Shown piece after piece: positions 1-64,000 of a stretch of DNA of 64,000 bases. The notes below the pieces were generated by a model. It saw only the letters and a program-made list of their open reading frames with translations, was not told the DNA's origin and did no database searches. Made by a program: the position numbers and the translations under genes. Each line of letters starts with the position of its first letter. Position 1 is the first letter of the stretch. The DNA lies in contig CAMDHZ010000003.1 in the NCBI GenBank assembly GCA_945898275.1, positions 62,001 through 126,000 of the forward strand, given 5' to 3'. Origin of the DNA: Chitinophaga pinensis (GTDB lineage: Bacteria > Bacteroidota > Bacteroidia > UKL13-3).

Positions 1-2276
1 GATTCAACAACGGTGACAATTGATTCTTTAAAATTTAAAATATCTCCCTTTTGATGAACATATCCTGTATTCGCGTCAGTTGCCTCAGGGCTTCCTCCTG
101 AATTATAGGTAATCACTGGCGTTCCACAAGCAATTGCCTCAATATTAGTAGTTGGAAAAGTATCCATGTAAGTCGGATTAATAAATACCTTAGCAAACGA
201 ATACCATTTAACTAACTCAGCCAAATTCTTAGTTCTAGGAATTTTAATGACATTTTTTGGGAGTTTAAATTTTGAATCATCTATTAGACCTATTAAAACA
301 ATCTTATAATTTTCAGGTAACAATTCTGAAATTTTAACAATATCATGTATTCCCTTAGCAGTTGTCCAAATATTAGCAACACCTAAAACGACATTGTATC
401 CTTCTAAATTTTGAGAAATTTCAAAATCAACTAATTCATTGGATGAAAGTGGTTTGAATAGACTTAAATCGATTCCATTGTTAATTGTAAGTATGCTATT
501 TTCTTTTAAAAACGACCTATTTAGCTGATTTTGAAGCCAATAAGATGGAGCAACGATAGTCATATTCTTAATTGAATTAAATATTTTTTTCTTATCGTTA
601 TAATTAATGTAAGAATTGTCCATCAAAATACTGCGAGGATATTTTTCCTTTTTGGGGCATGCTTGGCAATGTGTTGTCCATTTTAAACATGAAATATCTT
701 CATAATGCGCACAATGACCTGTAAACGCCCAGCAATCATGCTGAGTCCAAACTACCTTGATATCATTTTTTTTTAAATATGAAAATAATACACCAATATG
801 GATGTAATACCCATGAAGGTTATGCAAATGAACAATCTTAGGTTTAATTTTCTTTATTTTAAAAATAAAGAACTTAGTCGAAATATAAGACCCGAACCCA
901 TGTCTATCAAACAAAATAGATTTAAGACCATGAAGGTATGCATCAAGTAAATTATTCGTTCGAAAAACATTTTTGCTTTTTCTATTAGTATCTCCTCTAC
1001 CAAATGCGATAAAATTCGAATATCCATGTAATGAAGCTAAATCAGCAATGCTTTTTGTTATTTGACCGGTACTTCCACTATTAAAACTTGCATTTATATG
1101 CAATACATTTTCTGACGCTTTTGTCGAATTTTTCTCGAAAACATCTAAGAAATCATAAGCAAATTTTATTATGTTCTCGTTATAGTTAAGATTATAAGCA
1201 TACTTCTCAGCTTGGAAATTTTTCAATTGACTTGCCAACTCAACAAAGTCGTCAGGTTTAAAAAAAGAAATCCCCAAATTTAATTGTTCTCTATGAATGG
1301 AAATGTCAGAAGCAATTACTGGGACGTTAAGAGATTTAGCATCCTCAATTGATGTACTCCACCCCTCAAATTTTGATGGTTGTATCAAAGCTTGAGCATA
1401 CTTAATAAGTGCAAGTTGCTCATTTCTTGGAATTAAACCAGTAATTATCAAATTAGGAAAAAGGTAATTTTCTTTTATAAAAGACTCTAAATATCCAAAA
1501 AAATCATTATTACCATAAACCGAAGTATTTCCAGTAATTATAACGAGTATTTCAGGAAAATCGACCTTCAATTCCTTTAATGCTTTAAGTATAACTAAAT
1601 GATTTTTATGCTTCAAAAATTGATTACATACGATAAAATAAGGCCTATTTATCTCATACTTTTGAAGAATTTCTCTTCCAAATTCCACTGGGTCATTAAT
1701 CGAGGAAAATCTAACCGTATGAATTTTTAAAGATTCTGGAATACTATAATTTTCTACGAAATGCTTTTTTACATCATTGCTAGAAACAATCAGGTTCGAG
1801 GCATTTTTGATTAAAAAACTAATCCTTAATTTCCTAAGAAATAGTCGTTTTTTTTCAAAAAACTCTGGAAAAAAAGCATGTTGTAAATCTGGAATCCATG
1901 CTGCAACTATCAAATTTGAATTTATTTTCTCCTTTATTGGATAATCATTAATTGCGTAAATACCATCCAATTCAAATTTCTTTGAAATAGGCTCATAAAA
2001 CAAATTTTTACCCTTAATAACTGAAAAAAGAAATTTTTTTAATATGTCTTTATGCGAAGAATAATCCAACTTAACTTTACTTAAAAACGGAAAATCTAAG
2101 TCTTTGATAAAACTTTCATATTCTGGAGAAAAAAACAAATAGATTTTAGGCTGCTTATTAATTGGCAAATAAGAGATAGCTTTTATTATACTTATATAAT
2201 AATAAATGCCTCCCATCCACTTCCGTGAGAAATCAAAAATGATTCCTATTTTTAATTTTTTATATTCCGAATCCAA
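1..2276 (-). CDS. Two-domain GT4 glycosyltransferase fusion (3' end cut by window edge)
   Basis: I translated this frame by hand: it is open without a stop from 2276 to the left edge, about 758 residues, so the C-terminus is missing. Residues 1 to about 375 form one GT-B glycosyltransferase of family 4, with a Lys-Ile-Gly-Ile start and a nucleotide-sugar region containing PSKFEGWSTSIEDAKS. From about residue 385 a second GT4 domain starts with VLHINASFNSGSTGQI and contains HDCWAFTGHC, the pattern of WcaC-like transferases, and later EAIACGTPVITYNSGG. There is no ATG before the first beta strand; the best start is the TTG at 2276, overlapping the end of the upstream epimerase gene by 25 bases. 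An internal ATG at residue 23 would remove the first strand. It probably adds two successive sugars to the glycan. The fusion is seen directly; the substrates are unknown. Confidence 0.85.
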   Translation of the reverse strand, partial: MDSEYKKLKIGIIFDFSRKWMGGIYYYISIIKAISYLPINKQPKIYLFFSPEYESFIKDLDFPFLSKVKLDYSSHKDILKKFLFSVIKGKNLFYEPISKKFELDGIYAINDYPIKEKINSNLIVAAWIPDLQHAFFPEFFEKKRLFLRKLRISFLIKNASNLIVSSNDVKKHFVENYSIPESLKIHTVRFSSINDPVEFGREILQKYEINRPYFIVCNQFLKHKNHLVILKALKELKVDFPEILVIITGNTSVYGNNDFFGYLESFIKENYLFPNLIITGLIPRNEQLALIKYAQALIQPSKFEGWSTSIEDAKSLNVPVIASDISIHREQLNLGISFFKPDDFVELASQLKNFQAEKYAYNLNYNENIIKFAYDFLDVFEKNSTKASENVLHINASFNSGSTGQITKSIADLASLHGYSNFIAFGRGDTNRKSKNVFRTNNLLDAYLHGLKSILFDRHGFGSYISTKFFIFKIKKIKPKIVHLHNLHGYYIHIGVLFSYLKKNDIKVVWTQHDCWAFTGHCAHYEDISCLKWTTHCQACPKKEKYPRSILMDNSYINYNDKKKIFNSIKNMTIVAPSYWLQNQLNRSFLKENSILTINNGIDLSLFKPLSSNELVDFEISQNLEGYNVVLGVANIWTTAKGIHDIVKISELLPENYKIVLIGLIDDSKFKLPKNVIKIPRTKNLAELVKWYSFAKVFINPTYMDTFPTTNIEAIACGTPVITYNSGGSPEATDANTGYVHQKGDILNFKESIVTVVE

Positions 2277-3175
2277 TTAATGTAATTTTCAATCCCTGTT
2301 TGCAAAGAAAATGAAGATTTGTATCCAAAACTAATTAATTTAGAAATGTCTGCGCACCAGTTCAGAGGATCCCCTTCCCTAAAATTTCCATTAAAAACAA
2401 TTTCACCATTAAATCCCAAAAAACTTTTGAAAATAGTTGCGGCTTCGACAATTTCAATCTCAACTCCATTGGCAATATTTATTACATCAGCCTTAAAGTT
2501 AGAATTTAATGAGACCAGCTCAATTGCTTTAACCAAATCATTTATATAAATAAAATCACGAGTTTCCTTTCCTGTACCATATAATTCAATCTCTCCTTCT
2601 GCACCTTTCATCCTATGAAACAAATCCCAAAAAAATTGTTTTCTAAGGCCTTCACCAAATGCCGAAAAAATTCTCAATGAGCATGTATTTAGTCTAAAGT
2701 TTACATGAAATTCTCTGCAAATTTCTTCACTCATGTATTTATGTATACCGTATGGACTTATAGGATGAACACTATCTTTTTCAGAAACAGGTAAACTACT
2801 GGGATTTCCATAAACCGCTGCGCTAGACAAATTAATAAAATTACAGCTTGGATTATATAGCCGAATTGAATTTAAAATCTTAAATACATTTAATGAATTT
2901 AATTCAAAATCAAAAAGTGGATTATTTAAAGAGTTTGGTACAGATGCTGCACCTGAGCAATTTATACAAAAATCAAAATCTTGATTTGCAAAAATGAAAT
3001 CATAATTCATTTTTTCAGTATTTAATTCAAAATACTTATTATGGGTTAGGGCTTTATTAAAATTAGCATTAATGTCGGCTCCAGCAACTTCACATCCTGA
3101 TTCATTTAAATAATTGGTTAGATGTAACCCAATAAATCCATTACATCCAATTATTAGGTACTTTTTTCTACTCAT
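2252..3175 (-). CDS. NAD-dependent epimerase/dehydratase (extended SDR)
   Basis: A 307-residue extended short-chain dehydrogenase/reductase. The nucleotide-binding motif GCNGFIG sits at residues 10-16, the serine motif NLSSAAVYG at about 115-123 and the catalytic YxxxK as Y142-K146. The later LRIFSAFGEG stretch is typical of UDP-glucose 4-epimerase-like and 4,6-dehydratase-like enzymes acting on nucleotide sugars in the cytoplasm. It is followed immediately by the double glycosyltransferase, with overlapping ends, so it probably prepares or finishes a sugar donor for that enzyme. The exact reaction (4-epimerase, 4-reductase or dehydratase) cannot be read from sequence alone. The domain call is firm, the substrate open. 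Confidence 0.85.
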   Translation of the reverse strand: MSRKKYLIIGCNGFIGLHLTNYLNESGCEVAGADINANFNKALTHNKYFELNTEKMNYDFIFANQDFDFCINCSGAASVPNSLNNPLFDFELNSLNVFKILNSIRLYNPSCNFINLSSAAVYGNPSSLPVSEKDSVHPISPYGIHKYMSEEICREFHVNFRLNTCSLRIFSAFGEGLRKQFFWDLFHRMKGAEGEIELYGTGKETRDFIYINDLVKAIELVSLNSNFKADVINIANGVEIEIVEAATIFKSFLGFNGEIVFNGNFREGDPLNWCADISKLISFGYKSSFSLQTGIENYINWIRNIKN

Positions 3176-3244
3176 TGCCTGATTTTAAAATTCACTTTAA
3201 AAATGCCAAATTAAATTAAAATTAATAATATTCCTATGATTTAC

Positions 3245-4324
3245 TTATTTCATTAAAAAATCCTCAAATTTTTCACAAATAGAATTAGGTTCAAACTGCT
3301 TAATTTTCAATAGAGATGATTTACTCATTTCAGAAAGGATAATTGGGCTATCTATCATCAATTGTAGCTTTAAAACATATGCTTCCTCATCAAAAAGAGG
3401 TACTAAAAATCCATTCTTACCATCCTCTATCAAATCCGATGGTCCCGCAACGCAATCATATGAAATCACAGGTAGTCCTGCTGACATTGCTTCTCCAAGT
3501 ACATTTGGAAATCCTTCAGAGCTAGATGTAAATGCAAATATTTTACTTCTTAAATAGTATGATTCTACGTCTTTTTGTTTTCCTGCAAATTCAACCCTTT
3601 CTTTTAAGCCTAACTCTGCAGCTAAGGCTTCTAAGTTCACCTGGTTTTGCTGTTTTAAATGGTCATAGCCAACAATTATTAACCTCCAATTTTCTGCTCT
3701 TTTTAATTTTGAGAAAATGCGAATTAAGGCATCGTGGTTTTTCGACTTAATCAATCTACCTACAGATACAATAACATTTTCTCTTGGTAAATCTTTTGCC
3801 AGTATTGACCTAATTGGATTTCCAATTACCTGTATATTAGAATGATCATATTTATTTTGATAAATTTCAAGCGCTTTTATAGTTTGTGCTATAATTCCAT
3901 AGGAGATTGGATACAATTTTTTTCTTAACCATTCCTGAAATGCTCCTAAACTTTTATCTGGTTGAGATCGATCTGATAAAATCACTTCGTGTTTGGTACC
4001 TAAAACAGATAACATAACAAAATTATTCCAAAACTCTCCAAAACTTAAAATCCGATAGGGTTTAAGTCGATGAAAGGTTTTTCTAAGAAAGAATAAAGTT
4101 TTAAGGGTACTCAGAAATCTCTTATTGTTATCAAAAGTAAAATTTGGTTTGACTACACAAATATTGGGATCAATTTTGTAAAAAATTTCCCTATTAATAC
4201 CATATAAGACGAGTGTTACTCTGTAGTGAGATTTTTTGACTAAAAAATTCGCCACCTCTGTCATTACTCTTTCCATTCCACCTGCTTGAAGAGAGGGAAT
4301 TGCTAAAACAATATGCTTTGTCAA
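3245..4324 (-). CDS. GT4 family glycosyltransferase
   Basis: A 359-residue GT-B enzyme. The N-terminus carries the IPSLQAGGMERVM motif (residues 9-21) found in GT4 transferases of capsule and O-antigen loci. The C-terminal nucleotide-sugar domain contains SVGRLIKSKNHD and SSSEGFPNVLGEAMSAGLPV, including the family's EX7E pattern. It should transfer a hexose or N-acetylhexosamine to the growing lipid-linked glycan at the cytoplasmic face of the inner membrane. It starts 5 bases after the ATP-grasp gene and is separated by 69 bases from the next gene, one of the larger gaps in this part. Donor and acceptor are not predictable. Confidence 0.88.
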   Translation of the reverse strand: MTKHIVLAIPSLQAGGMERVMTEVANFLVKKSHYRVTLVLYGINREIFYKIDPNICVVKPNFTFDNNKRFLSTLKTLFFLRKTFHRLKPYRILSFGEFWNNFVMLSVLGTKHEVILSDRSQPDKSLGAFQEWLRKKLYPISYGIIAQTIKALEIYQNKYDHSNIQVIGNPIRSILAKDLPRENVIVSVGRLIKSKNHDALIRIFSKLKRAENWRLIIVGYDHLKQQNQVNLEALAAELGLKERVEFAGKQKDVESYYLRSKIFAFTSSSEGFPNVLGEAMSAGLPVISYDCVAGPSDLIEDGKNGFLVPLFDEEAYVLKLQLMIDSPIILSEMSKSSLLKIKQFEPNSICEKFEDFLMK

Positions 4325-4329
4325 ACGCG

Positions 4330-5274
4330 TTAAACTCTTTTATTTAAAACTATCTTTTCCCCAATTTTATAATCCCATTCAATGGGTCTAATTTGATCGA
4401 AACCACCTCCATGATGGTGAGTAACCTCTCCAAAGTATAGTTTACCATCAACATCATAGAAATCAACTCTAACATAATCATAAAGTGCCGCAATTTTCTC
4501 AGAAAACTCTACCATCTTGTCAAAACTCAAAGGTGGTTGAATTTCTTCACCTCGTATGTATCCTTTTTTAATTTTATCCTTTCCAGCAAAAACGAATGGT
4601 AATGGATTCCAATTTCTATCGTAAATATTACGCTTATTTTTGCCTTCTCTGTCTACTGAAACATAAACAAAATCAACCTTTCCATTGATACAATGAATTT
4701 TGTAATCATTTGGGATTTTACCATTTTTATCAAACAAAAGCTTTTCAACAATAATAGTAGGTTTCATGTTTTTATATTGCCATTCCCTGTCCAAATAATA
4801 GTAATTAAAGGACATCCACCATTTTAAATCTATTTGTAATTTTTTCCAATCAATTTTACTTTTATCCCTTATAATTTGATAATGCCCTGAGTCATGATTG
4901 CATTTTACAATTACTGGATAATCAGGAATATTGTTTGGTTGAATGTCTTTAGGATTGGTAGACATTAATTCCAAAGGTATTAAATAATCTTCTCCAAAAT
5001 GAGCCTTAATATAATTACGTACCTCATATTTGTCCGCCAAAAGAGTGTTAATTGCTCGCCTGTCATTAATTTTGAGCCATTGAATTTTTTCATTTAAAGA
5101 CCGCGGATTATCTAAATTCAATGCATATTCCTGAGCCTTAGGAAACATCATTTCCAAATAAGCCTTATCAGATAATCTTTCATACCTTAACCACCTGTAG
5201 GTTTTATAGGCATATAGTAAAGAATAAAAGAAAAAATTATTTAAGTACTTTAAGTTTTCAATTTTTAATGCCAT
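4330..5274 (-). CDS. TupA-like ATP-grasp ligase (possible glycan amide synthetase)
   Basis: A 314-residue protein resembling the ATPgrasp_TupA family. Visible family features are the early LDNPRSLNEKIQWLK and LLADKYEVRNYI stretches, the PVIVKCNHDSGHYQII nucleotide-binding region and a C-terminal VRVDFYDVDGKLYFGE segment followed by THHHGGGFD. ATP-grasp enzymes activate a carboxylate as an acyl phosphate and couple it to an amine. Its start overlaps the end of the HAD phosphatase gene by 10 bases, and that gene overlaps the aminotransferase gene. In the Campylobacter jejuni capsule locus an ATP-grasp enzyme, a HAD phosphatase and PLP enzymes together attach ethanolamine or serinol to a uronic acid. 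The same role here is an inference. Confidence 0.72.
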   Translation of the reverse strand: MALKIENLKYLNNFFFYSLLYAYKTYRWLRYERLSDKAYLEMMFPKAQEYALNLDNPRSLNEKIQWLKINDRRAINTLLADKYEVRNYIKAHFGEDYLIPLELMSTNPKDIQPNNIPDYPVIVKCNHDSGHYQIIRDKSKIDWKKLQIDLKWWMSFNYYYLDREWQYKNMKPTIIVEKLLFDKNGKIPNDYKIHCINGKVDFVYVSVDREGKNKRNIYDRNWNPLPFVFAGKDKIKKGYIRGEEIQPPLSFDKMVEFSEKIAALYDYVRVDFYDVDGKLYFGEVTHHHGGGFDQIRPIEWDYKIGEKIVLNKRV

Positions 5275-5927
5275 ATAATTTGTTCAAATTTTTTATTTGT
5301 AGCCCAATTTTGTGCTGTTTTGAAAGAAACCACAATTGGATGATTAGAAAAATTTAAAATTGGTAAATCAGTGATACTATCTGTGTAACAAAATATTTCT
5401 TCAAAATTCTTTCCTGTTTCTTTCAAGTATTCATTTATTCTAATTACTTTCTCATCAACCATGCAGTCTGGACCATTAAAATACCCAGTTACCTTTGCAT
5501 CAAGAATCTTAATTTTTGTTCCTATAACTTCGTCAAAGCCCATTATTTCTTTAAAATGATTTAAGTAACATTCATACCCTCCTGAAACTATTATCAGAAA
5601 ATGCCCTTGAGATTTATGCCATTCAATTTTTTCTACAATTTGATTAACTGCGTCAGTTTGAATTTCTTCAGCATATAACTTAGATAGGATTTGGAACTCA
5701 TTAAAATCAATTCCCTTTAATTTAATGAGCTTTGCCCTTTTTCCAAAATTCATTTTAGGAAAAAACTTTCCCATAAATATTGCCAAGAATCTGTTTCCAA
5801 GAAACTTTGAAACAGTTCCCCAGAACCAACTTTTTGTATTTGATTTACAGTATAAAAAATCAACAAATTTATCAGCTGTTTGATATTTGATGATAGTTTC
5901 ACAAAAATCAAAAATTGCTAAATTCAT
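5265..5927 (-). CDS. HAD-family hydrolase, phosphoserine-phosphatase-like, with altered motif I
   Basis: A 220-residue HAD superfamily (class IB-like) protein. Motif I is D7-F-C9-E-T11: the nucleophile Asp is present, but the residue two positions later, normally the general acid/base Asp, is Cys. Motif II serine is S115 in LIIVSGGYE, the motif III lysine is probably K160, and motif IV is D183...D187 in YTDSITDLP. The helical cap lies between motifs I and II. A small phosphorylated metabolite such as an amino-alcohol phosphate would fit the neighbours: the gene overlaps both the aminotransferase gene (4 bases) and the ATP-grasp gene (10 bases). The Cys replacement makes activity less certain, although some HAD branches lack the second Asp and remain active. 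Confidence 0.78.
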   Translation of the reverse strand: MNLAIFDFCETIIKYQTADKFVDFLYCKSNTKSWFWGTVSKFLGNRFLAIFMGKFFPKMNFGKRAKLIKLKGIDFNEFQILSKLYAEEIQTDAVNQIVEKIEWHKSQGHFLIIVSGGYECYLNHFKEIMGFDEVIGTKIKILDAKVTGYFNGPDCMVDEKVIRINEYLKETGKNFEEIFCYTDSITDLPILNFSNHPIVVSFKTAQNWATNKKFEQIIWH

Positions 5928-7024
5928 ATCAATTCCAAATTCAGGACATTTACAACTTTAACCATCTGTTCTTTAGTACCTATTGTGATTCTTAGACAAT
6001 TTAAAAGATGTTTGCTATGGGTTAAATTTCTTACAAAAATATTATTTGCAGACAACCTATTAAAAACCTTCATTTTGACTTCAAAACTTTCAAACTCTAT
6101 TAATAAAAAATTACCGTGACTTTCAAAAACTGTTTTTACAAAAGCTAATTGCCTTAATTCACTTTTAAAATAATCTCTTGCAAGTAAAACTTCTTCCACA
6201 TATTTTTTCATATACTGGGTATCTGAAAGGGCCGCTAAAACTGCAACTTGAGCAAAGGAAGTAAAGTTTTTAGCATTTCTTAATTTAGATACTTGCTGTA
6301 TATTGTTTTCATTGGACAAAAGATATCCAGCGCGAAAATTAGCAAGTGCGAATGCTTTAGAAAATGTTCTAGATACAAATAAATTATCATAATTTAACAC
6401 GTAATGAGCCATTGTGACTTTGCTAAATTCATAATAAGCCTCATCTACTAAAACAACAGTGTCCTTGTATTTATCAAGGATTTGCTTAATAAAAGATACA
6501 CTAAGCAAATTACCCGATGGATTGTTAGGATTACATAAATAAATCATTGATGGAGTTACCTCATCAATCATCTGTATTAACCCCTCTTCATTCAAGGTAA
6601 AATCTTCATTGTATTCGTAAAAATATACCATTCCACCTTGTGATTCACAAGTTAAACGGAAATTATCATAAGTTGGTCCTAATATAAGTATTGGATCACC
6701 TGGAGATACATAGGTGCGAATTAAATATTCGTGTAATGAATCTGAACTTGCAAAATATTGAATGTTTTCTTTTGGTAATTGGCAATAATCTGACAATAAT
6801 TCCATTATCTCTAAATTGTAAGTGCTAGGGTATAAATAAAATATCTCCTCATCATTTACAAGTTCTATCAATGCTTGTTTCACCTTTGGACTTGGGGGCA
6901 CACTTGCCTCGTTCCAATCTAACTTTAAAATCTCTTTTCTTGCTTCTGCATTCACTTCCCAAACCTTATGGGATGCAACTTTATACGGAGAAAGGTTGCG
7001 TAAATATTTATTTATAAATTTCAT
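5924..7024 (-). CDS. HisC/CobD-like PLP-dependent aminotransferase or decarboxylase
   Basis: A 366-residue fold-type I PLP enzyme of the class I/II family, closest in look to histidinol-phosphate aminotransferase and threonine-phosphate decarboxylase. Visible residues are N166 in CNPNNPSG, D194 in VLVDEAYYEF, the Schiff-base lysine K223 in SRTFSKAFALANFRAGY and R231. No histidine-biosynthesis genes are nearby. Instead it overlaps a HAD phosphatase gene and sits one gene away from an ATP-grasp ligase gene. In C. jejuni capsule clusters HisC-like enzymes in this setting make ethanolamine phosphate or serinol phosphate. I infer production of an amino-alcohol phosphate for glycan decoration; a conventional aminotransferase role is the alternative. 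Confidence 0.8.
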   Translation of the reverse strand: MKFINKYLRNLSPYKVASHKVWEVNAEARKEILKLDWNEASVPPSPKVKQALIELVNDEEIFYLYPSTYNLEIMELLSDYCQLPKENIQYFASSDSLHEYLIRTYVSPGDPILILGPTYDNFRLTCESQGGMVYFYEYNEDFTLNEEGLIQMIDEVTPSMIYLCNPNNPSGNLLSVSFIKQILDKYKDTVVLVDEAYYEFSKVTMAHYVLNYDNLFVSRTFSKAFALANFRAGYLLSNENNIQQVSKLRNAKNFTSFAQVAVLAALSDTQYMKKYVEEVLLARDYFKSELRQLAFVKTVFESHGNFLLIEFESFEVKMKVFNRLSANNIFVRNLTHSKHLLNCLRITIGTKEQMVKVVNVLNLELI

Positions 7025-7025
7025 A

Positions 7026-8162
7026 TCAAGCTAATTTTTCTTTGTACTGGTTTCCAAGTTGTTCTGTATTCATAAATTTCACTTCTGGCCATTTTTTGAG
7101 AATCAAGTCCAACAATTCACTAAAATATTCCAAGTTAATATCTCTGTTTTTTTGGTTCAAACTTGAAACAAAATTAAGTCTATGTGTTGAAATTACCGCG
7201 GGTTGTTTAAAAAGGAATGCCACAGCAATATCATTTAAACATCTTTCAATAGCAGTTTTTCCAGTATATTTTGAAAAGCTAGGCTCAAAAGATCCGTTTC
7301 TAACAATGCTAATGATTTTATTATTTTCATAGCATCCGCCCCACCTTTTTGTTTGCTTTCTTTTATTTTCCTTATTGGAAGACAATGGCCCAGATTGAAT
7401 CCTAACACCCTGTAAATACGCTATTTCATTTTCAGCCAGAATCTTATTCCAATTTTGATCCCAAACATAATTATTGGGTATAAATGACTTGGATTTGAAA
7501 CCAAAAATTTCATTAAAAAGAGCTAATCCTTCTTTAATGTTTGATAAAAGATAGGTAGAATCATCTACTAAATCAAATGCGATTTGAACATTTCTTTTTA
7601 TTTTCTCCAAATTAGCAGTATGAATACCAAAGAAATTATTTTCAAAAGCAACCAAAAAAGCTTTGTCGCCATTTTGAAGTAAATCTAACCAAAGAGGAAC
7701 ATTAACATGTTCTCTTCCATGAAATTGAGGATAGAATAACTTTGAGCTTATTCCTTCCTTAACAGTTTTTAATATCTGATTTGAACCAAAATATTCTTGA
7801 TAAGTATCTGGGAAAGGCTTGTAAAAATACTGGGAAAAGTTAGATGCTTTTATTTTATCAAAATCGGGATTTGCCATAACATAATTGGCCGTAATAATTG
7901 GATGATTACCATCTATGTCTTTAAACGCCAATAATGTTTCAAAAAGTTTTTTTACATCGCTTTCATTCTCTAATGTATCAACATTTAAATAGGCCGCTTC
8001 TGAAGTGTACCCTCCATAAAGTTTGACTTGTTCTGCTGCTTTTAAATTTGGGGTTCTAATGCTGCCCCAATCATCAGATTCAAAAACAATAATTTTTTCT
8101 TCAAGCTTTTTGCTTTTGAAACTATTTAAAGCCGAAATACCTATTTTTTTTAAATAATACAT
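7026..8162 (-). CDS. Polysaccharide-deacetylase-like protein (NodB-fold candidate)
   Basis: A 378-residue protein without signal peptide. It shows the ingredients of a NodB-type metal site: paired aspartates in FESDDWGSIR near residue 30, an HxxxH arrangement in FHGREHVN, and a later STHRLNF segment where the family places a catalytic His. These features suggest a carbohydrate esterase 4-like deacetylase or a relative acting on a sugar or lipid-linked intermediate in the cytoplasm. It lies 1 base after the GT2 gene and 1 base before the aminotransferase gene, so it is tightly coupled to the amide-decoration trio and could supply a free amine. The fold assignment is moderate and the substrate unknown. 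Confidence 0.6.
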   Translation of the reverse strand: MYYLKKIGISALNSFKSKKLEEKIIVFESDDWGSIRTPNLKAAEQVKLYGGYTSEAAYLNVDTLENESDVKKLFETLLAFKDIDGNHPIITANYVMANPDFDKIKASNFSQYFYKPFPDTYQEYFGSNQILKTVKEGISSKLFYPQFHGREHVNVPLWLDLLQNGDKAFLVAFENNFFGIHTANLEKIKRNVQIAFDLVDDSTYLLSNIKEGLALFNEIFGFKSKSFIPNNYVWDQNWNKILAENEIAYLQGVRIQSGPLSSNKENKRKQTKRWGGCYENNKIISIVRNGSFEPSFSKYTGKTAIERCLNDIAVAFLFKQPAVISTHRLNFVSSLNQKNRDINLEYFSELLDLILKKWPEVKFMNTEQLGNQYKEKLA

Positions 8163-9199
8163 TAAACTTTCTTTAGCCTAGACAATGCAAACCGAAATCT
8201 TGATTGAAAAAAAAACATTCCGATAAAAAGAAAGACAGAAGTTTTATAGAGCCGTCCCCAAAAATTAAAGGGATACCTAACCCCATTTAAATTAAATGGC
8301 ACCTTCTTAATTGTTGAATCTGAAATGGTAGACTTTATTAAATTCATAGATTTTGAATTCATAGCCGAAATTATTCTCAACGTAATAAATTTTATTAAGG
8401 TTTGATTTAAGTGAATAATTCTGTCCTTTCCAAATATTTTATTAAGTTCAGATGAATTCCTGAATTTATCAATATCTATTATAGCCAAATTAAAACCATT
8501 AATTGACTTATTCGTAACAAACAAATCCGAATTAACAGCAGAACCTTCTCTCATTAATCTAGAACAAAAACAAAGATTAAGTAAAGAATAACTCTCCATT
8601 ACCATAAAAAATTTCGCTAAAAATGCGGCATCTTCAAGATATGGGACTCCCACAGGAAACGGGTTATTTAATTTCTTTAAACATTCACTTCTATAAGCAA
8701 TTCCCCAGCATCTGTTTGTATCTGCAAAAAAATCGTTTTCGCCAATTGTTGCGTAATAAGTTTTTAACTCGAAAAAATTATCATCGCTATAATTTTCATA
8801 ACTTGTTCGATATAAACATTTATTATCCGAGTTAATTTTTTTATACCCTAAAATAATCATATCGGATAAAGTATGATTAATTGCCATAAGCAATTTTTTC
8901 AAGGTATTAGGTTCTATCTTATCATCTGCATCTAAAAAAACAATAAAATCACCTTCACTAATCAATACCCCTTCGTTACGGGCAACCGAAACTCCTTGAT
9001 TAGTTTGAGTTTTTAACTTAATGTTTTTAAGATGTCCCATTAAGTCATTCACAATAGAAAAAGTTTCATCTATTGAGCCGTCGTCAATTATTATTACTTC
9101 TACCTTTCCATCATCCTCTATTTGAGATAATATGGAATTAATACAATCTTTGATGTAAGGCGCAACATTGAAAGCAGGAATGACAAAACTTAGCAACAC
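8162..9199 (-). CDS. GT2 family glycosyltransferase
   Basis: A 345-residue GT-A enzyme. The N-terminus has the family 2 pattern LLSFVIPAFN, followed by IIIDDGSIDET and the metal-binding DAD at residues 90-92 (FLDADDKIEP). The C-terminal end is hydrophobic, rich in Phe and Ile, and could dip into the membrane; GT2 capsule enzymes often have such tails. It starts 7 bases after the flippase stop and its stop touches the deacetylase-like start. A nine-base adenine run lies near its 3' end. The sugar transferred is unknown. Confidence 0.87.
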   Translation of the reverse strand: MLLSFVIPAFNVAPYIKDCINSILSQIEDDGKVEVIIIDDGSIDETFSIVNDLMGHLKNIKLKTQTNQGVSVARNEGVLISEGDFIVFLDADDKIEPNTLKKLLMAINHTLSDMIILGYKKINSDNKCLYRTSYENYSDDNFFELKTYYATIGENDFFADTNRCWGIAYRSECLKKLNNPFPVGVPYLEDAAFLAKFFMVMESYSLLNLCFCSRLMREGSAVNSDLFVTNKSINGFNLAIIDIDKFRNSSELNKIFGKDRIIHLNQTLIKFITLRIISAMNSKSMNLIKSTISDSTIKKVPFNLNGVRYPFNFWGRLYKTSVFLFIGMFFFQSRFRFALSRLKKV

Positions 9200-9206
9200 T
9201 AGATAT

Positions 9207-10691
9207 CTATTTTTTGAATTTAATAAGGATATTATTGAAAAACACTTTCAAGTTTACCCTATTATTCATTTGAAACAAACTCAACACTACTGCGGCCATT
9301 GCAAATATCAATTCAAATATAAGAGAGTAAGGATTTGGTAATTGTGTTTTTAGAATCACGCATATACCAACAGCAGCTAAAGTTTGCAGAAATAACTTTA
9401 TTACATTTGATGAAAAACTGAAATCAAATCTAAATTTCATTATCAAATAGGTAACCAAGGAAGCTAATGAATAATAGGCAACCAAAGCATATCCTAACCC
9501 CCTCATGCTAAAATGCCTATATAACAAAATACTAAAAGTTAGTAATAAAATATTTCCTATAATTTCTATGCCTAAAAATAATCTATTTTCACCTTTTGCA
9601 ATCAAATAAAACCCAGGAATCCATACTAAAACTTTAAAAGGCACATATAAAATTGCTGCATAAATAAAAATTAAGGAAGCATTTAAGTCATCACTTAAAA
9701 TGATTCTAATCAAAAAAGGTGCTGTGCTAACCAGCAAAACCAAACCTAATGTTAAAATTATGAATGCCAACTCTAACTGGTCATTGATTAGCTTTTTCCA
9801 AGAATTGTTCTCATTGATGATACTTGAAAGTCTAGGAAAAAAATCTGCTGCAATGGTTGTGAAAACCATTCCAATGTAAAATTCAATTATTGAGGTTCCA
9901 GCATTAAATAATCCAACATTGTGCAACCCCCCAAACTTAATTATATAAGAATTCAAAATGAAGGTTACTGAACTTGATAATATCGTTACAGTTGTTAAAC
10001 TTAAGCCCAATTTAATCATTGGGCCTCCTCTATTAATCAAATCATTAAATTGAAGCCCAGATTTTTCAATTGGAAACTTCCTTTTAAAGTAGAGTGCAAT
10101 AATAAATGTAATTATAGCAGAAACTATTAAGGAAGGAATAACACCATCTATTCCAAAATAATAATAAAAGGGTATTGTAAAAAATAAACCAAAAATAGCA
10201 CCAACAACATTTGAACTTGCTAATAATTGAATCTGTTGAATGCCCCTTAAATATGTAGCTATTCCTCCAGCCAAAGCACCAAAAAGAATACTCAAAGATA
10301 ATAATCTGAAATGAGCAGTATATTGCTCATTTTTAAAGGCGAAAATACTAATATAAGGTGCAAACAAAAGTAAAAATAAGACCCCAAATGCACCAGTTAT
10401 ATAAACCCAAAACTTAAAAACAGCATAAGTATTTTTTATATGTAAAGTATCTTCAGAACTATTGGCCTTTGCTATATCTCTCACAGCACTTTCATGTATT
10501 CCTAATGTGGTAATAGCCTTCACTAGGTTCAAGGTGGAAATAAAAATTCCATTTAATCCTATACCAGAAGCTCCTAATAAAACAGCTGCAAACTTATTTC
10601 GTATTAAGCTTATCAATAACCCAATTACTTGGGAGCCGCCAAATAAAAAAGTTGATTTAAAAATAGAACTAAAATTATCCTTCGATGACAT
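9207..10691 (-). CDS. wzx: Wzx-type oligosaccharide flippase (first of two)
   Basis: A 494-residue polytopic protein of the MOP superfamily (polysaccharide transporter type), with about 12-14 hydrophobic helices along the whole length. The opening FKSTFLFGGSQVIGLLISLI and the LGASGIGLNGIF segment are typical of O-antigen flippases. It would move undecaprenyl-pyrophosphate-linked repeat units from the cytoplasmic to the periplasmic face. It lies in the same operon as a second flippase of a different subtype (17039-18469) and an ABC exporter, so the cluster may serve more than one glycan. Family call firm; substrate unknown. Confidence 0.87.
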   Translation of the reverse strand: MSSKDNFSSIFKSTFLFGGSQVIGLLISLIRNKFAAVLLGASGIGLNGIFISTLNLVKAITTLGIHESAVRDIAKANSSEDTLHIKNTYAVFKFWVYITGAFGVLFLLLFAPYISIFAFKNEQYTAHFRLLSLSILFGALAGGIATYLRGIQQIQLLASSNVVGAIFGLFFTIPFYYYFGIDGVIPSLIVSAIITFIIALYFKRKFPIEKSGLQFNDLINRGGPMIKLGLSLTTVTILSSSVTFILNSYIIKFGGLHNVGLFNAGTSIIEFYIGMVFTTIAADFFPRLSSIINENNSWKKLINDQLELAFIILTLGLVLLVSTAPFLIRIILSDDLNASLIFIYAAILYVPFKVLVWIPGFYLIAKGENRLFLGIEIIGNILLLTFSILLYRHFSMRGLGYALVAYYSLASLVTYLIMKFRFDFSFSSNVIKLFLQTLAAVGICVILKTQLPNPYSLIFELIFAMAAVVLSLFQMNNRVNLKVFFNNILIKFKK

Positions 10692-10731
10692 GTTAAATAT
10701 TAATCTTTAATTTAATTTTAAATTCCTCTTT

Positions 10732-11616
10732 TTAATTCTTGAAATGCTTTTTATGCAAATACTCGGTTAATTTAATAGCGCCAAACTGATTTAGGTGATT
10801 CAAAGAAAGCCAATCAGTTCTAGGATTTAACAAAGAGTCTGCTATACTTAAATTATTTAAGTTTTCTATATTAATAACTTTACCAGACCTTGTAACTAGC
10901 TCGTATTCAACAGGAAGCGTATTTCTATGTTTTCTCCAGCCTGGCATTTCAATTACATTTAATTCTAATGCGTTTTTCTTGACAAAAGAAACGAAATAAT
11001 CCAAATAATTTGAATTATAATTAATATTAATCAAAGGAATCTCTGAAAACGTAGTTTCATCAGTCATAGTTTTTTTGATTTGCCACTGGCCGTCTTCCAT
11101 TTTTGCCTCCCTATGTTGTTTAGAAACAAGCATTTTTAGAATTTCAATGTACAACCATTCGAACTCTTTTAAATAAATGGTTAAATACCTTTCTAAAATG
11201 TTTTTATTATAAAAGTGATTTATACATGGATCAATAAATGGGTATTTTTTTAAAAAAGTCCCCTCCATTGAAGAGGTTAAACATAGTAAAACCTTTTTCG
11301 GACGCTTATTAGCATTCAAATAATTCTGCAATAATATTACAGATGATTTTATATGGCTACCACCGATACAAAAGTTATAAGACTTTAATCCCTTTTTTGA
11401 AAGTAACGAGGCATCTATACCATCCAAACCTGCACTATTTCCAAATATCAAGAGGTCGTATTCTTTATCTTTAAAATTCTTAATTTCATTTACTTTCCTA
11501 AAAACTGGACTAAATGCTGCTAAAAGCAAATAAAAAAACAAATTGATAGTTAATAAACTTCCAATTAAATATAGTCCCTTTAATATGTAGAATTTAATAT
11601 TCAAACTATTTCCCAT
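10732..11616 (-). CDS. Membrane-anchored SGNH-hydrolase-like protein
   Basis: A 294-residue protein with an N-terminal hydrophobic segment at about residues 12-35, which should anchor it in the inner membrane. After it, LIFGNSAGLDGID resembles the SGNH block I serine region, and near the C-terminus LNHLNQFGAIKLTEYL resembles block V (Asp-x-x-His plus Gly-Ala). An Asp lies just before this in RTDWLSL. Proteins of this shape often add or remove acetyl groups on surface polysaccharides (DltD- or AlgX-like). Its start overlaps the preceding GT gene by 11 bases. I do not recognise a specific subfamily; the SGNH reading is moderate. Confidence 0.55.
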   Translation of the reverse strand: MGNSLNIKFYILKGLYLIGSLLTINLFFYLLLAAFSPVFRKVNEIKNFKDKEYDLLIFGNSAGLDGIDASLLSKKGLKSYNFCIGGSHIKSSVILLQNYLNANKRPKKVLLCLTSSMEGTFLKKYPFIDPCINHFYNKNILERYLTIYLKEFEWLYIEILKMLVSKQHREAKMEDGQWQIKKTMTDETTFSEIPLININYNSNYLDYFVSFVKKNALELNVIEMPGWRKHRNTLPVEYELVTRSGKVINIENLNNLSIADSLLNPRTDWLSLNHLNQFGAIKLTEYLHKKHFKN

Positions 11617-12718
11617 TACTCATTAATGATAAGAAAGATTTAACCACATTTTCGATTCTATAATTTTCAGGATGCTCAACTTTAAATGTCTCAGCATAAT
11701 TTTTATTTAAAAACTGCAATACGTGTTGTTCATTTAGGCTCCCAGTTTTTACAGATAATATAGGTTTGTTTAGGATTGCATAGTCTATCAATTTGCTTGG
11801 AGTTTGTTTAACTCCAACATTTTCAAAATTAACTACAAAATCCATTTTGCTTAACTCGTATAACAAGATTTTTCTATCAACATAGGAAAAAACCTTAATT
11901 CTATCATTATCGGAAATGTATGGAAGAACATAATTAAAGTGAGTTGGGTGTGTGTAAATATGGAATTCGTAGTCCGTTTCAATGGTTTTAAGAAATTCTA
12001 ATAATTCCTTCGGGTCTCTTTTGTTTTTAATGAAAGAACCTGAATAAGCAAAAACTGGCATATCTTTATCCAAAGTACCTTTAAATAATTCTACTTCATC
12101 AAAATTAAACCCTTGTGGTATGATCTTTATTTTAGCCGTAAATTCTTTATAATATGCGGTAACAGAATCTTGGGTAGGTACTGTTATGAAATCAGCTTTT
12201 CTGCAAAAGTATTTTTCAATCCATTTAAAATAAAAAGGCGGTTTAAATGAATTATTCTCTTGTCCCATAAAAGGATCTCCACAATCTGCTACCCAGGTTT
12301 TAATTGACATTTGATTAATAACAGACGCTACACCCCAATGAATTTGGTGAGGGTTAGCAATCGAAATTAACAAATCAGCTTTGGGATTGACCCTTTTCAT
12401 AGTTCTTCTCACTAAAAAAAACAATTCAATATCTGGATAGGTAAATAAATAATTTAATCCAAAATTGAGTGCCCTATTAAAAAAACTGATTAATTTAGTA
12501 TCACTTTTAAAATCAATTATTGGAAACTTCTTTGGGTCAAAAAAACTGAACTTAATATTGTGGTTTGATTCAAAATTTTCAGTTTCTTCATGAAAATTAG
12601 TAAGCACCAACACCTCATAATTCAAATTGGCGAGACATTTTGCCAACTCTGTAGTCCGAAAAGATCTAGGTGAAATTTCTGGATAAAAAGAATTAGATAC
12701 AATTACAATTTTCATCAA
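11606..12718 (-). CDS. GT4-like glycosyltransferase, tandem paralogue 1
   Basis: A 370-residue GT-B-like protein. The start MMKIVIVSNSFYPEISPRSF, the central WVADCGDPFMG segment, and the later KADFITVPTQDS and IKIIPQGFNFDEV stretches match the neighbouring gene at 12727-13824 closely, so the two arose by duplication. The C-terminal domain looks like a reduced GT4 nucleotide-sugar domain with TPSKLIDYAILNKPILSV in place of the more usual EGFGL region. Both copies seem intact. It lies 8 bases after its sister copy. A role in transferring a sugar in this glycan is inferred from fold and context. Confidence 0.75.
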   Translation of the reverse strand: MMKIVIVSNSFYPEISPRSFRTTELAKCLANLNYEVLVLTNFHEETENFESNHNIKFSFFDPKKFPIIDFKSDTKLISFFNRALNFGLNYLFTYPDIELFFLVRRTMKRVNPKADLLISIANPHQIHWGVASVINQMSIKTWVADCGDPFMGQENNSFKPPFYFKWIEKYFCRKADFITVPTQDSVTAYYKEFTAKIKIIPQGFNFDEVELFKGTLDKDMPVFAYSGSFIKNKRDPKELLEFLKTIETDYEFHIYTHPTHFNYVLPYISDNDRIKVFSYVDRKILLYELSKMDFVVNFENVGVKQTPSKLIDYAILNKPILSVKTGSLNEQHVLQFLNKNYAETFKVEHPENYRIENVVKSFLSLMSNGK

Positions 12719-12726
12719 ATACTTTT

Positions 12727-13824
12727 TTAAACTAACTCTAAAAATTGTTTTACCACATTCTCAATACGATATTTTTCTGGGTTTTGTAATTCATAGGAAT
12801 TAGTAAAATCCCCATTCATAAATTCCTCAAAAATTAATTCGGCTTTATTTGTATCATTATAAGAAAAAATTGGTTTTCCCATAAAATAATAGTCTACCAA
12901 TTTTAGTGATTGTTGCCCTTCTTTTAGGTAAGGAAAATGAATAAAAAAATTCACATTGGCCAAAAGTTTGTACATTTCTTCTCTATCTAAATAAGGAAGC
13001 ACCTGATATTTGCTGGGAATAAAATTTTCCAATTCACTAAAAATCACACTATCTTCAGTAAGCAAAAGAAATTCAAAATCATACCTGGTCTTGGATAATA
13101 ATCTTAGAAAGGGTATTGCATAATGCATATAGGAGCGAATATTTCCAGTATAGGCGAATACTATTTTGGGATTAAAAATCACCTCTTTGCTTTCAATGGA
13201 ATTGGGAAAATAAAATCCTTGAGGGATTACTTTTATTTTCGAATGGAATTCAGAAAAATAACAATCTCTTGCCTCTTCAAGTGGAATCGTTATAAAATCT
13301 GCTTTTCTACAAAAATTCTTTTCTATGTACTTAAAATAAAACATTTTTTTAAAGGAATCATTTTTTAGTCCGTAAAAAGGATCACCGCAATCAGCCACCC
13401 ATGTTTTAGCTATTTTATTCCTTTGATTGTGAATTGATGCCACTCCCCAATGAACTGGGTACGGCACTGCAATTGAAACCAATAAATCATATCCGCGTTC
13501 ATTTTTAAGTGCATTTTTCACATTAAAATACCATCCAATTTCTGGATATTCAACAAGCAAATTTAGAACTCGAGAAACCACTCTTATAATGTTTCTTTTT
13601 AGGCCTCCCTTTTCTGGCAATTTAATATACTTAAACCGCATTGGACCTAAATCCTTTAACTCAAACCCAAATTTCTGAGCCAATTCCACCGTTTTACTTT
13701 TCAATGGAGCTACAACAGTAACCTCATTTCCTGCTAAGGCAAAACCCTTTGCTAATTCTGTAGCTCTAATCGATCGAGGAGAATTTTCTGGATAAAAGGC
13801 AGTAGTTGTAATTAGTATTTTCAT
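12727..13824 (-). CDS. GT4-like glycosyltransferase, tandem paralogue 2
   Basis: A 365-residue GT-B-like protein, sister of the gene at 11606-12718. Shared marks are FYPENSPRSIRATELAKGFA near the N-terminus, HWGVASIHNQ, TWVADCGDPFYG, FCRKADFITIP and IKVIPQGFYF. The C-terminal half ends with SLKLVDYYFMGKPIFSY and RIENVVKQFLE, again parallel to the sister. The gene starts 3 bases after the wecB-like gene. Duplicated transferases in one operon often add related sugars or make different linkages. Donor is unknown. Confidence 0.75.
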   Translation of the reverse strand: MKILITTTAFYPENSPRSIRATELAKGFALAGNEVTVVAPLKSKTVELAQKFGFELKDLGPMRFKYIKLPEKGGLKRNIIRVVSRVLNLLVEYPEIGWYFNVKNALKNERGYDLLVSIAVPYPVHWGVASIHNQRNKIAKTWVADCGDPFYGLKNDSFKKMFYFKYIEKNFCRKADFITIPLEEARDCYFSEFHSKIKVIPQGFYFPNSIESKEVIFNPKIVFAYTGNIRSYMHYAIPFLRLLSKTRYDFEFLLLTEDSVIFSELENFIPSKYQVLPYLDREEMYKLLANVNFFIHFPYLKEGQQSLKLVDYYFMGKPIFSYNDTNKAELIFEEFMNGDFTNSYELQNPEKYRIENVVKQFLELV

Positions 13825-13827
13825 TTA

Positions 13828-14919
13828 TTAAACAAGATTCGATAAAACTTCTGTAATTCTTTCTGCTGCTTTTCCATCCCATTTTTCTGGAATTCCTCCC
13901 TTTTTCCATTTACCTGAAATTAAATTCATCATAGGTAATTCCAAATCTTTTGGATTGTTTCCAATAAGTTCATTTGTTCCAACACTAATGGTTTCAGGTC
14001 GCTCTGTTGTAGTTCTTAAGGTGATACAGGGTATACCTAAAACAGTTGTCTCTTCTGTAATTCCGCCAGAGTCTGTTATTACACCCATAGCATTACTTAC
14101 CAGATAGTTAAACTCTAAATAGCCTAAAGGGTCTATTAAAAATAATTTATCGGTGTTTAATTCAATTTTCAATAACATTTTTCTAGTCCTAGGGTGAACG
14201 GGAAAAACAATCTTCAAATCTTCAGAAAAATTAGTAATTGCCTCCATTAAACCTTTCAACTGGGTTAAATCATCAACGTTAGATGGTCTATGTAAGGTTA
14301 GTATTAAAAAATTACCCTTTTGTAGTTTTGCTTCTTTCCAAATTTGGGGTTCTTTAAAATTTTGTATATTCCTATAAAGAGTGTCAATCATTACATTTCC
14401 TGTAAAAAAAATTTTCTCTGCTGGTACACCTGAATTTAGTAAATTCTGACTAGCCCAGCGGGTTGTAGTAAAAAAATAATCTGAAATACTATCTGTAACC
14501 ATTCTGTTAATTTCCTCAGGCATGCTCAAATCAAAGGACCTAATGCCAGCCTCTACATGTGCTACTTTAATTTGCATTTTTTTTGCAACAATAGAGCAGG
14601 CCAACGTTGAGGTAACATCTCCAACTACCAGCACCAAATCGCATGGATTCGATATTAAGTATTTTTCGAATGCCACCATTATTAATGCAGTTTGTTCTGC
14701 TTGAGAGCCGCCTCCACAAGCTAAATTAATGTCTGGACTTGGAATATTAAGTTCATGAAAAAATGTTTCACTCATTTTTTCATCAAAGTGCTGTCCTGTA
14801 TGTACCAATGAATAATCTAACTTTTTAGGTTTAGTTGCATTATGCTTATGCAAGGCATGTATGATTGGAGCAATTTTCATAAAATTTGGCCTAGCACCTG
14901 CAATTAATGTTATTCTCAT
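13828..14919 (-). CDS. wecB: UDP-N-acetylglucosamine 2-epimerase, non-hydrolysing
   Basis: A 363-residue member of the UDP-GlcNAc 2-epimerase family, the usual length. Family marks are LIAGARPNFMKIAPI at the start, LVHTGQHFDEKMS, VVGDVTSTLA, AHVEAGIRSFDLSMPEE with the conserved NRMVTDSISD, and a C-terminal TDSGGITEETTVLGIPC. It interconverts UDP-GlcNAc and UDP-ManNAc (or a related 2-epimer such as an FucNAc precursor). The pattern is of the bacterial non-hydrolysing WecB type rather than NeuC. Its start overlaps the end of the asparagine-synthase-like gene by 4 bases. UDP-ManNAc would fit the nearby WecE/WecF-like genes in an enterobacterial-common-antigen-like pathway. Confidence 0.92.
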   Translation of the reverse strand: MRITLIAGARPNFMKIAPIIHALHKHNATKPKKLDYSLVHTGQHFDEKMSETFFHELNIPSPDINLACGGGSQAEQTALIMVAFEKYLISNPCDLVLVVGDVTSTLACSIVAKKMQIKVAHVEAGIRSFDLSMPEEINRMVTDSISDYFFTTTRWASQNLLNSGVPAEKIFFTGNVMIDTLYRNIQNFKEPQIWKEAKLQKGNFLILTLHRPSNVDDLTQLKGLMEAITNFSEDLKIVFPVHPRTRKMLLKIELNTDKLFLIDPLGYLEFNYLVSNAMGVITDSGGITEETTVLGIPCITLRTTTERPETISVGTNELIGNNPKDLELPMMNLISGKWKKGGIPEKWDGKAAERITEVLSNLV

Positions 14920-16937
14920 TTACGTATATCTACCTTATAAATATCAACCCACATTCCTAACAAAATCAGGCGCCAATATAAATAATCAAAATTAATTTTA
15001 CCTGATTTTAATTTCAAATAATAATTAATTGCTTCCTCCCGATTAACTAGGTCACCTAATTTTTCAATACTATTTTTGAATGCATTTTCAAAAGCGCCAT
15101 CTGGATCGTTTTTAACCCATTGCTCTTCAGCAGTTATAAAACCCTTTTTATCTTTCCTATTATAAATTGCTGGCGGCAACAAATTCTTTAAGGCTTCTAC
15201 CATTAATTTTTTTGGGGCATTTAATCCATCTAAATATTCTAGGGGCTGGCCCATGGCAAAGCTTATCATAGGTTTATTTAAAAATGGCACTCTTGCTTCA
15301 ACAGAATGAGCCATTGAATTTCTATCTTCCCAATGCAAAAATCTTGGCAATGGTGAGCAATATAACTGGTGTTGGGTTAAACTACTATGTGATTTTCTTT
15401 TAGAATTATACCCTTTAAATGGATGTACAAATTTTTCAAAGTATGCCTTTGGTGGCATTATTTTATTATAAGATTTGAAATGCGATGATTGCTTAGAAAA
15501 AAAATCAAACCAAGCATCTGGAAAACCATATGTTAAAAATTTAATAAGGTAACTAAAATAGGTTTTTAGGTTCAAACCAAAATAAAACCTAAACTCTTTT
15601 AAAAGTGAAAACCATTTAAACTCTTTAAAAAATTTATACCAACGTAAATTCCTAAACTCTTCATATCCACTCAAATATTCATCAGCACCTTGTCCATTTA
15701 GCAATACTTTAACACCATTTCTAGCAGCCAACTCAAACACGTGATAGCCTAAAAACGCACTTTGCGACTGATATGGTTCGTCCATGTGCCACAAAATTTT
15801 AGGTGTTAACTTTATTACATCCTCCTTTTTGGGTGAAACAAAGTGCGCTGAAACATTTGTAAAATCAGTTACTTCTTGCATCCATTTTTGCTCACTATAT
15901 TTAGGGATATCACTAATAGCAGAAAAGGTTTTTTGGAGTTCTGATTTTCCTTCCTCCTTTAATATCTTATTGATTTCACAAACAATTGCGCTCGAGTCAA
16001 TTCCACCACTTAATGCAGAACCAATTGTTACATCCGACCTCATGTGTAGTTTTACACTTTCTTGAAATTTTACTAAGAATTGCTGCTTTCCTGCTTCAAA
16101 ATCTTTTGCTTGTGGGCTTGGCTTGAACCTAAAGTAGTTTTCAGTAACTATTGGGGTACCTTGTTGCCAATGAGGTAAATTATTAAAATCAAACTCAACC
16201 CTATTAGCAGGCATTAATTGAAAAACATGCTCAAACAAGGTTTCTTCGGTATGGTCCGTTAAACTATAATACAAATAGTCAAAAGCCCTAGGCTTGTTCA
16301 TAGTTGCTTTCCAACCCGGGTAATTGGTGAATTGCTTAATTTCACTTGCAAAGCAAAAATCGCCAACAGGACTAACCCAATAGTAAAGTGGCTTTATACC
16401 AAACACATCCCTAGCTAAAAATAATATACCAGCCTTGATATCAAAAATTGCAATGGCAAACATACCTTCGAACTTTTCAACACAGGCTTTCCCCCAATTA
16501 ATATAAGCTTGTAAAACAACCTCAGTATCAGATTCTGTTTTAAAACTACAACCTAAAGCTATGAGTTCCTTTCTAATTTCAAGGTAATTATAAACTTCCC
16601 CATTGTATGTAATCCAATATTGAGAAGTTTCATCAGACATTGGCAAATGCCCAAGCGGAGACAAATCCAAAATTGACAACCTTCTGTGTGCTAAACCAAC
16701 GTTATATTCTTGGTTAATATGGTGAACCATAATACTAGGCTGATAGCCAGTTTTTGTTTGCCAAGATGCATCAGGTGTATCTACTCCGCCAGCACTAATA
16801 TAATCTTTGGTTTTTGAATTTATACAAACATAACCTTCATCGTCCGGTCCACGGTGTTTAGCAATATTATTCATTTCAGCCAAAGCATTCACCTGTAAGC
16901 CATTTCCTCTACTAATTATACCTGAGATTCCACACAT
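14916..16937 (-). CDS. asnB: AsnB-type glutamine amidotransferase (asparagine synthase homologue)
   Basis: A 673-residue two-domain enzyme. Residue 2 is the N-terminal nucleophile Cys (MCGISGII), and the Ntn glutaminase domain continues with AKHRGPDDEG and YWITYNGEVYNYLE. The synthetase domain has the PP-loop LSGGIDSSAI near residue 310. It is longer than housekeeping AsnB (about 550) and matches the size of versions in O-antigen and capsule loci, where they amidate hexuronic acids to their carboxamides. Flanked by wecB-like and flippase genes in a cluster with TviB/TviC-type uronic acid enzymes, sugar amidation is more likely than asparagine supply, but that is inference. Confidence 0.88.
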   Translation of the reverse strand: MCGISGIISRGNGLQVNALAEMNNIAKHRGPDDEGYVCINSKTKDYISAGGVDTPDASWQTKTGYQPSIMVHHINQEYNVGLAHRRLSILDLSPLGHLPMSDETSQYWITYNGEVYNYLEIRKELIALGCSFKTESDTEVVLQAYINWGKACVEKFEGMFAIAIFDIKAGILFLARDVFGIKPLYYWVSPVGDFCFASEIKQFTNYPGWKATMNKPRAFDYLYYSLTDHTEETLFEHVFQLMPANRVEFDFNNLPHWQQGTPIVTENYFRFKPSPQAKDFEAGKQQFLVKFQESVKLHMRSDVTIGSALSGGIDSSAIVCEINKILKEEGKSELQKTFSAISDIPKYSEQKWMQEVTDFTNVSAHFVSPKKEDVIKLTPKILWHMDEPYQSQSAFLGYHVFELAARNGVKVLLNGQGADEYLSGYEEFRNLRWYKFFKEFKWFSLLKEFRFYFGLNLKTYFSYLIKFLTYGFPDAWFDFFSKQSSHFKSYNKIMPPKAYFEKFVHPFKGYNSKRKSHSSLTQHQLYCSPLPRFLHWEDRNSMAHSVEARVPFLNKPMISFAMGQPLEYLDGLNAPKKLMVEALKNLLPPAIYNRKDKKGFITAEEQWVKNDPDGAFENAFKNSIEKLGDLVNREEAINYYLKLKSGKINFDYLYWRLILLGMWVDIYKVDIRK

Positions 16938-16985
16938 TTTATATTAGTTACTATTTTTGATCTAAAAATTTACAATCTTTTTTTC

Positions 16986-17028
16986 CAACTTCTTTTTTTG
17001 AATCATGCCATTTTTAAAAAAGAAGTTG
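16986..17028. other. Perfect 13-bp inverted repeat (hairpin) between flippase and asnB-like genes
   Basis: Left arm 16986-16998 (CAACTTCTTTTTT) and right arm 17016-17028 are exact reverse complements, with a 17-base loop. It sits 10 bases after the stop of the minus-strand flippase gene and about 50 bases before the start of the asnB-like gene. On the minus strand it is followed by an A-rich run rather than a U-tract, so it does not look like a standard intrinsic terminator. It could be an RNA processing or stability element inside the long operon. Confidence 0.5.
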
Positions 17029-17038
17029 TTAGAATTTA

Positions 17039-18469
17039 CTATTTCAAACCTCTTAATTCTCGCACCATATTTCTATTTGTAAAATACATCAAAATTGCAT
17101 AAAACAATATAAATGAAAACAACACAAAAACTGAATTTAACACGGTTAATTCTACTTTAAAAAAATAAATTACTGCGAATATGCATATCACGACTAATAA
17201 AGTCAAAACACCATTTTGCAACCACGATTTCATATAATCCCATAAATCTAGATTAATCAACTTTCCTGTTACAAACCATTGTGGTATACCAACAAATAAA
17301 GAGGCAATGCTGTATGAAATGGCTACTCCATAAATACCAAATTGCAAACCAATAATAGAGGCTAAAATGAAAACAATGCCTGAATATAGATTCACTTTAA
17401 AATATAACTTCATTTCGCCAAGTGCCATAAATATATTCCCAATCAAGGTTCCTATAGATTGCAAAGCCCCAATAAAGGTAAAAATCTTAAATAAAGGAAT
17501 CATTTCGCGCCATTGTTCTCCAAGTACAAATAATACAAAAGGTTCAGCCAAAAGAAAACCAAGTCCCATTAAAGGAAATGTGACAAAACTAATGATACGG
17601 TTCATTTTTAAATAGATCTCTTTTATCCTATTTTTATCAGTTTGAATTTGCGCCAAAGAAGGAAACATTACTTGTGAAATTACACCACTAATTTGCCCAA
17701 CTGGAAAAACCATCAATGAATAGGCTCTAGAATACAAGCCCAAACTTTGGTTGCCCAAAAATCTTCCTATTAATAGTTTGTCTAGGTTCCCTAAAACATA
17801 TCCAAGAATACTCGAACCCATAAGTGGTAAACTATATCCTAATAAATTCTTTATTCTTTCCACCGAAAATTCAAATGCAGGTCGCCAGGAAGAAAAAAGC
17901 CATAAAGAAACAACAGTAATTAAGCTATTAACTAACAATTGTACAATCAAACTATAAACCCCAAACCCAAAATAGGCTAATATTAAAGCTGTGCCACCTC
18001 CTGCTAACATTCCAAAAAGTTCAACTAAAAAAATAGTTTTAAAATCTAGGTTTTTTCTGAACAAGGTTTGTTGAACATAAGTTAGTGCTTGTAAGATAAA
18101 AATCAAAGCAACCCACCTTATTAGTTCAACTAACTGGGGGGTTTTATAAAAATCTGCAATTAAATTACTAACCCAAAATAGCAGCATAAAAAAGACCAGA
18201 CCAGTTAACAAGTTGAACCAAAAAACGCTGTTCAAATCTTTGTTGTCTATCTGTTCTTTTTGAATAAGTGCTGCCCCAAAGCCAAAATCATTAAAAAGCT
18301 GCATAAATCCAGTAAAGACTGTAATCATCCCAAGCAGGCCAAATTCAGTGGGAGACAATAACCTAGCAAGAAATATTCCAATTGAAATATTTAAAACTTG
18401 CTTAACAATTTGGCCCCCACCCGACCATTTAAGACCTTTTAGGGTTTTTTCTTTATGTGAATTGCTCAA
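17039..18469 (-). CDS. wzx: Wzx-type flippase, MOP superfamily (second of two)
   Basis: A 476-residue polytopic protein with about 12-14 hydrophobic helices. The N-terminal GLKWSGGGQIVKQVLNISIG and ARLLSPTEFGLLGM are marks of the WzxC-like lipopolysaccharide biosynthesis flippase subgroup, different from the copy at 9207-10691. It should flip lipid-linked repeat units across the inner membrane. Its start overlaps the WecF-like gene by 17 bases, suggesting that its substrate is the glycan carrying the sugar added by that enzyme. Family call is firm. Confidence 0.9.
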   Translation of the reverse strand: MSNSHKEKTLKGLKWSGGGQIVKQVLNISIGIFLARLLSPTEFGLLGMITVFTGFMQLFNDFGFGAALIQKEQIDNKDLNSVFWFNLLTGLVFFMLLFWVSNLIADFYKTPQLVELIRWVALIFILQALTYVQQTLFRKNLDFKTIFLVELFGMLAGGGTALILAYFGFGVYSLIVQLLVNSLITVVSLWLFSSWRPAFEFSVERIKNLLGYSLPLMGSSILGYVLGNLDKLLIGRFLGNQSLGLYSRAYSLMVFPVGQISGVISQVMFPSLAQIQTDKNRIKEIYLKMNRIISFVTFPLMGLGFLLAEPFVLFVLGEQWREMIPLFKIFTFIGALQSIGTLIGNIFMALGEMKLYFKVNLYSGIVFILASIIGLQFGIYGVAISYSIASLFVGIPQWFVTGKLINLDLWDYMKSWLQNGVLTLLVVICIFAVIYFFKVELTVLNSVFVLFSFILFYAILMYFTNRNMVRELRGLK

Positions 18470-19532
18470 AAGAATTCATATTGTATAATGTTCGCCATTG
18501 CTTTTCCCAAACCTCCCTGCTGTAATAATGATTAAGTAAATCGGCATTTTTACCTACATCTCTAGTGCCTAATTTATCAAATTCATTAGCTACAAGGGCA
18601 TTGTCAAAAACCTGAAATCCTCTATCCATAAAGCTTTTAAAAGAAGTAGTGGAATTGTTTACATAAACTTCTTTCCCGAGAGACAATAGGCTCAAGGTTA
18701 CACCCATTGCCTCTTGCCTTTTATGGTTAAAAATTGCAATGTCGATTGTATTTAAAAATGCTTTGTATTGATCCAATGACATAAAATTTTCTATTGGTAT
18801 AAAACGGTCACCAAACATTTCAAATCCAATTTGCTTAACCTTCAATTTATAGTCTTCATAAGGGCCATATGAAAGCGGGCAAAATATCTGAACATCTTCT
18901 TTATCTCTCAACCATTCAAATATTTCTTGGTGATGATTGCTAGGGTCTGTAGAGTGGCCAATTAAAATATTTAATTTAGACGTTTTCTTTGTTTCCCCAT
19001 ATTGTTCGGCAAATATGTTATCAACCACATTGCTAAGATAAACTGGATGATACAAAAATTTTGCATTTGAACCATAAAACTTATTTGCCAATTTTGAATC
19101 TCCTTCAATGTGGGTTAAATGAATTTTCACACCCCTTAAAACATATTTTCTTATTCGGTTCAACCAAATGGTTTTTTTATTAAGAGTTCTTCCGCTGTAA
19201 AGGTACAAATCTGTTCCCCCGTAAATTACCCAAACCAATTTATTCAAAGCAAAAGGAAAAAATAAGAAATAATGTAAAGCAGGTATTCCATGCATTACTA
19301 TTCTATCTGCTTTCCAAAACTGCTTAGCTACCTTAATCAGATTCATGAAAAAATGAATTTTAAACGGCGAACGAATAATAGAAACGGCCGCATCGGATGG
19401 GCTGATGACATCATTTTCACCTAAGATCAAAAAATGATGTTGGGTACTATCAAATATTTTATTTAATTGTTTTACCAAGGGAAGTGTAAACTTATCTCCT
19501 TGCATAAAATGAACTATGTAAGTACTTTTCAT
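18453..19532 (-). CDS. wecF: GT56 family 4-acetamido-4,6-dideoxygalactosyl (Fuc4NAc) transferase-like
   Basis: A 359-residue protein of the WecF/GT56 type. Recognisable marks are HFMQGDKFTLPLV near the N-terminus, WVIYGGTDLYLY, ILIGHSTDPSNHHQEIF in the middle, CPLSYGPYEDY, and FNHKRQEAMGVTLSLLSLG near the C-terminus. In Escherichia coli WecF transfers Fuc4NAc from dTDP-Fuc4NAc to lipid II of enterobacterial common antigen. A WecE-like aminotransferase and an acyltransferase two to three genes upstream could supply the donor, which supports the assignment. The acceptor here need not be the ECA lipid. It overlaps the previous gene by 4 bases. Confidence 0.85.
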   Translation of the reverse strand: MKSTYIVHFMQGDKFTLPLVKQLNKIFDSTQHHFLILGENDVISPSDAAVSIIRSPFKIHFFMNLIKVAKQFWKADRIVMHGIPALHYFLFFPFALNKLVWVIYGGTDLYLYSGRTLNKKTIWLNRIRKYVLRGVKIHLTHIEGDSKLANKFYGSNAKFLYHPVYLSNVVDNIFAEQYGETKKTSKLNILIGHSTDPSNHHQEIFEWLRDKEDVQIFCPLSYGPYEDYKLKVKQIGFEMFGDRFIPIENFMSLDQYKAFLNTIDIAIFNHKRQEAMGVTLSLLSLGKEVYVNNSTTSFKSFMDRGFQVFDNALVANEFDKLGTRDVGKNADLLNHYYSREVWEKQWRTLYNMNSFEQFT

Positions 19533-20614
19533 TCTTGCAACATTTTTGCAAAATGGTTTACAAAATTCTCCGCACTAAATTGATTTTCTAAAAAGAGGTC
19601 TTGAGCTTGTTTAGCCATTTGTTCCAATTCTTCTTTTGGCGTATCAATTAGCTTTAAAATTATTTGTTCGGCATCACTCATATCCCATTTTAAAGGGATA
19701 TACGTTTCATTCTTTAAATAAAAATTAGGGAAAGTTGTTAAGTGCTCCATTGTTGGCTTAATCAACACACTACCCGATTGAAAAATCTCAAAATCACGAT
19801 AACAAACTTCTCCCCAACCAAAAGGACTAAATGAAATTCGAGAACGTTGCATTTCACTTAAGTAGTCAGATTTATTAATAAAGCTTCCTGTTTTAATATT
19901 ATAGGTCGAACTAAACCTACTAAGTAGACTTAAAAGCGCAGCCCTTTGAAAAGAATAACGTGTGTCTTTAGAAATAGAACCTCTATAAGAGGTAAGCAAA
20001 TCTCTGTAAGAAAAAGGGCTTCTTGTCCTAAATTTATTGTAATAGTTTGATCCTAAAATTGCAGTACCAATAGGATAATACCCTGATAGTGGAAAGTACC
20101 GATAATCCACCATTCCAATGTTCCATGATAGTCTAAATTTATGCAATTGAGAGACATCAGTGGTGTAATACTTTATATTACTTGGAGTAGCACCTTCAGG
20201 AATCCAGCACATAAACCCTTTATCACCATTGTTAATTGTATAAAGATTCAAATCTTTATACAGTTGCTTTTTTAAATGGAGATCAACATATTGGGTCAAA
20301 ACCAAGCATTGGCTGCCTGTGCTATCAGAGCTATCAAATAACACCACACTACCAATTTTAGATTTTGCCTTTTGTAAAAAAGAAATAACTGGAGAAATAT
20401 CAATTGTCTGGTCTGTTGTATCAAAATAGCTATTGAAATATCTATATTCAACCCATAATTGGTCACAATTAAACAAATTCGAATGATTTTGATTATAAAA
20501 ATAATAAAAATCGAATCCATTAATTTTCAAAGCCTTTTCCCATTTAAACAATGGAAAAAAATCATTGAAGCCCCTAGCCCAAGACTTTTGATTTGTTAGA
20601 ATATGGATTTTCAA
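19529..20614 (-). CDS. Probable glycosyltransferase, exostosin/GT47-like
   Basis: A 361-residue protein if started at the TTG at 20614, which gives the usual glycosyltransferase opening MKIHILTNQKSW and sits 2 bases after the wecE stop; the ATG at 20647 adds 11 residues and overlaps wecE by 31 bases. The C-terminal half contains ISFSPFGWGEVCYRDFEIFQ followed by GSVLIKP, the arrangement seen in exostosin-like and other GT-B transferases where a conserved Glu contacts the donor. The last 30 residues are a helical tail. It sits between wecE-like and wecF-like genes. Family assignment is moderate; donor unknown. Confidence 0.68.
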   Translation of the reverse strand: MKIHILTNQKSWARGFNDFFPLFKWEKALKINGFDFYYFYNQNHSNLFNCDQLWVEYRYFNSYFDTTDQTIDISPVISFLQKAKSKIGSVVLFDSSDSTGSQCLVLTQYVDLHLKKQLYKDLNLYTINNGDKGFMCWIPEGATPSNIKYYTTDVSQLHKFRLSWNIGMVDYRYFPLSGYYPIGTAILGSNYYNKFRTRSPFSYRDLLTSYRGSISKDTRYSFQRAALLSLLSRFSSTYNIKTGSFINKSDYLSEMQRSRISFSPFGWGEVCYRDFEIFQSGSVLIKPTMEHLTTFPNFYLKNETYIPLKWDMSDAEQIILKLIDTPKEELEQMAKQAQDLFLENQFSAENFVNHFAKMLQE

Positions 20615-20616
20615 TT

Positions 20617-21756
20617 CTATTTGAGATAAGTAGTAATTAAACCACAAATTTTAGCAACTTGTTCCTCCTCTAATTCATAAAACATTGGCAGACGTAAAAG
20701 CGTGTTAGTGTAATGATCACTATAGGGTAAATTTCTGCCATCGTGTTTATTTTCATAGAATGCACTTTTATGTAAACTTAAGTAATGAAAAACAGAAAGT
20801 ATATTATTGGCCTTTAAGAATTCAATTAAAGCAGTTCTTGTTTCTAAATTTGGCAATAAAATATAGAACATATGGGCATTATTACTTGCAAAATCTGGAA
20901 GTGATGGAAGTATCAATTTCCCTTGGGCTTGCAAGTCTTCCAATTGATTAAAATATTGATGCCAAATTGATTTTCGTTTTGCTTGAATATCTTGTAAGTT
21001 TTCTAATTGGGCAAACAAGAAAGCAGCAATAATATCGGAAGGCAAAAAGGATGAACCTATGTCTACCCAATTGTATTTATCTACCTCGCCTCTAAAGAAG
21101 GCTGAGCGATTGGTTCCTTTTTCTCTAATAATTTCGGCACGTTCAATGAACCTTTCGTCGTTTATGGCCAATAATCCCCCTTCGCCACTCATAATGTTTT
21201 TCGTTTCATGAAATGAGAATGCAGCCAAATGACCAATAGAACCTAATGGTTTTTTCACACCATTCTTATCAGTATAAAAGGCATCAACTGCTTGAGCTGC
21301 ATCTTCAACTACAAACAAGTTATGTTTACTGGCAAGCTCCATTATAATATCCATATCACATGCAACACCGGCATAATGCACAGGCACAATGGCTTTTGTT
21401 TTTGGTGTTATAAGTACCTCAATGGAGCTTTCATCCATGCCTGGATGGTCTGTTCTGCTATCTGCAAAAACAATTATTGCTCCGCGCAATACAAAGGCAT
21501 TAGAGGTAGAAACAAAAGTGTAGGAAGGCATGATAACCTCATCTCCTGGCTGAATATCTAATAACAGGGCAGCCATCTCAAGAGCATCAGTGCAGGAAGT
21601 TGTTAGTAGCACTTTTTTGAACCCATAGTTTTGCTCGAACCATTGGTGGCATTTTTTTGTAAACACACCATCTCCACTAATTTTTCCAGACAAAACTGCT
21701 TGGTAAATGTAGTGGCCTTCTTTGCCAGTGAGGTAGGGTTTGTTAAAGGGAATCAT
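20617..21756 (-). CDS. wecE: dTDP-4-amino-4,6-dideoxygalactose transaminase
   Basis: A 379-residue DegT/DnrJ/EryC1-family PLP enzyme of the normal WecE length. Marks are FNKPYLTGKEGHYI at the N-terminus, TTSCTDALEMAALLL, EDAAQAVDA, and the PLP lysine K186 in FSFHETKNIMSGEGG, the wording typical of RffA/WecE. It makes dTDP-4-amino-4,6-dideoxygalactose from dTDP-4-keto-6-deoxyglucose. The RmlA and RmlB enzymes needed for the substrate are not in the window. The gene lies 9 bases after a hexapeptide acyltransferase gene that could N-acetylate the product. Confidence 0.92.
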   Translation of the reverse strand: MIPFNKPYLTGKEGHYIYQAVLSGKISGDGVFTKKCHQWFEQNYGFKKVLLTTSCTDALEMAALLLDIQPGDEVIMPSYTFVSTSNAFVLRGAIIVFADSRTDHPGMDESSIEVLITPKTKAIVPVHYAGVACDMDIIMELASKHNLFVVEDAAQAVDAFYTDKNGVKKPLGSIGHLAAFSFHETKNIMSGEGGLLAINDERFIERAEIIREKGTNRSAFFRGEVDKYNWVDIGSSFLPSDIIAAFLFAQLENLQDIQAKRKSIWHQYFNQLEDLQAQGKLILPSLPDFASNNAHMFYILLPNLETRTALIEFLKANNILSVFHYLSLHKSAFYENKHDGRNLPYSDHYTNTLLRLPMFYELEEEQVAKICGLITTYLK

Positions 21757-21765
21757 TTTGAATTA

Positions 21766-22551
21766 TTAATAAGGGACAAATTTTGCCTTTTCAGGCAAAA
21801 GGAACTTCATAAATTTTATTTCATCTTCAGACTGCCTTTTGGTATAATGACGATTCGAAACATCGAAAAAAGAAATATCAGTATCGTTAAAATCAATTTG
21901 GTCAGATGATTTTACAATTTTAATTTTATTGGAATTTATATTTGCTTGGCTTAAATATTCATTTAATTTTTCAAATTTTGTTTCTAAGCTTATGTCAATG
22001 AATTGGAAACCAATTTTATCAGAAATAGATTTAGCAGGCGAACCAGCGTAAATATGATTTTCTTCCATATCCTTAGTAACAACAGAACCTACCATCGCCA
22101 TAGATTTGTCCTTTGCTTTGATTGGTGATACAATGCAATGACCAACAAACCACACATCATTGCCAATTTCTAATGGTTTATCCATCAAAAACCTGCAACC
22201 TTCCAAAGTATCGCCAAATTTAATATGACTCCATAATTGGGAATGAGCTCCAATCCCACAATTATTGCCAATTGTAGTTCCTCCAATTGAATCGATTATG
22301 GTGTATTGACCTATCCAAGCATTATGACCAATCGAGCAAGGTTTATATCCATGAATATTCGTAGAATGCTGGATTTTGGAGTAATCACCAATTTCAAAAT
22401 CATCACAAATAATTTGCACATTTGCACCAATAAAACAGTTGTCTCCAATTTTAATTCTCTTTGCCTTTCCATTAACACCTCTTATGGAAGCACTTGGATC
22501 AATAAAAGAATTGATTCCAACTTCTAAATTTTCAGCTTGAATATTTATCAT
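21766..22551 (-). CDS. Left-handed beta-helix acyltransferase
   Basis: A 261-residue protein. Residues 1 to about 175 are a run of hexapeptide repeats of the LbH type (for example IKIGDNCFIGANVQII, IGHNAWIGQYTIID, TIGNNCGIGAH), ending in HIYAGSPAKSI, the standard end of the helix. A C-terminal extension of about 80 residues is charged and not recognisable. It directly precedes the WecE-like gene in transcription order, so N-acetylation of dTDP-Fuc4N is a good guess, replacing the GNAT-type WecD used by E. coli. O-acetylation of another sugar is the alternative. Confidence 0.8.
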   Translation of the reverse strand: MINIQAENLEVGINSFIDPSASIRGVNGKAKRIKIGDNCFIGANVQIICDDFEIGDYSKIQHSTNIHGYKPCSIGHNAWIGQYTIIDSIGGTTIGNNCGIGAHSQLWSHIKFGDTLEGCRFLMDKPLEIGNDVWFVGHCIVSPIKAKDKSMAMVGSVVTKDMEENHIYAGSPAKSISDKIGFQFIDISLETKFEKLNEYLSQANINSNKIKIVKSSDQIDFNDTDISFFDVSNRHYTKRQSEDEIKFMKFLLPEKAKFVPY

Positions 22552-23097
22552 ATTTTAAAATATAATTTAAGTTTTTATATAATAATCTCTAAAGTATCTA
22601 AAAAAAATTACAAATAATAAAGGATTATTCAATCTAGAATATTAAAGCATTAATATTAATTTGAAATTTTGTTATCCAAGGAATTCTAAACTACTTAAAT
22701 TCAATTGTCTTCTTTTTTAAATATTTTATCAATCATATAAATAGGCTTATTCTTTGCACCTTCAGTGGTTTTGCCCAAATATAAAACTCTGACACATAAA
22801 AAGGAGACTATCATACCTGATAGGAACAAAATAACAATTATAAACTTGCAAATCTAGTTACCAAAATATTACCAAATAGATAACTGCAAAATTGAAAATC
22901 TATAAAAACTACATCAATATTTAAATAACAATGCCTGTTTTGACTACAAATTTTTGGTGTCTATCTGAGTAAGAAAAGTAGCATCCATGGTCAAAATGAC
23001 TTGATTCAATTTCAGAAAATAAAATCGTAATTTAGAAAATATTCAAAATAAATGAAAGTCTGATAAAAACTACATATGAACTATGTAAAACAAAAAC
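22552..23097. other. 546-base gap without an intact gene
   Basis: This is the only stretch over 300 bases without a recognisable gene. It is very AT-rich, has stops in all frames, and separates the GT10 gene from the acyltransferase gene downstream. A 13-base word (ATAAAAACTACAT) occurs twice, at about 22902 and 23063. A 50-codon open stretch at 22701-22853 looks like the end of a membrane protein and is listed separately. A promoter or a recombination scar are both possible; I see no clear terminator or promoter. Confidence 0.6.
22701..22853 (-). pseudogene. Possible remnant of a membrane protein C-terminus
   Basis: On the minus strand 50 codons are open between an in-frame TAG (22854-22856) and a TGA at 22701-22703. 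The translation has a hydrophobic helix (FIIVILFLSGMIVSFLCV) followed by a positively charged tail ending in MIDKIFKKEDN, the look of a real membrane protein end. There is no good start: the only ATG would leave 37 residues. I read it as a decayed remnant of a lost gene, or less likely a small membrane protein with an alternative start. I do not recognise the family. Confidence 0.25.
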
Positions 23098-24111
23098 CTA
23101 ATTATAAACTTTCTTTTTTATTTTCAAAAAATAAGACAAATCTGCAAGGGCCGCTTTCCAACGATTAATATTTTTTTGCCTTTTTCTCAATAATACCATT
23201 TGCTTTAATTCTTCTAAATAAACTTGATTAAAACCGAATAATGGGGCCCTTTTGAAAGTTTGTATTTCTCGGTTAAAAATATTTTCGAAAAAGCTCTTTA
23301 ATTCAACCTCCCAATCAAAATCTAATTGACGCTTTGTAAGATTAGGTTGTGATAGTTTTTCGAGATAAGCTGCATCATCCAAATCCAAATGTATAATTTC
23401 TTCAATGGTTTCTTTTATTGCATCAGGGCCTTTCATCCAAATGAAGGAATCTGAATTAAAATCTCTATCAACTAATGGATTACCATAATAAATAGGTATG
23501 CTATTTACAACCATTGGTTCAAATATTTTTTCTGTGGTATACCCTTCACATACTGAATTTTCAAAGGCAATTGTAAATTTATAATCCTGAATGAAATCAA
23601 GCTTTTTATTAATGTTGTATCCAATATTGTTTAAATACTTACCACCTGAATCAACCTTTTTATATAAAGATAACTTTTCAAAAAACTCTCTTCTAATGGG
23701 ATCTGCAGTTACCGAGTTAGAATAAACAAAATTGCAAAAGCGTCGATTTAATAAAAACTTAGAATCCTGAAGCACTTTATTTTTAACTTTATTGAATCCA
23801 TCAGGAATAAAATTATAACCATAGATAAAATAAAGTGGAAATCTAAAATAACGGTCATCAAAATTCAAATGATGAAATCCAATAGCATAATCTGTTAAAT
23901 TGAAATCGGGGACCATATTTTCTCCAACAAATTGAATTTTTATACAGCTATTGAAACGAAGGTTTTCGTACCCGTAATTTGAGAAAAAGCAATAATCTGG
24001 ATTATTACTTACTTCTACTTCATAATACCTCTTTAAAAAAATGATAAAGAAATTATCACTAGGATTAAATCCTTCCCAAAAATCTACGAAGCATACTTTT
24101 AATCTTTTCAC
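23098..24111 (-). CDS. GT10 family fucosyltransferase
   Basis: A 337-residue protein with the donor-binding signature of alpha-1,3/4-fucosyltransferases (GT10): YKFTIAFENSVCEGYTTEKI followed by FEPMVVNSIPIYYGNP. The upstream segment RFPLYFIYGY also fits. It would transfer L-fucose, or a related 6-deoxysugar, from GDP-fucose to a GlcNAc or similar residue, as Helicobacter pylori does on Lewis antigens. No GDP-fucose synthesis genes (gmd, fcl) are in the window. The gene is unusual in having gaps on both sides (142 and 546 bases), unlike its tightly packed neighbours, suggesting separate acquisition. Confidence 0.88.
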   Translation of the reverse strand: MKRLKVCFVDFWEGFNPSDNFFIIFLKRYYEVEVSNNPDYCFFSNYGYENLRFNSCIKIQFVGENMVPDFNLTDYAIGFHHLNFDDRYFRFPLYFIYGYNFIPDGFNKVKNKVLQDSKFLLNRRFCNFVYSNSVTADPIRREFFEKLSLYKKVDSGGKYLNNIGYNINKKLDFIQDYKFTIAFENSVCEGYTTEKIFEPMVVNSIPIYYGNPLVDRDFNSDSFIWMKGPDAIKETIEEIIHLDLDDAAYLEKLSQPNLTKRQLDFDWEVELKSFFENIFNREIQTFKRAPLFGFNQVYLEELKQMVLLRKRQKNINRWKAALADLSYFLKIKKKVYN

Positions 24112-24179
24112 AGGATTGTATTAGTATTTTTTACCATAAACTTTGCAATGCTACATAAAATAGAACTTAATTGCTATTA

Positions 24180-24209
24180 TAATAGGATTAAATTGATTGA
24201 ATCCTATTA
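24180..24209. other. 10-bp inverted repeat upstream of the GT10 gene
   Basis: TAATAGGATT at 24180-24189 and its exact reverse complement at 24200-24209 flank a 10-base loop. It lies in the 142-base gap between the GT2 gene (24254-25174) and the start of the GT10 gene. There is no U-run after the stem on the minus strand. It could be a weak internal terminator, an operator or an RNA processing site. Confidence 0.4.
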
Positions 24210-24253
24210 AATTCTGGAACTACTATTTCAATTGAGGATTACTATCTTTTAAA

Positions 24254-25174
24254 TTAAAATTTCTTAATGATGTAAAATGGATTAAGATAAAAAAAAAACA
24301 ATTTGTACAAAGCAATTGAAAAAATATTCTTTTTATTCAAGCCAAAAAAATCAAAAGATTGCTGTAAAAAGAAAATAAAATATTCATTAGCTATGTCTAA
24401 CTTACTAAGATATTGAAATACAAAAAGCTTTCTAACTTGAAAATTGGTACGATATGAAATTTGAAATAGCGTTGCTTCTCCAGAGTTACTAAGTGATTTT
24501 TCATGGGCACGATATCCGACAGTTACTTTATCAAAAAAATACAATTTTTCACCAGATTTGGTTAACTTCAACCACATTGGGTAATCTTCAATAAGTCTGT
24601 TTTGTTCATCGTACCCTCCAATTTTAATAATAGCTTCTTTTTTGAAGAAAAATGAAGGCGTAAATTTAATTCTATCTGAAACAAGCAGCATTTTAAACTG
24701 GGATTCGGCGCTAATCTCTTCGCCCATGAATTGGACAGGGAAAACATCTGGTGAAACTCGAATTAGGTTTATCTTTTGAAAATCATTTTTATATACTTCA
24801 ACTTTACTAAAAATTATGTTTGCCTTAGGGTTTTCTAAAACAAAATTCAGGTTCTCCTCTAAGCATTTAGGAAATAGTATATCATCGCCTGCAATCATTT
24901 TTATATATTCACTTTGACAGGCCTTTAGCATTCTATTACAATTAGCAGATATTCCAGTATTTTTAGTAACTTTTAGCAATTGAATGCTGTCAAAGCGCTT
25001 TTTTACATCAGTCCTATCAATCCAACTTTCAACTACTTCAATTGTATTGTCTGTAGAAAAGTCATCAGAAATAATTAATTCAATCTCCTGATGTGATTGA
25101 TTAAAAACACTTTCAAGTGTCTCAATAACATATTGACTCGAATTGTAAGTGGTAACAGCAACACAGATCTTCAT
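24254..25174 (-). CDS. GT2 family glycosyltransferase
   Basis: A 306-residue GT-A transferase. Marks are ICVAVTTYNSSQYVIETLES at the start, IELIISDDFSTDNT, and IKMIAGDDILFP, where the DD pair is the metal-binding site. The C-terminal end is hydrophobic. A ten-adenine run at 24289-24298 (ten Ts in the coding strand) lies about 12 codons before the stop, where slippage would change only the last residues. It is the third of three consecutive GT2 genes in transcription order. Confidence 0.87.
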   Translation of the reverse strand: MKICVAVTTYNSSQYVIETLESVFNQSHQEIELIISDDFSTDNTIEVVESWIDRTDVKKRFDSIQLLKVTKNTGISANCNRMLKACQSEYIKMIAGDDILFPKCLEENLNFVLENPKANIIFSKVEVYKNDFQKINLIRVSPDVFPVQFMGEEISAESQFKMLLVSDRIKFTPSFFFKKEAIIKIGGYDEQNRLIEDYPMWLKLTKSGEKLYFFDKVTVGYRAHEKSLSNSGEATLFQISYRTNFQVRKLFVFQYLSKLDIANEYFIFFLQQSFDFFGLNKKNIFSIALYKLFFFYLNPFYIIKKF

Positions 25175-25196
25175 ACTAATTTTTACTTTTCTAATT

Positions 25197-26150
25197 TTAA
25201 AAATCCTTTAACTTAGTCCAACCATTAGGTAATTTCAAAAGTTTAACTCCTGTTATTATATATAACATCAACAAATCTCTTTTTAAATCCCACCTTTTAA
25301 CAAATCCAAATATTGTAAATGGGAATTTTATTAATATGATTAACACTGTTTTAATTTTAGCAAAAAGGTTAGCATACTTTACCCAATATAATTTATGGTA
25401 AAATTCAACAACCTCTTTATGCTGCTTAAACCCCTCAAACAAACTATTTCGATAGGATTCACTTAGTCTTTCTGATGGAATAAAATGTTTAAATACCAAT
25501 TCCTTTGTATAAAAAAGCTCAAATCCCATTAATTTAAATCTCAAGCAAATTTCTGTGTCACCTCCAGAACTTAATTGATTACCTACTCTATCCAATAATA
25601 AGCTAGGTAAATTATCAAATGCTTTCAAAAATAAAGACCTTCTCAAAATCATGCCTGCACCTGTAAGGTAATTATTTTCATTCAGTTTACCTGTTGGGGT
25701 TTTGGAATCACCAATAGCATATCCTCCTTTATATTCTTCAAACCAATCTGGCAAAACTATTTCAGCTTCTGCTTCACCAAATCCGCCAAGTGCGCCAATC
25801 TTGACATCTTTATTCATAACAAAATCTCCAATTTGTAAATAATTTTCCGATAGCCAATTATCGTCATCACAAAAGACAAGTATTTCATAATTTGAAGCTA
25901 AAGCTCCACTAAACCTTGCATTGCTTAATCCTTGTTTGGGCTCAGATAAAACCCTTAATGGAAAAGGTGCGCCTAATTCAAGCCATTTTTTTTCTGCAAT
26001 TTGTACTGTTTCATCTTTAGAATTGTTATCCACCAAAATAATTTCAACAAATAGTCCTTTTATATTTTGTTTTGCTAAATAGATCAAGGTCTGAGCAATT
26101 CTTGCCTCGCTATTATAACAACAAACAATTATTGAAATCCCCTTATTCAA
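25197..26150 (-). CDS. GT2 family glycosyltransferase
   Basis: A 317-residue GT-A transferase with ISIIVCCYNSEARIAQTL at the N-terminus, IILVDNNSKDETVQ, and VFCDDDNWLS as the metal-binding segment. GGDTEICLRFKLMGFELFY in the second half is the conserved acceptor-side motif of many GT2 proteins (ED-like region). It starts 2 bases after the stop of the preceding GT2 gene. Sugar specificity cannot be read from sequence. Confidence 0.88.
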   Translation of the reverse strand: MNKGISIIVCCYNSEARIAQTLIYLAKQNIKGLFVEIILVDNNSKDETVQIAEKKWLELGAPFPLRVLSEPKQGLSNARFSGALASNYEILVFCDDDNWLSENYLQIGDFVMNKDVKIGALGGFGEAEAEIVLPDWFEEYKGGYAIGDSKTPTGKLNENNYLTGAGMILRRSLFLKAFDNLPSLLLDRVGNQLSSGGDTEICLRFKLMGFELFYTKELVFKHFIPSERLSESYRNSLFEGFKQHKEVVEFYHKLYWVKYANLFAKIKTVLIILIKFPFTIFGFVKRWDLKRDLLMLYIITGVKLLKLPNGWTKLKDF

Positions 26151-26152
26151 TC

Positions 26153-27082
26153 CTAAATTTCTTTAAACTTATTGAGACGAAATTTAACTCTTTGCCAAAT
26201 TGCAGATTCAAACTTCCAACTTAAACACTCCAACCAATTTAACTCACTCTTATATGAGGCTAAGGCTTCAGCCTTTAAGGATGGCTCATAGATTTGGTCA
26301 GCAATAAGTGGCAATTTGAGATACAAAACATGACGCATTTTTTTTGAACTGATAATGTTTCTATCCTGCAGTTCTTTCAGCAAAATTTTATATTCCTTAA
26401 AATACAAACCTGATTGATAAGATTTCCCGGAAAGGTCTTTATCATGGTTTCTAAAATAATTTAAGAGCTTGCCAACATAGGCAACCTTTGCATTTTTAGC
26501 CAGTAATATCCAAAAAAGCCAATCGCCACAAAATGAAAAAGATTTAATGATATCGGTTTCTTTTGTAATAAATTTTTTATTGAATACGGCCATGCTTGCA
26601 TTGTAAATTGCATTGCCTTTAACCATCTTTTCATTAATAAAGTCGACTCCCTTCCATTTATCAATTGAATCTGTGTTAGGAGAGGTCCACAAAGTATTTC
26701 CAATTGCATCAATTGAATAAGACCCTGTGTAAACTAAACCTAGTTCATTATCGCTATCAAAAACTTGCATTACTTTTTCTAAAAAATCAGTCTCACAAAA
26801 GTCATCACTTTCTGCTATCCAAACATAATTCCCTTTGGCCAAAGCTATACCTTTAAACCATTGAGAAAAAACAGAACCGCTATTTCTGTCATTCAAAACT
26901 ACATGGCTAACTTTAGGATGATTGGCATATTGATTTATTATTTCGCGACTATTATCCAATGAGGCATCATCTAAAAGGACCACTTCAAAATTTTGGTAGG
27001 TTTGACCCAAAACAGAGTCGATTCTTTGGTTTAAGAATTGGCTATGATTAAAATTTGGAATGATGATACTAACTAAGTTCAA
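26153..27082 (-). CDS. GT2 family glycosyltransferase (TTG start preferred)
   Basis: A GT-A transferase with LVSIIIPNFNHSQFL, VVLLDDASLDNS and WIAESDDFCE (metal site). With the TTG at 27082 the protein is 309 residues and begins MNLVSIIIPNFN, and the start overlaps the preceding stop as TTGA, a common coupled arrangement. The ATG at 27136 would add 18 residues of no obvious fold and a 58-base overlap with the WbsX-like gene. I therefore prefer the TTG. It belongs to a run of three GT2 genes after the two WbsX-like genes. Confidence 0.85.
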   Translation of the reverse strand: MNLVSIIIPNFNHSQFLNQRIDSVLGQTYQNFEVVLLDDASLDNSREIINQYANHPKVSHVVLNDRNSGSVFSQWFKGIALAKGNYVWIAESDDFCETDFLEKVMQVFDSDNELGLVYTGSYSIDAIGNTLWTSPNTDSIDKWKGVDFINEKMVKGNAIYNASMAVFNKKFITKETDIIKSFSFCGDWLFWILLAKNAKVAYVGKLLNYFRNHDKDLSGKSYQSGLYFKEYKILLKELQDRNIISSKKMRHVLYLKLPLIADQIYEPSLKAEALASYKSELNWLECLSWKFESAIWQRVKFRLNKFKEI

Positions 27083-28167
27083 ATATCTAAGGCTATTGCT
27101 GTTTCTTCTAAATATTTGCGTCCCCATTTCCTGCATGGCTCAAGATGGTTGCCTTCTGCCCATTCATTCCAGGCATTTATAAATATAAAGTTCTCTTCTT
27201 TTGAGTAAGGGTTGAACCTATTAATGACAGAAGTTAACCATTTCCCATACTTTTCTGGGGTGGCATTTTCAAAAATAATGGCTCCAGATTTTCTTCTAGC
27301 AGAATTATCCCATGATGGCGTAACGCAAGGATAAAACTTATAGTCTGGCCATTTCGCATTCACACATTTACTTACCAATTCATTGTAATCGTAAATCTTA
27401 TTTTCACCTAATTTGCTTTGGTTCAAACCAATCTTTGTCACTAATTTTTCGAGTAGAGTTGGCTTTCTTTGTTTGTACTTAATCGAGAAATCGGGTTGAA
27501 AATCTACGATTGCATCAAATCCATAAGAAGTTGGATTTACTTGAACATCATTGATACCCTTTACTGCTATTAAATACAAACCTGAAAAGCCATTTTTAAG
27601 GGCTAAATCTCTCCAAATCGAAGCAGTTACTGCAATATCAGGGAACAAGGCAGTTCTATAGATCATCAAAACTGGTTTCCCATCAATGTTAATATACCTA
27701 TTATCCTTAAAAAACCTAAGAAATTCTTCAAAGTGATTGATATCATCCTCTTTACTATATTTCTGTTCCAGCAGTACTTGATTGTTTTGCCCATCCCAAT
27801 TTCTCGTCCAGTTTTCGTTCGCCCAACAAATCATGAAAGGCAGATCCTCTTTTTTATTGCCAAGTTTTCTATCCAAAGGCTGATTAAGCACTTTTTTTCC
27901 TTGAAACCAATAATGATAATAACAAAATCCTGTCAAACCATAAATTTTTGCATATTCTTCTTGAGCCAATCGAGACTCTTCAAGTCTCAAATCGTAGAAT
28001 CCTAAATCGTCAGGCAACTGCGGTTGATAGTGTTTTTTAAACCTTGGTTTGGCTTGAGTAACATTTATCCACTCGGTAAAACCCTCTCCCCAGAATTCAT
28101 TGTTCTCTGGAATAGGGTGAAACTGAGGCAAATGAAAAGCGATTGCTCTTAATGTACTTTTTGTCAT
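27079..28167 (-). CDS. WbsX-like glycosyltransferase, paralogue 1
   Basis: A 362-residue member of the WbsX-like family found in O-antigen loci. Marks are AFHLPQFHPIPENNEFWGEG near the N-terminus, GFYDLRLEES, GFCYYHYWFQGKKVL, ICWANENWTRNWDG and, near the C-terminus, FIFINAWNEWAEGNHLEP. The fold resembles a TIM-barrel glycoside-hydrolase-like domain, with acidic residues in the NEW and NEWAEG motifs. The neighbouring gene 28164-29246 is a clear paralogue; starts and stops overlap by 4 bases. Proposed role: forming a glycosidic bond in the repeat unit, but the reaction of the family is not well established to my knowledge. Confidence 0.83.
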   Translation of the reverse strand: MTKSTLRAIAFHLPQFHPIPENNEFWGEGFTEWINVTQAKPRFKKHYQPQLPDDLGFYDLRLEESRLAQEEYAKIYGLTGFCYYHYWFQGKKVLNQPLDRKLGNKKEDLPFMICWANENWTRNWDGQNNQVLLEQKYSKEDDINHFEEFLRFFKDNRYINIDGKPVLMIYRTALFPDIAVTASIWRDLALKNGFSGLYLIAVKGINDVQVNPTSYGFDAIVDFQPDFSIKYKQRKPTLLEKLVTKIGLNQSKLGENKIYDYNELVSKCVNAKWPDYKFYPCVTPSWDNSARRKSGAIIFENATPEKYGKWLTSVINRFNPYSKEENFIFINAWNEWAEGNHLEPCRKWGRKYLEETAIALDI

Positions 28168-29246
28168 TTCTTAAAAACCTCCTTTACAACCTCTAAGTAT
28201 GCTGTTCCCTCTGAAATCGATGGCTCTAAAAAGTTACCCTCAGCCCATTCATTCCAAGCATTAATAAAAATAAAATTTTCGCTTTCAGGTCGGTTTTGTT
28301 TAATCAGTTCTTCTTTATCTTTTAAAAGATATTCTTTAAAAACTTCAGGTGTTTTATTAACAACCATAATCCCTTTGTTTCCTCTTCTAGGTGTGTTATC
28401 CCATCCAACTAAAGCACATGGAAAATACTTATGTAGCGGCCTTTTATCCATCAAAGCCTTTGCCTTGTCATAAGCATATATTTTATGAAATGGATTAAAA
28501 GAACCAAATTTCAAATTATTAATTGCTCTTTTAAAATTGAATTTTTCATTAAAGCTCAAAGGAAGAAACCCCAATTTTGGTTGAAAATTTAGCACATCAT
28601 CAAATCCTAATTCAAACAAATCTTTCAATTCAGAATGGGAATTAGAACCAACTAAATAAAGGTCATCAATGCCATTTTCTTTGGCAATTTCTCTGAACAT
28701 TTTTAATGTTTCTTTTATTCTGGGTATATGAGTTGGTCTATAGATGATAAATACTGGCTTATTATCAACTTTGATGTATCTGCTGTCTTTAAATACATTT
28801 ACAAGCCAATTCATGTGCATTTGGTCATCTAATTCACTATACTCTTGTTTAATTAGTATTTCAGTTTCCTCACCTAGCCAGCGACGACTCCAAGTTTCGT
28901 TTGCCCAACAAAGTAAAAACGGCAAATCCTCTTTTGGATTTTTTAACTTTCTATCTACTGGCTCATTTAACAATCGCTTTCCATTAAACCAATAATGATA
29001 AATACAAAAACCGTAGATACCAAACTCTTTTGCCATCGCTTCTTGCATCAACCTTGCTTCTTCAAGTCTTAAGTCGTAAAAGCCTGTAGAAGAAGGCAAA
29101 TTTGGTTGTTTATGCTTTTTAAATTGTGGTGAAGTTTTCGTAACATTTGTCCATTCTGTAAACCCTTTACCCCACCATGCATCATTTTCAGGTGTTGGAT
29201 GAAACTGTGGAAGATAAATTGCTAATGGTTTGATATTATTACTCAT
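28164..29246 (-). CDS. WbsX-like glycosyltransferase, paralogue 2
   Basis: A 360-residue WbsX-like protein, sister of the gene at 27079-28167. Parallel motifs are AIYLPQFHPTPENDAWWGKG, GFYDLRLEEARL, GFCIYHYWFNGKRLL, LCWANETWSRRWLG and FIFINAWNEWAEGNFLEP. The two are similar over their full length, so the pair is a tandem duplication kept intact. It begins right after the GT4 gene with no gap. The difference between the copies should determine which linkage each makes. Confidence 0.83.
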   Translation of the reverse strand: MSNNIKPLAIYLPQFHPTPENDAWWGKGFTEWTNVTKTSPQFKKHKQPNLPSSTGFYDLRLEEARLMQEAMAKEFGIYGFCIYHYWFNGKRLLNEPVDRKLKNPKEDLPFLLCWANETWSRRWLGEETEILIKQEYSELDDQMHMNWLVNVFKDSRYIKVDNKPVFIIYRPTHIPRIKETLKMFREIAKENGIDDLYLVGSNSHSELKDLFELGFDDVLNFQPKLGFLPLSFNEKFNFKRAINNLKFGSFNPFHKIYAYDKAKALMDKRPLHKYFPCALVGWDNTPRRGNKGIMVVNKTPEVFKEYLLKDKEELIKQNRPESENFIFINAWNEWAEGNFLEPSISEGTAYLEVVKEVFKK

Positions 29247-30410
29247 TTAAGCTAAAATTGATAAATATTCTTTTACACATTTTTCCATATTAAACTTTTC
29301 AAATGCAAGTTTTGATAGTTTAACTTTACTGTTTAAATAATCCAAATCAACAACATATTTTTCAATTAAATTGGCTAAGACTTTTGGATCAACTGGTATA
29401 CCCTTAACAGTTTCGATAATGTCTCCAGCAATTCCATCGGGTGTATTTAACATTTCTTCAATTGCTCCAACTGTGGTAGATATTACAGGCTTTCCCATAG
29501 CTAAGCATTCAATAACTGAGTTAGGAAGGCTTTCACCTTCAAAATAGGTAGGCAATAATCCTAACTTAGATCTTTTGATATAAGGAAAGACATTTTCTAT
29601 GTATCCAGGAATTTCAATAAAGTTATTTGATACATATTTATACCTAAAAGGGCTAACAAGATCACCCATCCCTATAAGGGTTAGCGAAACATTTAATCCT
29701 TTCTCCCGTAGCAAAAAAACAGCTTCTACAGCCTCATTCCACCCTTTTTGGGAAATTGCCCTAGAATGCAATAGAATATTAAAATCGTTCCTATCAGCAA
29801 TAACATCATTTTGGAAATCAGGCACTTCAAAACCATAAAAAATCCTTTTGGCCTTTTCAAATACCAAACCATTCGAGATAAAATTGTTTAGTTGCTCCTG
29901 AGTAGTATAAATTACTTTATCAAAACCTTTTGAATGCAATTGAAGCAATTCCTTTGTTTGTTCTGGATTGTTAATATAGTGAAACTCGTAGTGGCCATGT
30001 AAAGTCAAAACCAAATTTAGGTCTTTTAATTGTTCCTTTACTTTAATTAAGCTATTGTTTAGAAGAATAGCATGGCTATTAAAATTTTTTATTTGATTCC
30101 TCTTACAATACCTTTTAATTAAAAATTGTCTTAATAAATCTTGCAGATTTTGTACTTTCTTGTATTTCCCAAAAAACAAAAAAGTATTGATAAACTGTAG
30201 TAATCTTGCTATCCAATTTCTATCTGGTTGAAATAATGAAACCCAAGTAGAGAGTTCTTTTTTTTGAATTTTATTCTTAGAAACAAAGGTATTAAATTCC
30301 AAAAAATGAACCTCAATTGAGGATGCTAGACTATTTGCGAGTCTTATGGCAAACATCTCGGCCCCACCATCGTGAAAACTGTCAATGCCAATTAAAATCT
30401 TTGGGTTCAT
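29247..30410 (-). CDS. GT4 family glycosyltransferase
   Basis: A 387-residue GT-B transferase. The N-terminus has ILIGIDSFHDGGAEMFAIRL, the GGAE variant of the GT4 acceptor loop. The C-terminal domain has LLHSRAISQKGWNEAVEA, GYIENVFPYIKRSKLGLLP and YFEGESLPNSVIECLAMG, with the conserved glutamates. It is adjacent to the GT8-like gene with no gap on either side. Substrate unknown. Confidence 0.87.
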   Translation of the reverse strand: MNPKILIGIDSFHDGGAEMFAIRLANSLASSIEVHFLEFNTFVSKNKIQKKELSTWVSLFQPDRNWIARLLQFINTFLFFGKYKKVQNLQDLLRQFLIKRYCKRNQIKNFNSHAILLNNSLIKVKEQLKDLNLVLTLHGHYEFHYINNPEQTKELLQLHSKGFDKVIYTTQEQLNNFISNGLVFEKAKRIFYGFEVPDFQNDVIADRNDFNILLHSRAISQKGWNEAVEAVFLLREKGLNVSLTLIGMGDLVSPFRYKYVSNNFIEIPGYIENVFPYIKRSKLGLLPTYFEGESLPNSVIECLAMGKPVISTTVGAIEEMLNTPDGIAGDIIETVKGIPVDPKVLANLIEKYVVDLDYLNSKVKLSKLAFEKFNMEKCVKEYLSILA

Positions 30411-31415
30411 TTAAATGAAAATAGAAATATTGAATAATCTTTTAACTAGTTTTTTCAATTTAGAGATTTTAACCTCTTCAATTTGGGGTAAGACTTTATT
30501 TTGACTTGCCAAAATTGCATCGGTTTGCATAATAAGGTCAATGTTGGAATCTATTTGCTTTAAATGTTTCGCATAAGCTTCAAAAAAAGGCTTTAATAAT
30601 ACATCATGTCCCTTCCATATTTCGGTATTTGTTCCTTCTGTAAAATGTATAAATATGATCGGATACTCACCATTTATAGAGACATTTCCGTTGGCATCTG
30701 ACATTCTCTTACATTCGACTCTATTCCAATTTGAAACATTACATCCTTTATGCCTCAAAACACCAACTCCTTCAAAATAGCTATGAAAAATATCTAAATA
30801 CTTTTGATCATCATGAAAACCATTCTCTAATTTTTTCTCGCATGCTGTCAAACATAAATTTGCCCAATAGCGCATTATATCCCTACCTTCAATAGTTGAT
30901 CCAATGAATCCTCCATTGTAAATTCCATGCTTGAAATTATGTACAAAGTTAAACCAATCAAGCTTTGGGTCTAGTGAGCATCTCCAATGGGGTGAAAGTA
31001 AAACTTTATATTTTCCTAACTCATCAAACAAGAAATCTGGATTATTAAAAAAGTACAAATCAGAATCTAAATAAATAACTCTCCTGTTAATGTTTTTTTC
31101 TAGGAGATGATTAATTAAAACGGGTTTCATGGACCATCTAAACTCATCCCTATACTTCTGGTAATACTTTTCGTAAATTTGGTCGAACTGCATTCCGTTA
31201 AGTTCATCCATTAAAATTGGAATAAAAAATGGATGTAGTGTCCTTAATTTTTCAATTGTTTTTATGTTCAAATTTTCTTCAGCAAAAAAGGAGTGAAATT
31301 CAAAAGGCAATTTACTGTGTTGCAAAATTGATTCAAATAATGCAATTGCATGAGTCAAATGACTTTCAGTAATTATAGTTGTATAAGTATTAATAAATTT
31401 ATTATTAATAGCCAT
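30411..31415 (-). CDS. GT8-like (GT-A fold) glycosyltransferase
   Basis: A 334-residue protein with a nucleotide-diphospho-sugar transferase look. The metal-binding DxD is in RRVIYLDSDLYFF, preceded by EFRWSMKPVLINHLL, and followed by HGIYNGGFIGS, the acceptor-side segment of GT8-like enzymes. A late IFIHFTEGTN supplies the family's typical C-terminal His. It overlaps the next GT2 gene by 11 bases. It probably transfers a hexose from a UDP donor. Family assignment is good though not to a named gene. Confidence 0.75.
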   Translation of the reverse strand: MAINNKFINTYTTIITESHLTHAIALFESILQHSKLPFEFHSFFAEENLNIKTIEKLRTLHPFFIPILMDELNGMQFDQIYEKYYQKYRDEFRWSMKPVLINHLLEKNINRRVIYLDSDLYFFNNPDFLFDELGKYKVLLSPHWRCSLDPKLDWFNFVHNFKHGIYNGGFIGSTIEGRDIMRYWANLCLTACEKKLENGFHDDQKYLDIFHSYFEGVGVLRHKGCNVSNWNRVECKRMSDANGNVSINGEYPIIFIHFTEGTNTEIWKGHDVLLKPFFEAYAKHLKQIDSNIDLIMQTDAILASQNKVLPQIEEVKISKLKKLVKRLFNISIFI

Positions 31416-32337
31416 TGCTGTTTTTTAATTTCCTTAACACAAAGGCAATTTTCACTGAATTCAAAAAGCTTTTCCTTTCGATCCAAGCGAGAAAAATATT
31501 CTCTTTGTTTTTTATAATTACATTTCGAATTTGATGTATGAAATAGTTAAACTGGCTTAAACCTGTAGGCCATTTTTGAAAATTAATATAATTTAACTGA
31601 TGAATTCCTATATACCTAGCCATTAAGCTAGATTGGATTTCTTTTTTTGATATTTTGAGGTTAGAAATCATACAGACTAAACTTAGCTGCGGAAAAAATC
31701 CAATTAAATAATCAGCCTTTAGAACTTGATTACACAAAACTAAATCAGAAACTTCCAGATAATTTTGACCTTGCCAATCCTCGAGGTGTTTTCCGAAATT
31801 AAGGTAAAAATTATTTGAATAATTCTTTACTAATGCTGTTTTTAAAACGAGACCAGATCCTATAGGAGCAATACTTATCACAGGCAAATTGGAAATAACA
31901 GTTTGTTTTCCTTCAAGGTAGAACTTGTCATTTAAACTATAGTATAAGGAATGATCACCTTGTTCAAATTGAGGCTTTATGCTACCATAAAATGCGCCTA
32001 TGTATGGTTTATCATTAATAATGGTCAGTACTTGTGTTAAGTAATCTCTTTCTAAAAGCAAATTTTCTTCCAATAAAATTAAGTTATCACCGGTAGCATT
32101 TTCAATACCTTTAAATCTTGATTCCCCTAAACTCTTATTCAATGTATTTATTATTTGGCTTTGGGGTTGCCAACTTAAATCAATATTGTCTTCAGCTAAA
32201 AGTCTATCGCTATGATTAACAATTATTATTTCCCAATCTTTATAATTTAAATCTTGAAGTTTTAATGACAAGAGCAACCTTCTCAAATTAAATATTTGCT
32301 CTCGCTTTGTACTAATAATTACAGTAATACTAATCAT
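31405..32337 (-). CDS. GT2-like glycosyltransferase
   Basis: A 310-residue protein with GT-A features: TVIISTKREQIFNLRRLLLS at the N-terminus, WEIIIVNHSDR in place of the usual IVDDGS, and ILLEENLLLERDYL where the DxD equivalent is acidic but not classic. The middle section GSGLVLKTALVKNY and the later EDWQGQNYLEVSDLVL fit the acceptor half of the fold. The weaker metal motif makes it a divergent GT2 member, possibly inactive or with unusual donor. It overlaps both neighbours by 8-11 bases. Confidence 0.68.
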   Translation of the reverse strand: MISITVIISTKREQIFNLRRLLLSLKLQDLNYKDWEIIIVNHSDRLLAEDNIDLSWQPQSQIINTLNKSLGESRFKGIENATGDNLILLEENLLLERDYLTQVLTIINDKPYIGAFYGSIKPQFEQGDHSLYYSLNDKFYLEGKQTVISNLPVISIAPIGSGLVLKTALVKNYSNNFYLNFGKHLEDWQGQNYLEVSDLVLCNQVLKADYLIGFFPQLSLVCMISNLKISKKEIQSSLMARYIGIHQLNYINFQKWPTGLSQFNYFIHQIRNVIIKNKENIFLAWIERKSFLNSVKIAFVLRKLKNSNGY

Positions 32338-33445
32338 TTGTTAATTGCTGGATTTCTTTTGTTAATGCTTCTGCTATTTTAGTCCAATCTAAATTATCAT
32401 TAGCGTGTTTTCTAATTTCTTCTTTGTTAACTTTACCTTGTTGAATAAGATTTAGCCACTTGATTACTTCAGCTGCATGCTGCTCATGGTTACCAGGTTC
32501 GCAAAATGATGCAAATTCTGGGCTTAAATAATCACGAGTTCCACCAATGTCTGTTGTAACAACAGGGAGTCCACATGCAATTGCTTCATTCATTGCATTG
32601 TTTGCCGTTGAATCTATAAGCGGTAAAAACATTAAACTTGCTTCCTGATAAAGTTTAAGTAAATCTTCATTACTTAAATCTGCAAACCAACTGACCTCTT
32701 CATTTACAGAAATTTTTAAGAATTCTAACCTTTCTCTAGCATTCCATGGAACAACACAGTTTATTTTTAGGTTAGGTATTTCTTTCTTTATTAACCTTAT
32801 CGCCTTTTCAAAAGTTGAAATATCCCTCAACCAATGTCCAACAAACACAATTGCAGGTTGCTTTGGAAATTGATAATCGAGAGGTGGTTTGAAGAAATCC
32901 AACCTAACACCATGATTAATTTGATAAACTTTTGTTGAAGAAATCCCTTTAAAAAACTTAGTTTGTTCTGAACTCAAGGTAATGATTGCACCCAGTTTAG
33001 AAAACTCATTTAAATCTTTCCAATTAAGTTTGAACCAAGAAGGAGGTTGATGAACAAAAATTATGATTCTCTTTTTTAATTCATCAGGTAAACTATAAAA
33101 AACAGCCCCATATTGATTTTCAGAAAATGCTAAAAAAAGCAAGGCGTCTGGATTTAACGTAAATGATTGAACCAAACTACTTGCAGCTATTTCATGTTTA
33201 TACTGTACAAAAGGAGAAAGTGTTGGACGACCGTATGGAACCTGAGGCTTGTAAATTCTTAGTTTTTGCTTGATCCATTTATAGCTTTCCTTAGTTGGTT
33301 GCAAATCATAGTTAGATACAAAAACACTTTCAAAGTTATTATCATTTAGTTTTCCTAATTCAGTAAATAACGCATCAAAACCGCTTATAGATGTCATGTG
33401 ATTAAAAGATTCACGCATAAATAGAAACATTCGAATCTTTTTCAT
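32330..33445 (-). CDS. GT4 family glycosyltransferase
   Basis: A 371-residue GT-B protein. The N-terminal domain starts MKKIRMFLFMRESFNHMTSI. The C-terminal nucleotide-sugar domain has IVFVGHWLRDISTFEKAI, LMFLPLIDSTANNAMNEAIA and CGLPVVTTDIGGTRDYL, which is the GT4 donor site with the Glu in NEAIACG. It overlaps the GT2-like gene by 8 bases and lies 28 bases after another GT2 gene. Role: adding one sugar of the repeat unit. Confidence 0.87.
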   Translation of the reverse strand: MKKIRMFLFMRESFNHMTSISGFDALFTELGKLNDNNFESVFVSNYDLQPTKESYKWIKQKLRIYKPQVPYGRPTLSPFVQYKHEIAASSLVQSFTLNPDALLFLAFSENQYGAVFYSLPDELKKRIIIFVHQPPSWFKLNWKDLNEFSKLGAIITLSSEQTKFFKGISSTKVYQINHGVRLDFFKPPLDYQFPKQPAIVFVGHWLRDISTFEKAIRLIKKEIPNLKINCVVPWNARERLEFLKISVNEEVSWFADLSNEDLLKLYQEASLMFLPLIDSTANNAMNEAIACGLPVVTTDIGGTRDYLSPEFASFCEPGNHEQHAAEVIKWLNLIQQGKVNKEEIRKHANDNLDWTKIAEALTKEIQQLTND

Positions 33446-33473
33446 TTTAGCTCAAATATTTTAAATGAAAAAA

Positions 33474-34376
33474 TCAATTGCTCTCTATAAATTTAATTGC
33501 CTTTCTAAGGGCTAAACGTTCTGACAACAGCATAGATGCGTCAAATATTTTTCTTCCAACTATCATTTTTTTAAAATCCATAAAAAAACTTTTAAAAGAT
33601 TGCACATAAGGTCGCTTTTGAAATCTAACATGCTCTAGCAAGGAATTTGAATAAACATTATAAAATTTTCTTTTCAATAAGTATTTTCTAGATAAATGTT
33701 TTGTGGGTATATAGTGATACAGTTTTAAATTTGGAAATAATCCGTTATTATATCCTAAATCAATAGAAGTGTAAGCCATATCTACATCTTCCGAACACAT
33801 TTGAATTTTACCTTTCTTTCCTAAATTTTTCCTTACTGCACTTTCCGATGCAATTCTCTGGTAGTGTTCTGCAATATGCTTTCTGATAAACATTCCAGCG
33901 CCACCTGGCGTTGTTTCCCAAGTGTACTCTTTTGACATCCTTTTTTCAGCAATATACCTTGAACCTATCATTTCAATGTAAGGTAAAGCATATTGAGGAA
34001 CATCGACTTCAAATCTTGCAATTTGACTTCCTCCGAAGGATCCCAAATCTGGTAAATCATCAGCTATCTTTAAGCCATTAATTACATATTCAGAATCAAT
34101 TGGGGTATCATCATCTAAAAACAATAATAGATTCGCTTTAGCTTCAACTACTCCTCTCATCCTTGCCTTTGATAAACCTAATTCATTTTCTTCAATGATT
34201 CTCACTTTTGAATTTACCATTAAATTCGGAATCGCTTTTAACGAAATAGTTGAGCAGTTGTCTATCAACAATATCTCTAATAGCTTATCAATTCCTGTTT
34301 GTTGATTTAATGAATTTAAAACCAAATTTAATTTCTGCAAATCTGGATTGTGAGCGCAAATAATAATACTAAGCAT
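33474..34376 (-). CDS. GT2 family glycosyltransferase
   Basis: A 300-residue GT-A transferase with LSIIICAHNPDLQKLNLVLN at the start, ILLIDNCSTIS, and LLLFLDDDTPIDSEYV carrying the metal-binding aspartates. TTPGGAGMFIRKHIAEHY and SEDVDMAYTSIDLGY are the acceptor-side and ED motifs. It is 14 bases after the capsule-synthesis-type gene. The sugar transferred is unknown. Confidence 0.88.
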   Translation of the reverse strand: MLSIIICAHNPDLQKLNLVLNSLNQQTGIDKLLEILLIDNCSTISLKAIPNLMVNSKVRIIEENELGLSKARMRGVVEAKANLLLFLDDDTPIDSEYVINGLKIADDLPDLGSFGGSQIARFEVDVPQYALPYIEMIGSRYIAEKRMSKEYTWETTPGGAGMFIRKHIAEHYQRIASESAVRKNLGKKGKIQMCSEDVDMAYTSIDLGYNNGLFPNLKLYHYIPTKHLSRKYLLKRKFYNVYSNSLLEHVRFQKRPYVQSFKSFFMDFKKMIVGRKIFDASMLLSERLALRKAIKFIESN

Positions 34377-34390
34377 ATCTAAACTTTAAA

Positions 34391-35887
34391 TTAACCATAT
34401 AAGTTCTTTAAGCCACTTAATAATGTATTTGTCCAATGATTAAGTCTTGTATTCACAAAAAGTTTTGAATTGAACTCTAGGTCTGTGTGGTAACAATTCG
34501 CGCTAATTGATTTAATAAAATTCAAAGATTTTTCATAAGCGTTTTCATCTATGAAATTTCTATTAGGTGTATTTTCTAACAAATATTTTTTAAGCAAATC
34601 ATTGGATTTTATTTGATACACCCCTGGACCATTTAGATATGAGGCATATCCAAAAGCCAGAACCTTCTTTCCTCGAATCATTGCTTCAAGTCCTGCATTT
34701 CCAGTTATTGTCGCTATAAAATCACATTCATTTTGAAGCTTTTCAGAAGAAATCTCTATTGGAACCAAACTAACATTTGGCAATCGGCTAATCCAGTTGT
34801 AAAAAGTTCCTGGTCTAAAATTCTTATTTACATGGTGAATTTTAGAAAAGACTGAAGGATGTTCCTTAACTAGAATATGCCCATTACTTGGTAATGCATC
34901 GGACAAGAACTTTATTGCTTTCAATTGATTAACATATTCTCCTCCTCTTGGCATTGTGTTTAGTTCTGGCTGGTAATGTAAAGGAAAGAAAATCAGAGGG
35001 GATTTCTCTGCATAATTTTCATAGGCCACCGAATGTCCATAATTTCTATACAACTGATATTTTAATAGAGAACCATAAGGAGGTTCAAAACCAAATTGAA
35101 TAAATAAATTCCTTTGAAATTTACTTTTTATAAGTTCTCTAACGATTTCCTTTTTACTTTTAAAAAACTCTAACCCTTGCATGTATTGGGGTTCATACTT
35201 GTCTTTTGGAAAAGCTATTTTATTAATTACCTCTAAAGTTCTATCGAGTAGCTCCTTATCTTTAGGGATATTTGTTTCAATTTTATATAAAGACGAATGT
35301 GGTTTCCAATGTTCATCAACTAATGGCGTATCAAAACTTTGGGATAACGCACATTGATGTCTGAATAATCCCGAGCGAACCACAAAAGTTTTTATGTTAA
35401 AATGCTTAGCCAGCAAATACAACATATTTTCTAGCGAAGTTTGGGGTTCCAAGTAAAAAAACATCAAGCTAGGGTTGTGGGTATTTACAATATGATGCGC
35501 AATAGAAAAATCAAACATTAATCTAGTTTCACTTTCAATACTACCACCTTCAAAAGGTCCATATCTTTCAGTAATAGGCAAATATCTAGTAATATTTGGT
35601 CTTACTAATTTATCAAACAAAATATTATCAAAGGGTTCGGTCCATGTCTTTTCTATACTTCTTGGTCGAGAATAAATATTATATTTAATCCATTCTGCCC
35701 AAGTAGCAGGATTATTATAGTCCGAAATGCAGTACGATTTTACATCTTTTAAAGACTCATTTACTGTTTTCAAATCTCCATAATGTGTTACTATAGCATT
35801 CAGGTTTATGTTTAGGCTTTTTAACTTAAAAAATGTCTTTAACAATAACTCTTTTGGGAGGGTAGCATAACAAAATACTGCATTCAT
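34391..35887 (-). CDS. Capsule-synthesis-type (KpsC/KpsS-fold-like) glycosyltransferase
   Basis: A 498-residue soluble protein. The C-terminal half carries the features of the capsule polysaccharide synthesis family: FFPLHYQPELNTMPRGGEY, HILVKEHPSVFSK, and ECDFIATITGNAGLEAMIRG followed by KKVLAFGYASY. These are typical of Kdo-transferase-like GT-B enzymes in which HP and GxxG motifs bind CMP- or UDP-sugar. The N-terminal half has FFYLEPQTSLENMLYLLAKH. A CMP-activated acidic sugar is plausible as donor, given NeuB and cytidylyltransferases in the next module, but this is inference. Confidence 0.62.
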   Translation of the reverse strand: MNAVFCYATLPKELLLKTFFKLKSLNINLNAIVTHYGDLKTVNESLKDVKSYCISDYNNPATWAEWIKYNIYSRPRSIEKTWTEPFDNILFDKLVRPNITRYLPITERYGPFEGGSIESETRLMFDFSIAHHIVNTHNPSLMFFYLEPQTSLENMLYLLAKHFNIKTFVVRSGLFRHQCALSQSFDTPLVDEHWKPHSSLYKIETNIPKDKELLDRTLEVINKIAFPKDKYEPQYMQGLEFFKSKKEIVRELIKSKFQRNLFIQFGFEPPYGSLLKYQLYRNYGHSVAYENYAEKSPLIFFPLHYQPELNTMPRGGEYVNQLKAIKFLSDALPSNGHILVKEHPSVFSKIHHVNKNFRPGTFYNWISRLPNVSLVPIEISSEKLQNECDFIATITGNAGLEAMIRGKKVLAFGYASYLNGPGVYQIKSNDLLKKYLLENTPNRNFIDENAYEKSLNFIKSISANCYHTDLEFNSKLFVNTRLNHWTNTLLSGLKNLYG

Positions 35888-35900
35888 TTTTTATTCTTAG

Positions 35901-36731
35901 TTACGAATGAGGTTCAAAATCAGACTGAATAAATCCTCTCCCTAATTTCTCTAGATGTGTGTTTACCCATTTCAAGGAAGTCTCATCCAACAGGGATAAT
36001 AAATCTTTGTCTAAAAATTCACTAAAATAGGCAACAAGTTCATCAGCATAACTATAATAACAAGTTCCATTAGAACCTGGAATTTCATTAATTATCCCTT
36101 TTGAAATGGCTGCTAATCTTATATCGTAATCATATGAAATTCTAAACTGTTTTGGCTTTACATGATATTCAAAATCAACTTCAAAGTTTTGACCATTATC
36201 AACAATGGTGCCTTTAAACCTTTTAACATATCTATATAATGGCGTTCCAAAAAGAGACTCTGCATAATGAACGAATGTTATGCTATTTCTTAATGATGCC
36301 CCAAACCAAACAATTATACCTTTACGCTCGGTAAGTTTTGCAAATACAGATTCCGAACCAAAAGCTTTAAATTTATTTGAAATATCAGGATTTATCATTT
36401 GTGGCTTTGCAGTATTTTCGAGTCCACAAATTGAAAACACAGGCTCATTAGTTCTCCAATTAGAAGTTTTTCTAAAATGTTCACTAAGCAGTCCAATTTG
36501 GGAAGGATCGTTTTGAACATCATAAATTCCCTCATTTGTAAAACGGTAACTAAAAACCGGCATCCAAATATCTCTCCCATCTGCCAAATTTTTACATACA
36601 GACAATAAATCATCTAAAGTTGCATTTACATCCTTCCTTCTATCCACTAAGTGCAAGACCCTTTTTATGTCGGTATGAAAAAAAACAGGACCATCATTTA
36701 ACAATCTTGGGAGTTTAATATCCAGACTCAT
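35901..36731 (-). CDS. AAC(3)-like N-acyltransferase
   Basis: A 276-residue member of the aminoglycoside 3-N-acetyltransferase-like family, which in surface-glycan loci acylates amino sugars rather than antibiotics. Marks are FFHTDIKRVLHL, WMPVFSYRF, a modified RTNEPVFSI segment (canonical members have an arginine-rich stretch with HP and S), and TFVHYAESLFGTPLYR, where the family has a conserved His and Glu. It sits 4 bases after an adenylating ligase gene and close to an acyl carrier protein gene, so an ACP-bound acyl group is a likely donor instead of acetyl-CoA. Family call moderate to good. Confidence 0.72.
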   Translation of the reverse strand: MSLDIKLPRLLNDGPVFFHTDIKRVLHLVDRRKDVNATLDDLLSVCKNLADGRDIWMPVFSYRFTNEGIYDVQNDPSQIGLLSEHFRKTSNWRTNEPVFSICGLENTAKPQMINPDISNKFKAFGSESVFAKLTERKGIIVWFGASLRNSITFVHYAESLFGTPLYRYVKRFKGTIVDNGQNFEVDFEYHVKPKQFRISYDYDIRLAAISKGIINEIPGSNGTCYYSYADELVAYFSEFLDKDLLSLLDETSLKWVNTHLEKLGRGFIQSDFEPHS

Positions 36732-36735
36732 GTGA

Positions 36736-38175
36736 TTAATTAAATTGATTTAAAGTTAAAAGTTGACGTTGAATTTTTCCAGATTCAGCACGAGGAATAA
36801 CACTCACGAATTCAATGTAATTGGGAAGTTTATAACTTTCTATTTTGTCTTTCAAGAAGTTCTTTATTTCAATTTTACTTATTACAATACCATTTTTTAC
36901 AACGATAAAAACGGCAACAGCTTCTCCAGTAATTTTATCAGGTACTTTTGAACAGGCAACATCCTCAACTCCATCTAGCTGAATAATTAAATCTTCAAGT
37001 TCTTTTGGAGCCACTTTAAATCCTCCAACATTTATGATTTCCTTGACTCTACCTTTAACAAAAAAATACCCATTTGAATTGGCATATCCTATTTCACCAG
37101 TCCTAAACCAATCCTTAAAAAAAGCAGATTCAGTCTCTTTTAAGTTATTCCAATATCCATCCATCAAAAATTCACTTTTAACACAAATTTCTCCAATTTC
37201 TCCCAGATTTTCTACTGCATTTCCTTCCTCATTTCTAATCGAAACCTGCATTGAAGGGCTAGGCAAGCCTATTGAACTCATAAAATTAGAATCGGCTTTA
37301 AAATCTTGAAAAAAGGAACGTGGCGATTCCGTCAATCCAAAATTCATGCATATTTTTGTATTTGGTAGAAGGTTTGTTAATAGCATTTTATGTGTATCAT
37401 CAAGAAAAGAAGAGCCAAATTCAATAAACCTAATTTGATGTTTAAACTCCCCAATTTTATCCTTGCTTAATGCGTAAATTGTTTGCCATGCTGCAGGCAC
37501 TAAACCAAGACTTGTCACTTGAAAATTTCTTATCTTTTCAAATAATACTTGTTGTTGAGCATAACCATCTATAAAAACTATAGATCCACCAACTGCTAAA
37601 ATACATCTTAACCTTCCTAAACAAAATGAATGCCCCATCGGCAAACCTATCAACTCTGTATCTTCATGGGAAATATTAATATAGGAATTAATGCTTATTA
37701 CAGAAGATAGAATTTTTGAATGATTTAGGAAAACACCTTTAGGGTTTCCTGTGGTGCCAGTTGTATATAATAAATCACCTCCTAATACAAAAGTTTCAGG
37801 AAAAATACCTGTATCCTCCTGACTGTCATAAATTTCAAATAATTTATTAATTTGTAAACCAATAATTTCAAAACTTGGATTGCAATCCAAAATGATTCTT
37901 TCCTTTCTATCTTTATGAGTTGCAAGGTTAATGGGTACGGCAATTCCATTGGATAAATGAGTAGCTAAATAATTAATTGCAAAATTTATATTTTTATCTG
38001 CATCTATTAAAACTCTTTGACCAGGCAACAGCCCACATTTTATAAGATTTTCGGATTGATTTATTACCAAATGATAAAATTCACCATAAGTCAAAATTTG
38101 GTTATCGACACTATAGGAAACAACTTTATTTCGATACTTGGAAGCAAATTCTAATACCTTATCTACTAATTTCAT
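36736..38175 (-). CDS. AMP-forming acyl/aminoacyl ligase (ANL superfamily)
   Basis: A 479-residue adenylate-forming enzyme. Core motifs seen are A3 LLYTTGTTGNPKGV near residue 145, A5 MNFGLTESPRS, A7 WFRTGEIGY, A8 GRVKEIINVGGFKVAPKELE and A10 PRAESGKIQRQLL with the catalytic Lys. In A7 the usual TGD is TGE, a conservative change at the ribose-binding Asp. It activates a carboxylic acid as acyl-AMP. The acyl carrier protein gene lies 21 bases upstream in transcription order, so the ligase probably loads that carrier. Acid identity unknown. Confidence 0.87.
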   Translation of the reverse strand: MKLVDKVLEFASKYRNKVVSYSVDNQILTYGEFYHLVINQSENLIKCGLLPGQRVLIDADKNINFAINYLATHLSNGIAVPINLATHKDRKERIILDCNPSFEIIGLQINKLFEIYDSQEDTGIFPETFVLGGDLLYTTGTTGNPKGVFLNHSKILSSVISINSYINISHEDTELIGLPMGHSFCLGRLRCILAVGGSIVFIDGYAQQQVLFEKIRNFQVTSLGLVPAAWQTIYALSKDKIGEFKHQIRFIEFGSSFLDDTHKMLLTNLLPNTKICMNFGLTESPRSFFQDFKADSNFMSSIGLPSPSMQVSIRNEEGNAVENLGEIGEICVKSEFLMDGYWNNLKETESAFFKDWFRTGEIGYANSNGYFFVKGRVKEIINVGGFKVAPKELEDLIIQLDGVEDVACSKVPDKITGEAVAVFIVVKNGIVISKIEIKNFLKDKIESYKLPNYIEFVSVIPRAESGKIQRQLLTLNQFN

Positions 38176-38196
38176 CTCGAAATATTATAAATATTT

Positions 38197-38424
38197 TTAT
38201 TTACCTAAAAAAGCAACTTTTAATGCTCCAAGGGAACTGATTTCAATCATTTCATTATCAGTTAATTTTTTTTCAAAATTATCTTCCAATTCGGTAATTA
38301 TCCTGATATGAGCTAATGAATCCCAACCTTCAATTTCAAATACATTTTTTTCCAAGGGCACATTTGTAATATCAATTAGAAGGATTTCAGAAATTGTCTT
38401 ATAGAATATAGATTCTTTATTCAT
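38197..38424 (-). CDS. Acyl carrier protein
   Basis: A 75-residue carrier protein of standard size. The phosphopantetheine attachment serine is S36 in EIEGWDSLAHIRI, the classic GxDSL motif in the form GWDSL. Helix II and III features (ELEDNFEKKL, NEMIEISSLGAL) fit the ACP fold. It lies between an SpsF-like cytidylyltransferase gene and an ANL ligase gene, followed by an AAC(3)-like transferase, giving a complete activate-carry-transfer set for acylating a sugar. A phosphopantetheinyl transferase is not in the window and must be encoded elsewhere. Confidence 0.9.
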   Translation of the reverse strand: MNKESIFYKTISEILLIDITNVPLEKNVFEIEGWDSLAHIRIITELEDNFEKKLTDNEMIEISSLGALKVAFLGK

Positions 38425-38465
38425 ATTTATATAAAGGTTTTAATTGAATATAGGTCCGACTTGAT

Positions 38466-39176
38466 TTATGTTGGAAAATCTAATATTAATTTATCTGCCA
38501 ATTCTATTGTTAAATCAATTGAAGAATTAATATTAAACAATGAATTCATTCTTAGATAATCATCTAATTCATCTATCGCATAGCCTGCACAGTTCGGGAT
38601 ATATGGGTTAATATTTTTTAAACTAAGAATATTAAATTTATCTGGAAACTGATAGAAGTAAGAAGTTAAATGTTCTAAATGTGACTCATTTTTTGTTTGG
38701 TCTAAAACGGCTAATGAAGCATCAGTTCTTATAACCTCAGTAGTTAAACCTTTAATCTTCTTTCCGAAAAAATTATTTGTGATTAGGTCTGGTTTAAATC
38801 CGTTTTCACAATTCAAAAACTTTTGGGCTAAATCAAGAGACGTCTTTATCTCTTGGATAGAAAACAATGGGCGATCACCACATAATCTGGCAAAATAGCT
38901 TAAATCAAATTTTAAGGCTGCGTCAGCTGCTCTTTTAAGAACATTTGCTGAATCACCTCGAAAACACCCTATGCCCAATTGATCAGCAACGTCTTCTAAC
39001 ACATCGTCATCTGTTCTATTTGTTGTACCCAACAAAACCCTATATCCTGAGCACTGAGCCCTCTTAATAACTCTTTCAATCAAACTCATTCCGCCCAAAG
39101 GCATCATTGCCTTTCCAGGCAATCGTGAAGAATTCATCCTAGAAAAAATTATTATTCCGAGTTTATTTTTTTCCAT
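38466..39176 (-). CDS. SpsF-like cytidylyltransferase family protein
   Basis: A 236-residue nucleotidyltransferase with LGIIIFSRMNSSRLPGKAMM at the N-terminus, matching the SpsF pattern (RMxSxRLPGK). RLCGDRPLFS is the following metal-site region. It would transfer CMP to an acidic sugar or a related acceptor. SpsF homologues occur beside NeuB homologues in flagellin and surface-glycan loci. Its coding region overlaps the DUF4910 gene by 14 bases. A second cytidylyltransferase-like domain sits in the fusion protein at 41476-42843, so one of them probably has a different substrate. Confidence 0.8.
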   Translation of the reverse strand: MEKNKLGIIIFSRMNSSRLPGKAMMPLGGMSLIERVIKRAQCSGYRVLLGTTNRTDDDVLEDVADQLGIGCFRGDSANVLKRAADAALKFDLSYFARLCGDRPLFSIQEIKTSLDLAQKFLNCENGFKPDLITNNFFGKKIKGLTTEVIRTDASLAVLDQTKNESHLEHLTSYFYQFPDKFNILSLKNINPYIPNCAGYAIDELDDYLRMNSLFNINSSIDLTIELADKLILDFPT

Positions 39177-40446
39177 CTTCTATAGTTAATACCTCGGCCA
39201 ATACAAGTTTTTCAATTTCCTCATATAATGTCCAAATAGGCGTTTCACATTTCTCGGCTATTTCTAGCAAGCTTAATTTGCCATCTGAATAAGAAATTAA
39301 GTTTAACATGTTTTTCACTTTATCTGTGCTACCTTTAACACTAACCATAGGATAGAGTCCTCGTCTACCTAATTGTGGTTCACCAAGCACCTGAGTGACA
39401 GGTATTACATTCTTTTCAATTAACTCAACAATGGTTTTATGAATTTCTAAAGAATCTCCTAAACCCTTTTCAGTTACTAAAGTTAAAGGCAAATCTGCTG
39501 AGGTATGATACTCAGGGTAGGTTCCATATTTTGAACGCATGATTGAAACCATTGGAATATCAATTCCTGGCGCACAAAACATGCTTTCATCACTTCCTCT
39601 ATCCAACCATTTATAGGAATCAAATGATTTAACTTTATTTTTTAAAACATGAAGTGCTATCTTGTCTGCGTAGGTGTTACCATTTCTTGAGGGCAAATAT
39701 GACCAAGCTCTTTCATCACCAACACATGTTAAATTAAAACTAGCGATTACATTTTCCTTCAATTCTTTTGAAAATAATTCTAAATATGCGGCAGAACCTA
39801 TCATTTCAGGTATGAAAATGAATCTATAGGTAAATTTTCTATTATTGAGACCTTTTACCCACATGGCAAGAAAGGTTGCTACGCAAGGGCCAGATAATTC
39901 ATTGTTGGCCATAGAAGGATGACAACAATAAGTAGAAAACAGCACCTCTTGTTTACTTTCCCCAGGTATTATTAAATGAGCCAAAGTAATACTTCCAAGA
40001 AAATGATTTGATTTGATTAAGGCTTTATAATTTCCTTGGGGTAAATTCTGCCTATCATTTTCTGAAATACAAAATCCCCAGTTTTTTTTATAATAAGAAG
40101 TTGCATATGGGATTAAATCGGGTTGTTCCTTTAGAGAAAATAAATGTGGTTGAAGTTCATCTAAACTCAATTCTTTGTCAACTGCTGTGCTATACCCTAA
40201 AACTGAAAGATTATTTACTTTAAAATCTGCAATAACATGTCCATCGGGTCCAGACAAAACTGCTTCGTCTATATCCCATTCCTCAGGAACAATCCAATCT
40301 AAAACCTTTTTACCTGTTGGAACTTCAATTAATTCTAATTCGGGCAATTTCTCTTTTATTTTCTGAAGAGTCAATCTTAGTCCAGCGCCAGAAATACTTC
40401 TATTATAAGGCCACAATTCATTTAAAAAATCTAAAATCAAACCCAT
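39163..40446 (-). CDS. DUF4910-type aminopeptidase-like protein with winged-helix tail
   Basis: A 427-residue protein resembling the DUF4910 family (peptidase M28-like fold) common in nonulosonic-acid and flagellar-glycan loci. Marks are LWPYNRSISGAGLRLTLQ at the N-terminus, EVLFSTYCCHPSMANNELSG, DRGSDESMFCAPGIDIPM and YPEYHTSADLPL. From memory the metal site in relatives reads NDN-LSG; here it is NNE-LSG, so a metal ligand may differ. The last 60 residues look like a winged helix. It may hydrolyse an amide in the sugar pathway, but its reaction is not established. Confidence 0.75.
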   Translation of the reverse strand: MGLILDFLNELWPYNRSISGAGLRLTLQKIKEKLPELELIEVPTGKKVLDWIVPEEWDIDEAVLSGPDGHVIADFKVNNLSVLGYSTAVDKELSLDELQPHLFSLKEQPDLIPYATSYYKKNWGFCISENDRQNLPQGNYKALIKSNHFLGSITLAHLIIPGESKQEVLFSTYCCHPSMANNELSGPCVATFLAMWVKGLNNRKFTYRFIFIPEMIGSAAYLELFSKELKENVIASFNLTCVGDERAWSYLPSRNGNTYADKIALHVLKNKVKSFDSYKWLDRGSDESMFCAPGIDIPMVSIMRSKYGTYPEYHTSADLPLTLVTEKGLGDSLEIHKTIVELIEKNVIPVTQVLGEPQLGRRGLYPMVSVKGSTDKVKNMLNLISYSDGKLSLLEIAEKCETPIWTLYEEIEKLVLAEVLTIEDGKK

Positions 40447-40460
40447 AAAATACGTTTCAA

Positions 40461-41486
40461 CTAAACAAACAAATAGAGATAATTTCCTGAGGACTTAATT
40501 TCTTCAAAATTTGTATGAACTGTTTTATTGAATTTATCAGCAATAAAATTTATGGAAGAATCTGTCCAACCTGTATAATGTTGAATTGCTACAGGTTGTT
40601 CAACTCCATCTAAAATTATTGCTGCTGCCTCGAATTTATTAAAAACCTCACTCAAAAATTCACCTGGATGTTCTAGATGGTCTAAGTATTGAAAAAAACC
40701 AATCAAATGTCCCTTTTCAGAGGTATCAAAATCCACAAGAGGTACATCCCAAGAATTATTTGCAAATGAGGTGCAATGAGAACCCAAATTTATGCAATTG
40801 CTACCCCAATAATTTGGTTCAAACCGTTTTAAAAATGAAACTGGTTTGCCTTTAGCTTTTGCGTGTTTTAGCATTCCCCATAAGGGACAGCCAAGCTCAG
40901 CATAATTTTTAACACCACCACATTTTTCTTCAAAATAATCCCACATTGCTTTAGAAGAAAATCCAGCAAATCGTTTAAATGGTGCAGGCTCAATAATATA
41001 TTTACGAATTAAATCTTCTGAATTTCTAAGTCCTTCAATGTTTTTACTTTCTATGTAACTAGACAACATTTGCTTCTCTTCAGCATTATTTGCATCAACA
41101 ATTGAGTCAATTATTGATAACAATGCTCTTCTATATTGATTTATTTTAGAAATATCGTTATTAGTAATTGCTAATTGAAATATTTCCAACTCCTTAAAAA
41201 AATTATTTGCTGAAAATCTACCTAAAGCCGCATCCCATCCTTTAGGGTGAAATGGAACTTCCTTTGTAAATAATTGATTCAAATCTTTAGGTTCAAACCA
41301 TTTATTTTTAAATATTAATCCGCATTCGCTGCATTCCACATTAAATACGTTCTCAAGCAATTCAATTTCAGACACATTAACCATTTGAGCAATCTTTTCG
41401 GAGTAAAGATTTGAAAAGGCATTCGAATGAAATGAGCTTACTTGGCAATTACATAAAGGACAATTTTTTATTTCTTTAAGATTCAT
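40461..41486 (-). CDS. Methyltransferase-like protein with zinc-ribbon-like N-terminus
   Basis: The reading frame runs back to an ATG at 41570, but the ATG at 41486 is preferred: it gives 341 residues, begins MNLKEIKNCPLCNCQV and overlaps the preceding gene by only 11 bases. The N-terminus has four Cys (CPLCNC and CSECGLIF), as in the zinc-binding domain of sugar C-methyltransferases. The centre has VKNYAELGCPLWGMLK, similar to a SAM-binding glycine motif, and GFFQYLDHLEHPGEFL, typical of class I methyltransferases (HLEHP). It probably methylates, or is derived from enzymes that methylate, a sugar intermediate. Activity uncertain because the SAM motif is imperfect. Confidence 0.68.
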   Translation of the reverse strand: MNLKEIKNCPLCNCQVSSFHSNAFSNLYSEKIAQMVNVSEIELLENVFNVECSECGLIFKNKWFEPKDLNQLFTKEVPFHPKGWDAALGRFSANNFFKELEIFQLAITNNDISKINQYRRALLSIIDSIVDANNAEEKQMLSSYIESKNIEGLRNSEDLIRKYIIEPAPFKRFAGFSSKAMWDYFEEKCGGVKNYAELGCPLWGMLKHAKAKGKPVSFLKRFEPNYWGSNCINLGSHCTSFANNSWDVPLVDFDTSEKGHLIGFFQYLDHLEHPGEFLSEVFNKFEAAAIILDGVEQPVAIQHYTGWTDSSINFIADKFNKTVHTNFEEIKSSGNYLYLFV

Positions 41487-42843
41487 TAGAAATGTATTTA
41501 TTGAATAATTCAAAATCAAAATCTGAAAAGACTCCGAATGAATGCTTGTGGTCCAATAAAATATGAGCAACTCTATCTGCTATCAAAACTCCATTGGTAC
41601 AAAAGCTATCATAACTTGAAATTGCTACCCCACCAGAACCAGAAAACAAGTATTCTCTCTCTAACACAGTATATTTATCTTGATTTAAGATGGCTTTAAG
41701 CGTTTGACCTGTATGTCTGTAATATGGACCTTGACCAGCAATTACAGTAATAACCGAATCTGACTTAAAAATATTTAATGTGTCAATTGCTTCATCTACT
41801 ACAGAAACATCAATTAGTGGGTACTCCAATGAAACTATTCCAACTGCATCAAATTTTTCCTCTTGCAAATCAACAATCATTTTGATGGTTTTATTGATTG
41901 ATGTTTTGAGTGATGCAAATTCTCTACTTCTTATTACTACCTCAACCTGAATGTTTGATTTAAACAAATCTGTATAGACCTTAAATAAACTCTCACTATC
42001 CGTAGTGATAACTACTTTTTTAACACTATTGGACTGCAGTACCATAAATACTTTATGTTCAAGTATTGATTTACCAGAATACATAAAATTAGGCCAACTT
42101 ATTCCTGCTATTGTTTTTTCTCGAACAGGAATAATAATAAGGGTATTTATTGGACTTAAATATTTATTGACAAACTTAGATTTGATTAGTTTTCTAGTTT
42201 GCAACAAATTAGTTTGGTTAGTTGACAAACTAAACTCATGTTGTCTATAGGAAAACAGCGGTCTATTTACATTCGAAACTTTGTGAAAAGATATAAATTT
42301 AACCCAAAGTTCATATCCATCTTGGCAAGAAAAGGATTCATCATATCCATCAAGATCAATTAAAAACTTTCTACGAACCATGGTGCAAGCACCATGAGCA
42401 GGTTGATCATATAATGTTACTTCATCATCAAATAAATGTCTTCGGTGTGAACCTATTCTATTCCCATACTGGTCAATATAATAATAATCAGGAAACACGA
42501 GTCCTAACTCTGGTTCTCCTTCTAAAATTGAAGACATAACACCTAAAGCAGCAGGTTCAAAAATATCATCTGCATCTAAACGAATTAAGTACTTACCATT
42601 TGCTAAATGAAGTGCAACGTTATTTGAGGCATTTAAACCTTTATTATTTTGAAAAACAATTTTTATTTTAGGATGATTGCGGTAGGTTTCTATGATGCTT
42701 CTGCTCTCATCTATTGAACCATCATCTATAATTATTAATTCAAAGTTTTGAATAGTTTGGTTCAATACGCTATCAATGGCCTGCTTCAAATAAGCGCCAT
42801 AGTTGTAATTAGTAATATAAACAGAAACTAAGATTTCATTCAT
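41476..42843 (-). CDS. GT2 glycosyltransferase fused to a cytidylyltransferase-like domain
   Basis: A 455-residue fusion. Residues 1 to about 225 are a GT2 domain: LVSVYITNYNYGAYLKQAID, LIIIDDGSIDESRSI, and LIRLDADDIFEP as metal site. From about residue 233 to the end there is a NeuA-like nucleotidyltransferase domain: LIIIPVREKTIAGISWPNF, HKVFMVLQSNSVKKVVITTD, and DAVGIVSLEYPLID. The P-loop-like start lacks the usual RxGSK residues, so the C-terminal domain is divergent. The gene lies 3 bases after neuB. The fusion suggests activation and transfer of the NeuB-derived sugar are linked, which is inference. Confidence 0.78.
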   Translation of the reverse strand: MNEILVSVYITNYNYGAYLKQAIDSVLNQTIQNFELIIIDDGSIDESRSIIETYRNHPKIKIVFQNNKGLNASNNVALHLANGKYLIRLDADDIFEPAALGVMSSILEGEPELGLVFPDYYYIDQYGNRIGSHRRHLFDDEVTLYDQPAHGACTMVRRKFLIDLDGYDESFSCQDGYELWVKFISFHKVSNVNRPLFSYRQHEFSLSTNQTNLLQTRKLIKSKFVNKYLSPINTLIIIPVREKTIAGISWPNFMYSGKSILEHKVFMVLQSNSVKKVVITTDSESLFKVYTDLFKSNIQVEVVIRSREFASLKTSINKTIKMIVDLQEEKFDAVGIVSLEYPLIDVSVVDEAIDTLNIFKSDSVITVIAGQGPYYRHTGQTLKAILNQDKYTVLEREYLFSGSGGVAISSYDSFCTNGVLIADRVAHILLDHKHSFGVFSDFDFELFNKYISNES

Positions 42844-42846
42844 CGC

Positions 42847-43857
42847 TTATTTAATTAAGTCCCAACTTAACTTTTGATGCTTTGCTAAGGCAACCTTTGC
42901 CTTTTTACCAATAATCTTGTCAAAATCTCGAGCATCTATTCCGTGATTTGGTCTTAATACTGTTAAGTTATCACTGGTAAACATCTCACCTTCCAAAATT
43001 TCTCTTGAAGGATAAACTGCTCTTCTAAATGAAACCTCATTATTATTTTCGATTTCGATAGGTATTGGAGTTTTAACATAACTCCCTTTTAGTGTGTTTA
43101 TCCTTTTTATTTTCTCTATCAAAATGTGCACATCATCCTTTGTATAAGAAAGCTTATGATCTCTAAATACTTTTCCAAATCGTGTATCCGTAAAATGAAA
43201 TTCAATTACTTCGGCACCGGCGGACACTGCAACTTCAATTCCATAAGAGTCTTCGAGATGATTTGAGAATCCAATTGTTAAGCCAGTCTTTTGCCTAAAT
43301 GTTTCCATCACATTGAGATTTGCATCTGATTCTTTGATAGGATACATAGTTGTGCATTGGAGTATGGCCAAATTATCTTTTTCTTTATAAAATGGATTTA
43401 CATTTTGTAAAAATCTTATAGTATCTAAAACCTCAACTTCATTTGCTAATCCAGCCGATAAGATCATTGGTTTATTTCTTTTCGCTATTTCTTTAAGAAT
43501 AGGGTAAGCTGTCAAATCTCCACTTCCAATTTTATAAATTGAAATATGTGGGTCAATCCAATCCAAATTTTTCAGGTCCCAAACTGAAGCAATGTACATT
43601 CTGCCTGCCTTCTTAACCATATTGGCTAATTCAATGTGTTGTTCAACAGTTAACTCAAACTTTTTAAAGTGTTTATTCCTATCAGGTGACTCTAAAGAAG
43701 AAACCAATTGATCACCTTCGTAAATTTGAAATTTAATTGCATCAGCATTTGATTCAATTGCCAACTCTGTCAATCGAAGAGCTTGTTTAAAATCACCTTC
43801 ATGATTACCCCCGATTTCTGCTATTAACAAAGGTCCAAATTTCCCTTTAAAATTCAT
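42847..43857 (-). CDS. neuB: NeuB-family nonulosonic acid synthase
   Basis: A 336-residue protein of the N-acetylneuraminate / pseudaminate / legionaminate synthase family. Marks are LLIAEIGGNHEGDFKQAL, ADAIKFQIYEGD, YKIGSGDLTAYPIL, LQCTTMYPIKESDANL, and GFSNHLEDSYGIEVAVSAGA. The C-terminal SAF (antifreeze-like) domain spans about residues 275-336 (VYPSREILEGEMFTSDN, PNHGIDARDFDKIIGKKA). It condenses phosphoenolpyruvate with a six-carbon aldose. The usual EFHFTLDKTMEGPDH segment appears as EFHFTDTRFGKVFRDHKL, suggesting a variant substrate. It sits 2 bases after wzt. Confidence 0.9.
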   Translation of the reverse strand: MNFKGKFGPLLIAEIGGNHEGDFKQALRLTELAIESNADAIKFQIYEGDQLVSSLESPDRNKHFKKFELTVEQHIELANMVKKAGRMYIASVWDLKNLDWIDPHISIYKIGSGDLTAYPILKEIAKRNKPMILSAGLANEVEVLDTIRFLQNVNPFYKEKDNLAILQCTTMYPIKESDANLNVMETFRQKTGLTIGFSNHLEDSYGIEVAVSAGAEVIEFHFTDTRFGKVFRDHKLSYTKDDVHILIEKIKRINTLKGSYVKTPIPIEIENNNEVSFRRAVYPSREILEGEMFTSDNLTVLRPNHGIDARDFDKIIGKKAKVALAKHQKLSWDLIK

Positions 43858-43859
43858 GA

Positions 43860-45128
43860 TTAATCAACTATTTTTCTCCATTCAAGATTATGCCAAATGT
43901 ATCCTTGTTCTTTACCCATCCAAGCACCTAAATCTCTTTGTTCTGGCAATATTTTAAGTGTTAGTGCGCTTTCTATTTTGGCTAAGGTTTGAACTGTATT
44001 GCCTTTATGCTGAACCCATATATCAAAAGAGTATATACCATCATTAAAAAACCCTTTTGGAATTCGCATTTGCGCCCTTCCTTTACCCAACGATATTAAT
44101 TTTGGACTTCCTATGGAATGAGTAAGTAGGAAGAATCGTCCTTCTTCATCTTTAAACTTAATATTAAAATAAACATCCTCAAGATTACTTTTGTTGTTAT
44201 ATTCAATTTCTAACAAAATAGGTTTTACTCTTTCAATAGGGTCTTGAAAGTTTTTATCTTCATTTTTAGCACCAATAAATAAAAAATCGAAATTTGAATT
44301 TTCAATTTTTACCTTGTTATAGTTTTTTTCAGAATCTTTAGTACCTAAGTAATTATTGATGACCAAATCAATGTTACCTTCCGAAACTATATTTCCTTTT
44401 TCTAAAAGAATTGCTTTAGAACACAAGGCTTTTAAGCTTATCACATTATGGCTTACAAAAATGACTGTTCTTCCATCTAGTTTCTGAATCTGATTCATTT
44501 TCTCAAGACACTTTTTTTGGAAATCAAAGTCACCAACTGCCAAAACCTCATCTACAATTAGTATCTCGCTTTCTAAATGAGCAGCTACCGAAAACGCAAG
44601 TCTTACATACATTCCACTACTGTAGCGCTTTACAGGTGTATCTATGTACTTTTCGACACCACTAAAACTTATTATTTCATCTAAATTACGTTGAATTTCG
44701 TGCTTTCTCATTCCTAAGATTGCACCATTGATAAAAATATTTTCTCTTCCAGTCAAGTCTGGATGAAACCCTGTACCAACTTCTAGCAAACTTGCAATTC
44801 TACCTTTTACCTTTATTGAACCTGTTGTTGGGCTAGTTATGCGGGAAAGCACTTTTAGCAATGTGCTTTTACCTGCACCATTTCTACCAATTATGGCAAG
44901 TGAACTTCCCTGTTCAATTTCTAAATTAATATCTCTTAAACTGTATACAATTCCTGAATTACTTTTTATTTTGCGATCATTCTCTTCGCCTAATTTAAGA
45001 TAAGGATCTTCATTCTTTAATATTTTTGTGGTGTACCACCTCTGCAAATCCATAGATAAAGAGCCTGAGTTAACACTACCCAACTTATATAACTTTGATA
45101 AATTTTCTATTTTTATGGCTATGCTCAT
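43860..45128 (-). CDS. wzt: Wzt-type ABC transporter ATPase with C-terminal glycan-binding domain
   Basis: I prefer the ATG at 45128 (MSIAIKIENLSKLYKLG, 422 residues), 1 base after the wzm stop; an earlier ATG at 45143 would overlap wzm by 14 bases. The ATPase part carries Walker A GRNGAGKSTLL, signature YSSGMYVRLAFS and Walker B LIVDEVLAVGD. Residues from about 260 to the end form a separate beta-rich domain like the Wzt carbohydrate-binding domain that recognises the finished chain end. It powers export of an undecaprenyl-linked polysaccharide with Wzm. Adjacent NeuB suggests that the exported chain contains the acidic sugar. Confidence 0.92.
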   Translation of the reverse strand: MSIAIKIENLSKLYKLGSVNSGSLSMDLQRWYTTKILKNEDPYLKLGEENDRKIKSNSGIVYSLRDINLEIEQGSSLAIIGRNGAGKSTLLKVLSRITSPTTGSIKVKGRIASLLEVGTGFHPDLTGRENIFINGAILGMRKHEIQRNLDEIISFSGVEKYIDTPVKRYSSGMYVRLAFSVAAHLESEILIVDEVLAVGDFDFQKKCLEKMNQIQKLDGRTVIFVSHNVISLKALCSKAILLEKGNIVSEGNIDLVINNYLGTKDSEKNYNKVKIENSNFDFLFIGAKNEDKNFQDPIERVKPILLEIEYNNKSNLEDVYFNIKFKDEEGRFFLLTHSIGSPKLISLGKGRAQMRIPKGFFNDGIYSFDIWVQHKGNTVQTLAKIESALTLKILPEQRDLGAWMGKEQGYIWHNLEWRKIVD

Positions 45129-45129
45129 G

Positions 45130-45975
45130 CTAAATATTATCAATGAAATCGCTTTCAGAAATCTTAAAAGCCAATAATCCGGTTAAGAATATTATAACTC
45201 CAAAAGTTAAAGAAAACAACAATCCTGAAAAACTCAATTCACCGGCTCCAAAACTACAAAATCTAATTCCTTCAATCAAAGGAGCTAAAGGGTTATAAAG
45301 AATGAATTTTTTATATTTTGAGGGCATACTTGCCATTGAATACACAACGGGAGTCGCATACATTAATAACTGCACTCCGAATTGAATCAAATTATTTAAA
45401 TCTCTATATTTAATGGTTAAGGATGAAACAATCATTCCCAACCCTATTCCAATCAAGGCTATTAAAAAAACAATTATTGGAAGAAATAAAAGATGCCAAG
45501 TTAAATTAAAATGAAAATCTTGATTTAATATGAAATAAATCATTAGTGAAATTAGTAATAGTAATTGGATACCCATTCTAATTAGGCTCGAGAAAAAAAC
45601 ACTAATTATTATAATTAACCTTGGAAAATAAACCTTTGTGAAAATGTGTGAATTTGCTAAAAAAATACCTGAAGATTTAGTAAACACCTCAGAAAAAAAA
45701 GTCCAACTTACAATTCCTGTTAAGTAAAAAAGGGGCTTAGGTAAGCCATCGGTTCCCAAATTTGCTAAGTTTCCAAAAATGAAAACATAAATGAAAGTAG
45801 TGGTAAGTGGCTGAATGAAAAGCCAAATTGGTCCTAACAAAGTTTGCTTATAAATTGAAACGAAATCTCTTTTTACAAACAAAAAAACTAAATCTCTAAA
45901 ATTCCATACTTCCTTCAAATCAGGCCATATGTTCTTCTTTTTAGCGTTAACAACTGAGTCCCATTCTTGATTCAT
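45130..45975 (-). CDS. wzm: Wzm-type polysaccharide ABC transporter permease
   Basis: A 281-residue ABC-2-type permease with about six hydrophobic helices, the usual size for Wzm. Marks are DLKEVWNFRDLVFLFVKRDF near the N-terminus and KQTLLGPIWLFIQPLTTTF, both typical of polysaccharide exporters, and IRFCSFGAGE near the C-terminus. It pairs with the ATPase gene just downstream, 1 base away. It lies 6 bases after the DegT aminotransferase gene. Confidence 0.92.
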   Translation of the reverse strand: MNQEWDSVVNAKKKNIWPDLKEVWNFRDLVFLFVKRDFVSIYKQTLLGPIWLFIQPLTTTFIYVFIFGNLANLGTDGLPKPLFYLTGIVSWTFFSEVFTKSSGIFLANSHIFTKVYFPRLIIIISVFFSSLIRMGIQLLLLISLMIYFILNQDFHFNLTWHLLFLPIIVFLIALIGIGLGMIVSSLTIKYRDLNNLIQFGVQLLMYATPVVYSMASMPSKYKKFILYNPLAPLIEGIRFCSFGAGELSFSGLLFSLTFGVIIFLTGLLAFKISESDFIDNI

Positions 45976-45981
45976 TAAAAC

Positions 45982-47085
45982 CTATTTATACAAGTTTAAC
46001 AATAATATCACTTCATTAACCTCTTCATCTGTTAAAACTGGACTTATTGGCAAACTTAAAACCTCATTATGGATTTTTTCAGTTAATGGAAATGAAAGAT
46101 TATTATATTCCTTATAGGCAATTTGTTTATGTGGCGGAATGGGATAATGAATTAAAGTTTGAACACCATTTTCTGAAAGGTAATTTTGTAACTTATTTCG
46201 ATTATCAGTTCTAATTACAAATAAATGCCAAACATGTTCACCGGCATCTGCAGGATAAATTGGCAGTTGTATTAAATCATTTTTTATTCCTTCGCAATAT
46301 GCTTTAGCAATAGTTTTTCGGCGGTCATTTTCTTGATTGATTGAATCTATTTTAACAGATAAAAAAGCTGCTTGAATTTCATCCAATCTAGAATTCAAGC
46401 CTTTATATTCATTTTGATATTTAACCTTACTACCATAATTTCCTAAGCTCCTAACCAAAGAGGATAAAGCTTCATCGTTGGTTGTAACAGCTCCTCCATC
46501 TCCTAATGCGCCTAGGTTTTTTCCTGGATAAAAACTGAACCCAGCTGCATCGCCCAAATTGCCTGTTGAAATTCCCCTCCAGGTTGCTCCAATTGATTGC
46601 GCATTGTCTTCAATTATTTTTAAATCATATTTATCTCTTAACTGTAAAAGTGTATCCGACCAACACACTTGACCATATAAATGAACCAACAGAATTGCCT
46701 TTGTTTTAAGTGTAATATGCGCCTCTATCAAATCAATATCTAAATTGTATGTATGAATGTTTGGTTCAACCAAAATTGGCACCAATTTATTATCAGTAAT
46801 AGCCAAAATACTTGCTATATATGTATTTGCTGGTACAATAATCTCATCACCTTCATTTAAAACACCAAGCTCTAAATAAGCTCTTAAAATCAATCTTAAT
46901 GCATCTAATCCGTTTGCAACTCCAATTGCATGCTTAGCACCAGTATAACTAGCCAATTTTGTTTCAAAAGTTTTTAATTCATTACCCATTAAATACCATC
47001 CAGAATTGATGACACGTTGAGAGGCTTCTATTAAACCTTCTTTGTGTAAGGAATTAATTTTTTCTAAATCTAAAAATTTAATCAT
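45982..47085 (-). CDS. DegT-type sugar aminotransferase (FdtB/QdtB-like)
   Basis: A 367-residue DegT/DnrJ/EryC1 PLP enzyme of typical length. Marks are [55 protein letters not shown] and the PLP lysine K189 in [16 protein letters not shown]. This wording is close to dTDP-3-amino-3,6-dideoxyhexose transaminases. The adjacent hexapeptide acetyltransferase gene (4-base overlap) supports production of a 3-acetamido-3,6-dideoxysugar. The 3,4-ketoisomerase (FdtA/QdtA) expected for that route was not found in the window. Confidence 0.88.
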
Positions 47086-47582
47086 AACAATAATTTTTCT
47101 ATTTCTAAGTCAGTAAATGTTCTAATAAGTTTCGCCGGAATTCCACCAATTATTGAAAAATCAGGAAAAGAGGTATTAACCACAGAGTTTGCGTGAATAA
47201 AACAAAACCTCCCAATTTCTACACCAGGTAAAATTACAGCACCTGCCCCAATCCAAGTATGATCTCCAATAGTAACTGGACTCATTTTCAAAGGAAAGAT
47301 ACGTTGCATTCTTTCAGAAGCATTTGGCCCTGAACCAGCCATAATATTTACATTCTGGGCACAACTCACGTAATTACCTATTGCTATTTGTGCATCAAAA
47401 CCATTGCAAATAGAGTTCATGCCAAAATAACAACCTACTCCTACCAACAAAGGAAACTCAGGGTTTCCATAAATTGAACATCGTTTTGCGATTTTAGTGT
47501 TTGAACCAATAATCGTATTGTTTACGCTTGAACCTTCATTGATTTTTACATTCTCGCCAAATTTGTTTGTATTACTTTCCAT
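47082..47582 (-). CDS. Hexapeptide-repeat acetyltransferase
   Basis: A 166-residue left-handed beta-helix enzyme. Repeats such as [45 protein letters not shown] and [13 protein letters not shown] follow each other, and the end [14 protein letters not shown] is typical of xenobiotic/maltose-type acetyltransferases. The loop insertion after NIMAGSGPN marks the active-site region. It overlaps the DegT gene by 4 bases, so it most likely N-acetylates the amino sugar made there, though O-acetylation is possible. Confidence 0.83.
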
Positions 47583-47618
47583 GACCTTTGATTAAATATA
47601 TGAAGTAACTTTATTAGC

Positions 47619-48545
47619 TTAGTTGAAGTCTTTAAAAGAATTTATAACAAAGGCAAAATAATCTATATCTGTTTTATAAAGATTTTGGTGACAAGGAATA
47701 AAAAATGCATCCTCACCATAAAAAACACTGGATTGAATACCATGATTCCAACAGAAAGTTTTTAGTTTGACCCAATCGATACTTTCATTATTGGTTGCTT
47801 TAAACAAAAATGCACTTGGAAACACCAAATCTGATTTTTCAATTCTTGGTTCAAAACCTATTTGTGCAAAAACTTCTGACATGTAATTATACACCGTCTT
47901 TCTTGAAGAAAGGTTTAAATCAATTTCTTTAAAATAATGACTAAGTGCTGATTTTAAAAAGGATTTTTCTTCAGCACTTAGAGTAGAATTTAAACCCATT
48001 TTTCCTACTTCATTTCCAACTAAAAGCCCTCCAATTTGAACAGGGAAAAATTTTGGAAAGCTGTAAACACTAAATTTCCCATAATTACCAATCTTTCCTA
48101 ACTCATCCTGACTAAAAAAAGTGGTACAACAATCTTCAATTATAGGTATTTCAAGATCGGTCAATTCTACCATATTCTTAAACGGAAAACCAAATTCATG
48201 GTTTACAAAAATAGCACTGCATTCTTCTTCAATACTTCGATTCCAAGATGCCTGAAATTCAATTGTTGATGTTACACATGAAGAAATATACCTATTTTGA
48301 GTTGTAGTCAAAATACTAACCTTGTTATTTGTATTTTTTTTGAAGGTTTGGTTCAAAGCCAAAGCAATTCCTTCTCTTCCATTTTTAGTTATTAACCAAT
48401 TATTTTCACCAAATCTTTTATTTAAATATAAGTCACAAAAACCATCATCTTTATATAAAGAATGCAATTTCAAGGCCTCTAAATTAAAAGGACTAATGAG
48501 AAAAGAAGGGAGTAAAAATGGATCTGGATTTATAACAAACATCAA
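47619..48545 (-). CDS. Divergent DegT-like aminotransferase homologue
   Basis: A 308-residue protein, about 60 residues shorter than normal DegT enzymes. It keeps features of the fold: ITKNGREGIALAL near residue 54, FVNHEFGFPFKN, IPIIEDCCTTFF with D138 and KFSVYSFPKFFPVQIGGLL with K165, which aligns with the PLP lysine. The usual GDGG after the lysine is reduced to IGG. It could be an active but narrow aminotransferase, a sugar dehydratase-like member of the family, or a non-catalytic relative. It overlaps the GNAT-like gene by 4 bases. Function not recognised. Confidence 0.6.
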   Translation of the reverse strand: MMFVINPDPFLLPSFLISPFNLEALKLHSLYKDDGFCDLYLNKRFGENNWLITKNGREGIALALNQTFKKNTNNKVSILTTTQNRYISSCVTSTIEFQASWNRSIEEECSAIFVNHEFGFPFKNMVELTDLEIPIIEDCCTTFFSQDELGKIGNYGKFSVYSFPKFFPVQIGGLLVGNEVGKMGLNSTLSAEEKSFLKSALSHYFKEIDLNLSSRKTVYNYMSEVFAQIGFEPRIEKSDLVFPSAFLFKATNNESIDWVKLKTFCWNHGIQSSVFYGEDAFFIPCHQNLYKTDIDYFAFVINSFKDFN

Positions 48546-49483
48546 ATGGATTTATCAAAACTTAATTTAGGAGATATTTTACAGCCAATACTTTCTTTAA
48601 ATTCACATAAACCAAAATTTGGAATACCATTTTCAGTAGATGGGCCAATATCTACAATTTCAATTTTTTGAGCCTTATAATAATTAAAAACAGAGTAGGA
48701 TAAAAAATTCATTGTTTTGAATTCTGCAAATTCTGGCAAATCGCCCCAATATATAACTTGAACTACATTAATAGCTACATGAAATATCACTGCTGAGGCA
48801 ATTGCTAATTGGTTTGCGTTAGTAACTAGAAAAAAGTCAGCTGGAATAATTTCCGTAGTTGACCAAACCTGATCCCAAGTCATTCTTAATGGAAAACCTC
48901 TGCTTGCTCTATTTTGAGCTACAACATCATAAACCAACTTTTTACCTTCTAAACTATCTTGCTTCTGGAAAAAAAGTTCATTCTTAATAGATCTATTAAA
49001 ATTCTTTTTTGCATTATACCAAATTTCGTTTAAGTAATTATCTGTAAAATCTTTAGTATAAAATTGATAATTTAGGTCTATAAAATTAATTCTATAGTTA
49101 GCTCTATTCAATGAATTAATCTGTTTTGCCACAAAACTCCCATGATAACAATCTGGAGGTAAAACTAAATTTATGTGTTGAATCCCTTGTTCTTTAGCCA
49201 AAACTTCTAAAGCAGCGATCGATTCGTCCAAATAACCAATTTTGACTTCCTCTTTTAAAAATGTAAATCCACCAAAGGGCGCTGAAAAAGGGCTTATTAA
49301 ACGTCCATTACGAATGCCAGCAACAAGGCCTAATCGTGGCTTTTGGTCCTTGAAAAAACCCAAAAAAAGTAATTGCTCGCATTTACCTTCGTTGTGTTTG
49401 GCAAAGTTTGCTGAATTGAAAGCATGATAAGGATTGTTAAAAATCTCTTTATACTTTTCAAATGTTAATTGTTGTATTTCCAA
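48542..49483 (-). CDS. FemAB/GNAT-like acyltransferase
   Basis: A 313-residue protein resembling the FemAB-related acetyltransferase domain (double GNAT fold). Marks are WYNAKKNFNRSIKN in the middle, FHVAINVVQVIYWGDLPEF and a C-terminal DIGPSTENGIPNFGLCEFKE, the part that usually ends these proteins. It lies at the head of the amino-sugar module and overlaps the divergent DegT gene by 4 bases. A role in attaching an aminoacyl or acyl group to the amino sugar fits the context, but the specific substrate is unknown. Confidence 0.65.
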   Translation of the reverse strand: MEIQQLTFEKYKEIFNNPYHAFNSANFAKHNEGKCEQLLFLGFFKDQKPRLGLVAGIRNGRLISPFSAPFGGFTFLKEEVKIGYLDESIAALEVLAKEQGIQHINLVLPPDCYHGSFVAKQINSLNRANYRINFIDLNYQFYTKDFTDNYLNEIWYNAKKNFNRSIKNELFFQKQDSLEGKKLVYDVVAQNRASRGFPLRMTWDQVWSTTEIIPADFFLVTNANQLAIASAVIFHVAINVVQVIYWGDLPEFAEFKTMNFLSYSVFNYYKAQKIEIVDIGPSTENGIPNFGLCEFKESIGCKISPKLSFDKSI

Positions 49484-49605
49484 AACACTAGGGTTTAATC
49501 TTCTTAAAGGGCTAAAGGTTTAATGTTTAACTATGTTTTAATATCATTAACCAAAAAACCAAAAATGTTTAATTCAATCATTTAGTAATGTAATATTTAT
49601 TATAA

Positions 49606-50886
49606 TTATCTAACCCCTCTGATAAATTGCATTAGGGTTTGAGAACGGTCAAAAAAAGTAAAGGTAAGTGGATTGCCCAAAGCAGTGGCTAGGGTTAAGT
49701 TAGTTAGTCCAACTCGAACTTCAACTAGACAAAACAAAAATACAAAAACAACAGAAGCAACTTTGTACCAATCAGGCCTTCGCTTAAACTTCAAAAGTTG
49801 AAAAAACAAAAATAGCATAAGAGTAACAGACATTAATCCAATATAATAAAATCTAAGCATGGAAGGTACAGAAGCTGTAAAATTTGCAAAAGCCATAAAC
49901 AATAGTCCAATGCAAAATAATTTCATCATAAATGGATTTTGTTCTATGAGTTTAAAACGTGCAAAGAAAATCCAAAAAAAACTGCCCATAACAAGAATTT
50001 TCACAAAGTCATATCGATATTTAATATACCAATTTGCGCTTTCAAAACTATCAAAATAATCAGTTGCATAATCTTCATTTACGTACCCTGCACTTCGATT
50101 TTGAACATTTCCTGGTAATTTTTCTAAGTAAACACCAATAATACCTATATCAATAAATGAAAAGAAAATTGAAATAATATAAATCCCAAAATAAATCCTA
50201 AGCCTATTTCCGCCAATTAAATACCCAAGAAAAATAATTACTGCTAAAACATAGGTATAATGAACCAATAAGGTTGAAAATATCCACAACAAACCACTTA
50301 CCTTTCTCCCTGAGAAATAGCGCACCATTCCATAAAAAAATATATGGGTAGCAGTCCAATACCTAAATCCATTAATGGACCAAAATGGCACTAAGAAAGC
50401 AAATAAAACTAAAAACGCAAGTGATTCAGTTTTAATCCTATCCTTTACTTTATCAATTAAGAACCAAATATTTCTAGAATAAAAAAAACCAAATATTAAA
50501 CCATAAATTCCAAATAGAACATACTCATTGTCTGTGACCCTAGAAACAAGAAAATTAATTAAAGGCTGAACTATATCAATACTTTCAGAAGATTCACTAG
50601 TTAAATGTTCCCAAAATTCATTAAAGGTATAGTGCTTTTTCGCATGAAGAATTTTAAGATTACTTGCATAAGCAAATGAATCAGTTCCAACTGTGAACCC
50701 AAATGTAATTCCAACAAAAATATTATATAACCAAATTACATTGACTGAATTTTTGAATTTATAATGCCTGAATGATAAAATAGTACCTAATAATGGCCAA
50801 AACAAAAACACAAAATATGAAGCAAGCTTGTCAGTACTTTTTGCAGGTGGTTTGTAATCTTGAAATTTCTTTTCGATGATAGCCAT
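49606..50886 (-). CDS. wzy: EpsG-like O-antigen polymerase (Wzy candidate)
   Basis: A 426-residue polytopic protein with about 10-12 hydrophobic helices. TFGFTVGTDSFAYASNLKIL near residue 60-80 and FWSINGFRYWTATHIFFYGM near the middle are typical of the EpsG family of polysaccharide polymerases, in which the loop Arg residues act in periplasmic polymerisation. It is the only Wzy-like protein I recognise in the minus block. It touches the next gene start (overlap 1 base) and is preceded by a 122-base gap. Family call good; the sequence alone does not tell which of the two flippases it works with. Confidence 0.85.
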   Translation of the reverse strand: MAIIEKKFQDYKPPAKSTDKLASYFVFLFWPLLGTILSFRHYKFKNSVNVIWLYNIFVGITFGFTVGTDSFAYASNLKILHAKKHYTFNEFWEHLTSESSESIDIVQPLINFLVSRVTDNEYVLFGIYGLIFGFFYSRNIWFLIDKVKDRIKTESLAFLVLFAFLVPFWSINGFRYWTATHIFFYGMVRYFSGRKVSGLLWIFSTLLVHYTYVLAVIIFLGYLIGGNRLRIYFGIYIISIFFSFIDIGIIGVYLEKLPGNVQNRSAGYVNEDYATDYFDSFESANWYIKYRYDFVKILVMGSFFWIFFARFKLIEQNPFMMKLFCIGLLFMAFANFTASVPSMLRFYYIGLMSVTLMLFLFFQLLKFKRRPDWYKVASVVFVFLFCLVEVRVGLTNLTLATALGNPLTFTFFDRSQTLMQFIRGVR

Positions 50887-51842
50887 TAATATAAAACTGT
50901 ATTTTTATAATAATTAATCGTGTTTATTAAGTTAGACTTCAGATTGTCATCAGGCATATACCCAAGAATACTAATGGCATTTTGAATATCAGCTAAGCTA
51001 AATAAAATATCTCCTGGTCTCATTGGTCCATAGGTTGGCTGGATTTTGACTCCAACTATTTCTTGAATATAGCGCCATATTGTATTTAAATCTGTGGTTT
51101 GCCCACAAGCAACATTAAAAACATAATGATTAGAATCACTTAAATTGCTAATCAGTGCTTTATGATTAATTTGTATCACATTGCTAACAGGGGTAAAATC
51201 CCTTGTTATTGTTCCATCACCATTTATAATTGGCGATAACCCATTTAATGCAGCATTAATAAATAGAGGAATTACAGCAGCATAGGGTCCAAAAGGATCC
51301 TGGTTAGGGCCAAATACATTGAAATATCGCAAGCCAACCAATGTTAAATTATAATTTTTAGCATAAACCTCAGCATATAATTCATTGGCCATTTTAGTAG
51401 CTGCATAGGGAGACAATAACTTTCCAACCCTATTTTCAACTTTAGGAGATTCCTTCAAATCACCATAAACTGAAGAAGATGAGGCATAAACCATTCGTTG
51501 AATTCCATTATGTCTAGCAGCTTCTAATATATTTAAAAATCCATTTACATTTACTTGGTGAGAAGTTAAGGGTTCTTTGATGCTTCTAGGAACTGATCCC
51601 AACGCTGCTTGATGAGAAATTATATTAATGCCATCACAAGCAGCCATGCAAGTTTCTAAGTCTCTTATATCACCTTCGATAAATTCGAATTTTGGATGGT
51701 TCAAAAGTGATTCAATGTTGGATCGTTTTCCAGTTGCTAAGTTATCTAGCACTCTTACCAAGGTAAATTCCTCAAGGCTTAAAAAGTGTTTAGCAAGGTT
51801 TGAACCAATAAAACCCGCCCCTCCTGTTATTAGTAATTTCAT
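50886..51842 (-). CDS. UDP-GlcNAc(A) C4 epimerase, WbpP/TviC-like
   Basis: A 318-residue extended SDR. GGAGFIG is at residues 7-13, serines 121-124 in YASSSSVYG, and the catalytic pair Y146/K150 in LLSPYAATK. The segment HQAALGSVPRSIKEPLTSHQ is characteristic of WbpP/TviC UDP-N-acetylhexosamine(uronate) 4-epimerases. The gene follows the TviB-like dehydrogenase at 3 bases, as in Vi and P. aeruginosa O6 loci. Together they should provide UDP-N-acetylgalactosaminuronic acid from UDP-GlcNAc. The order of oxidation and epimerisation cannot be read here. Confidence 0.88.
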   Translation of the reverse strand: MKLLITGGAGFIGSNLAKHFLSLEEFTLVRVLDNLATGKRSNIESLLNHPKFEFIEGDIRDLETCMAACDGINIISHQAALGSVPRSIKEPLTSHQVNVNGFLNILEAARHNGIQRMVYASSSSVYGDLKESPKVENRVGKLLSPYAATKMANELYAEVYAKNYNLTLVGLRYFNVFGPNQDPFGPYAAVIPLFINAALNGLSPIINGDGTITRDFTPVSNVIQINHKALISNLSDSNHYVFNVACGQTTDLNTIWRYIQEIVGVKIQPTYGPMRPGDILFSLADIQNAISILGYMPDDNLKSNLINTINYYKNTVLY

Positions 51843-51845
51843 AAT

Positions 51846-53132
51846 TTACAACCTAGCGTCTACTATGTTTTTAGGAAGAATTCCTTTTACATCAAACAGC
51901 ACTCCATTATCAATCATTAAATCTAATATAGATAAGGATTTGAACTCATTGTGAGCTACGGCTAATATTATAGATTCAAATTTACCTTCAGGTAACGTAT
52001 TGTAAGGGGTAAAACCATATTCATGTTGAACCTCTTGAATGTTTGCCCATGGATCATAAACAACAGGTGTAATATGGAAGTTCTTGAGCTCCTTTATTAT
52101 ATCAATAACCTTAGTGTTACGAACATCAGGACAATTTTCTTTAAAAGTAAATCCCAACACCAGACATCGAGCATTCTTGACAGGTACATCCTTTTTCACC
52201 ATTAACTTTACCACTTCCTCCGCTACATAGGCACCCATGCTATCATTTAATCGTCTTCCTGATAAAATGATTTCAGGATGGTATCCAACCTCTTGTGCTT
52301 TTTGAGCCAGATAATAGGGATCAACTCCTATGCAATGCCCCCCAACTAATCCAGGTTTAAATTTTAAAAAGTTCCATTTCGTACCAGCTGCTTCTAATAC
52401 TTCATTAGTATCAATTCCTAATTTATAAAAAATCTTAGATAACTCATTTACAAATGCTATATTGATATCTCTTTGTGAATTTTCTATTACTTTGGCGGCT
52501 TCCGCAACCTTTATACTACTGGCTTTATGTGTACCTGCAACAATAATACTTTTATACAACTGGTCAACCACTTCAGCAATTTCTGGGGTTGATCCACTGG
52601 TTACTTTTAGAATTTTAGTAACAGTGTGCTCTTTATCGCCAGGGTTAATTCTTTCTGGCGAATAACCAGCAAAAAAATCTAAATTATAGGTCAAACCTGA
52701 AACTTTTTCTAGAACAGGAATGCATTCCTCTTCAGTAACCCCAGGATAAACTGTACTTTCATAAACAACAATATCGCCCTTTTTCAAAACTTTCCCAACT
52801 GTTTCACTCGCCTTGTAAAGTGGAGTAAGATCAGGCCGATTATGTTTATCTGTAGGTGTTGGTACAGTTACAATAAATACATTGCAATTTCTTATTTCAT
52901 CAATTTTGGAAGTGCAGAGGAGACCACTATAATTGCCCTCATGGTTTTTTGTAATAACTTTTTGTAACAAGTTATCATCAATTTCAAGGGTGGAATCTTT
53001 GCACTCATTAAGTTGAAAAACTCGCCTTTCATTAATATCTAAGCCAACAACAAAATATTTTTCAGCAAAGGCTACAGCCAAAGGCAAACCTACATAACCA
53101 AGTCCAATAATTGCAATTTTAGTATTTCTCAT
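51846..53132 (-). CDS. UDP-N-acetylhexosamine 6-dehydrogenase, TviB/WbpO-like
   Basis: A 428-residue nucleotide-sugar dehydrogenase of the usual length. Marks are [64 protein letters not shown] and the active-site Cys in [16 protein letters not shown]. The wording matches TviB/WbpO, which oxidise UDP-GlcNAc or UDP-GalNAc to the uronic acid. It pairs with the adjacent WbpP/TviC-like epimerase. The resulting hexuronic acid is the most likely acceptor for the amide-forming enzymes elsewhere in the operon. Confidence 0.9.
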
Positions 53133-53256
53133 TTTTTTCCTCTTTAAAATGTTCCAAATTTTCTAATCGACCTTTTAAATTCATTTCAATTAATTTCAAA
53201 AAAACAGTTTCAATTAACCTAAAACTATTTGAATATAATATTTTTCTTTATAACCT

Positions 53257-53295
53257 AATTACATGACTCCGCTTGGTGAGTCACAAATTGTAATT
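53257..53295. other. Interrupted inverted repeat between wzc and the TviB-like gene
   Basis: Two nested arms are seen: TGACTC (53264-53269) pairs with GAGTCA (53278-53283) around an 8-base loop, and further out AATTAC (53257-53262) pairs with GTAATT (53290-53295), with 1 and 6 unpaired bases between. It lies in the 227-base gap between wzc and the dehydrogenase gene, about 125 bases upstream of that gene's start. There is no clear U-tract, so it is not a plain terminator. It could be an RNA element or operator. Confidence 0.4.
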
Positions 53296-53359
53296 CACAA
53301 AAAACAAAAATCAAACTTCAAATTACATGGCTTACAGAATAATGTAAACCAATATTTTA

Positions 53360-55873
53360 CTATAATCCTAAAATCCTTTTCCAAATTGGCTTTTCAACTT
53401 CCTTTTCTCCTTCACCATACCCAGAACCATATCCATATCCATACCCATACCCATAGCCATACCCATATCCATAACCATAGCCGTAACCACCACTATAACC
53501 ATAGCCATAGCCGTAGGCACCATAACCATAACCGTATACAGTAGCAAAATTCACATCGTTAAACACTAAACCAATATTTTTATTGGACTCATTTGCATAA
53601 ATTTCATTAATCATCCCAAAGAATGTCTTTTTTGAAACATTTTGTCTTGCAACATAAAGCACAACATCTACATGCTTCATAATATCCAAACCATCAGCAA
53701 CTAAACCAATAGGAGGGGTATCAAGAATTACAAAGTCAAAATCTTCTTTAAGCTTATTAATGATATCATAAAAGTTGTCTGACATAATTAACTCAGAAGG
53801 ATTAGGAGGTGTTGGACCAGCAGTTACAATACTTAAATTTTCTAAACCAGTTGCTTGTATTATTTGGGAAAGACTTGCTTTTCCTATTAGATAATTACTT
53901 AATCCTATACTATTATCTAATTTAAAATCTTGAAAAATCTTTGGCTTCCGTAAATCAACCCCAACCAAAACAGTTTTATAACCTCCAATAGCCAAAACCG
54001 AAGCCAAATTCATGCTCACAAAGGTTTTGCCTTCTCCAGAAATAGTTGAAGTAACCATGATGGCTCTTTTAGCATTTTTTTCACCAATATAGGCAATATT
54101 ACTTCTCAAGGTTCTGAATGACTCAGATACTTGAGATTTTGGATGATTTGCAATAACTAAGGCTGTATTTTTATCATTATGATTTATAGTTCCCACAAGC
54201 GGTATTCTGGTGTACTCCTGCAAATGAGAGTGGTTTTTGATATCTTGGTTAAAAAATTCAAAAGTTAAAATAAAAATTAATGGCAAAATTAATCCAATAC
54301 TAAAGGCTAGAATATAATTATTGGCAGGTTTTGGAAAAGTCTGCTCGCGCATAGCCGCAGCCTCTACAATTTTACTATCAGGTTCAACTCCTGCTCCTGC
54401 AATTCCAGCTTCTGCCCTCTTTTCCAATAAATAGGTATACAACTTGTCACTTAGTAAAAATTTACGATTCATTCGAAGCATTTTTTGCTCGGTTTCAGGT
54501 AATAAACTAACCTTTTGGTTTATTTTAACCATTTGGTCTTCAATAAATTTCTCATTGATTGCAAAGGATGCACGCATGCCTTTAATTGCCTCTAATAATG
54601 CCTCTGTCATACCAAGGAGTGCTTCATTTGTTTCTTTAAAAATTGGATTTTGCGGATAATAACTTGCATCTAAGGTTCTTTTCTTCACATAAAGTTCTAC
54701 CATCTGAGATGTTATAGAAACCAATGGACCATCTTCAATTCCAACTACTCCAGGTAAAACAAGCTCATCAAGTGGTTTAGATTCCTTAACATATTTTTCA
54801 AGATAATCCATGTATCGTTTTTGGAGTTGCAATTTCATTTTGTCGGTTTCGAAACCCACCAAAACTTCCATCAATTCTTCGCCTTTAGTTTCTAATGAAA
54901 TGATATTATTTCTGCTTCTGAAACTACTTAACTCATCCTCCACAACCCCTAACGTATCAGAAACTATTGAAAGTTGTTCGTCAATAAAATTTATGGTTCG
55001 TTTTGTGACAATAGACTTATCATATAAGTCAGTTTGCATATAGGTTTCAAATAACTTATTAAGAAATACAACAGTTCTTTTTTGGGAAGTGCTTTCCATA
55101 CTAATATTCAATATGGTTGCTTGTTTTGTAATTGGTGCAATGGCATATTTCCCATAAAAAAGCCCAACTTGCATTTCTTCAGTGTATAATCTTATGCTAA
55201 ACTCGGATCCAGGCTTAGTTCTGGTAACATCCCAAACAGTAAGTTTTAGTCCTATAATATCTGAATAGATTCCATTCTTTATTTTAAACCTCTGCTTTGG
55301 CATATTTACCATTGGTATAATATACTCTTTGGTTCTTATGATATAAGGATAGCCCGGAGTTTCTATTGAAACTTCTACAGTTTCATTATCAATAAACTTA
55401 AGGTTGATTTCAGTTCCAACCATTTGAACATGATTACTATCCACTTCTATTGAAAAAGGGCTATTTTGATATAAGTCAGTTTCCTTAATTGCCCCTTTGC
55501 CAGTAATGGAAACACCAAAGTCTAGGCCTTTAACTGTTTCAGCTACCATCTTCTTAGATTTTAAGATAGCAATCTCATTATCGAGGTTTCTACTTACAGA
55601 AAGCAATTGCATTCCTTCAATAAAATTCTCCATGCCTCCAGCACTTGCTCCGCGCCCTTTCTCTTTAAGAAGAATACTACCTGCTATTAAATACCTATTT
55701 TCGGAATAACGGGTAACCGTCCATGCTATTAACATTGAAACCCCAATTGAAAGGACAAAAATTGGCAGAAATGACAATATTTTTCCAATGACCATTTTAA
55801 AGTCAATTGGAATTTCTGTAACTTTATTTTTATCAACAAAATCCTCAGATTCACTAACATTGCTATTTCTCAT
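53360..55873 (-). CDS. wzc: Wzc-type tyrosine autokinase / co-polymerase with Gly-Tyr repeat tail
   Basis: An 837-residue membrane protein. The N-terminal part has a Wzz chain-length domain, with a first helix at about residues 30-55 and a large periplasmic coiled-coil region, and a second helix at about 520-545 after the PKPANNY motif. The cytoplasmic BY-kinase domain has Walker A SGEGKT with its Lys at residue 616, Walker A' VLVGVDLRKP and Walker B FDFVILDTPPIG. The C-terminal tyrosine cluster, where these kinases autophosphorylate, is a 40-residue stretch (DNA 53417-53536) with 18 Tyr, mostly alternating Gly-Tyr. It works with Wza in assembly and export. Confidence 0.93.
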   Translation of the reverse strand: MRNSNVSESEDFVDKNKVTEIPIDFKMVIGKILSFLPIFVLSIGVSMLIAWTVTRYSENRYLIAGSILLKEKGRGASAGGMENFIEGMQLLSVSRNLDNEIAILKSKKMVAETVKGLDFGVSITGKGAIKETDLYQNSPFSIEVDSNHVQMVGTEINLKFIDNETVEVSIETPGYPYIIRTKEYIIPMVNMPKQRFKIKNGIYSDIIGLKLTVWDVTRTKPGSEFSIRLYTEEMQVGLFYGKYAIAPITKQATILNISMESTSQKRTVVFLNKLFETYMQTDLYDKSIVTKRTINFIDEQLSIVSDTLGVVEDELSSFRSRNNIISLETKGEELMEVLVGFETDKMKLQLQKRYMDYLEKYVKESKPLDELVLPGVVGIEDGPLVSITSQMVELYVKKRTLDASYYPQNPIFKETNEALLGMTEALLEAIKGMRASFAINEKFIEDQMVKINQKVSLLPETEQKMLRMNRKFLLSDKLYTYLLEKRAEAGIAGAGVEPDSKIVEAAAMREQTFPKPANNYILAFSIGLILPLIFILTFEFFNQDIKNHSHLQEYTRIPLVGTINHNDKNTALVIANHPKSQVSESFRTLRSNIAYIGEKNAKRAIMVTSTISGEGKTFVSMNLASVLAIGGYKTVLVGVDLRKPKIFQDFKLDNSIGLSNYLIGKASLSQIIQATGLENLSIVTAGPTPPNPSELIMSDNFYDIINKLKEDFDFVILDTPPIGLVADGLDIMKHVDVVLYVARQNVSKKTFFGMINEIYANESNKNIGLVFNDVNFATVYGYGYGAYGYGYGYSGGYGYGYGYGYGYGYGYGYGYGSGYGEGEKEVEKPIWKRILGL
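53417..53536 (-). repeat. Gly-Tyr coding hexanucleotide repeat in wzc
   Basis: 120 bases encoding 40 residues with 18 tyrosines, made of 6-base GGN-TAY units and small interruptions (one Ala insert, Ser-Gly breaks). The longest uninterrupted run is ten Tyr-Gly units. Third positions vary (Gly codons GGA, GGG, GGC and GGT; Tyr TAT and TAC), so it is an imperfect microsatellite held by selection on the protein rather than a recent expansion. Unit changes would lengthen or shorten the tail without breaking the frame. Confidence 0.92.
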
Positions 55874-56715
55874 TGACTTATGGCTTTAAATAAAACGTAT
55901 GTATTTACTACTAAAAAAAATGTATTGATAATTGGAACTAAAGTCGCAAGAGATCTTTCAAAACTTGAGAAATCACCTACAGTTCTTGTTTTCAGTGGAA
56001 TAATATACACTAAATCATTTGGTTGCATATACCAATATGGGGAATTCATAATACTTCGGTCTGTAAGATCTAATTTAATCATTTTAACGCCTTCAGGATA
56101 TTGTCTATACAATTGAACCTCATTACGAACAGCATTGTCTCGTAAATCACCAGCCCTCAAAATGGCATCTAAAATACTAACCTTATTTTGCTGAAAGAAG
56201 AATTGCCCTGGAGCATTTACAGCGCCTAAAATACTAAACCTAAACTCGGCCATTTTTACCTGTAAAAAAAACACTTTAAAGTATTTTGCCAACTGTTCGG
56301 ATAAAACATTTCTTGCCGCGTCTAAGTCTAAACCAGAAACCTTTACCTTTCCAACATATGGCAATTCAACAAATCCTAGTGGGTCTACTGTGAATCCAGT
56401 GAAGTAATAAGGAGACCCTAAACCCCCACCAACCATTGCCTGACCTTGAGCACTTGGAACAAAAAGTTTGTTTAATTTATCATCCTCTGACAAAAGACTT
56501 ATGTATAAAATATCCCCAATTTGTATTTTATAATTATAAGGCTGAACAATTATATGTTCACTTGAATCCATTTTAACATTTCCTTTGTCTTGAATGTATA
56601 AAAATTTCTTATTACTAACGCATGATGTTAGCAACAATAGGCCAAATATTAAACCCATACCAATGGGCTTAAGTATACTTGGCATTTTTCTTAAACTTTC
56701 TTTCATTTTATGCAA
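55870..56715 (-). CDS. wza: Wza-type polysaccharide export lipoprotein
   Basis: A 281-residue outer-membrane export protein. The N-terminal signal ends in a lipobox LLLTSC with the lipidated Cys at residue 32. NYKIQIGDILYISLL and the following region form the polysaccharide biosynthesis/export domain, and FSILGAVNAPGQFFFQQNKV begins a SLBB domain. The last 25 residues are hydrophobic and could be a membrane helix, as in many Bacteroidota Wza proteins. It overlaps wzc by 4 bases, and the NusG-like gene upstream by 8 bases. Confidence 0.92.
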   Translation of the reverse strand: MHKMKESLRKMPSILKPIGMGLIFGLLLLTSCVSNKKFLYIQDKGNVKMDSSEHIIVQPYNYKIQIGDILYISLLSEDDKLNKLFVPSAQGQAMVGGGLGSPYYFTGFTVDPLGFVELPYVGKVKVSGLDLDAARNVLSEQLAKYFKVFFLQVKMAEFRFSILGAVNAPGQFFFQQNKVSILDAILRAGDLRDNAVRNEVQLYRQYPEGVKMIKLDLTDRSIMNSPYWYMQPNDLVYIIPLKTRTVGDFSSFERSLATLVPIINTFFLVVNTYVLFKAISQ

Positions 56716-57265
56716 TTTTGCTTGTATTATTTTTCTTGATTCGAATATAGTCTAATGGCAAGGAAACACAAACTACTTGTTGCATCGTTTTAAGTTCAAT
56801 CACAACTTGTTGATTTCCCTTTTTATTTAAAAACTTACCCTCACAACCCATCAAAGGACCAGCTATAATTTCTATCTCCTCCCCTTCTTGATGCATTAAA
56901 CTTCCTTCGTTGGACTCAGAAATAATGATTTCGCCAATATTTCCTAAAAGCCTTTTTACCAACTCAATTTCGCGAGGATCAACAATAGCTGGTCTGCCAT
57001 TGTAATTAATTAACCTAGAGGCACCGGCAACCGAAAGTACTTGATAAATGCTTTTTTCTAATACGATATTAATAAAAATATAGCTTTTAAATAAGGGCTC
57101 CTCAACCCATTTTTTTCTATCACTCCACTGCTTAATGGTCCTTTGCAATGGCAAAAAATACTCAATTCCCATTTTATTGTAAGAGGCAGCAACTTTCTTT
57201 TCTGCTCGAGGGTTTGTGTATAATAAATACCATTTTTTTTCTGATTTAGGCAGTATTTCTCTCAT
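56708..57265 (-). CDS. UpxY/RfaH-like NusG-family antiterminator
   Basis: A 185-residue NusG-like protein. The NGN domain covers about residues 10-115 (KKWYLLYTNPRAEKKVAASY, KKWVEEPLFKSYIFINI), and a KOW motif lies near residue 130-160 (GEEIEIIAGPLMGCEGKFL). Specialised NusG paralogues of the UpxY type are first genes of capsule operons in Bacteroides and stop RNA polymerase from terminating early. Its position as the first gene of a 51-gene minus-strand run fits this exactly. It would act on RNA polymerase in cis on the operon, with its recruitment site probably in the 5' leader. Confidence 0.9.
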   Translation of the reverse strand: MREILPKSEKKWYLLYTNPRAEKKVAASYNKMGIEYFLPLQRTIKQWSDRKKWVEEPLFKSYIFINIVLEKSIYQVLSVAGASRLINYNGRPAIVDPREIELVKRLLGNIGEIIISESNEGSLMHQEGEEIEIIAGPLMGCEGKFLNKKGNQQVVIELKTMQQVVCVSLPLDYIRIKKNNTSKIA

Positions 57266-57382
57266 AAAAGTTTTGCAAAATAAGTTGAATTAAGGTCTTT
57301 TCCACAAATTATGTTTTAGTAAATTTTTATTTGGTGCCGTTTTACCTGATTTTTGGTAAAATTATAATTTTCTAAAAACGAA
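57266..57382. promoter_or_regulatory. Divergent intergenic region with probable promoters for both blocks
   Basis: This 117-base gap separates the minus-strand antiterminator operon from the plus-strand exosortase genes, so start sites for both should be here. I could not find a clean Bacteroidota consensus (TAnnTTTG at -7); several near matches exist. An exact 7-bp dyad, TTTTACC at 57340-57346 and GGTAAAA at 57355-57361 with an 8-base spacer, lies close to the plus-strand start and could be an operator or leader hairpin. Confidence 0.5.
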
Positions 57383-57886
57383 ATGCATCCCTCCTTAAAA
57401 TTTTTGCTAAAATTTGGATCATCCTACCTATTTGGAAATTTATTATACTGGATAATTATAGATAAAATTAAGCCAGACCCATTTACACAATTTGCTGCCT
57501 ATTTACTTGATGTTTGCTTCTCGTCTATAAGCACTCAACTCAGAAATGATGCTTCAGGATTTATGGTTTTGCTAAACCAAAAAGCTATTGTTAACTTAGC
57601 AGAGGGTTGCAATGGATTGGCCATTTGGATTACATTGGTTTCGTTTTGTTTAGCCTATGGAGGTAAACTCAAATCTTTTTTTTGGTTCATCCCAGCAAGT
57701 TTTGCAATATTACAAATTGGCAATATTTTAAGGCTTTGGATTTTGGTTCAAATTAAAACTACGAATGCAAGCTATTTCCCATTATTTCACGAATACATTT
57801 TTCCAGCTATTCTATACGGCTTTGCATTTCTAATTATGGTTTTTTGGGTAAAATATCAAAATAACCTTTCAAAGAAATCGAATTAA
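57383..57886 (+). CDS. xrtF: XrtF-type exosortase
   Basis: A 167-residue integral membrane protein, compact as expected for XrtF. The exosortase triad is visible: Cys76 in LAEGCNGLA, Arg117 in NILRLW and His136 in FPLFHEYIF. Hydrophobic helices surround these residues. Exosortases process proteins with C-terminal sorting signals (PEP-CTERM type) and are tied to extracellular polysaccharide loci; XrtF is the version described in Flavobacteriia. It is followed at 6 bases by its small membrane partner. No obvious sorting-signal target lies in the window. Confidence 0.85.
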   Translation: MHPSLKFLLKFGSSYLFGNLLYWIIIDKIKPDPFTQFAAYLLDVCFSSISTQLRNDASGFMVLLNQKAIVNLAEGCNGLAIWITLVSFCLAYGGKLKSFFWFIPASFAILQIGNILRLWILVQIKTTNASYFPLFHEYIFPAILYGFAFLIMVFWVKYQNNLSKKSN

Positions 57887-57892
57887 CCCAAT

Positions 57893-58291
57893 ATGCTAAA
57901 AAAAGAAAATTTTTTACTCTTGGGAATTATCTTGATTAATTTCTCCCTGCAATCTTTAAATCCATTTAGTTTTACTTTCAAAAACTATTATGAATGGGAT
58001 GGGATTACTAAATTATTACCAGATTTTCTTGCAAACAAACTGATTAGGTTAAGTTTAAATTTAGCAGGTTTGAACCTAATGATTGGTTATAAAAATGTAA
58101 ATCGGAATATTTTATTGGCATTTTTCTTAGCCATGGCTATTCTAATAAGCATTTACTTTAGCTCTTACCTTTGGTTCATTCCAATTGAAATTAGTAAATT
58201 CTTAAATCCAATTTTATTTTCTCCACTGCTTGTGATTGGCTCATTTGCTTATAAATTAGCAGGACATAAGACACAGAAGTATGATTCTTAA
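57893..58291 (+). CDS. Exosortase-F-associated small membrane protein
   Basis: A 132-residue hydrophobic protein with about four predicted helices and little else. Its size, its position directly after xrtF and the NIL-rich core fit the small protein always found beside XrtF in Flavobacteriia. Its function is not known; it may assist the exosortase. The gene overlaps the next one by 11 bases, which suggests that the large membrane protein after it is expressed together. Confidence 0.65.
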   Translation: MLKKENFLLLGIILINFSLQSLNPFSFTFKNYYEWDGITKLLPDFLANKLIRLSLNLAGLNLMIGYKNVNRNILLAFFLAMAILISIYFSSYLWFIPIEISKFLNPILFSPLLVIGSFAYKLAGHKTQKYDS

Positions 58292-60026
58292 TTTATTAAT
58301 TGGTATAATAATTAGCTTTTTAGCTTACTATTATGGGGTATTACCTTTTGTGTTCGGCAATAAAAAAATTCCAGAAAACCCTTTTTTCATTTCATTAATA
58401 GGAATTGGCATTCTTGGGATTTTTAGCCAATTCATTTTACTCGGGGGCAAAGCAGATTCGTTTTCACTATTGGTTATAATCATAGGTGGCCTTGTTATAA
58501 AATGGCGTTATGCTCATTTGGTTCAAACCGAAACAAAAAAAAGTTTAATTGCACTTGCTCATTTTCCCGAAACAAGTTTATATGCTTTCTTAATTTGCTC
58601 TATACTAATAGCTTACCAAAGTGCTCAAGTTACCAAAATAAACGACATGGGCATGTATTATTTACAAACCATCAAATGGGTGGAATCCTATGGTTTAGTG
58701 AAAGGTATTGCAAACTTGCATCCAGCTTACGGTTTGTTTAGTGCTTGGCATAGCTTAACTGCTTTGTTTTCTTGCCACAATTTTTTGACAGCGATTGGCA
58801 TGCCTGAAACATTAAAATATTTAGGTTTAAATGGACTATTATTATCATTAAGCTTGGGTTATTTCCTGTGGGAAGGTGTTAATAAACCTAACTCCTATTT
58901 ATTTATTTATAGTCTAATTTCAATTTTTTTAGGCTTTCTTTATTTAAGTGCTCCTTCACCAGACTTGCCAATAATCATTTATACTGGACTTTTGGTTTAC
59001 TTAGCCTTAGGAAAAGAAGAGTTAAATTGGGTCATTTTTATTTTAAGTTGTTTTGCATTTTCACTTAAGCCTCCAGCCTTGCTCCCAGTAATTATTGGAC
59101 TATTAGCGTTCAAAAATTTATGGCTTCTATTTAAAATAGAGCAATCTGGTTTGAGCCAAGCAAAAAAAATTGTACGTATTTCAAGTTTATTGTTAATGCC
59201 AATTTTGCTGTTAGCGCCATTAATTTATAAGAATCATATTGTTTCAGGTCATATACTTTACCCCATGTCAAATCAGTCGTTTTCATCAGTAGCAAAATAT
59301 TTGCCTAAACCAGAATGGCAAGTTCCAGCGGATTGGAATCAAGCCTACCGCACTGGAATTATTAACTGGGGAAATAAAGATGATTTTAGCACCAGCGTTG
59401 TTAAAACAAACATCCAAAATAATTCAATCATAAATCAATTTACGGTTTGGTGGTTGCGCGCTGGGTATAAAGGTTTAGTTAATAAACTCATTAGCTTTAT
59501 TTGGATTTTTGGATTTGTAATTTTGCTTTTACATAAATCTAAACGCCTGTCTTTGGGTAAAACAATCACCAATACAATGCGTTTTTTTATTGGTTTGACC
59601 CTACTAATCCTGGTTATTGAATGGTTAATTCTAAGACAGTATAGGTTATTACTTCCAAGTACCATTGTGCTAAGTTCATTAAGTCTGGGTCTTTTTATTC
59701 CGAGAAAGATTTCGGAAAAAATGACATTTTTACCGTCAATAATTTTAGTTGCTTTTTTATTTCTAAGCTTCATACCTTTTTCACTCATGAAAGATAGCTC
59801 TCGTAATAAGCAAATCACTAATTTTGAAGGTTTTGAACCAAGAAATCTTATCCTGCCATTTTATCAATATCAAGATACTTCTGTATTTAAAGGCTATTGT
59901 TGGGACAAACCTTTACCTTGCCAAAGTGTAAGTCATAGGCAATTCTTGCATCAATTTGGATACGAGGTGCAAAGCTTAGGAAATTCAACTTCAGAAGGGT
60001 TTAAGATGGTGTCGGTGAAAAAATGA
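58281..60026 (+). CDS. Large polytopic membrane protein of unknown function
   Basis: A 581-residue protein with about 12 hydrophobic helices spread over its length. Between helices there are TKINDMGMYYLQTIKWVESY and ANLHPAYGLFSAWHSLTALF, conserved-looking loops that recall membrane proteins annotated as LIC_10190-like or GT-C-type, but I cannot confirm either. The C-terminal 60 residues are soluble with two Cys (GYCWDKPLPCQS). It follows the XrtF pair with overlap. It may act as a glycosyltransferase, polymerase or ligase for the glycan, which is inference from size and context. Confidence 0.5.
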   Translation: MILNLLIGIIISFLAYYYGVLPFVFGNKKIPENPFFISLIGIGILGIFSQFILLGGKADSFSLLVIIIGGLVIKWRYAHLVQTETKKSLIALAHFPETSLYAFLICSILIAYQSAQVTKINDMGMYYLQTIKWVESYGLVKGIANLHPAYGLFSAWHSLTALFSCHNFLTAIGMPETLKYLGLNGLLLSLSLGYFLWEGVNKPNSYLFIYSLISIFLGFLYLSAPSPDLPIIIYTGLLVYLALGKEELNWVIFILSCFAFSLKPPALLPVIIGLLAFKNLWLLFKIEQSGLSQAKKIVRISSLLLMPILLLAPLIYKNHIVSGHILYPMSNQSFSSVAKYLPKPEWQVPADWNQAYRTGIINWGNKDDFSTSVVKTNIQNNSIINQFTVWWLRAGYKGLVNKLISFIWIFGFVILLLHKSKRLSLGKTITNTMRFFIGLTLLILVIEWLILRQYRLLLPSTIVLSSLSLGLFIPRKISEKMTFLPSIILVAFLFLSFIPFSLMKDSSRNKQITNFEGFEPRNLILPFYQYQDTSVFKGYCWDKPLPCQSVSHRQFLHQFGYEVQSLGNSTSEGFKMVSVKK

Positions 60027-60121
60027 AATTTTAATTCCAATATTTATTATTAAAATTGCAAATTAATGTGCGGTAAATTGGTTTTTAATTTCTTTTTAAT
60101 CTAAATCATAAACTTAAACCT

Positions 60122-62092
60122 ATGAAACTGTTAAGGGTTATCTTTTCAAAATCTAGTCAAGTGCCACGTTGGTTCATATTACTATTTGATATTGGTTTAT
60201 GTGCACTAGCTTATGTTTTAGCAATTGTCTCTAGATATACACTAGACTTTAATGTAATTAATTTATATGATGCCTTATCAGCAATTCCAATATTATTATT
60301 GGTAAAAGCTGTTTCAATAAGTTATTTTAGACTACATGCATTTGTAATAAGGCACACGAGTATTCAAGATGGAGTAAGGATTTTTTACGCCATGAGTACT
60401 TCATTTTTATTTTTATTTATAATCGATTCGGTTTATCTTTATTTCCCTTTAAAAAAGGAGCATATTTTTCCAGTTACTTTACTACTAGTTGACTTTATAT
60501 TATCCACTTTCTTTTTAGGCAGTTTTAGATTATTTGTTCGTTTAATGTTTATTAGGATCAATTCTAACTCCAAATCAGACAAAGAACCATATGCGGTGTA
60601 TGGTGCTGGATCTTCAGGGATTATTGCAAAAAGAAAATTAGAATTAGAAAGCGAGCATGGAATTAAAGTGGTAGCATTTTTTCACAATGGAAGCACCACA
60701 TTTGAAAAAATATTGGATGGCGTAACCATATACAATGGAAACCACGATTTAGAGTCTGTAATCAGAAAGCTTGAAATAAAACAATTAGTAATTGCTGATC
60801 AAGACTTACCAATTAGCAAAAAACAAGATGTAATTGAAAGATGTTTAAACCTAAATGTAATTGTAAGAACGGTTCCTCCAGTTGAAAAATGGATCAATGG
60901 AGAACTTAGTTTTAAACAAATTAAACAAGCGAAGATTGAAGATCTGATTGAGCGCGACGTAATTAAGCTAAACAAAGATGCCATCGGCAATCAGGTAAAT
61001 AATAAGGTAGTAATGGTTACAGGAGCAGGCGGATCCATAGGCTCTGAAATGGTGAGACAATTGCTAAAATTTAAGCCAAAGAAACTTGTTTGCGTTGATA
61101 AGGATGAATTTAAATTATACGAATTAGATTCGGAAATATCAGAAAATCATCCTGGTGCATTAAACACTTTTGTGGATATTGTTGTTGCTGATATTACCAA
61201 TAAGCCAAGAATGACAAGAGTTTTCGAGGCATTCCACCCTGAAATCATTTACCATGCTGCGGCATATAAGCATGTTCCATTAATGGAAGAAAACCCTGGT
61301 GAAGCAGTTTGGACTAATATAAATGGGACCAAAACAGTATCTGATTTAGCTGTTGAATTTAGTGCAAGTAAGTTTGTAATGGTGAGCACAGACAAAGCTG
61401 TAAACCCAACTAATGTAATGGGTGCAAGTAAAAGAATTGCTGAAATTTATGTTCAAAGTTTAAATAATCACCTAATCAAAACGGATGGAACCAAAACAAG
61501 ATTCATCACCACAAGGTTTGGAAATGTACTTGGTTCTAGTGGTTCTGTGATCCCTAGGTTTAGAAAACAAATTGAGGAAGGCGGTCCAATTACAGTTACC
61601 CACCCAGATATTACAAGATACTTCATGACCATTCCAGAAGCATGCCAATTGGTTTTAGAAGCTGGAAACATGGGTAAAGGAGGAGAAATATTCATCTTTG
61701 ATATGGGTAAAAGCACCAAGATTGTTGATTTGGCTAAAAAAATGGTAAAATTAAGTGGTTTGACCCTAGGAAAAGACATTCAAATCATTTATACAGGATT
61801 AAGACCCGGAGAAAAAATATTTGAAGAGCTCTTGAATGACCAAGAAAATTCGTTGCAAACACATCATGAGAAAATCATGATTGGCAAAGTTAGAGAGTAT
61901 GATTTCATTGAAACTAAATCAAGAATTGAGGATCTAATTAATAGTTATTCGTCCCAAGATAACATGTTAATTGTGGGCAAAATGAAAAAACTCGTACCTG
62001 AATTTAAAAGTAAAAACTCAATTTTCGAAAGTTTGGATAATGATGTAACCTTGCCAAACTCAAATGATTTACAAAAAATGCTATTACAATAG
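60122..62092 (+). CDS. WbpM/PglF/FlaA1-type nucleotide-sugar 4,6-dehydratase
   Basis: A 656-residue membrane-attached enzyme. The first 130 residues hold about four transmembrane helices, followed by a Rossmann-like domain at about 155-280 (YAVYGAGSSGIIAKRKLELE). The SDR domain starts near residue 299 with VTGAGGSIGSEMVRQ, carries VSTDKAVNPTNVMGASK, in which the usual catalytic Tyr is Met433 with K437, as in WbpM/PglF. It converts UDP-GlcNAc to a 4-keto-6-deoxy sugar, the step before 2,4-diamino- or related sugars. It heads the last three genes of the plus block after a 95-base gap. Confidence 0.92.
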   Translation: MKLLRVIFSKSSQVPRWFILLFDIGLCALAYVLAIVSRYTLDFNVINLYDALSAIPILLLVKAVSISYFRLHAFVIRHTSIQDGVRIFYAMSTSFLFLFIIDSVYLYFPLKKEHIFPVTLLLVDFILSTFFLGSFRLFVRLMFIRINSNSKSDKEPYAVYGAGSSGIIAKRKLELESEHGIKVVAFFHNGSTTFEKILDGVTIYNGNHDLESVIRKLEIKQLVIADQDLPISKKQDVIERCLNLNVIVRTVPPVEKWINGELSFKQIKQAKIEDLIERDVIKLNKDAIGNQVNNKVVMVTGAGGSIGSEMVRQLLKFKPKKLVCVDKDEFKLYELDSEISENHPGALNTFVDIVVADITNKPRMTRVFEAFHPEIIYHAAAYKHVPLMEENPGEAVWTNINGTKTVSDLAVEFSASKFVMVSTDKAVNPTNVMGASKRIAEIYVQSLNNHLIKTDGTKTRFITTRFGNVLGSSGSVIPRFRKQIEEGGPITVTHPDITRYFMTIPEACQLVLEAGNMGKGGEIFIFDMGKSTKIVDLAKKMVKLSGLTLGKDIQIIYTGLRPGEKIFEELLNDQENSLQTHHEKIMIGKVREYDFIETKSRIEDLINSYSSQDNMLIVGKMKKLVPEFKSKNSIFESLDNDVTLPNSNDLQKMLLQ

Positions 62093-62113
62093 TTGATTAA
62101 AAACTTTAAATAA

Positions 62114-63613
62114 ATGAATCAAAAAAGAACTCAATTTACCGAGCAAATTCTCAATAAAATTGACTCAAACATACTTAAATTTGGAAGTAGAAATGCTTTT
62201 TGCATAGCTGAAAAATTCTACACGTATAAAGATTTAGATGAAAAAATTAATGCTTTTAGTGCAAAAATCAATGACCTACAAATTGCTCAAGGCATTATTG
62301 GACTAGTTGTAAATGATGATATAGAAACTTATGCGAGCATATTAGCAATATGGAAAGCTAATAAAGCTTATGTTCCTTTGCATCCAAAGCAGCCAACTGA
62401 AAGAAATTTAGAAATACTAAGTCAAACTGGAAGTAACTTTTACATTGACTCTGAGAATTCAAATTTTGGTGAAAAATTAATTAATATAAACTCAGCAATC
62501 TCAAAGCCAACTGGTTTGGTTATAAATAATATTGACAGCCCTGATGACTTATGTTATATATTATTTACTTCTGGTAGCACTGGACAACCAAAAGGAGTTC
62601 AAATTAATTGCGAAAATTTGGTGACTTTTGTTAATTCTTTCGAATTGGCAGGAATAAAGCTAAATGAAAACGATAAGTGTCTTCAGGCTTTCGATTTAAC
62701 ATTCGATGTTTCGGTTCAGGCATTTCTAATTCCACTTTTAAGTGGAGCGTGTGTTTACACGATCCCACATGATAAAATTAAATATACTTATGCATATATA
62801 CTTATGGATGATCACCAATTAACCTTTGGAGTATTTGCGCCGAGTTTAGTTAAATTACTAAGACCAAATTTTGAAGAAATCAATATCCCAAGTATGCGTT
62901 ATTGTATTTTAACAGCTGAAGCATCACCAGTAGATTTAGTTAAGGAATGGCATAATTGCATACCCAATTCTAAAATATTTAATTTTTACGGACCTACTGA
63001 GGCAACTATATATTGCACGTCATATGAGGTGCCACTTGATGGAAGTGAAATTAAACATACAAACGGATTATTATGCATTGGTAGACCTTTTGAAGGTTTG
63101 AATTACTTAATAGTTAATGAAGAAAATAATTCGGTTGATAAAAATGTAAAAGGTAATCTATTGATATCAGGACCTCAATTAACTATTGGTTATTGGAATA
63201 ATAAGGAAAAAACCTCAGAGGTTTTTATAGAAATAAATGGAACAAACTATTACAAAACTGGGGATGTTGTATTTGAGGATAATGATCATCAAATTCATTA
63301 TTTGGGTAGGGCAGACCAACAAGTAAAAATTCAAGGGTATAGAATTGAATTAGGAGAAATAGAATACCATGCTCGTCAATTGATTGATGGAAAGTATGCG
63401 ATAGCATGTGCCGTAAAAGGAAAAAATGATGATAACGAGATTGTTCTATGCTTAGAATCAGACCCAATAGATAATGATGCTATAAACAAACACTTATCTG
63501 TAATTTTGCCCTCATATATGATACCCAGCAAATATTATTTTCATGATATATTTCCTTTAAATCAGAATGGGAAAGTTGACAGAAACGCAGTTAAAAAGCT
63601 TTTTAACTTATGA
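62114..63613 (+). CDS. Amino-acid-adenylation-type ligase (ANL superfamily)
   Basis: A 499-residue stand-alone adenylation enzyme. Motifs are A3 LFTSGSTGQPKGVQI near residue 152, A5 NFYGPTEATIYC, A7 YYKTGDVVF, A8 GRADQQVKIQGYRIELGEIE and A10 NQNGKVDRNAVKK near the C-terminus. Length and pattern resemble DltA or single-module NRPS adenylation enzymes. It activates an amino or other acid, normally loaded on a carrier protein. It overlaps the GNAT-like gene by 4 bases and follows the 4,6-dehydratase gene by 21 bases, which suggests acylation of a sugar made by that dehydratase. A carrier protein gene may lie beyond the window. Confidence 0.88.
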   Translation: MNQKRTQFTEQILNKIDSNILKFGSRNAFCIAEKFYTYKDLDEKINAFSAKINDLQIAQGIIGLVVNDDIETYASILAIWKANKAYVPLHPKQPTERNLEILSQTGSNFYIDSENSNFGEKLININSAISKPTGLVINNIDSPDDLCYILFTSGSTGQPKGVQINCENLVTFVNSFELAGIKLNENDKCLQAFDLTFDVSVQAFLIPLLSGACVYTIPHDKIKYTYAYILMDDHQLTFGVFAPSLVKLLRPNFEEINIPSMRYCILTAEASPVDLVKEWHNCIPNSKIFNFYGPTEATIYCTSYEVPLDGSEIKHTNGLLCIGRPFEGLNYLIVNEENNSVDKNVKGNLLISGPQLTIGYWNNKEKTSEVFIEINGTNYYKTGDVVFEDNDHQIHYLGRADQQVKIQGYRIELGEIEYHARQLIDGKYAIACAVKGKNDDNEIVLCLESDPIDNDAINKHLSVILPSYMIPSKYYFHDIFPLNQNGKVDRNAVKKLFNL

Positions 63614-64000
63614 ACATAGAAATTAGAAAAGCATCAGAAAAAGAAGTTCCGTTTCTTGTGAGAACAATAATTGATGCCGAAAAAAGTGGCACTTCAATTT
63701 TGCCTTATGAGAAAATTTTTGGACTTAGTGAGGACGAAACAGAAAATATTTTAAATAGCATTTTAAAACAAAACGAAGAAGATTGTGAATTATCAATGGA
63801 TGCCTTTTTGGTTGCTTTTCATGATAACAAACCAATTGGTGCTGTTAGTGCTTGGATAGAGGCATTAAATGATGTTTCTTCATCGGTTATTAAAGGAAAT
63901 CTTCTAAGGCAGCATCTATCAATGAAAAATTTAATAAATGCGAGTAAATATTGGCAAAATTTGCAAGAAGTACACTTTGACATACCAGTAAAATCAATTC
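63610..64000 (+). CDS. GNAT-like N-acetyltransferase (3' end cut by window edge)
   Basis: Hand translation from the ATG at 63610 (overlapping the ligase stop as ATGA) gives 130 residues open to the right edge. MNIEIRKASEKEVPFLVRTI is the typical GNAT beginning, and DAFLVAFHDNKPIGAVSAWI matches the central strand region with its acyl-CoA-facing turn. The rest, including the CoA-binding end, is outside. An acyltransfer step in sugar decoration fits the adjacent ligase. Family assignment is moderate. Confidence 0.65.
   Translation, partial: MNIEIRKASEKEVPFLVRTIIDAEKSGTSILPYEKIFGLSEDETENILNSILKQNEEDCELSMDAFLVAFHDNKPIGAVSAWIEALNDVSSSVIKGNLLRQHLSMKNLINASKYWQNLQEVHFDIPVKSI

Follow-up and report, generated by a model that had tools for sequence, protein, structure and literature searches.

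The window, the 64,000-nt stretch of DNA analysed here, comes from the 98% complete genome of an uncultured Bacteroidota bacterium. Within it, a long exopolysaccharide operon carries three complete open reading frames towards its end, all on the minus strand and arranged head to tail. They encode a HisC-like fold-type I PLP enzyme of 366 amino acids (5924..7024), a HAD-IB hydrolase of 220 amino acids that is a predicted phosphatase with DFCET in the place of DxDxT (5265..5927), and a predicted TupA-type ATP-grasp ligase of 314 amino acids that is free-standing (4330..5274). The PLP and HAD genes overlap by 4 nt and the HAD and TupA genes by 10 nt; the spacing to the genes outside the trio is 1 nt on the preceding side and 5 nt on the following side. 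The same operon encodes an EpsG-type polymerase, TviB/TviC-like hexuronate proteins and NeuB-like proteins, as well as flippase-like and Wzc-like proteins that we identified by reading the sequence. The initial annotation had described the trio as three overlapping genes for a PLP enzyme, a HAD phosphatase and an ATP-grasp ligase in an operon that also has TviB/TviC-like hexuronate genes. The open reading frames, their overlaps and the profile matches bear out the first part of this description, and both hexuronate genes were located, at 50886-53132.

Immediately upstream of the trio, on the same strand, is a gene for an uncharacterised protein (7026..8162) that recurs as a conserved neighbour of the cassette. 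This protein matched no Pfam or NCBIfam profile above threshold and gave weak GH57 matches; its predicted structure (pLDDT 91) resembles the NodB/CE4/GH57 superfamily, including HP0310, ArnD and GH57 enzymes. It is a predicted deacetylase or deformylase that may act on a sugar within the same repeat unit. Homologues are present in L085-L105 and in L015, and several loci carry two copies beside the cassette. Downstream, also on the minus strand, are a GT4 glycosyltransferase that is a recurrent neighbour (3245..4324) and an NAD-dependent epimerase/dehydratase that lies beside the cassette in several relatives (2252..3175). Elsewhere in the operon, an AsnB-like glutamine-dependent amidotransferase (14916-16937) could make primary uronamides and thus provide a second amidation route; AsnB-like genes also occur near TupA in L067-L069 and L104. 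Beside the operon start is a divergent exosortase-like membrane protein (57383-58291; PF09721, 25.4 bits, just under the cut-off).

The ligase belongs to the PF14305 (ATPgrasp_TupA) family, which it matches with 162.4 bits against a cut-off of 25, over profile positions 1-241 of 241. Structure prediction, which the initial annotation had proposed as a check, points to the same assignment: the AlphaFold2 model (pLDDT 92.4) has an ATP-grasp fold, its top Foldseek matches are ATP-grasp proteins, and so are all 50 of the matches listed by VIA-align, the best being a D-Ala-D-Ala ligase (Z 12.9). R269, D271, E283 and T285 are invariant among the TupA sequences aligned, and by our own comparison they resemble the metal site of Ddl (RVD...EVN), Thr standing where Ddl has Asn. 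The NCBI name for the family is already 'ATP-grasp fold amidoligase'. Phage matches to the ligase are few, about 31% identical and unannotated. The family includes a proven amidoligase of Campylobacter jejuni, Cj1438C, a TupA-like ATP-grasp domain (PMC11800379) that joins serinol-phosphate or ethanolamine-phosphate to glucuronic acid (GlcA; PMC11800379; PMC11800397). Cj1438C does not accept UDP-GlcA (PMC11800397), and amidation therefore takes place after sugar transfer.

The hydrolase scores 115.4 bits against TIGR01490 (HAD-IB), above the cut-off of 98.3. HAD phosphatases carry the motif DxDx(T/V), in which the second Asp is the general acid/base (PMC8069645). In the window protein, motif I reads DFCET and thus fails this pattern at the second Asp. 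D-F-C-x-T was found in all 15 cassette HADs aligned, with the Cys invariant, and L015 and L118 likewise encode HADs with DFCxT, whereas the 22 other HAD-IB proteins retrieved with the same profile all have DFD. A Cys in the position of the second Asp could mean a changed HAD activity. With Cj1435 as functional model, the predicted role of the HAD is dephosphorylation once the amide has been formed. Histidinol-phosphatase models scored far below threshold (69 bits, cut-off 280) and were not used for assigning the protein.

The three genes travel together. PLP, HAD and TupA genes adjoin in the window and in 14 other loci from Bacteroidota and Firmicutes, a count in which loci on the same contig were taken once (L014 = L094, L016 = L105) and which includes the near-identical L088 and L092, so that not all 14 are independent. 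An arrangement shared this often is not chance, and the trio is thus a conserved cassette. Within the same family, a TupA homologue is present in 5 of 64 genomes, the window genome among them, and in two relatives (G050 and G005) the PLP and HAD genes come before it, ordered as in the window. Scanning named genomes with the PLP alignment gave 23 loci: the trio is adjacent in every complete close-relative locus (57-64% identity to the window PLP enzyme) and in some of the loci at about 51-52% identity, and one Lachnospiraceae locus has the three genes in reverse order. A contig binned as Bifidobacterium breve (L089) carries a Flavobacterium-type cassette, and its bin is probably wrong.

The PLP enzyme matches Aminotran_1_2 and scores 272.4-272.8 bits against TIGR01141 (hisC), just 4 bits short of the curated cut-off of 276.55, and the cassette PLP enzymes of relatives score 250-265 bits. 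All the HisC cofactor- and phosphate-binding residues that we checked, including the phosphate-binding arginines, are kept, with their roles as in HisC structures; the substrate is therefore likely to be phosphorylated. Both the score and the residues favour the reading that this is a histidinol-phosphate aminotransferase and that the trio consists of chance neighbours. Identity to HisC is, however, about 28-30%, and in a tree the cassette enzymes group with their closest relatives, apart from the HisC proteins of E. coli, Listeria and Selenomonas (support 96/95), although the HisC branches are long and the depth of the split is uncertain. Plasmid matches to the enzyme are HisC proteins at about 28-32% identity. 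A PDB search made towards a comparison with Cj1435-Cj1438 returned no close chain; HisC chains scored 142 bits and 6oux 48.6 bits, so that 6oux is not the closest.

Genome content argues strongly against a histidine role. Profile searches of the window genome found no hisD and no HisC above the curated cut-off. Of 14 control genomes, B. subtilis also escaped the hisD search, and we therefore used hisF as a second check, which gave only a 22.7-bit fragment. Among eight related genomes with the cassette, hisD was not seen in six; the two hisD-bearing relatives (G456 and G461) each have an extra HisC over the cut-off, which in G456 adjoins hisD, and their cassette PLP enzymes stay below the cut-off. 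Given the missing genes and the separate HisC of the hisD-bearing relatives, we exclude a histidine role. This contradicts the outcome that the initial annotation had named as its refutation, a PLP enzyme acting only as HisC. With the strong linkage of the PLP gene to HAD and TupA, a histidinol-phosphate aminotransferase among chance neighbours is scarcely credible.

A natural replacement within the cassette points instead to an amino-alcohol phosphate. The G036 cassette has a different enzyme in the PLP slot, upstream of HAD and TupA. This enzyme is a full-length match to PDB entry 6oux (E 3.6e-111) and shares 46% identity with a Sulfurospirillum protein named 'norcobamide biosynthesis serine-O-phosphate decarboxylase'. 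Given the shared product name, we take 6oux to be SMUL_1544. Four transaminase residues of the window enzyme (Y20, D85, Y187 and S213 in E. coli HisC numbering) are missing from the G036 enzyme. The exchange matches the alternative known from C. jejuni, which has a transaminase (Cj1437) and a serine-phosphate decarboxylase (Cj1436) together with the HAD Cj1435 (PMC11800397). The same decarboxylase type adjoins a DFC-type HAD in G255, with no TupA. In L147:8093-11210, a serine-phosphate decarboxylase-type PLP enzyme and a DFC-HAD lie by what we read as a CapK/PaaK-like adenylating enzyme in the place of TupA. Taken together, the TupA family membership, the conserved cassette, the contradicted HisC role and the decarboxylase swap in G036 support the proposal of the initial annotation that this is an amide-decoration trio, which we retain as the best reading.

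The wider PLP clade extends beyond TupA. Distant members (L097, L099, L098, L102, L103 and L106) lie beside nucleotidyltransferase (NTP_transferase) and LicD genes; we read the nucleotidyltransferase in this setting as LicC-like, and these neighbourhoods are predicted to specify amino-alcohol phosphodiester decoration. In L096:1676-7107, an Fe-ADH gene, a phosphonopyruvate decarboxylase gene and a HisC-like PLP gene stand in a row, along with genes that we take to be nucleotidyltransferase-like and PEP-mutase-like, which is possibly an aminoethylphosphonate pathway with a transaminase other than PhnW. The TupA, LicC-like/LicD and phosphonate contexts all fit an aminoalkyl phosphate or phosphonate as the product of the clade.

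Two other identities were considered for the amine made by the trio. The position of the L096 PLP gene, after phosphonopyruvate decarboxylase and Fe-ADH genes, would be compatible with 2-aminoethylphosphonate as the product of the trio, but PEP mutase was found neither in the window genome nor in three cassette-bearing relatives, which rules out a phosphonate role in this genome, and the HAD phosphatase would be left without an ester to cleave; we regard this product as very improbable. An amino acid deserves somewhat more consideration. TupA is named after a teichuronopeptide gene whose product is thought to couple an amino acid to a uronate, the window HAD has weak SerB matches, and in certain sugar loci TupA occurs with no PLP and HAD partners. 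The PLP enzyme and a SerB-like HAD might then convert 3-phosphohydroxypyruvate via phosphoserine into serine, or produce a related amino acid, for TupA to couple to the uronate. The decarboxylase orthologue swapped into G036, however, makes ethanolamine-phosphate and no amino acid, and in C. jejuni the same three families serve amino-alcohol phosphates (PMC11800397); an amino acid is thus improbable here. The TupA genes without PLP or HAD partners point rather to other amines for other TupAs. One Bacteroidota polysaccharide cluster (L065) has three TupA genes and no cassette-type PLP or HAD partners. For the amino-alcohol phosphate of the window, serinol as the amine has about an even chance of being right.

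Two sugars of the locus could supply the carboxylate. A TviB-like UDP-GlcNAc 6-dehydrogenase (51846..53132, minus strand; 560 bits, cut-off 592) for hexuronate supply and a TviC-like UDP-hexuronate 4-epimerase (50886..51842, minus strand; 267 bits, cut-off 760) are encoded 45 kb upstream of the trio, and TviB and TviC occur together in three of the four mapped clusters (the window, G005 and G050). A uronate dehydrogenase within a few kb was considered as a general rule for TupA and rejected: none was found in most of the 14-kb TupA loci, and its proximity is therefore weak evidence. The alternative carboxylate source is a NeuB-like nonulosonate synthase on the minus strand (42847..43857). Its surroundings include CTP_transf_3, DUF4910, AMP-ligase and Antibiotic_NAT genes, which together with it form a nonulosonate-like branch of the locus (36736-43857). 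The chemistry would be the same if the ligase acted on a nonulosonic acid at its C1 carboxylate, a sub-case of the preferred explanation that draws on the NeuB-like and CTP_transf_3 genes of the window and on the G036 cluster, where a NeuB-like gene is present but TviB and TviC are absent within about 28 kb of the cassette. By contrast, TviB and TviC are both encoded in the clusters of G005 and G050, which gave no NeuB match in the stretches examined, and the characterised precedent is C6 of GlcA (PMC11800397). A hexuronate is favoured as the acceptor, with roughly even chances, and a nonulosonate is on balance unlikely.

On the strength of the families, the ligase fold, the gene order, the exclusion of histidine synthesis and the PLP swap that we observed, the cassette probably carries out amino-alcohol phosphate amidation of a glycan carboxylate, so that an acidic sugar in the exopolysaccharide of this locus would bear an amino alcohol in amide linkage. 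In the pathway we propose, the PLP enzyme would transaminate a phosphorylated ketone, most likely DHAP, giving serinol-phosphate as Cj1437 does. TupA would then activate the sugar carboxylate with ATP and couple to it the amine of the amino-alcohol phosphate, after the sugar has joined the growing lipid-linked glycan and not while it is a free UDP-sugar, with a TviB/TviC-derived N-acetylhexosaminuronate as the probable acceptor. Finally, the HAD would take off the phosphate, and the next glycosyltransferase could then act. More tentatively, and with less than even confidence, we suggest a generalization in which HisC-like transaminases of several phyla supply aminoalkyl phosphates or phosphonates for surface glycans through exchangeable modules: amides would be made with TupA and the Cys-type HAD, chiefly in Bacteroidota, and LicC-like/LicD enzymes would make the phosphodiesters of Firmicutes and Bacteroidales. 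The HAD would hydrolyse its phosphate ester with a Cys for the usual Asp.

If this reading is right, amino-alcohol amidation of acidic sugars reaches beyond C. jejuni capsules to a wide range of aquatic and gut Bacteroidota and to some Firmicutes. A row of PLP, DFCxT-HAD and TupA genes would serve as a signature from which neutralised acidic sugars could be predicted from sequence. Annotations would also need correction, as these 'histidinol-phosphate aminotransferases' are mostly in genomes without the histidine pathway, and the invariant Cys of the HAD poses a mechanistic question that is open to direct test.

We found no Bacteroidota amino-alcohol amide pathway in the open-access literature and, as far as we found, this amidation chemistry is proven only in C. 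jejuni capsules; the window system would be known chemistry in another phylum and probably in another assembly pathway. The PLP enzyme shares with HisC its fold family and its cofactor- and phosphate-binding residues, and differs from it in its low identity, its own clade, its linkage to HAD and TupA and a host without the histidine pathway. It is also unlike the SMUL_1544-type L-serine-O-phosphate decarboxylase (6oux), an orthologue of which fills the PLP slot in G036: the window enzyme is of the HisC-like transaminase type and only about 23% identical to that orthologue. The ligase is a member of the TupA/amidoligase family (PF14305) by profile and predicted fold, in a family so broad that amine and acceptor are expected to vary among members. 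With the C. jejuni Cj1435-Cj1438 module the window shares the same three families, in a polysaccharide locus with uronate genes, a likeness that we draw from family membership and published description. In C. jejuni HS:19, the corresponding proteins are HS19.10, assigned to serinol-phosphate by its authors from the locus, HS19.11C and the phosphatase HS19.09 (PMC13276843), and each of the three families is represented once, the same minimal set as in the window trio. The differences lie in the setting. The TupA domain of Cj1438 is fused to a GT2 domain, whereas that of the window is free-standing; C. jejuni uses an ABC capsule exporter, whereas a flippase-like gene and one for an EpsG-type polymerase are present in the window locus; the C. 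jejuni uronate genes serve UDP-GlcA, whereas those of the window are TviB/TviC-like; and, unlike the C. jejuni module, the window cassette has a NodB-like protein alongside.
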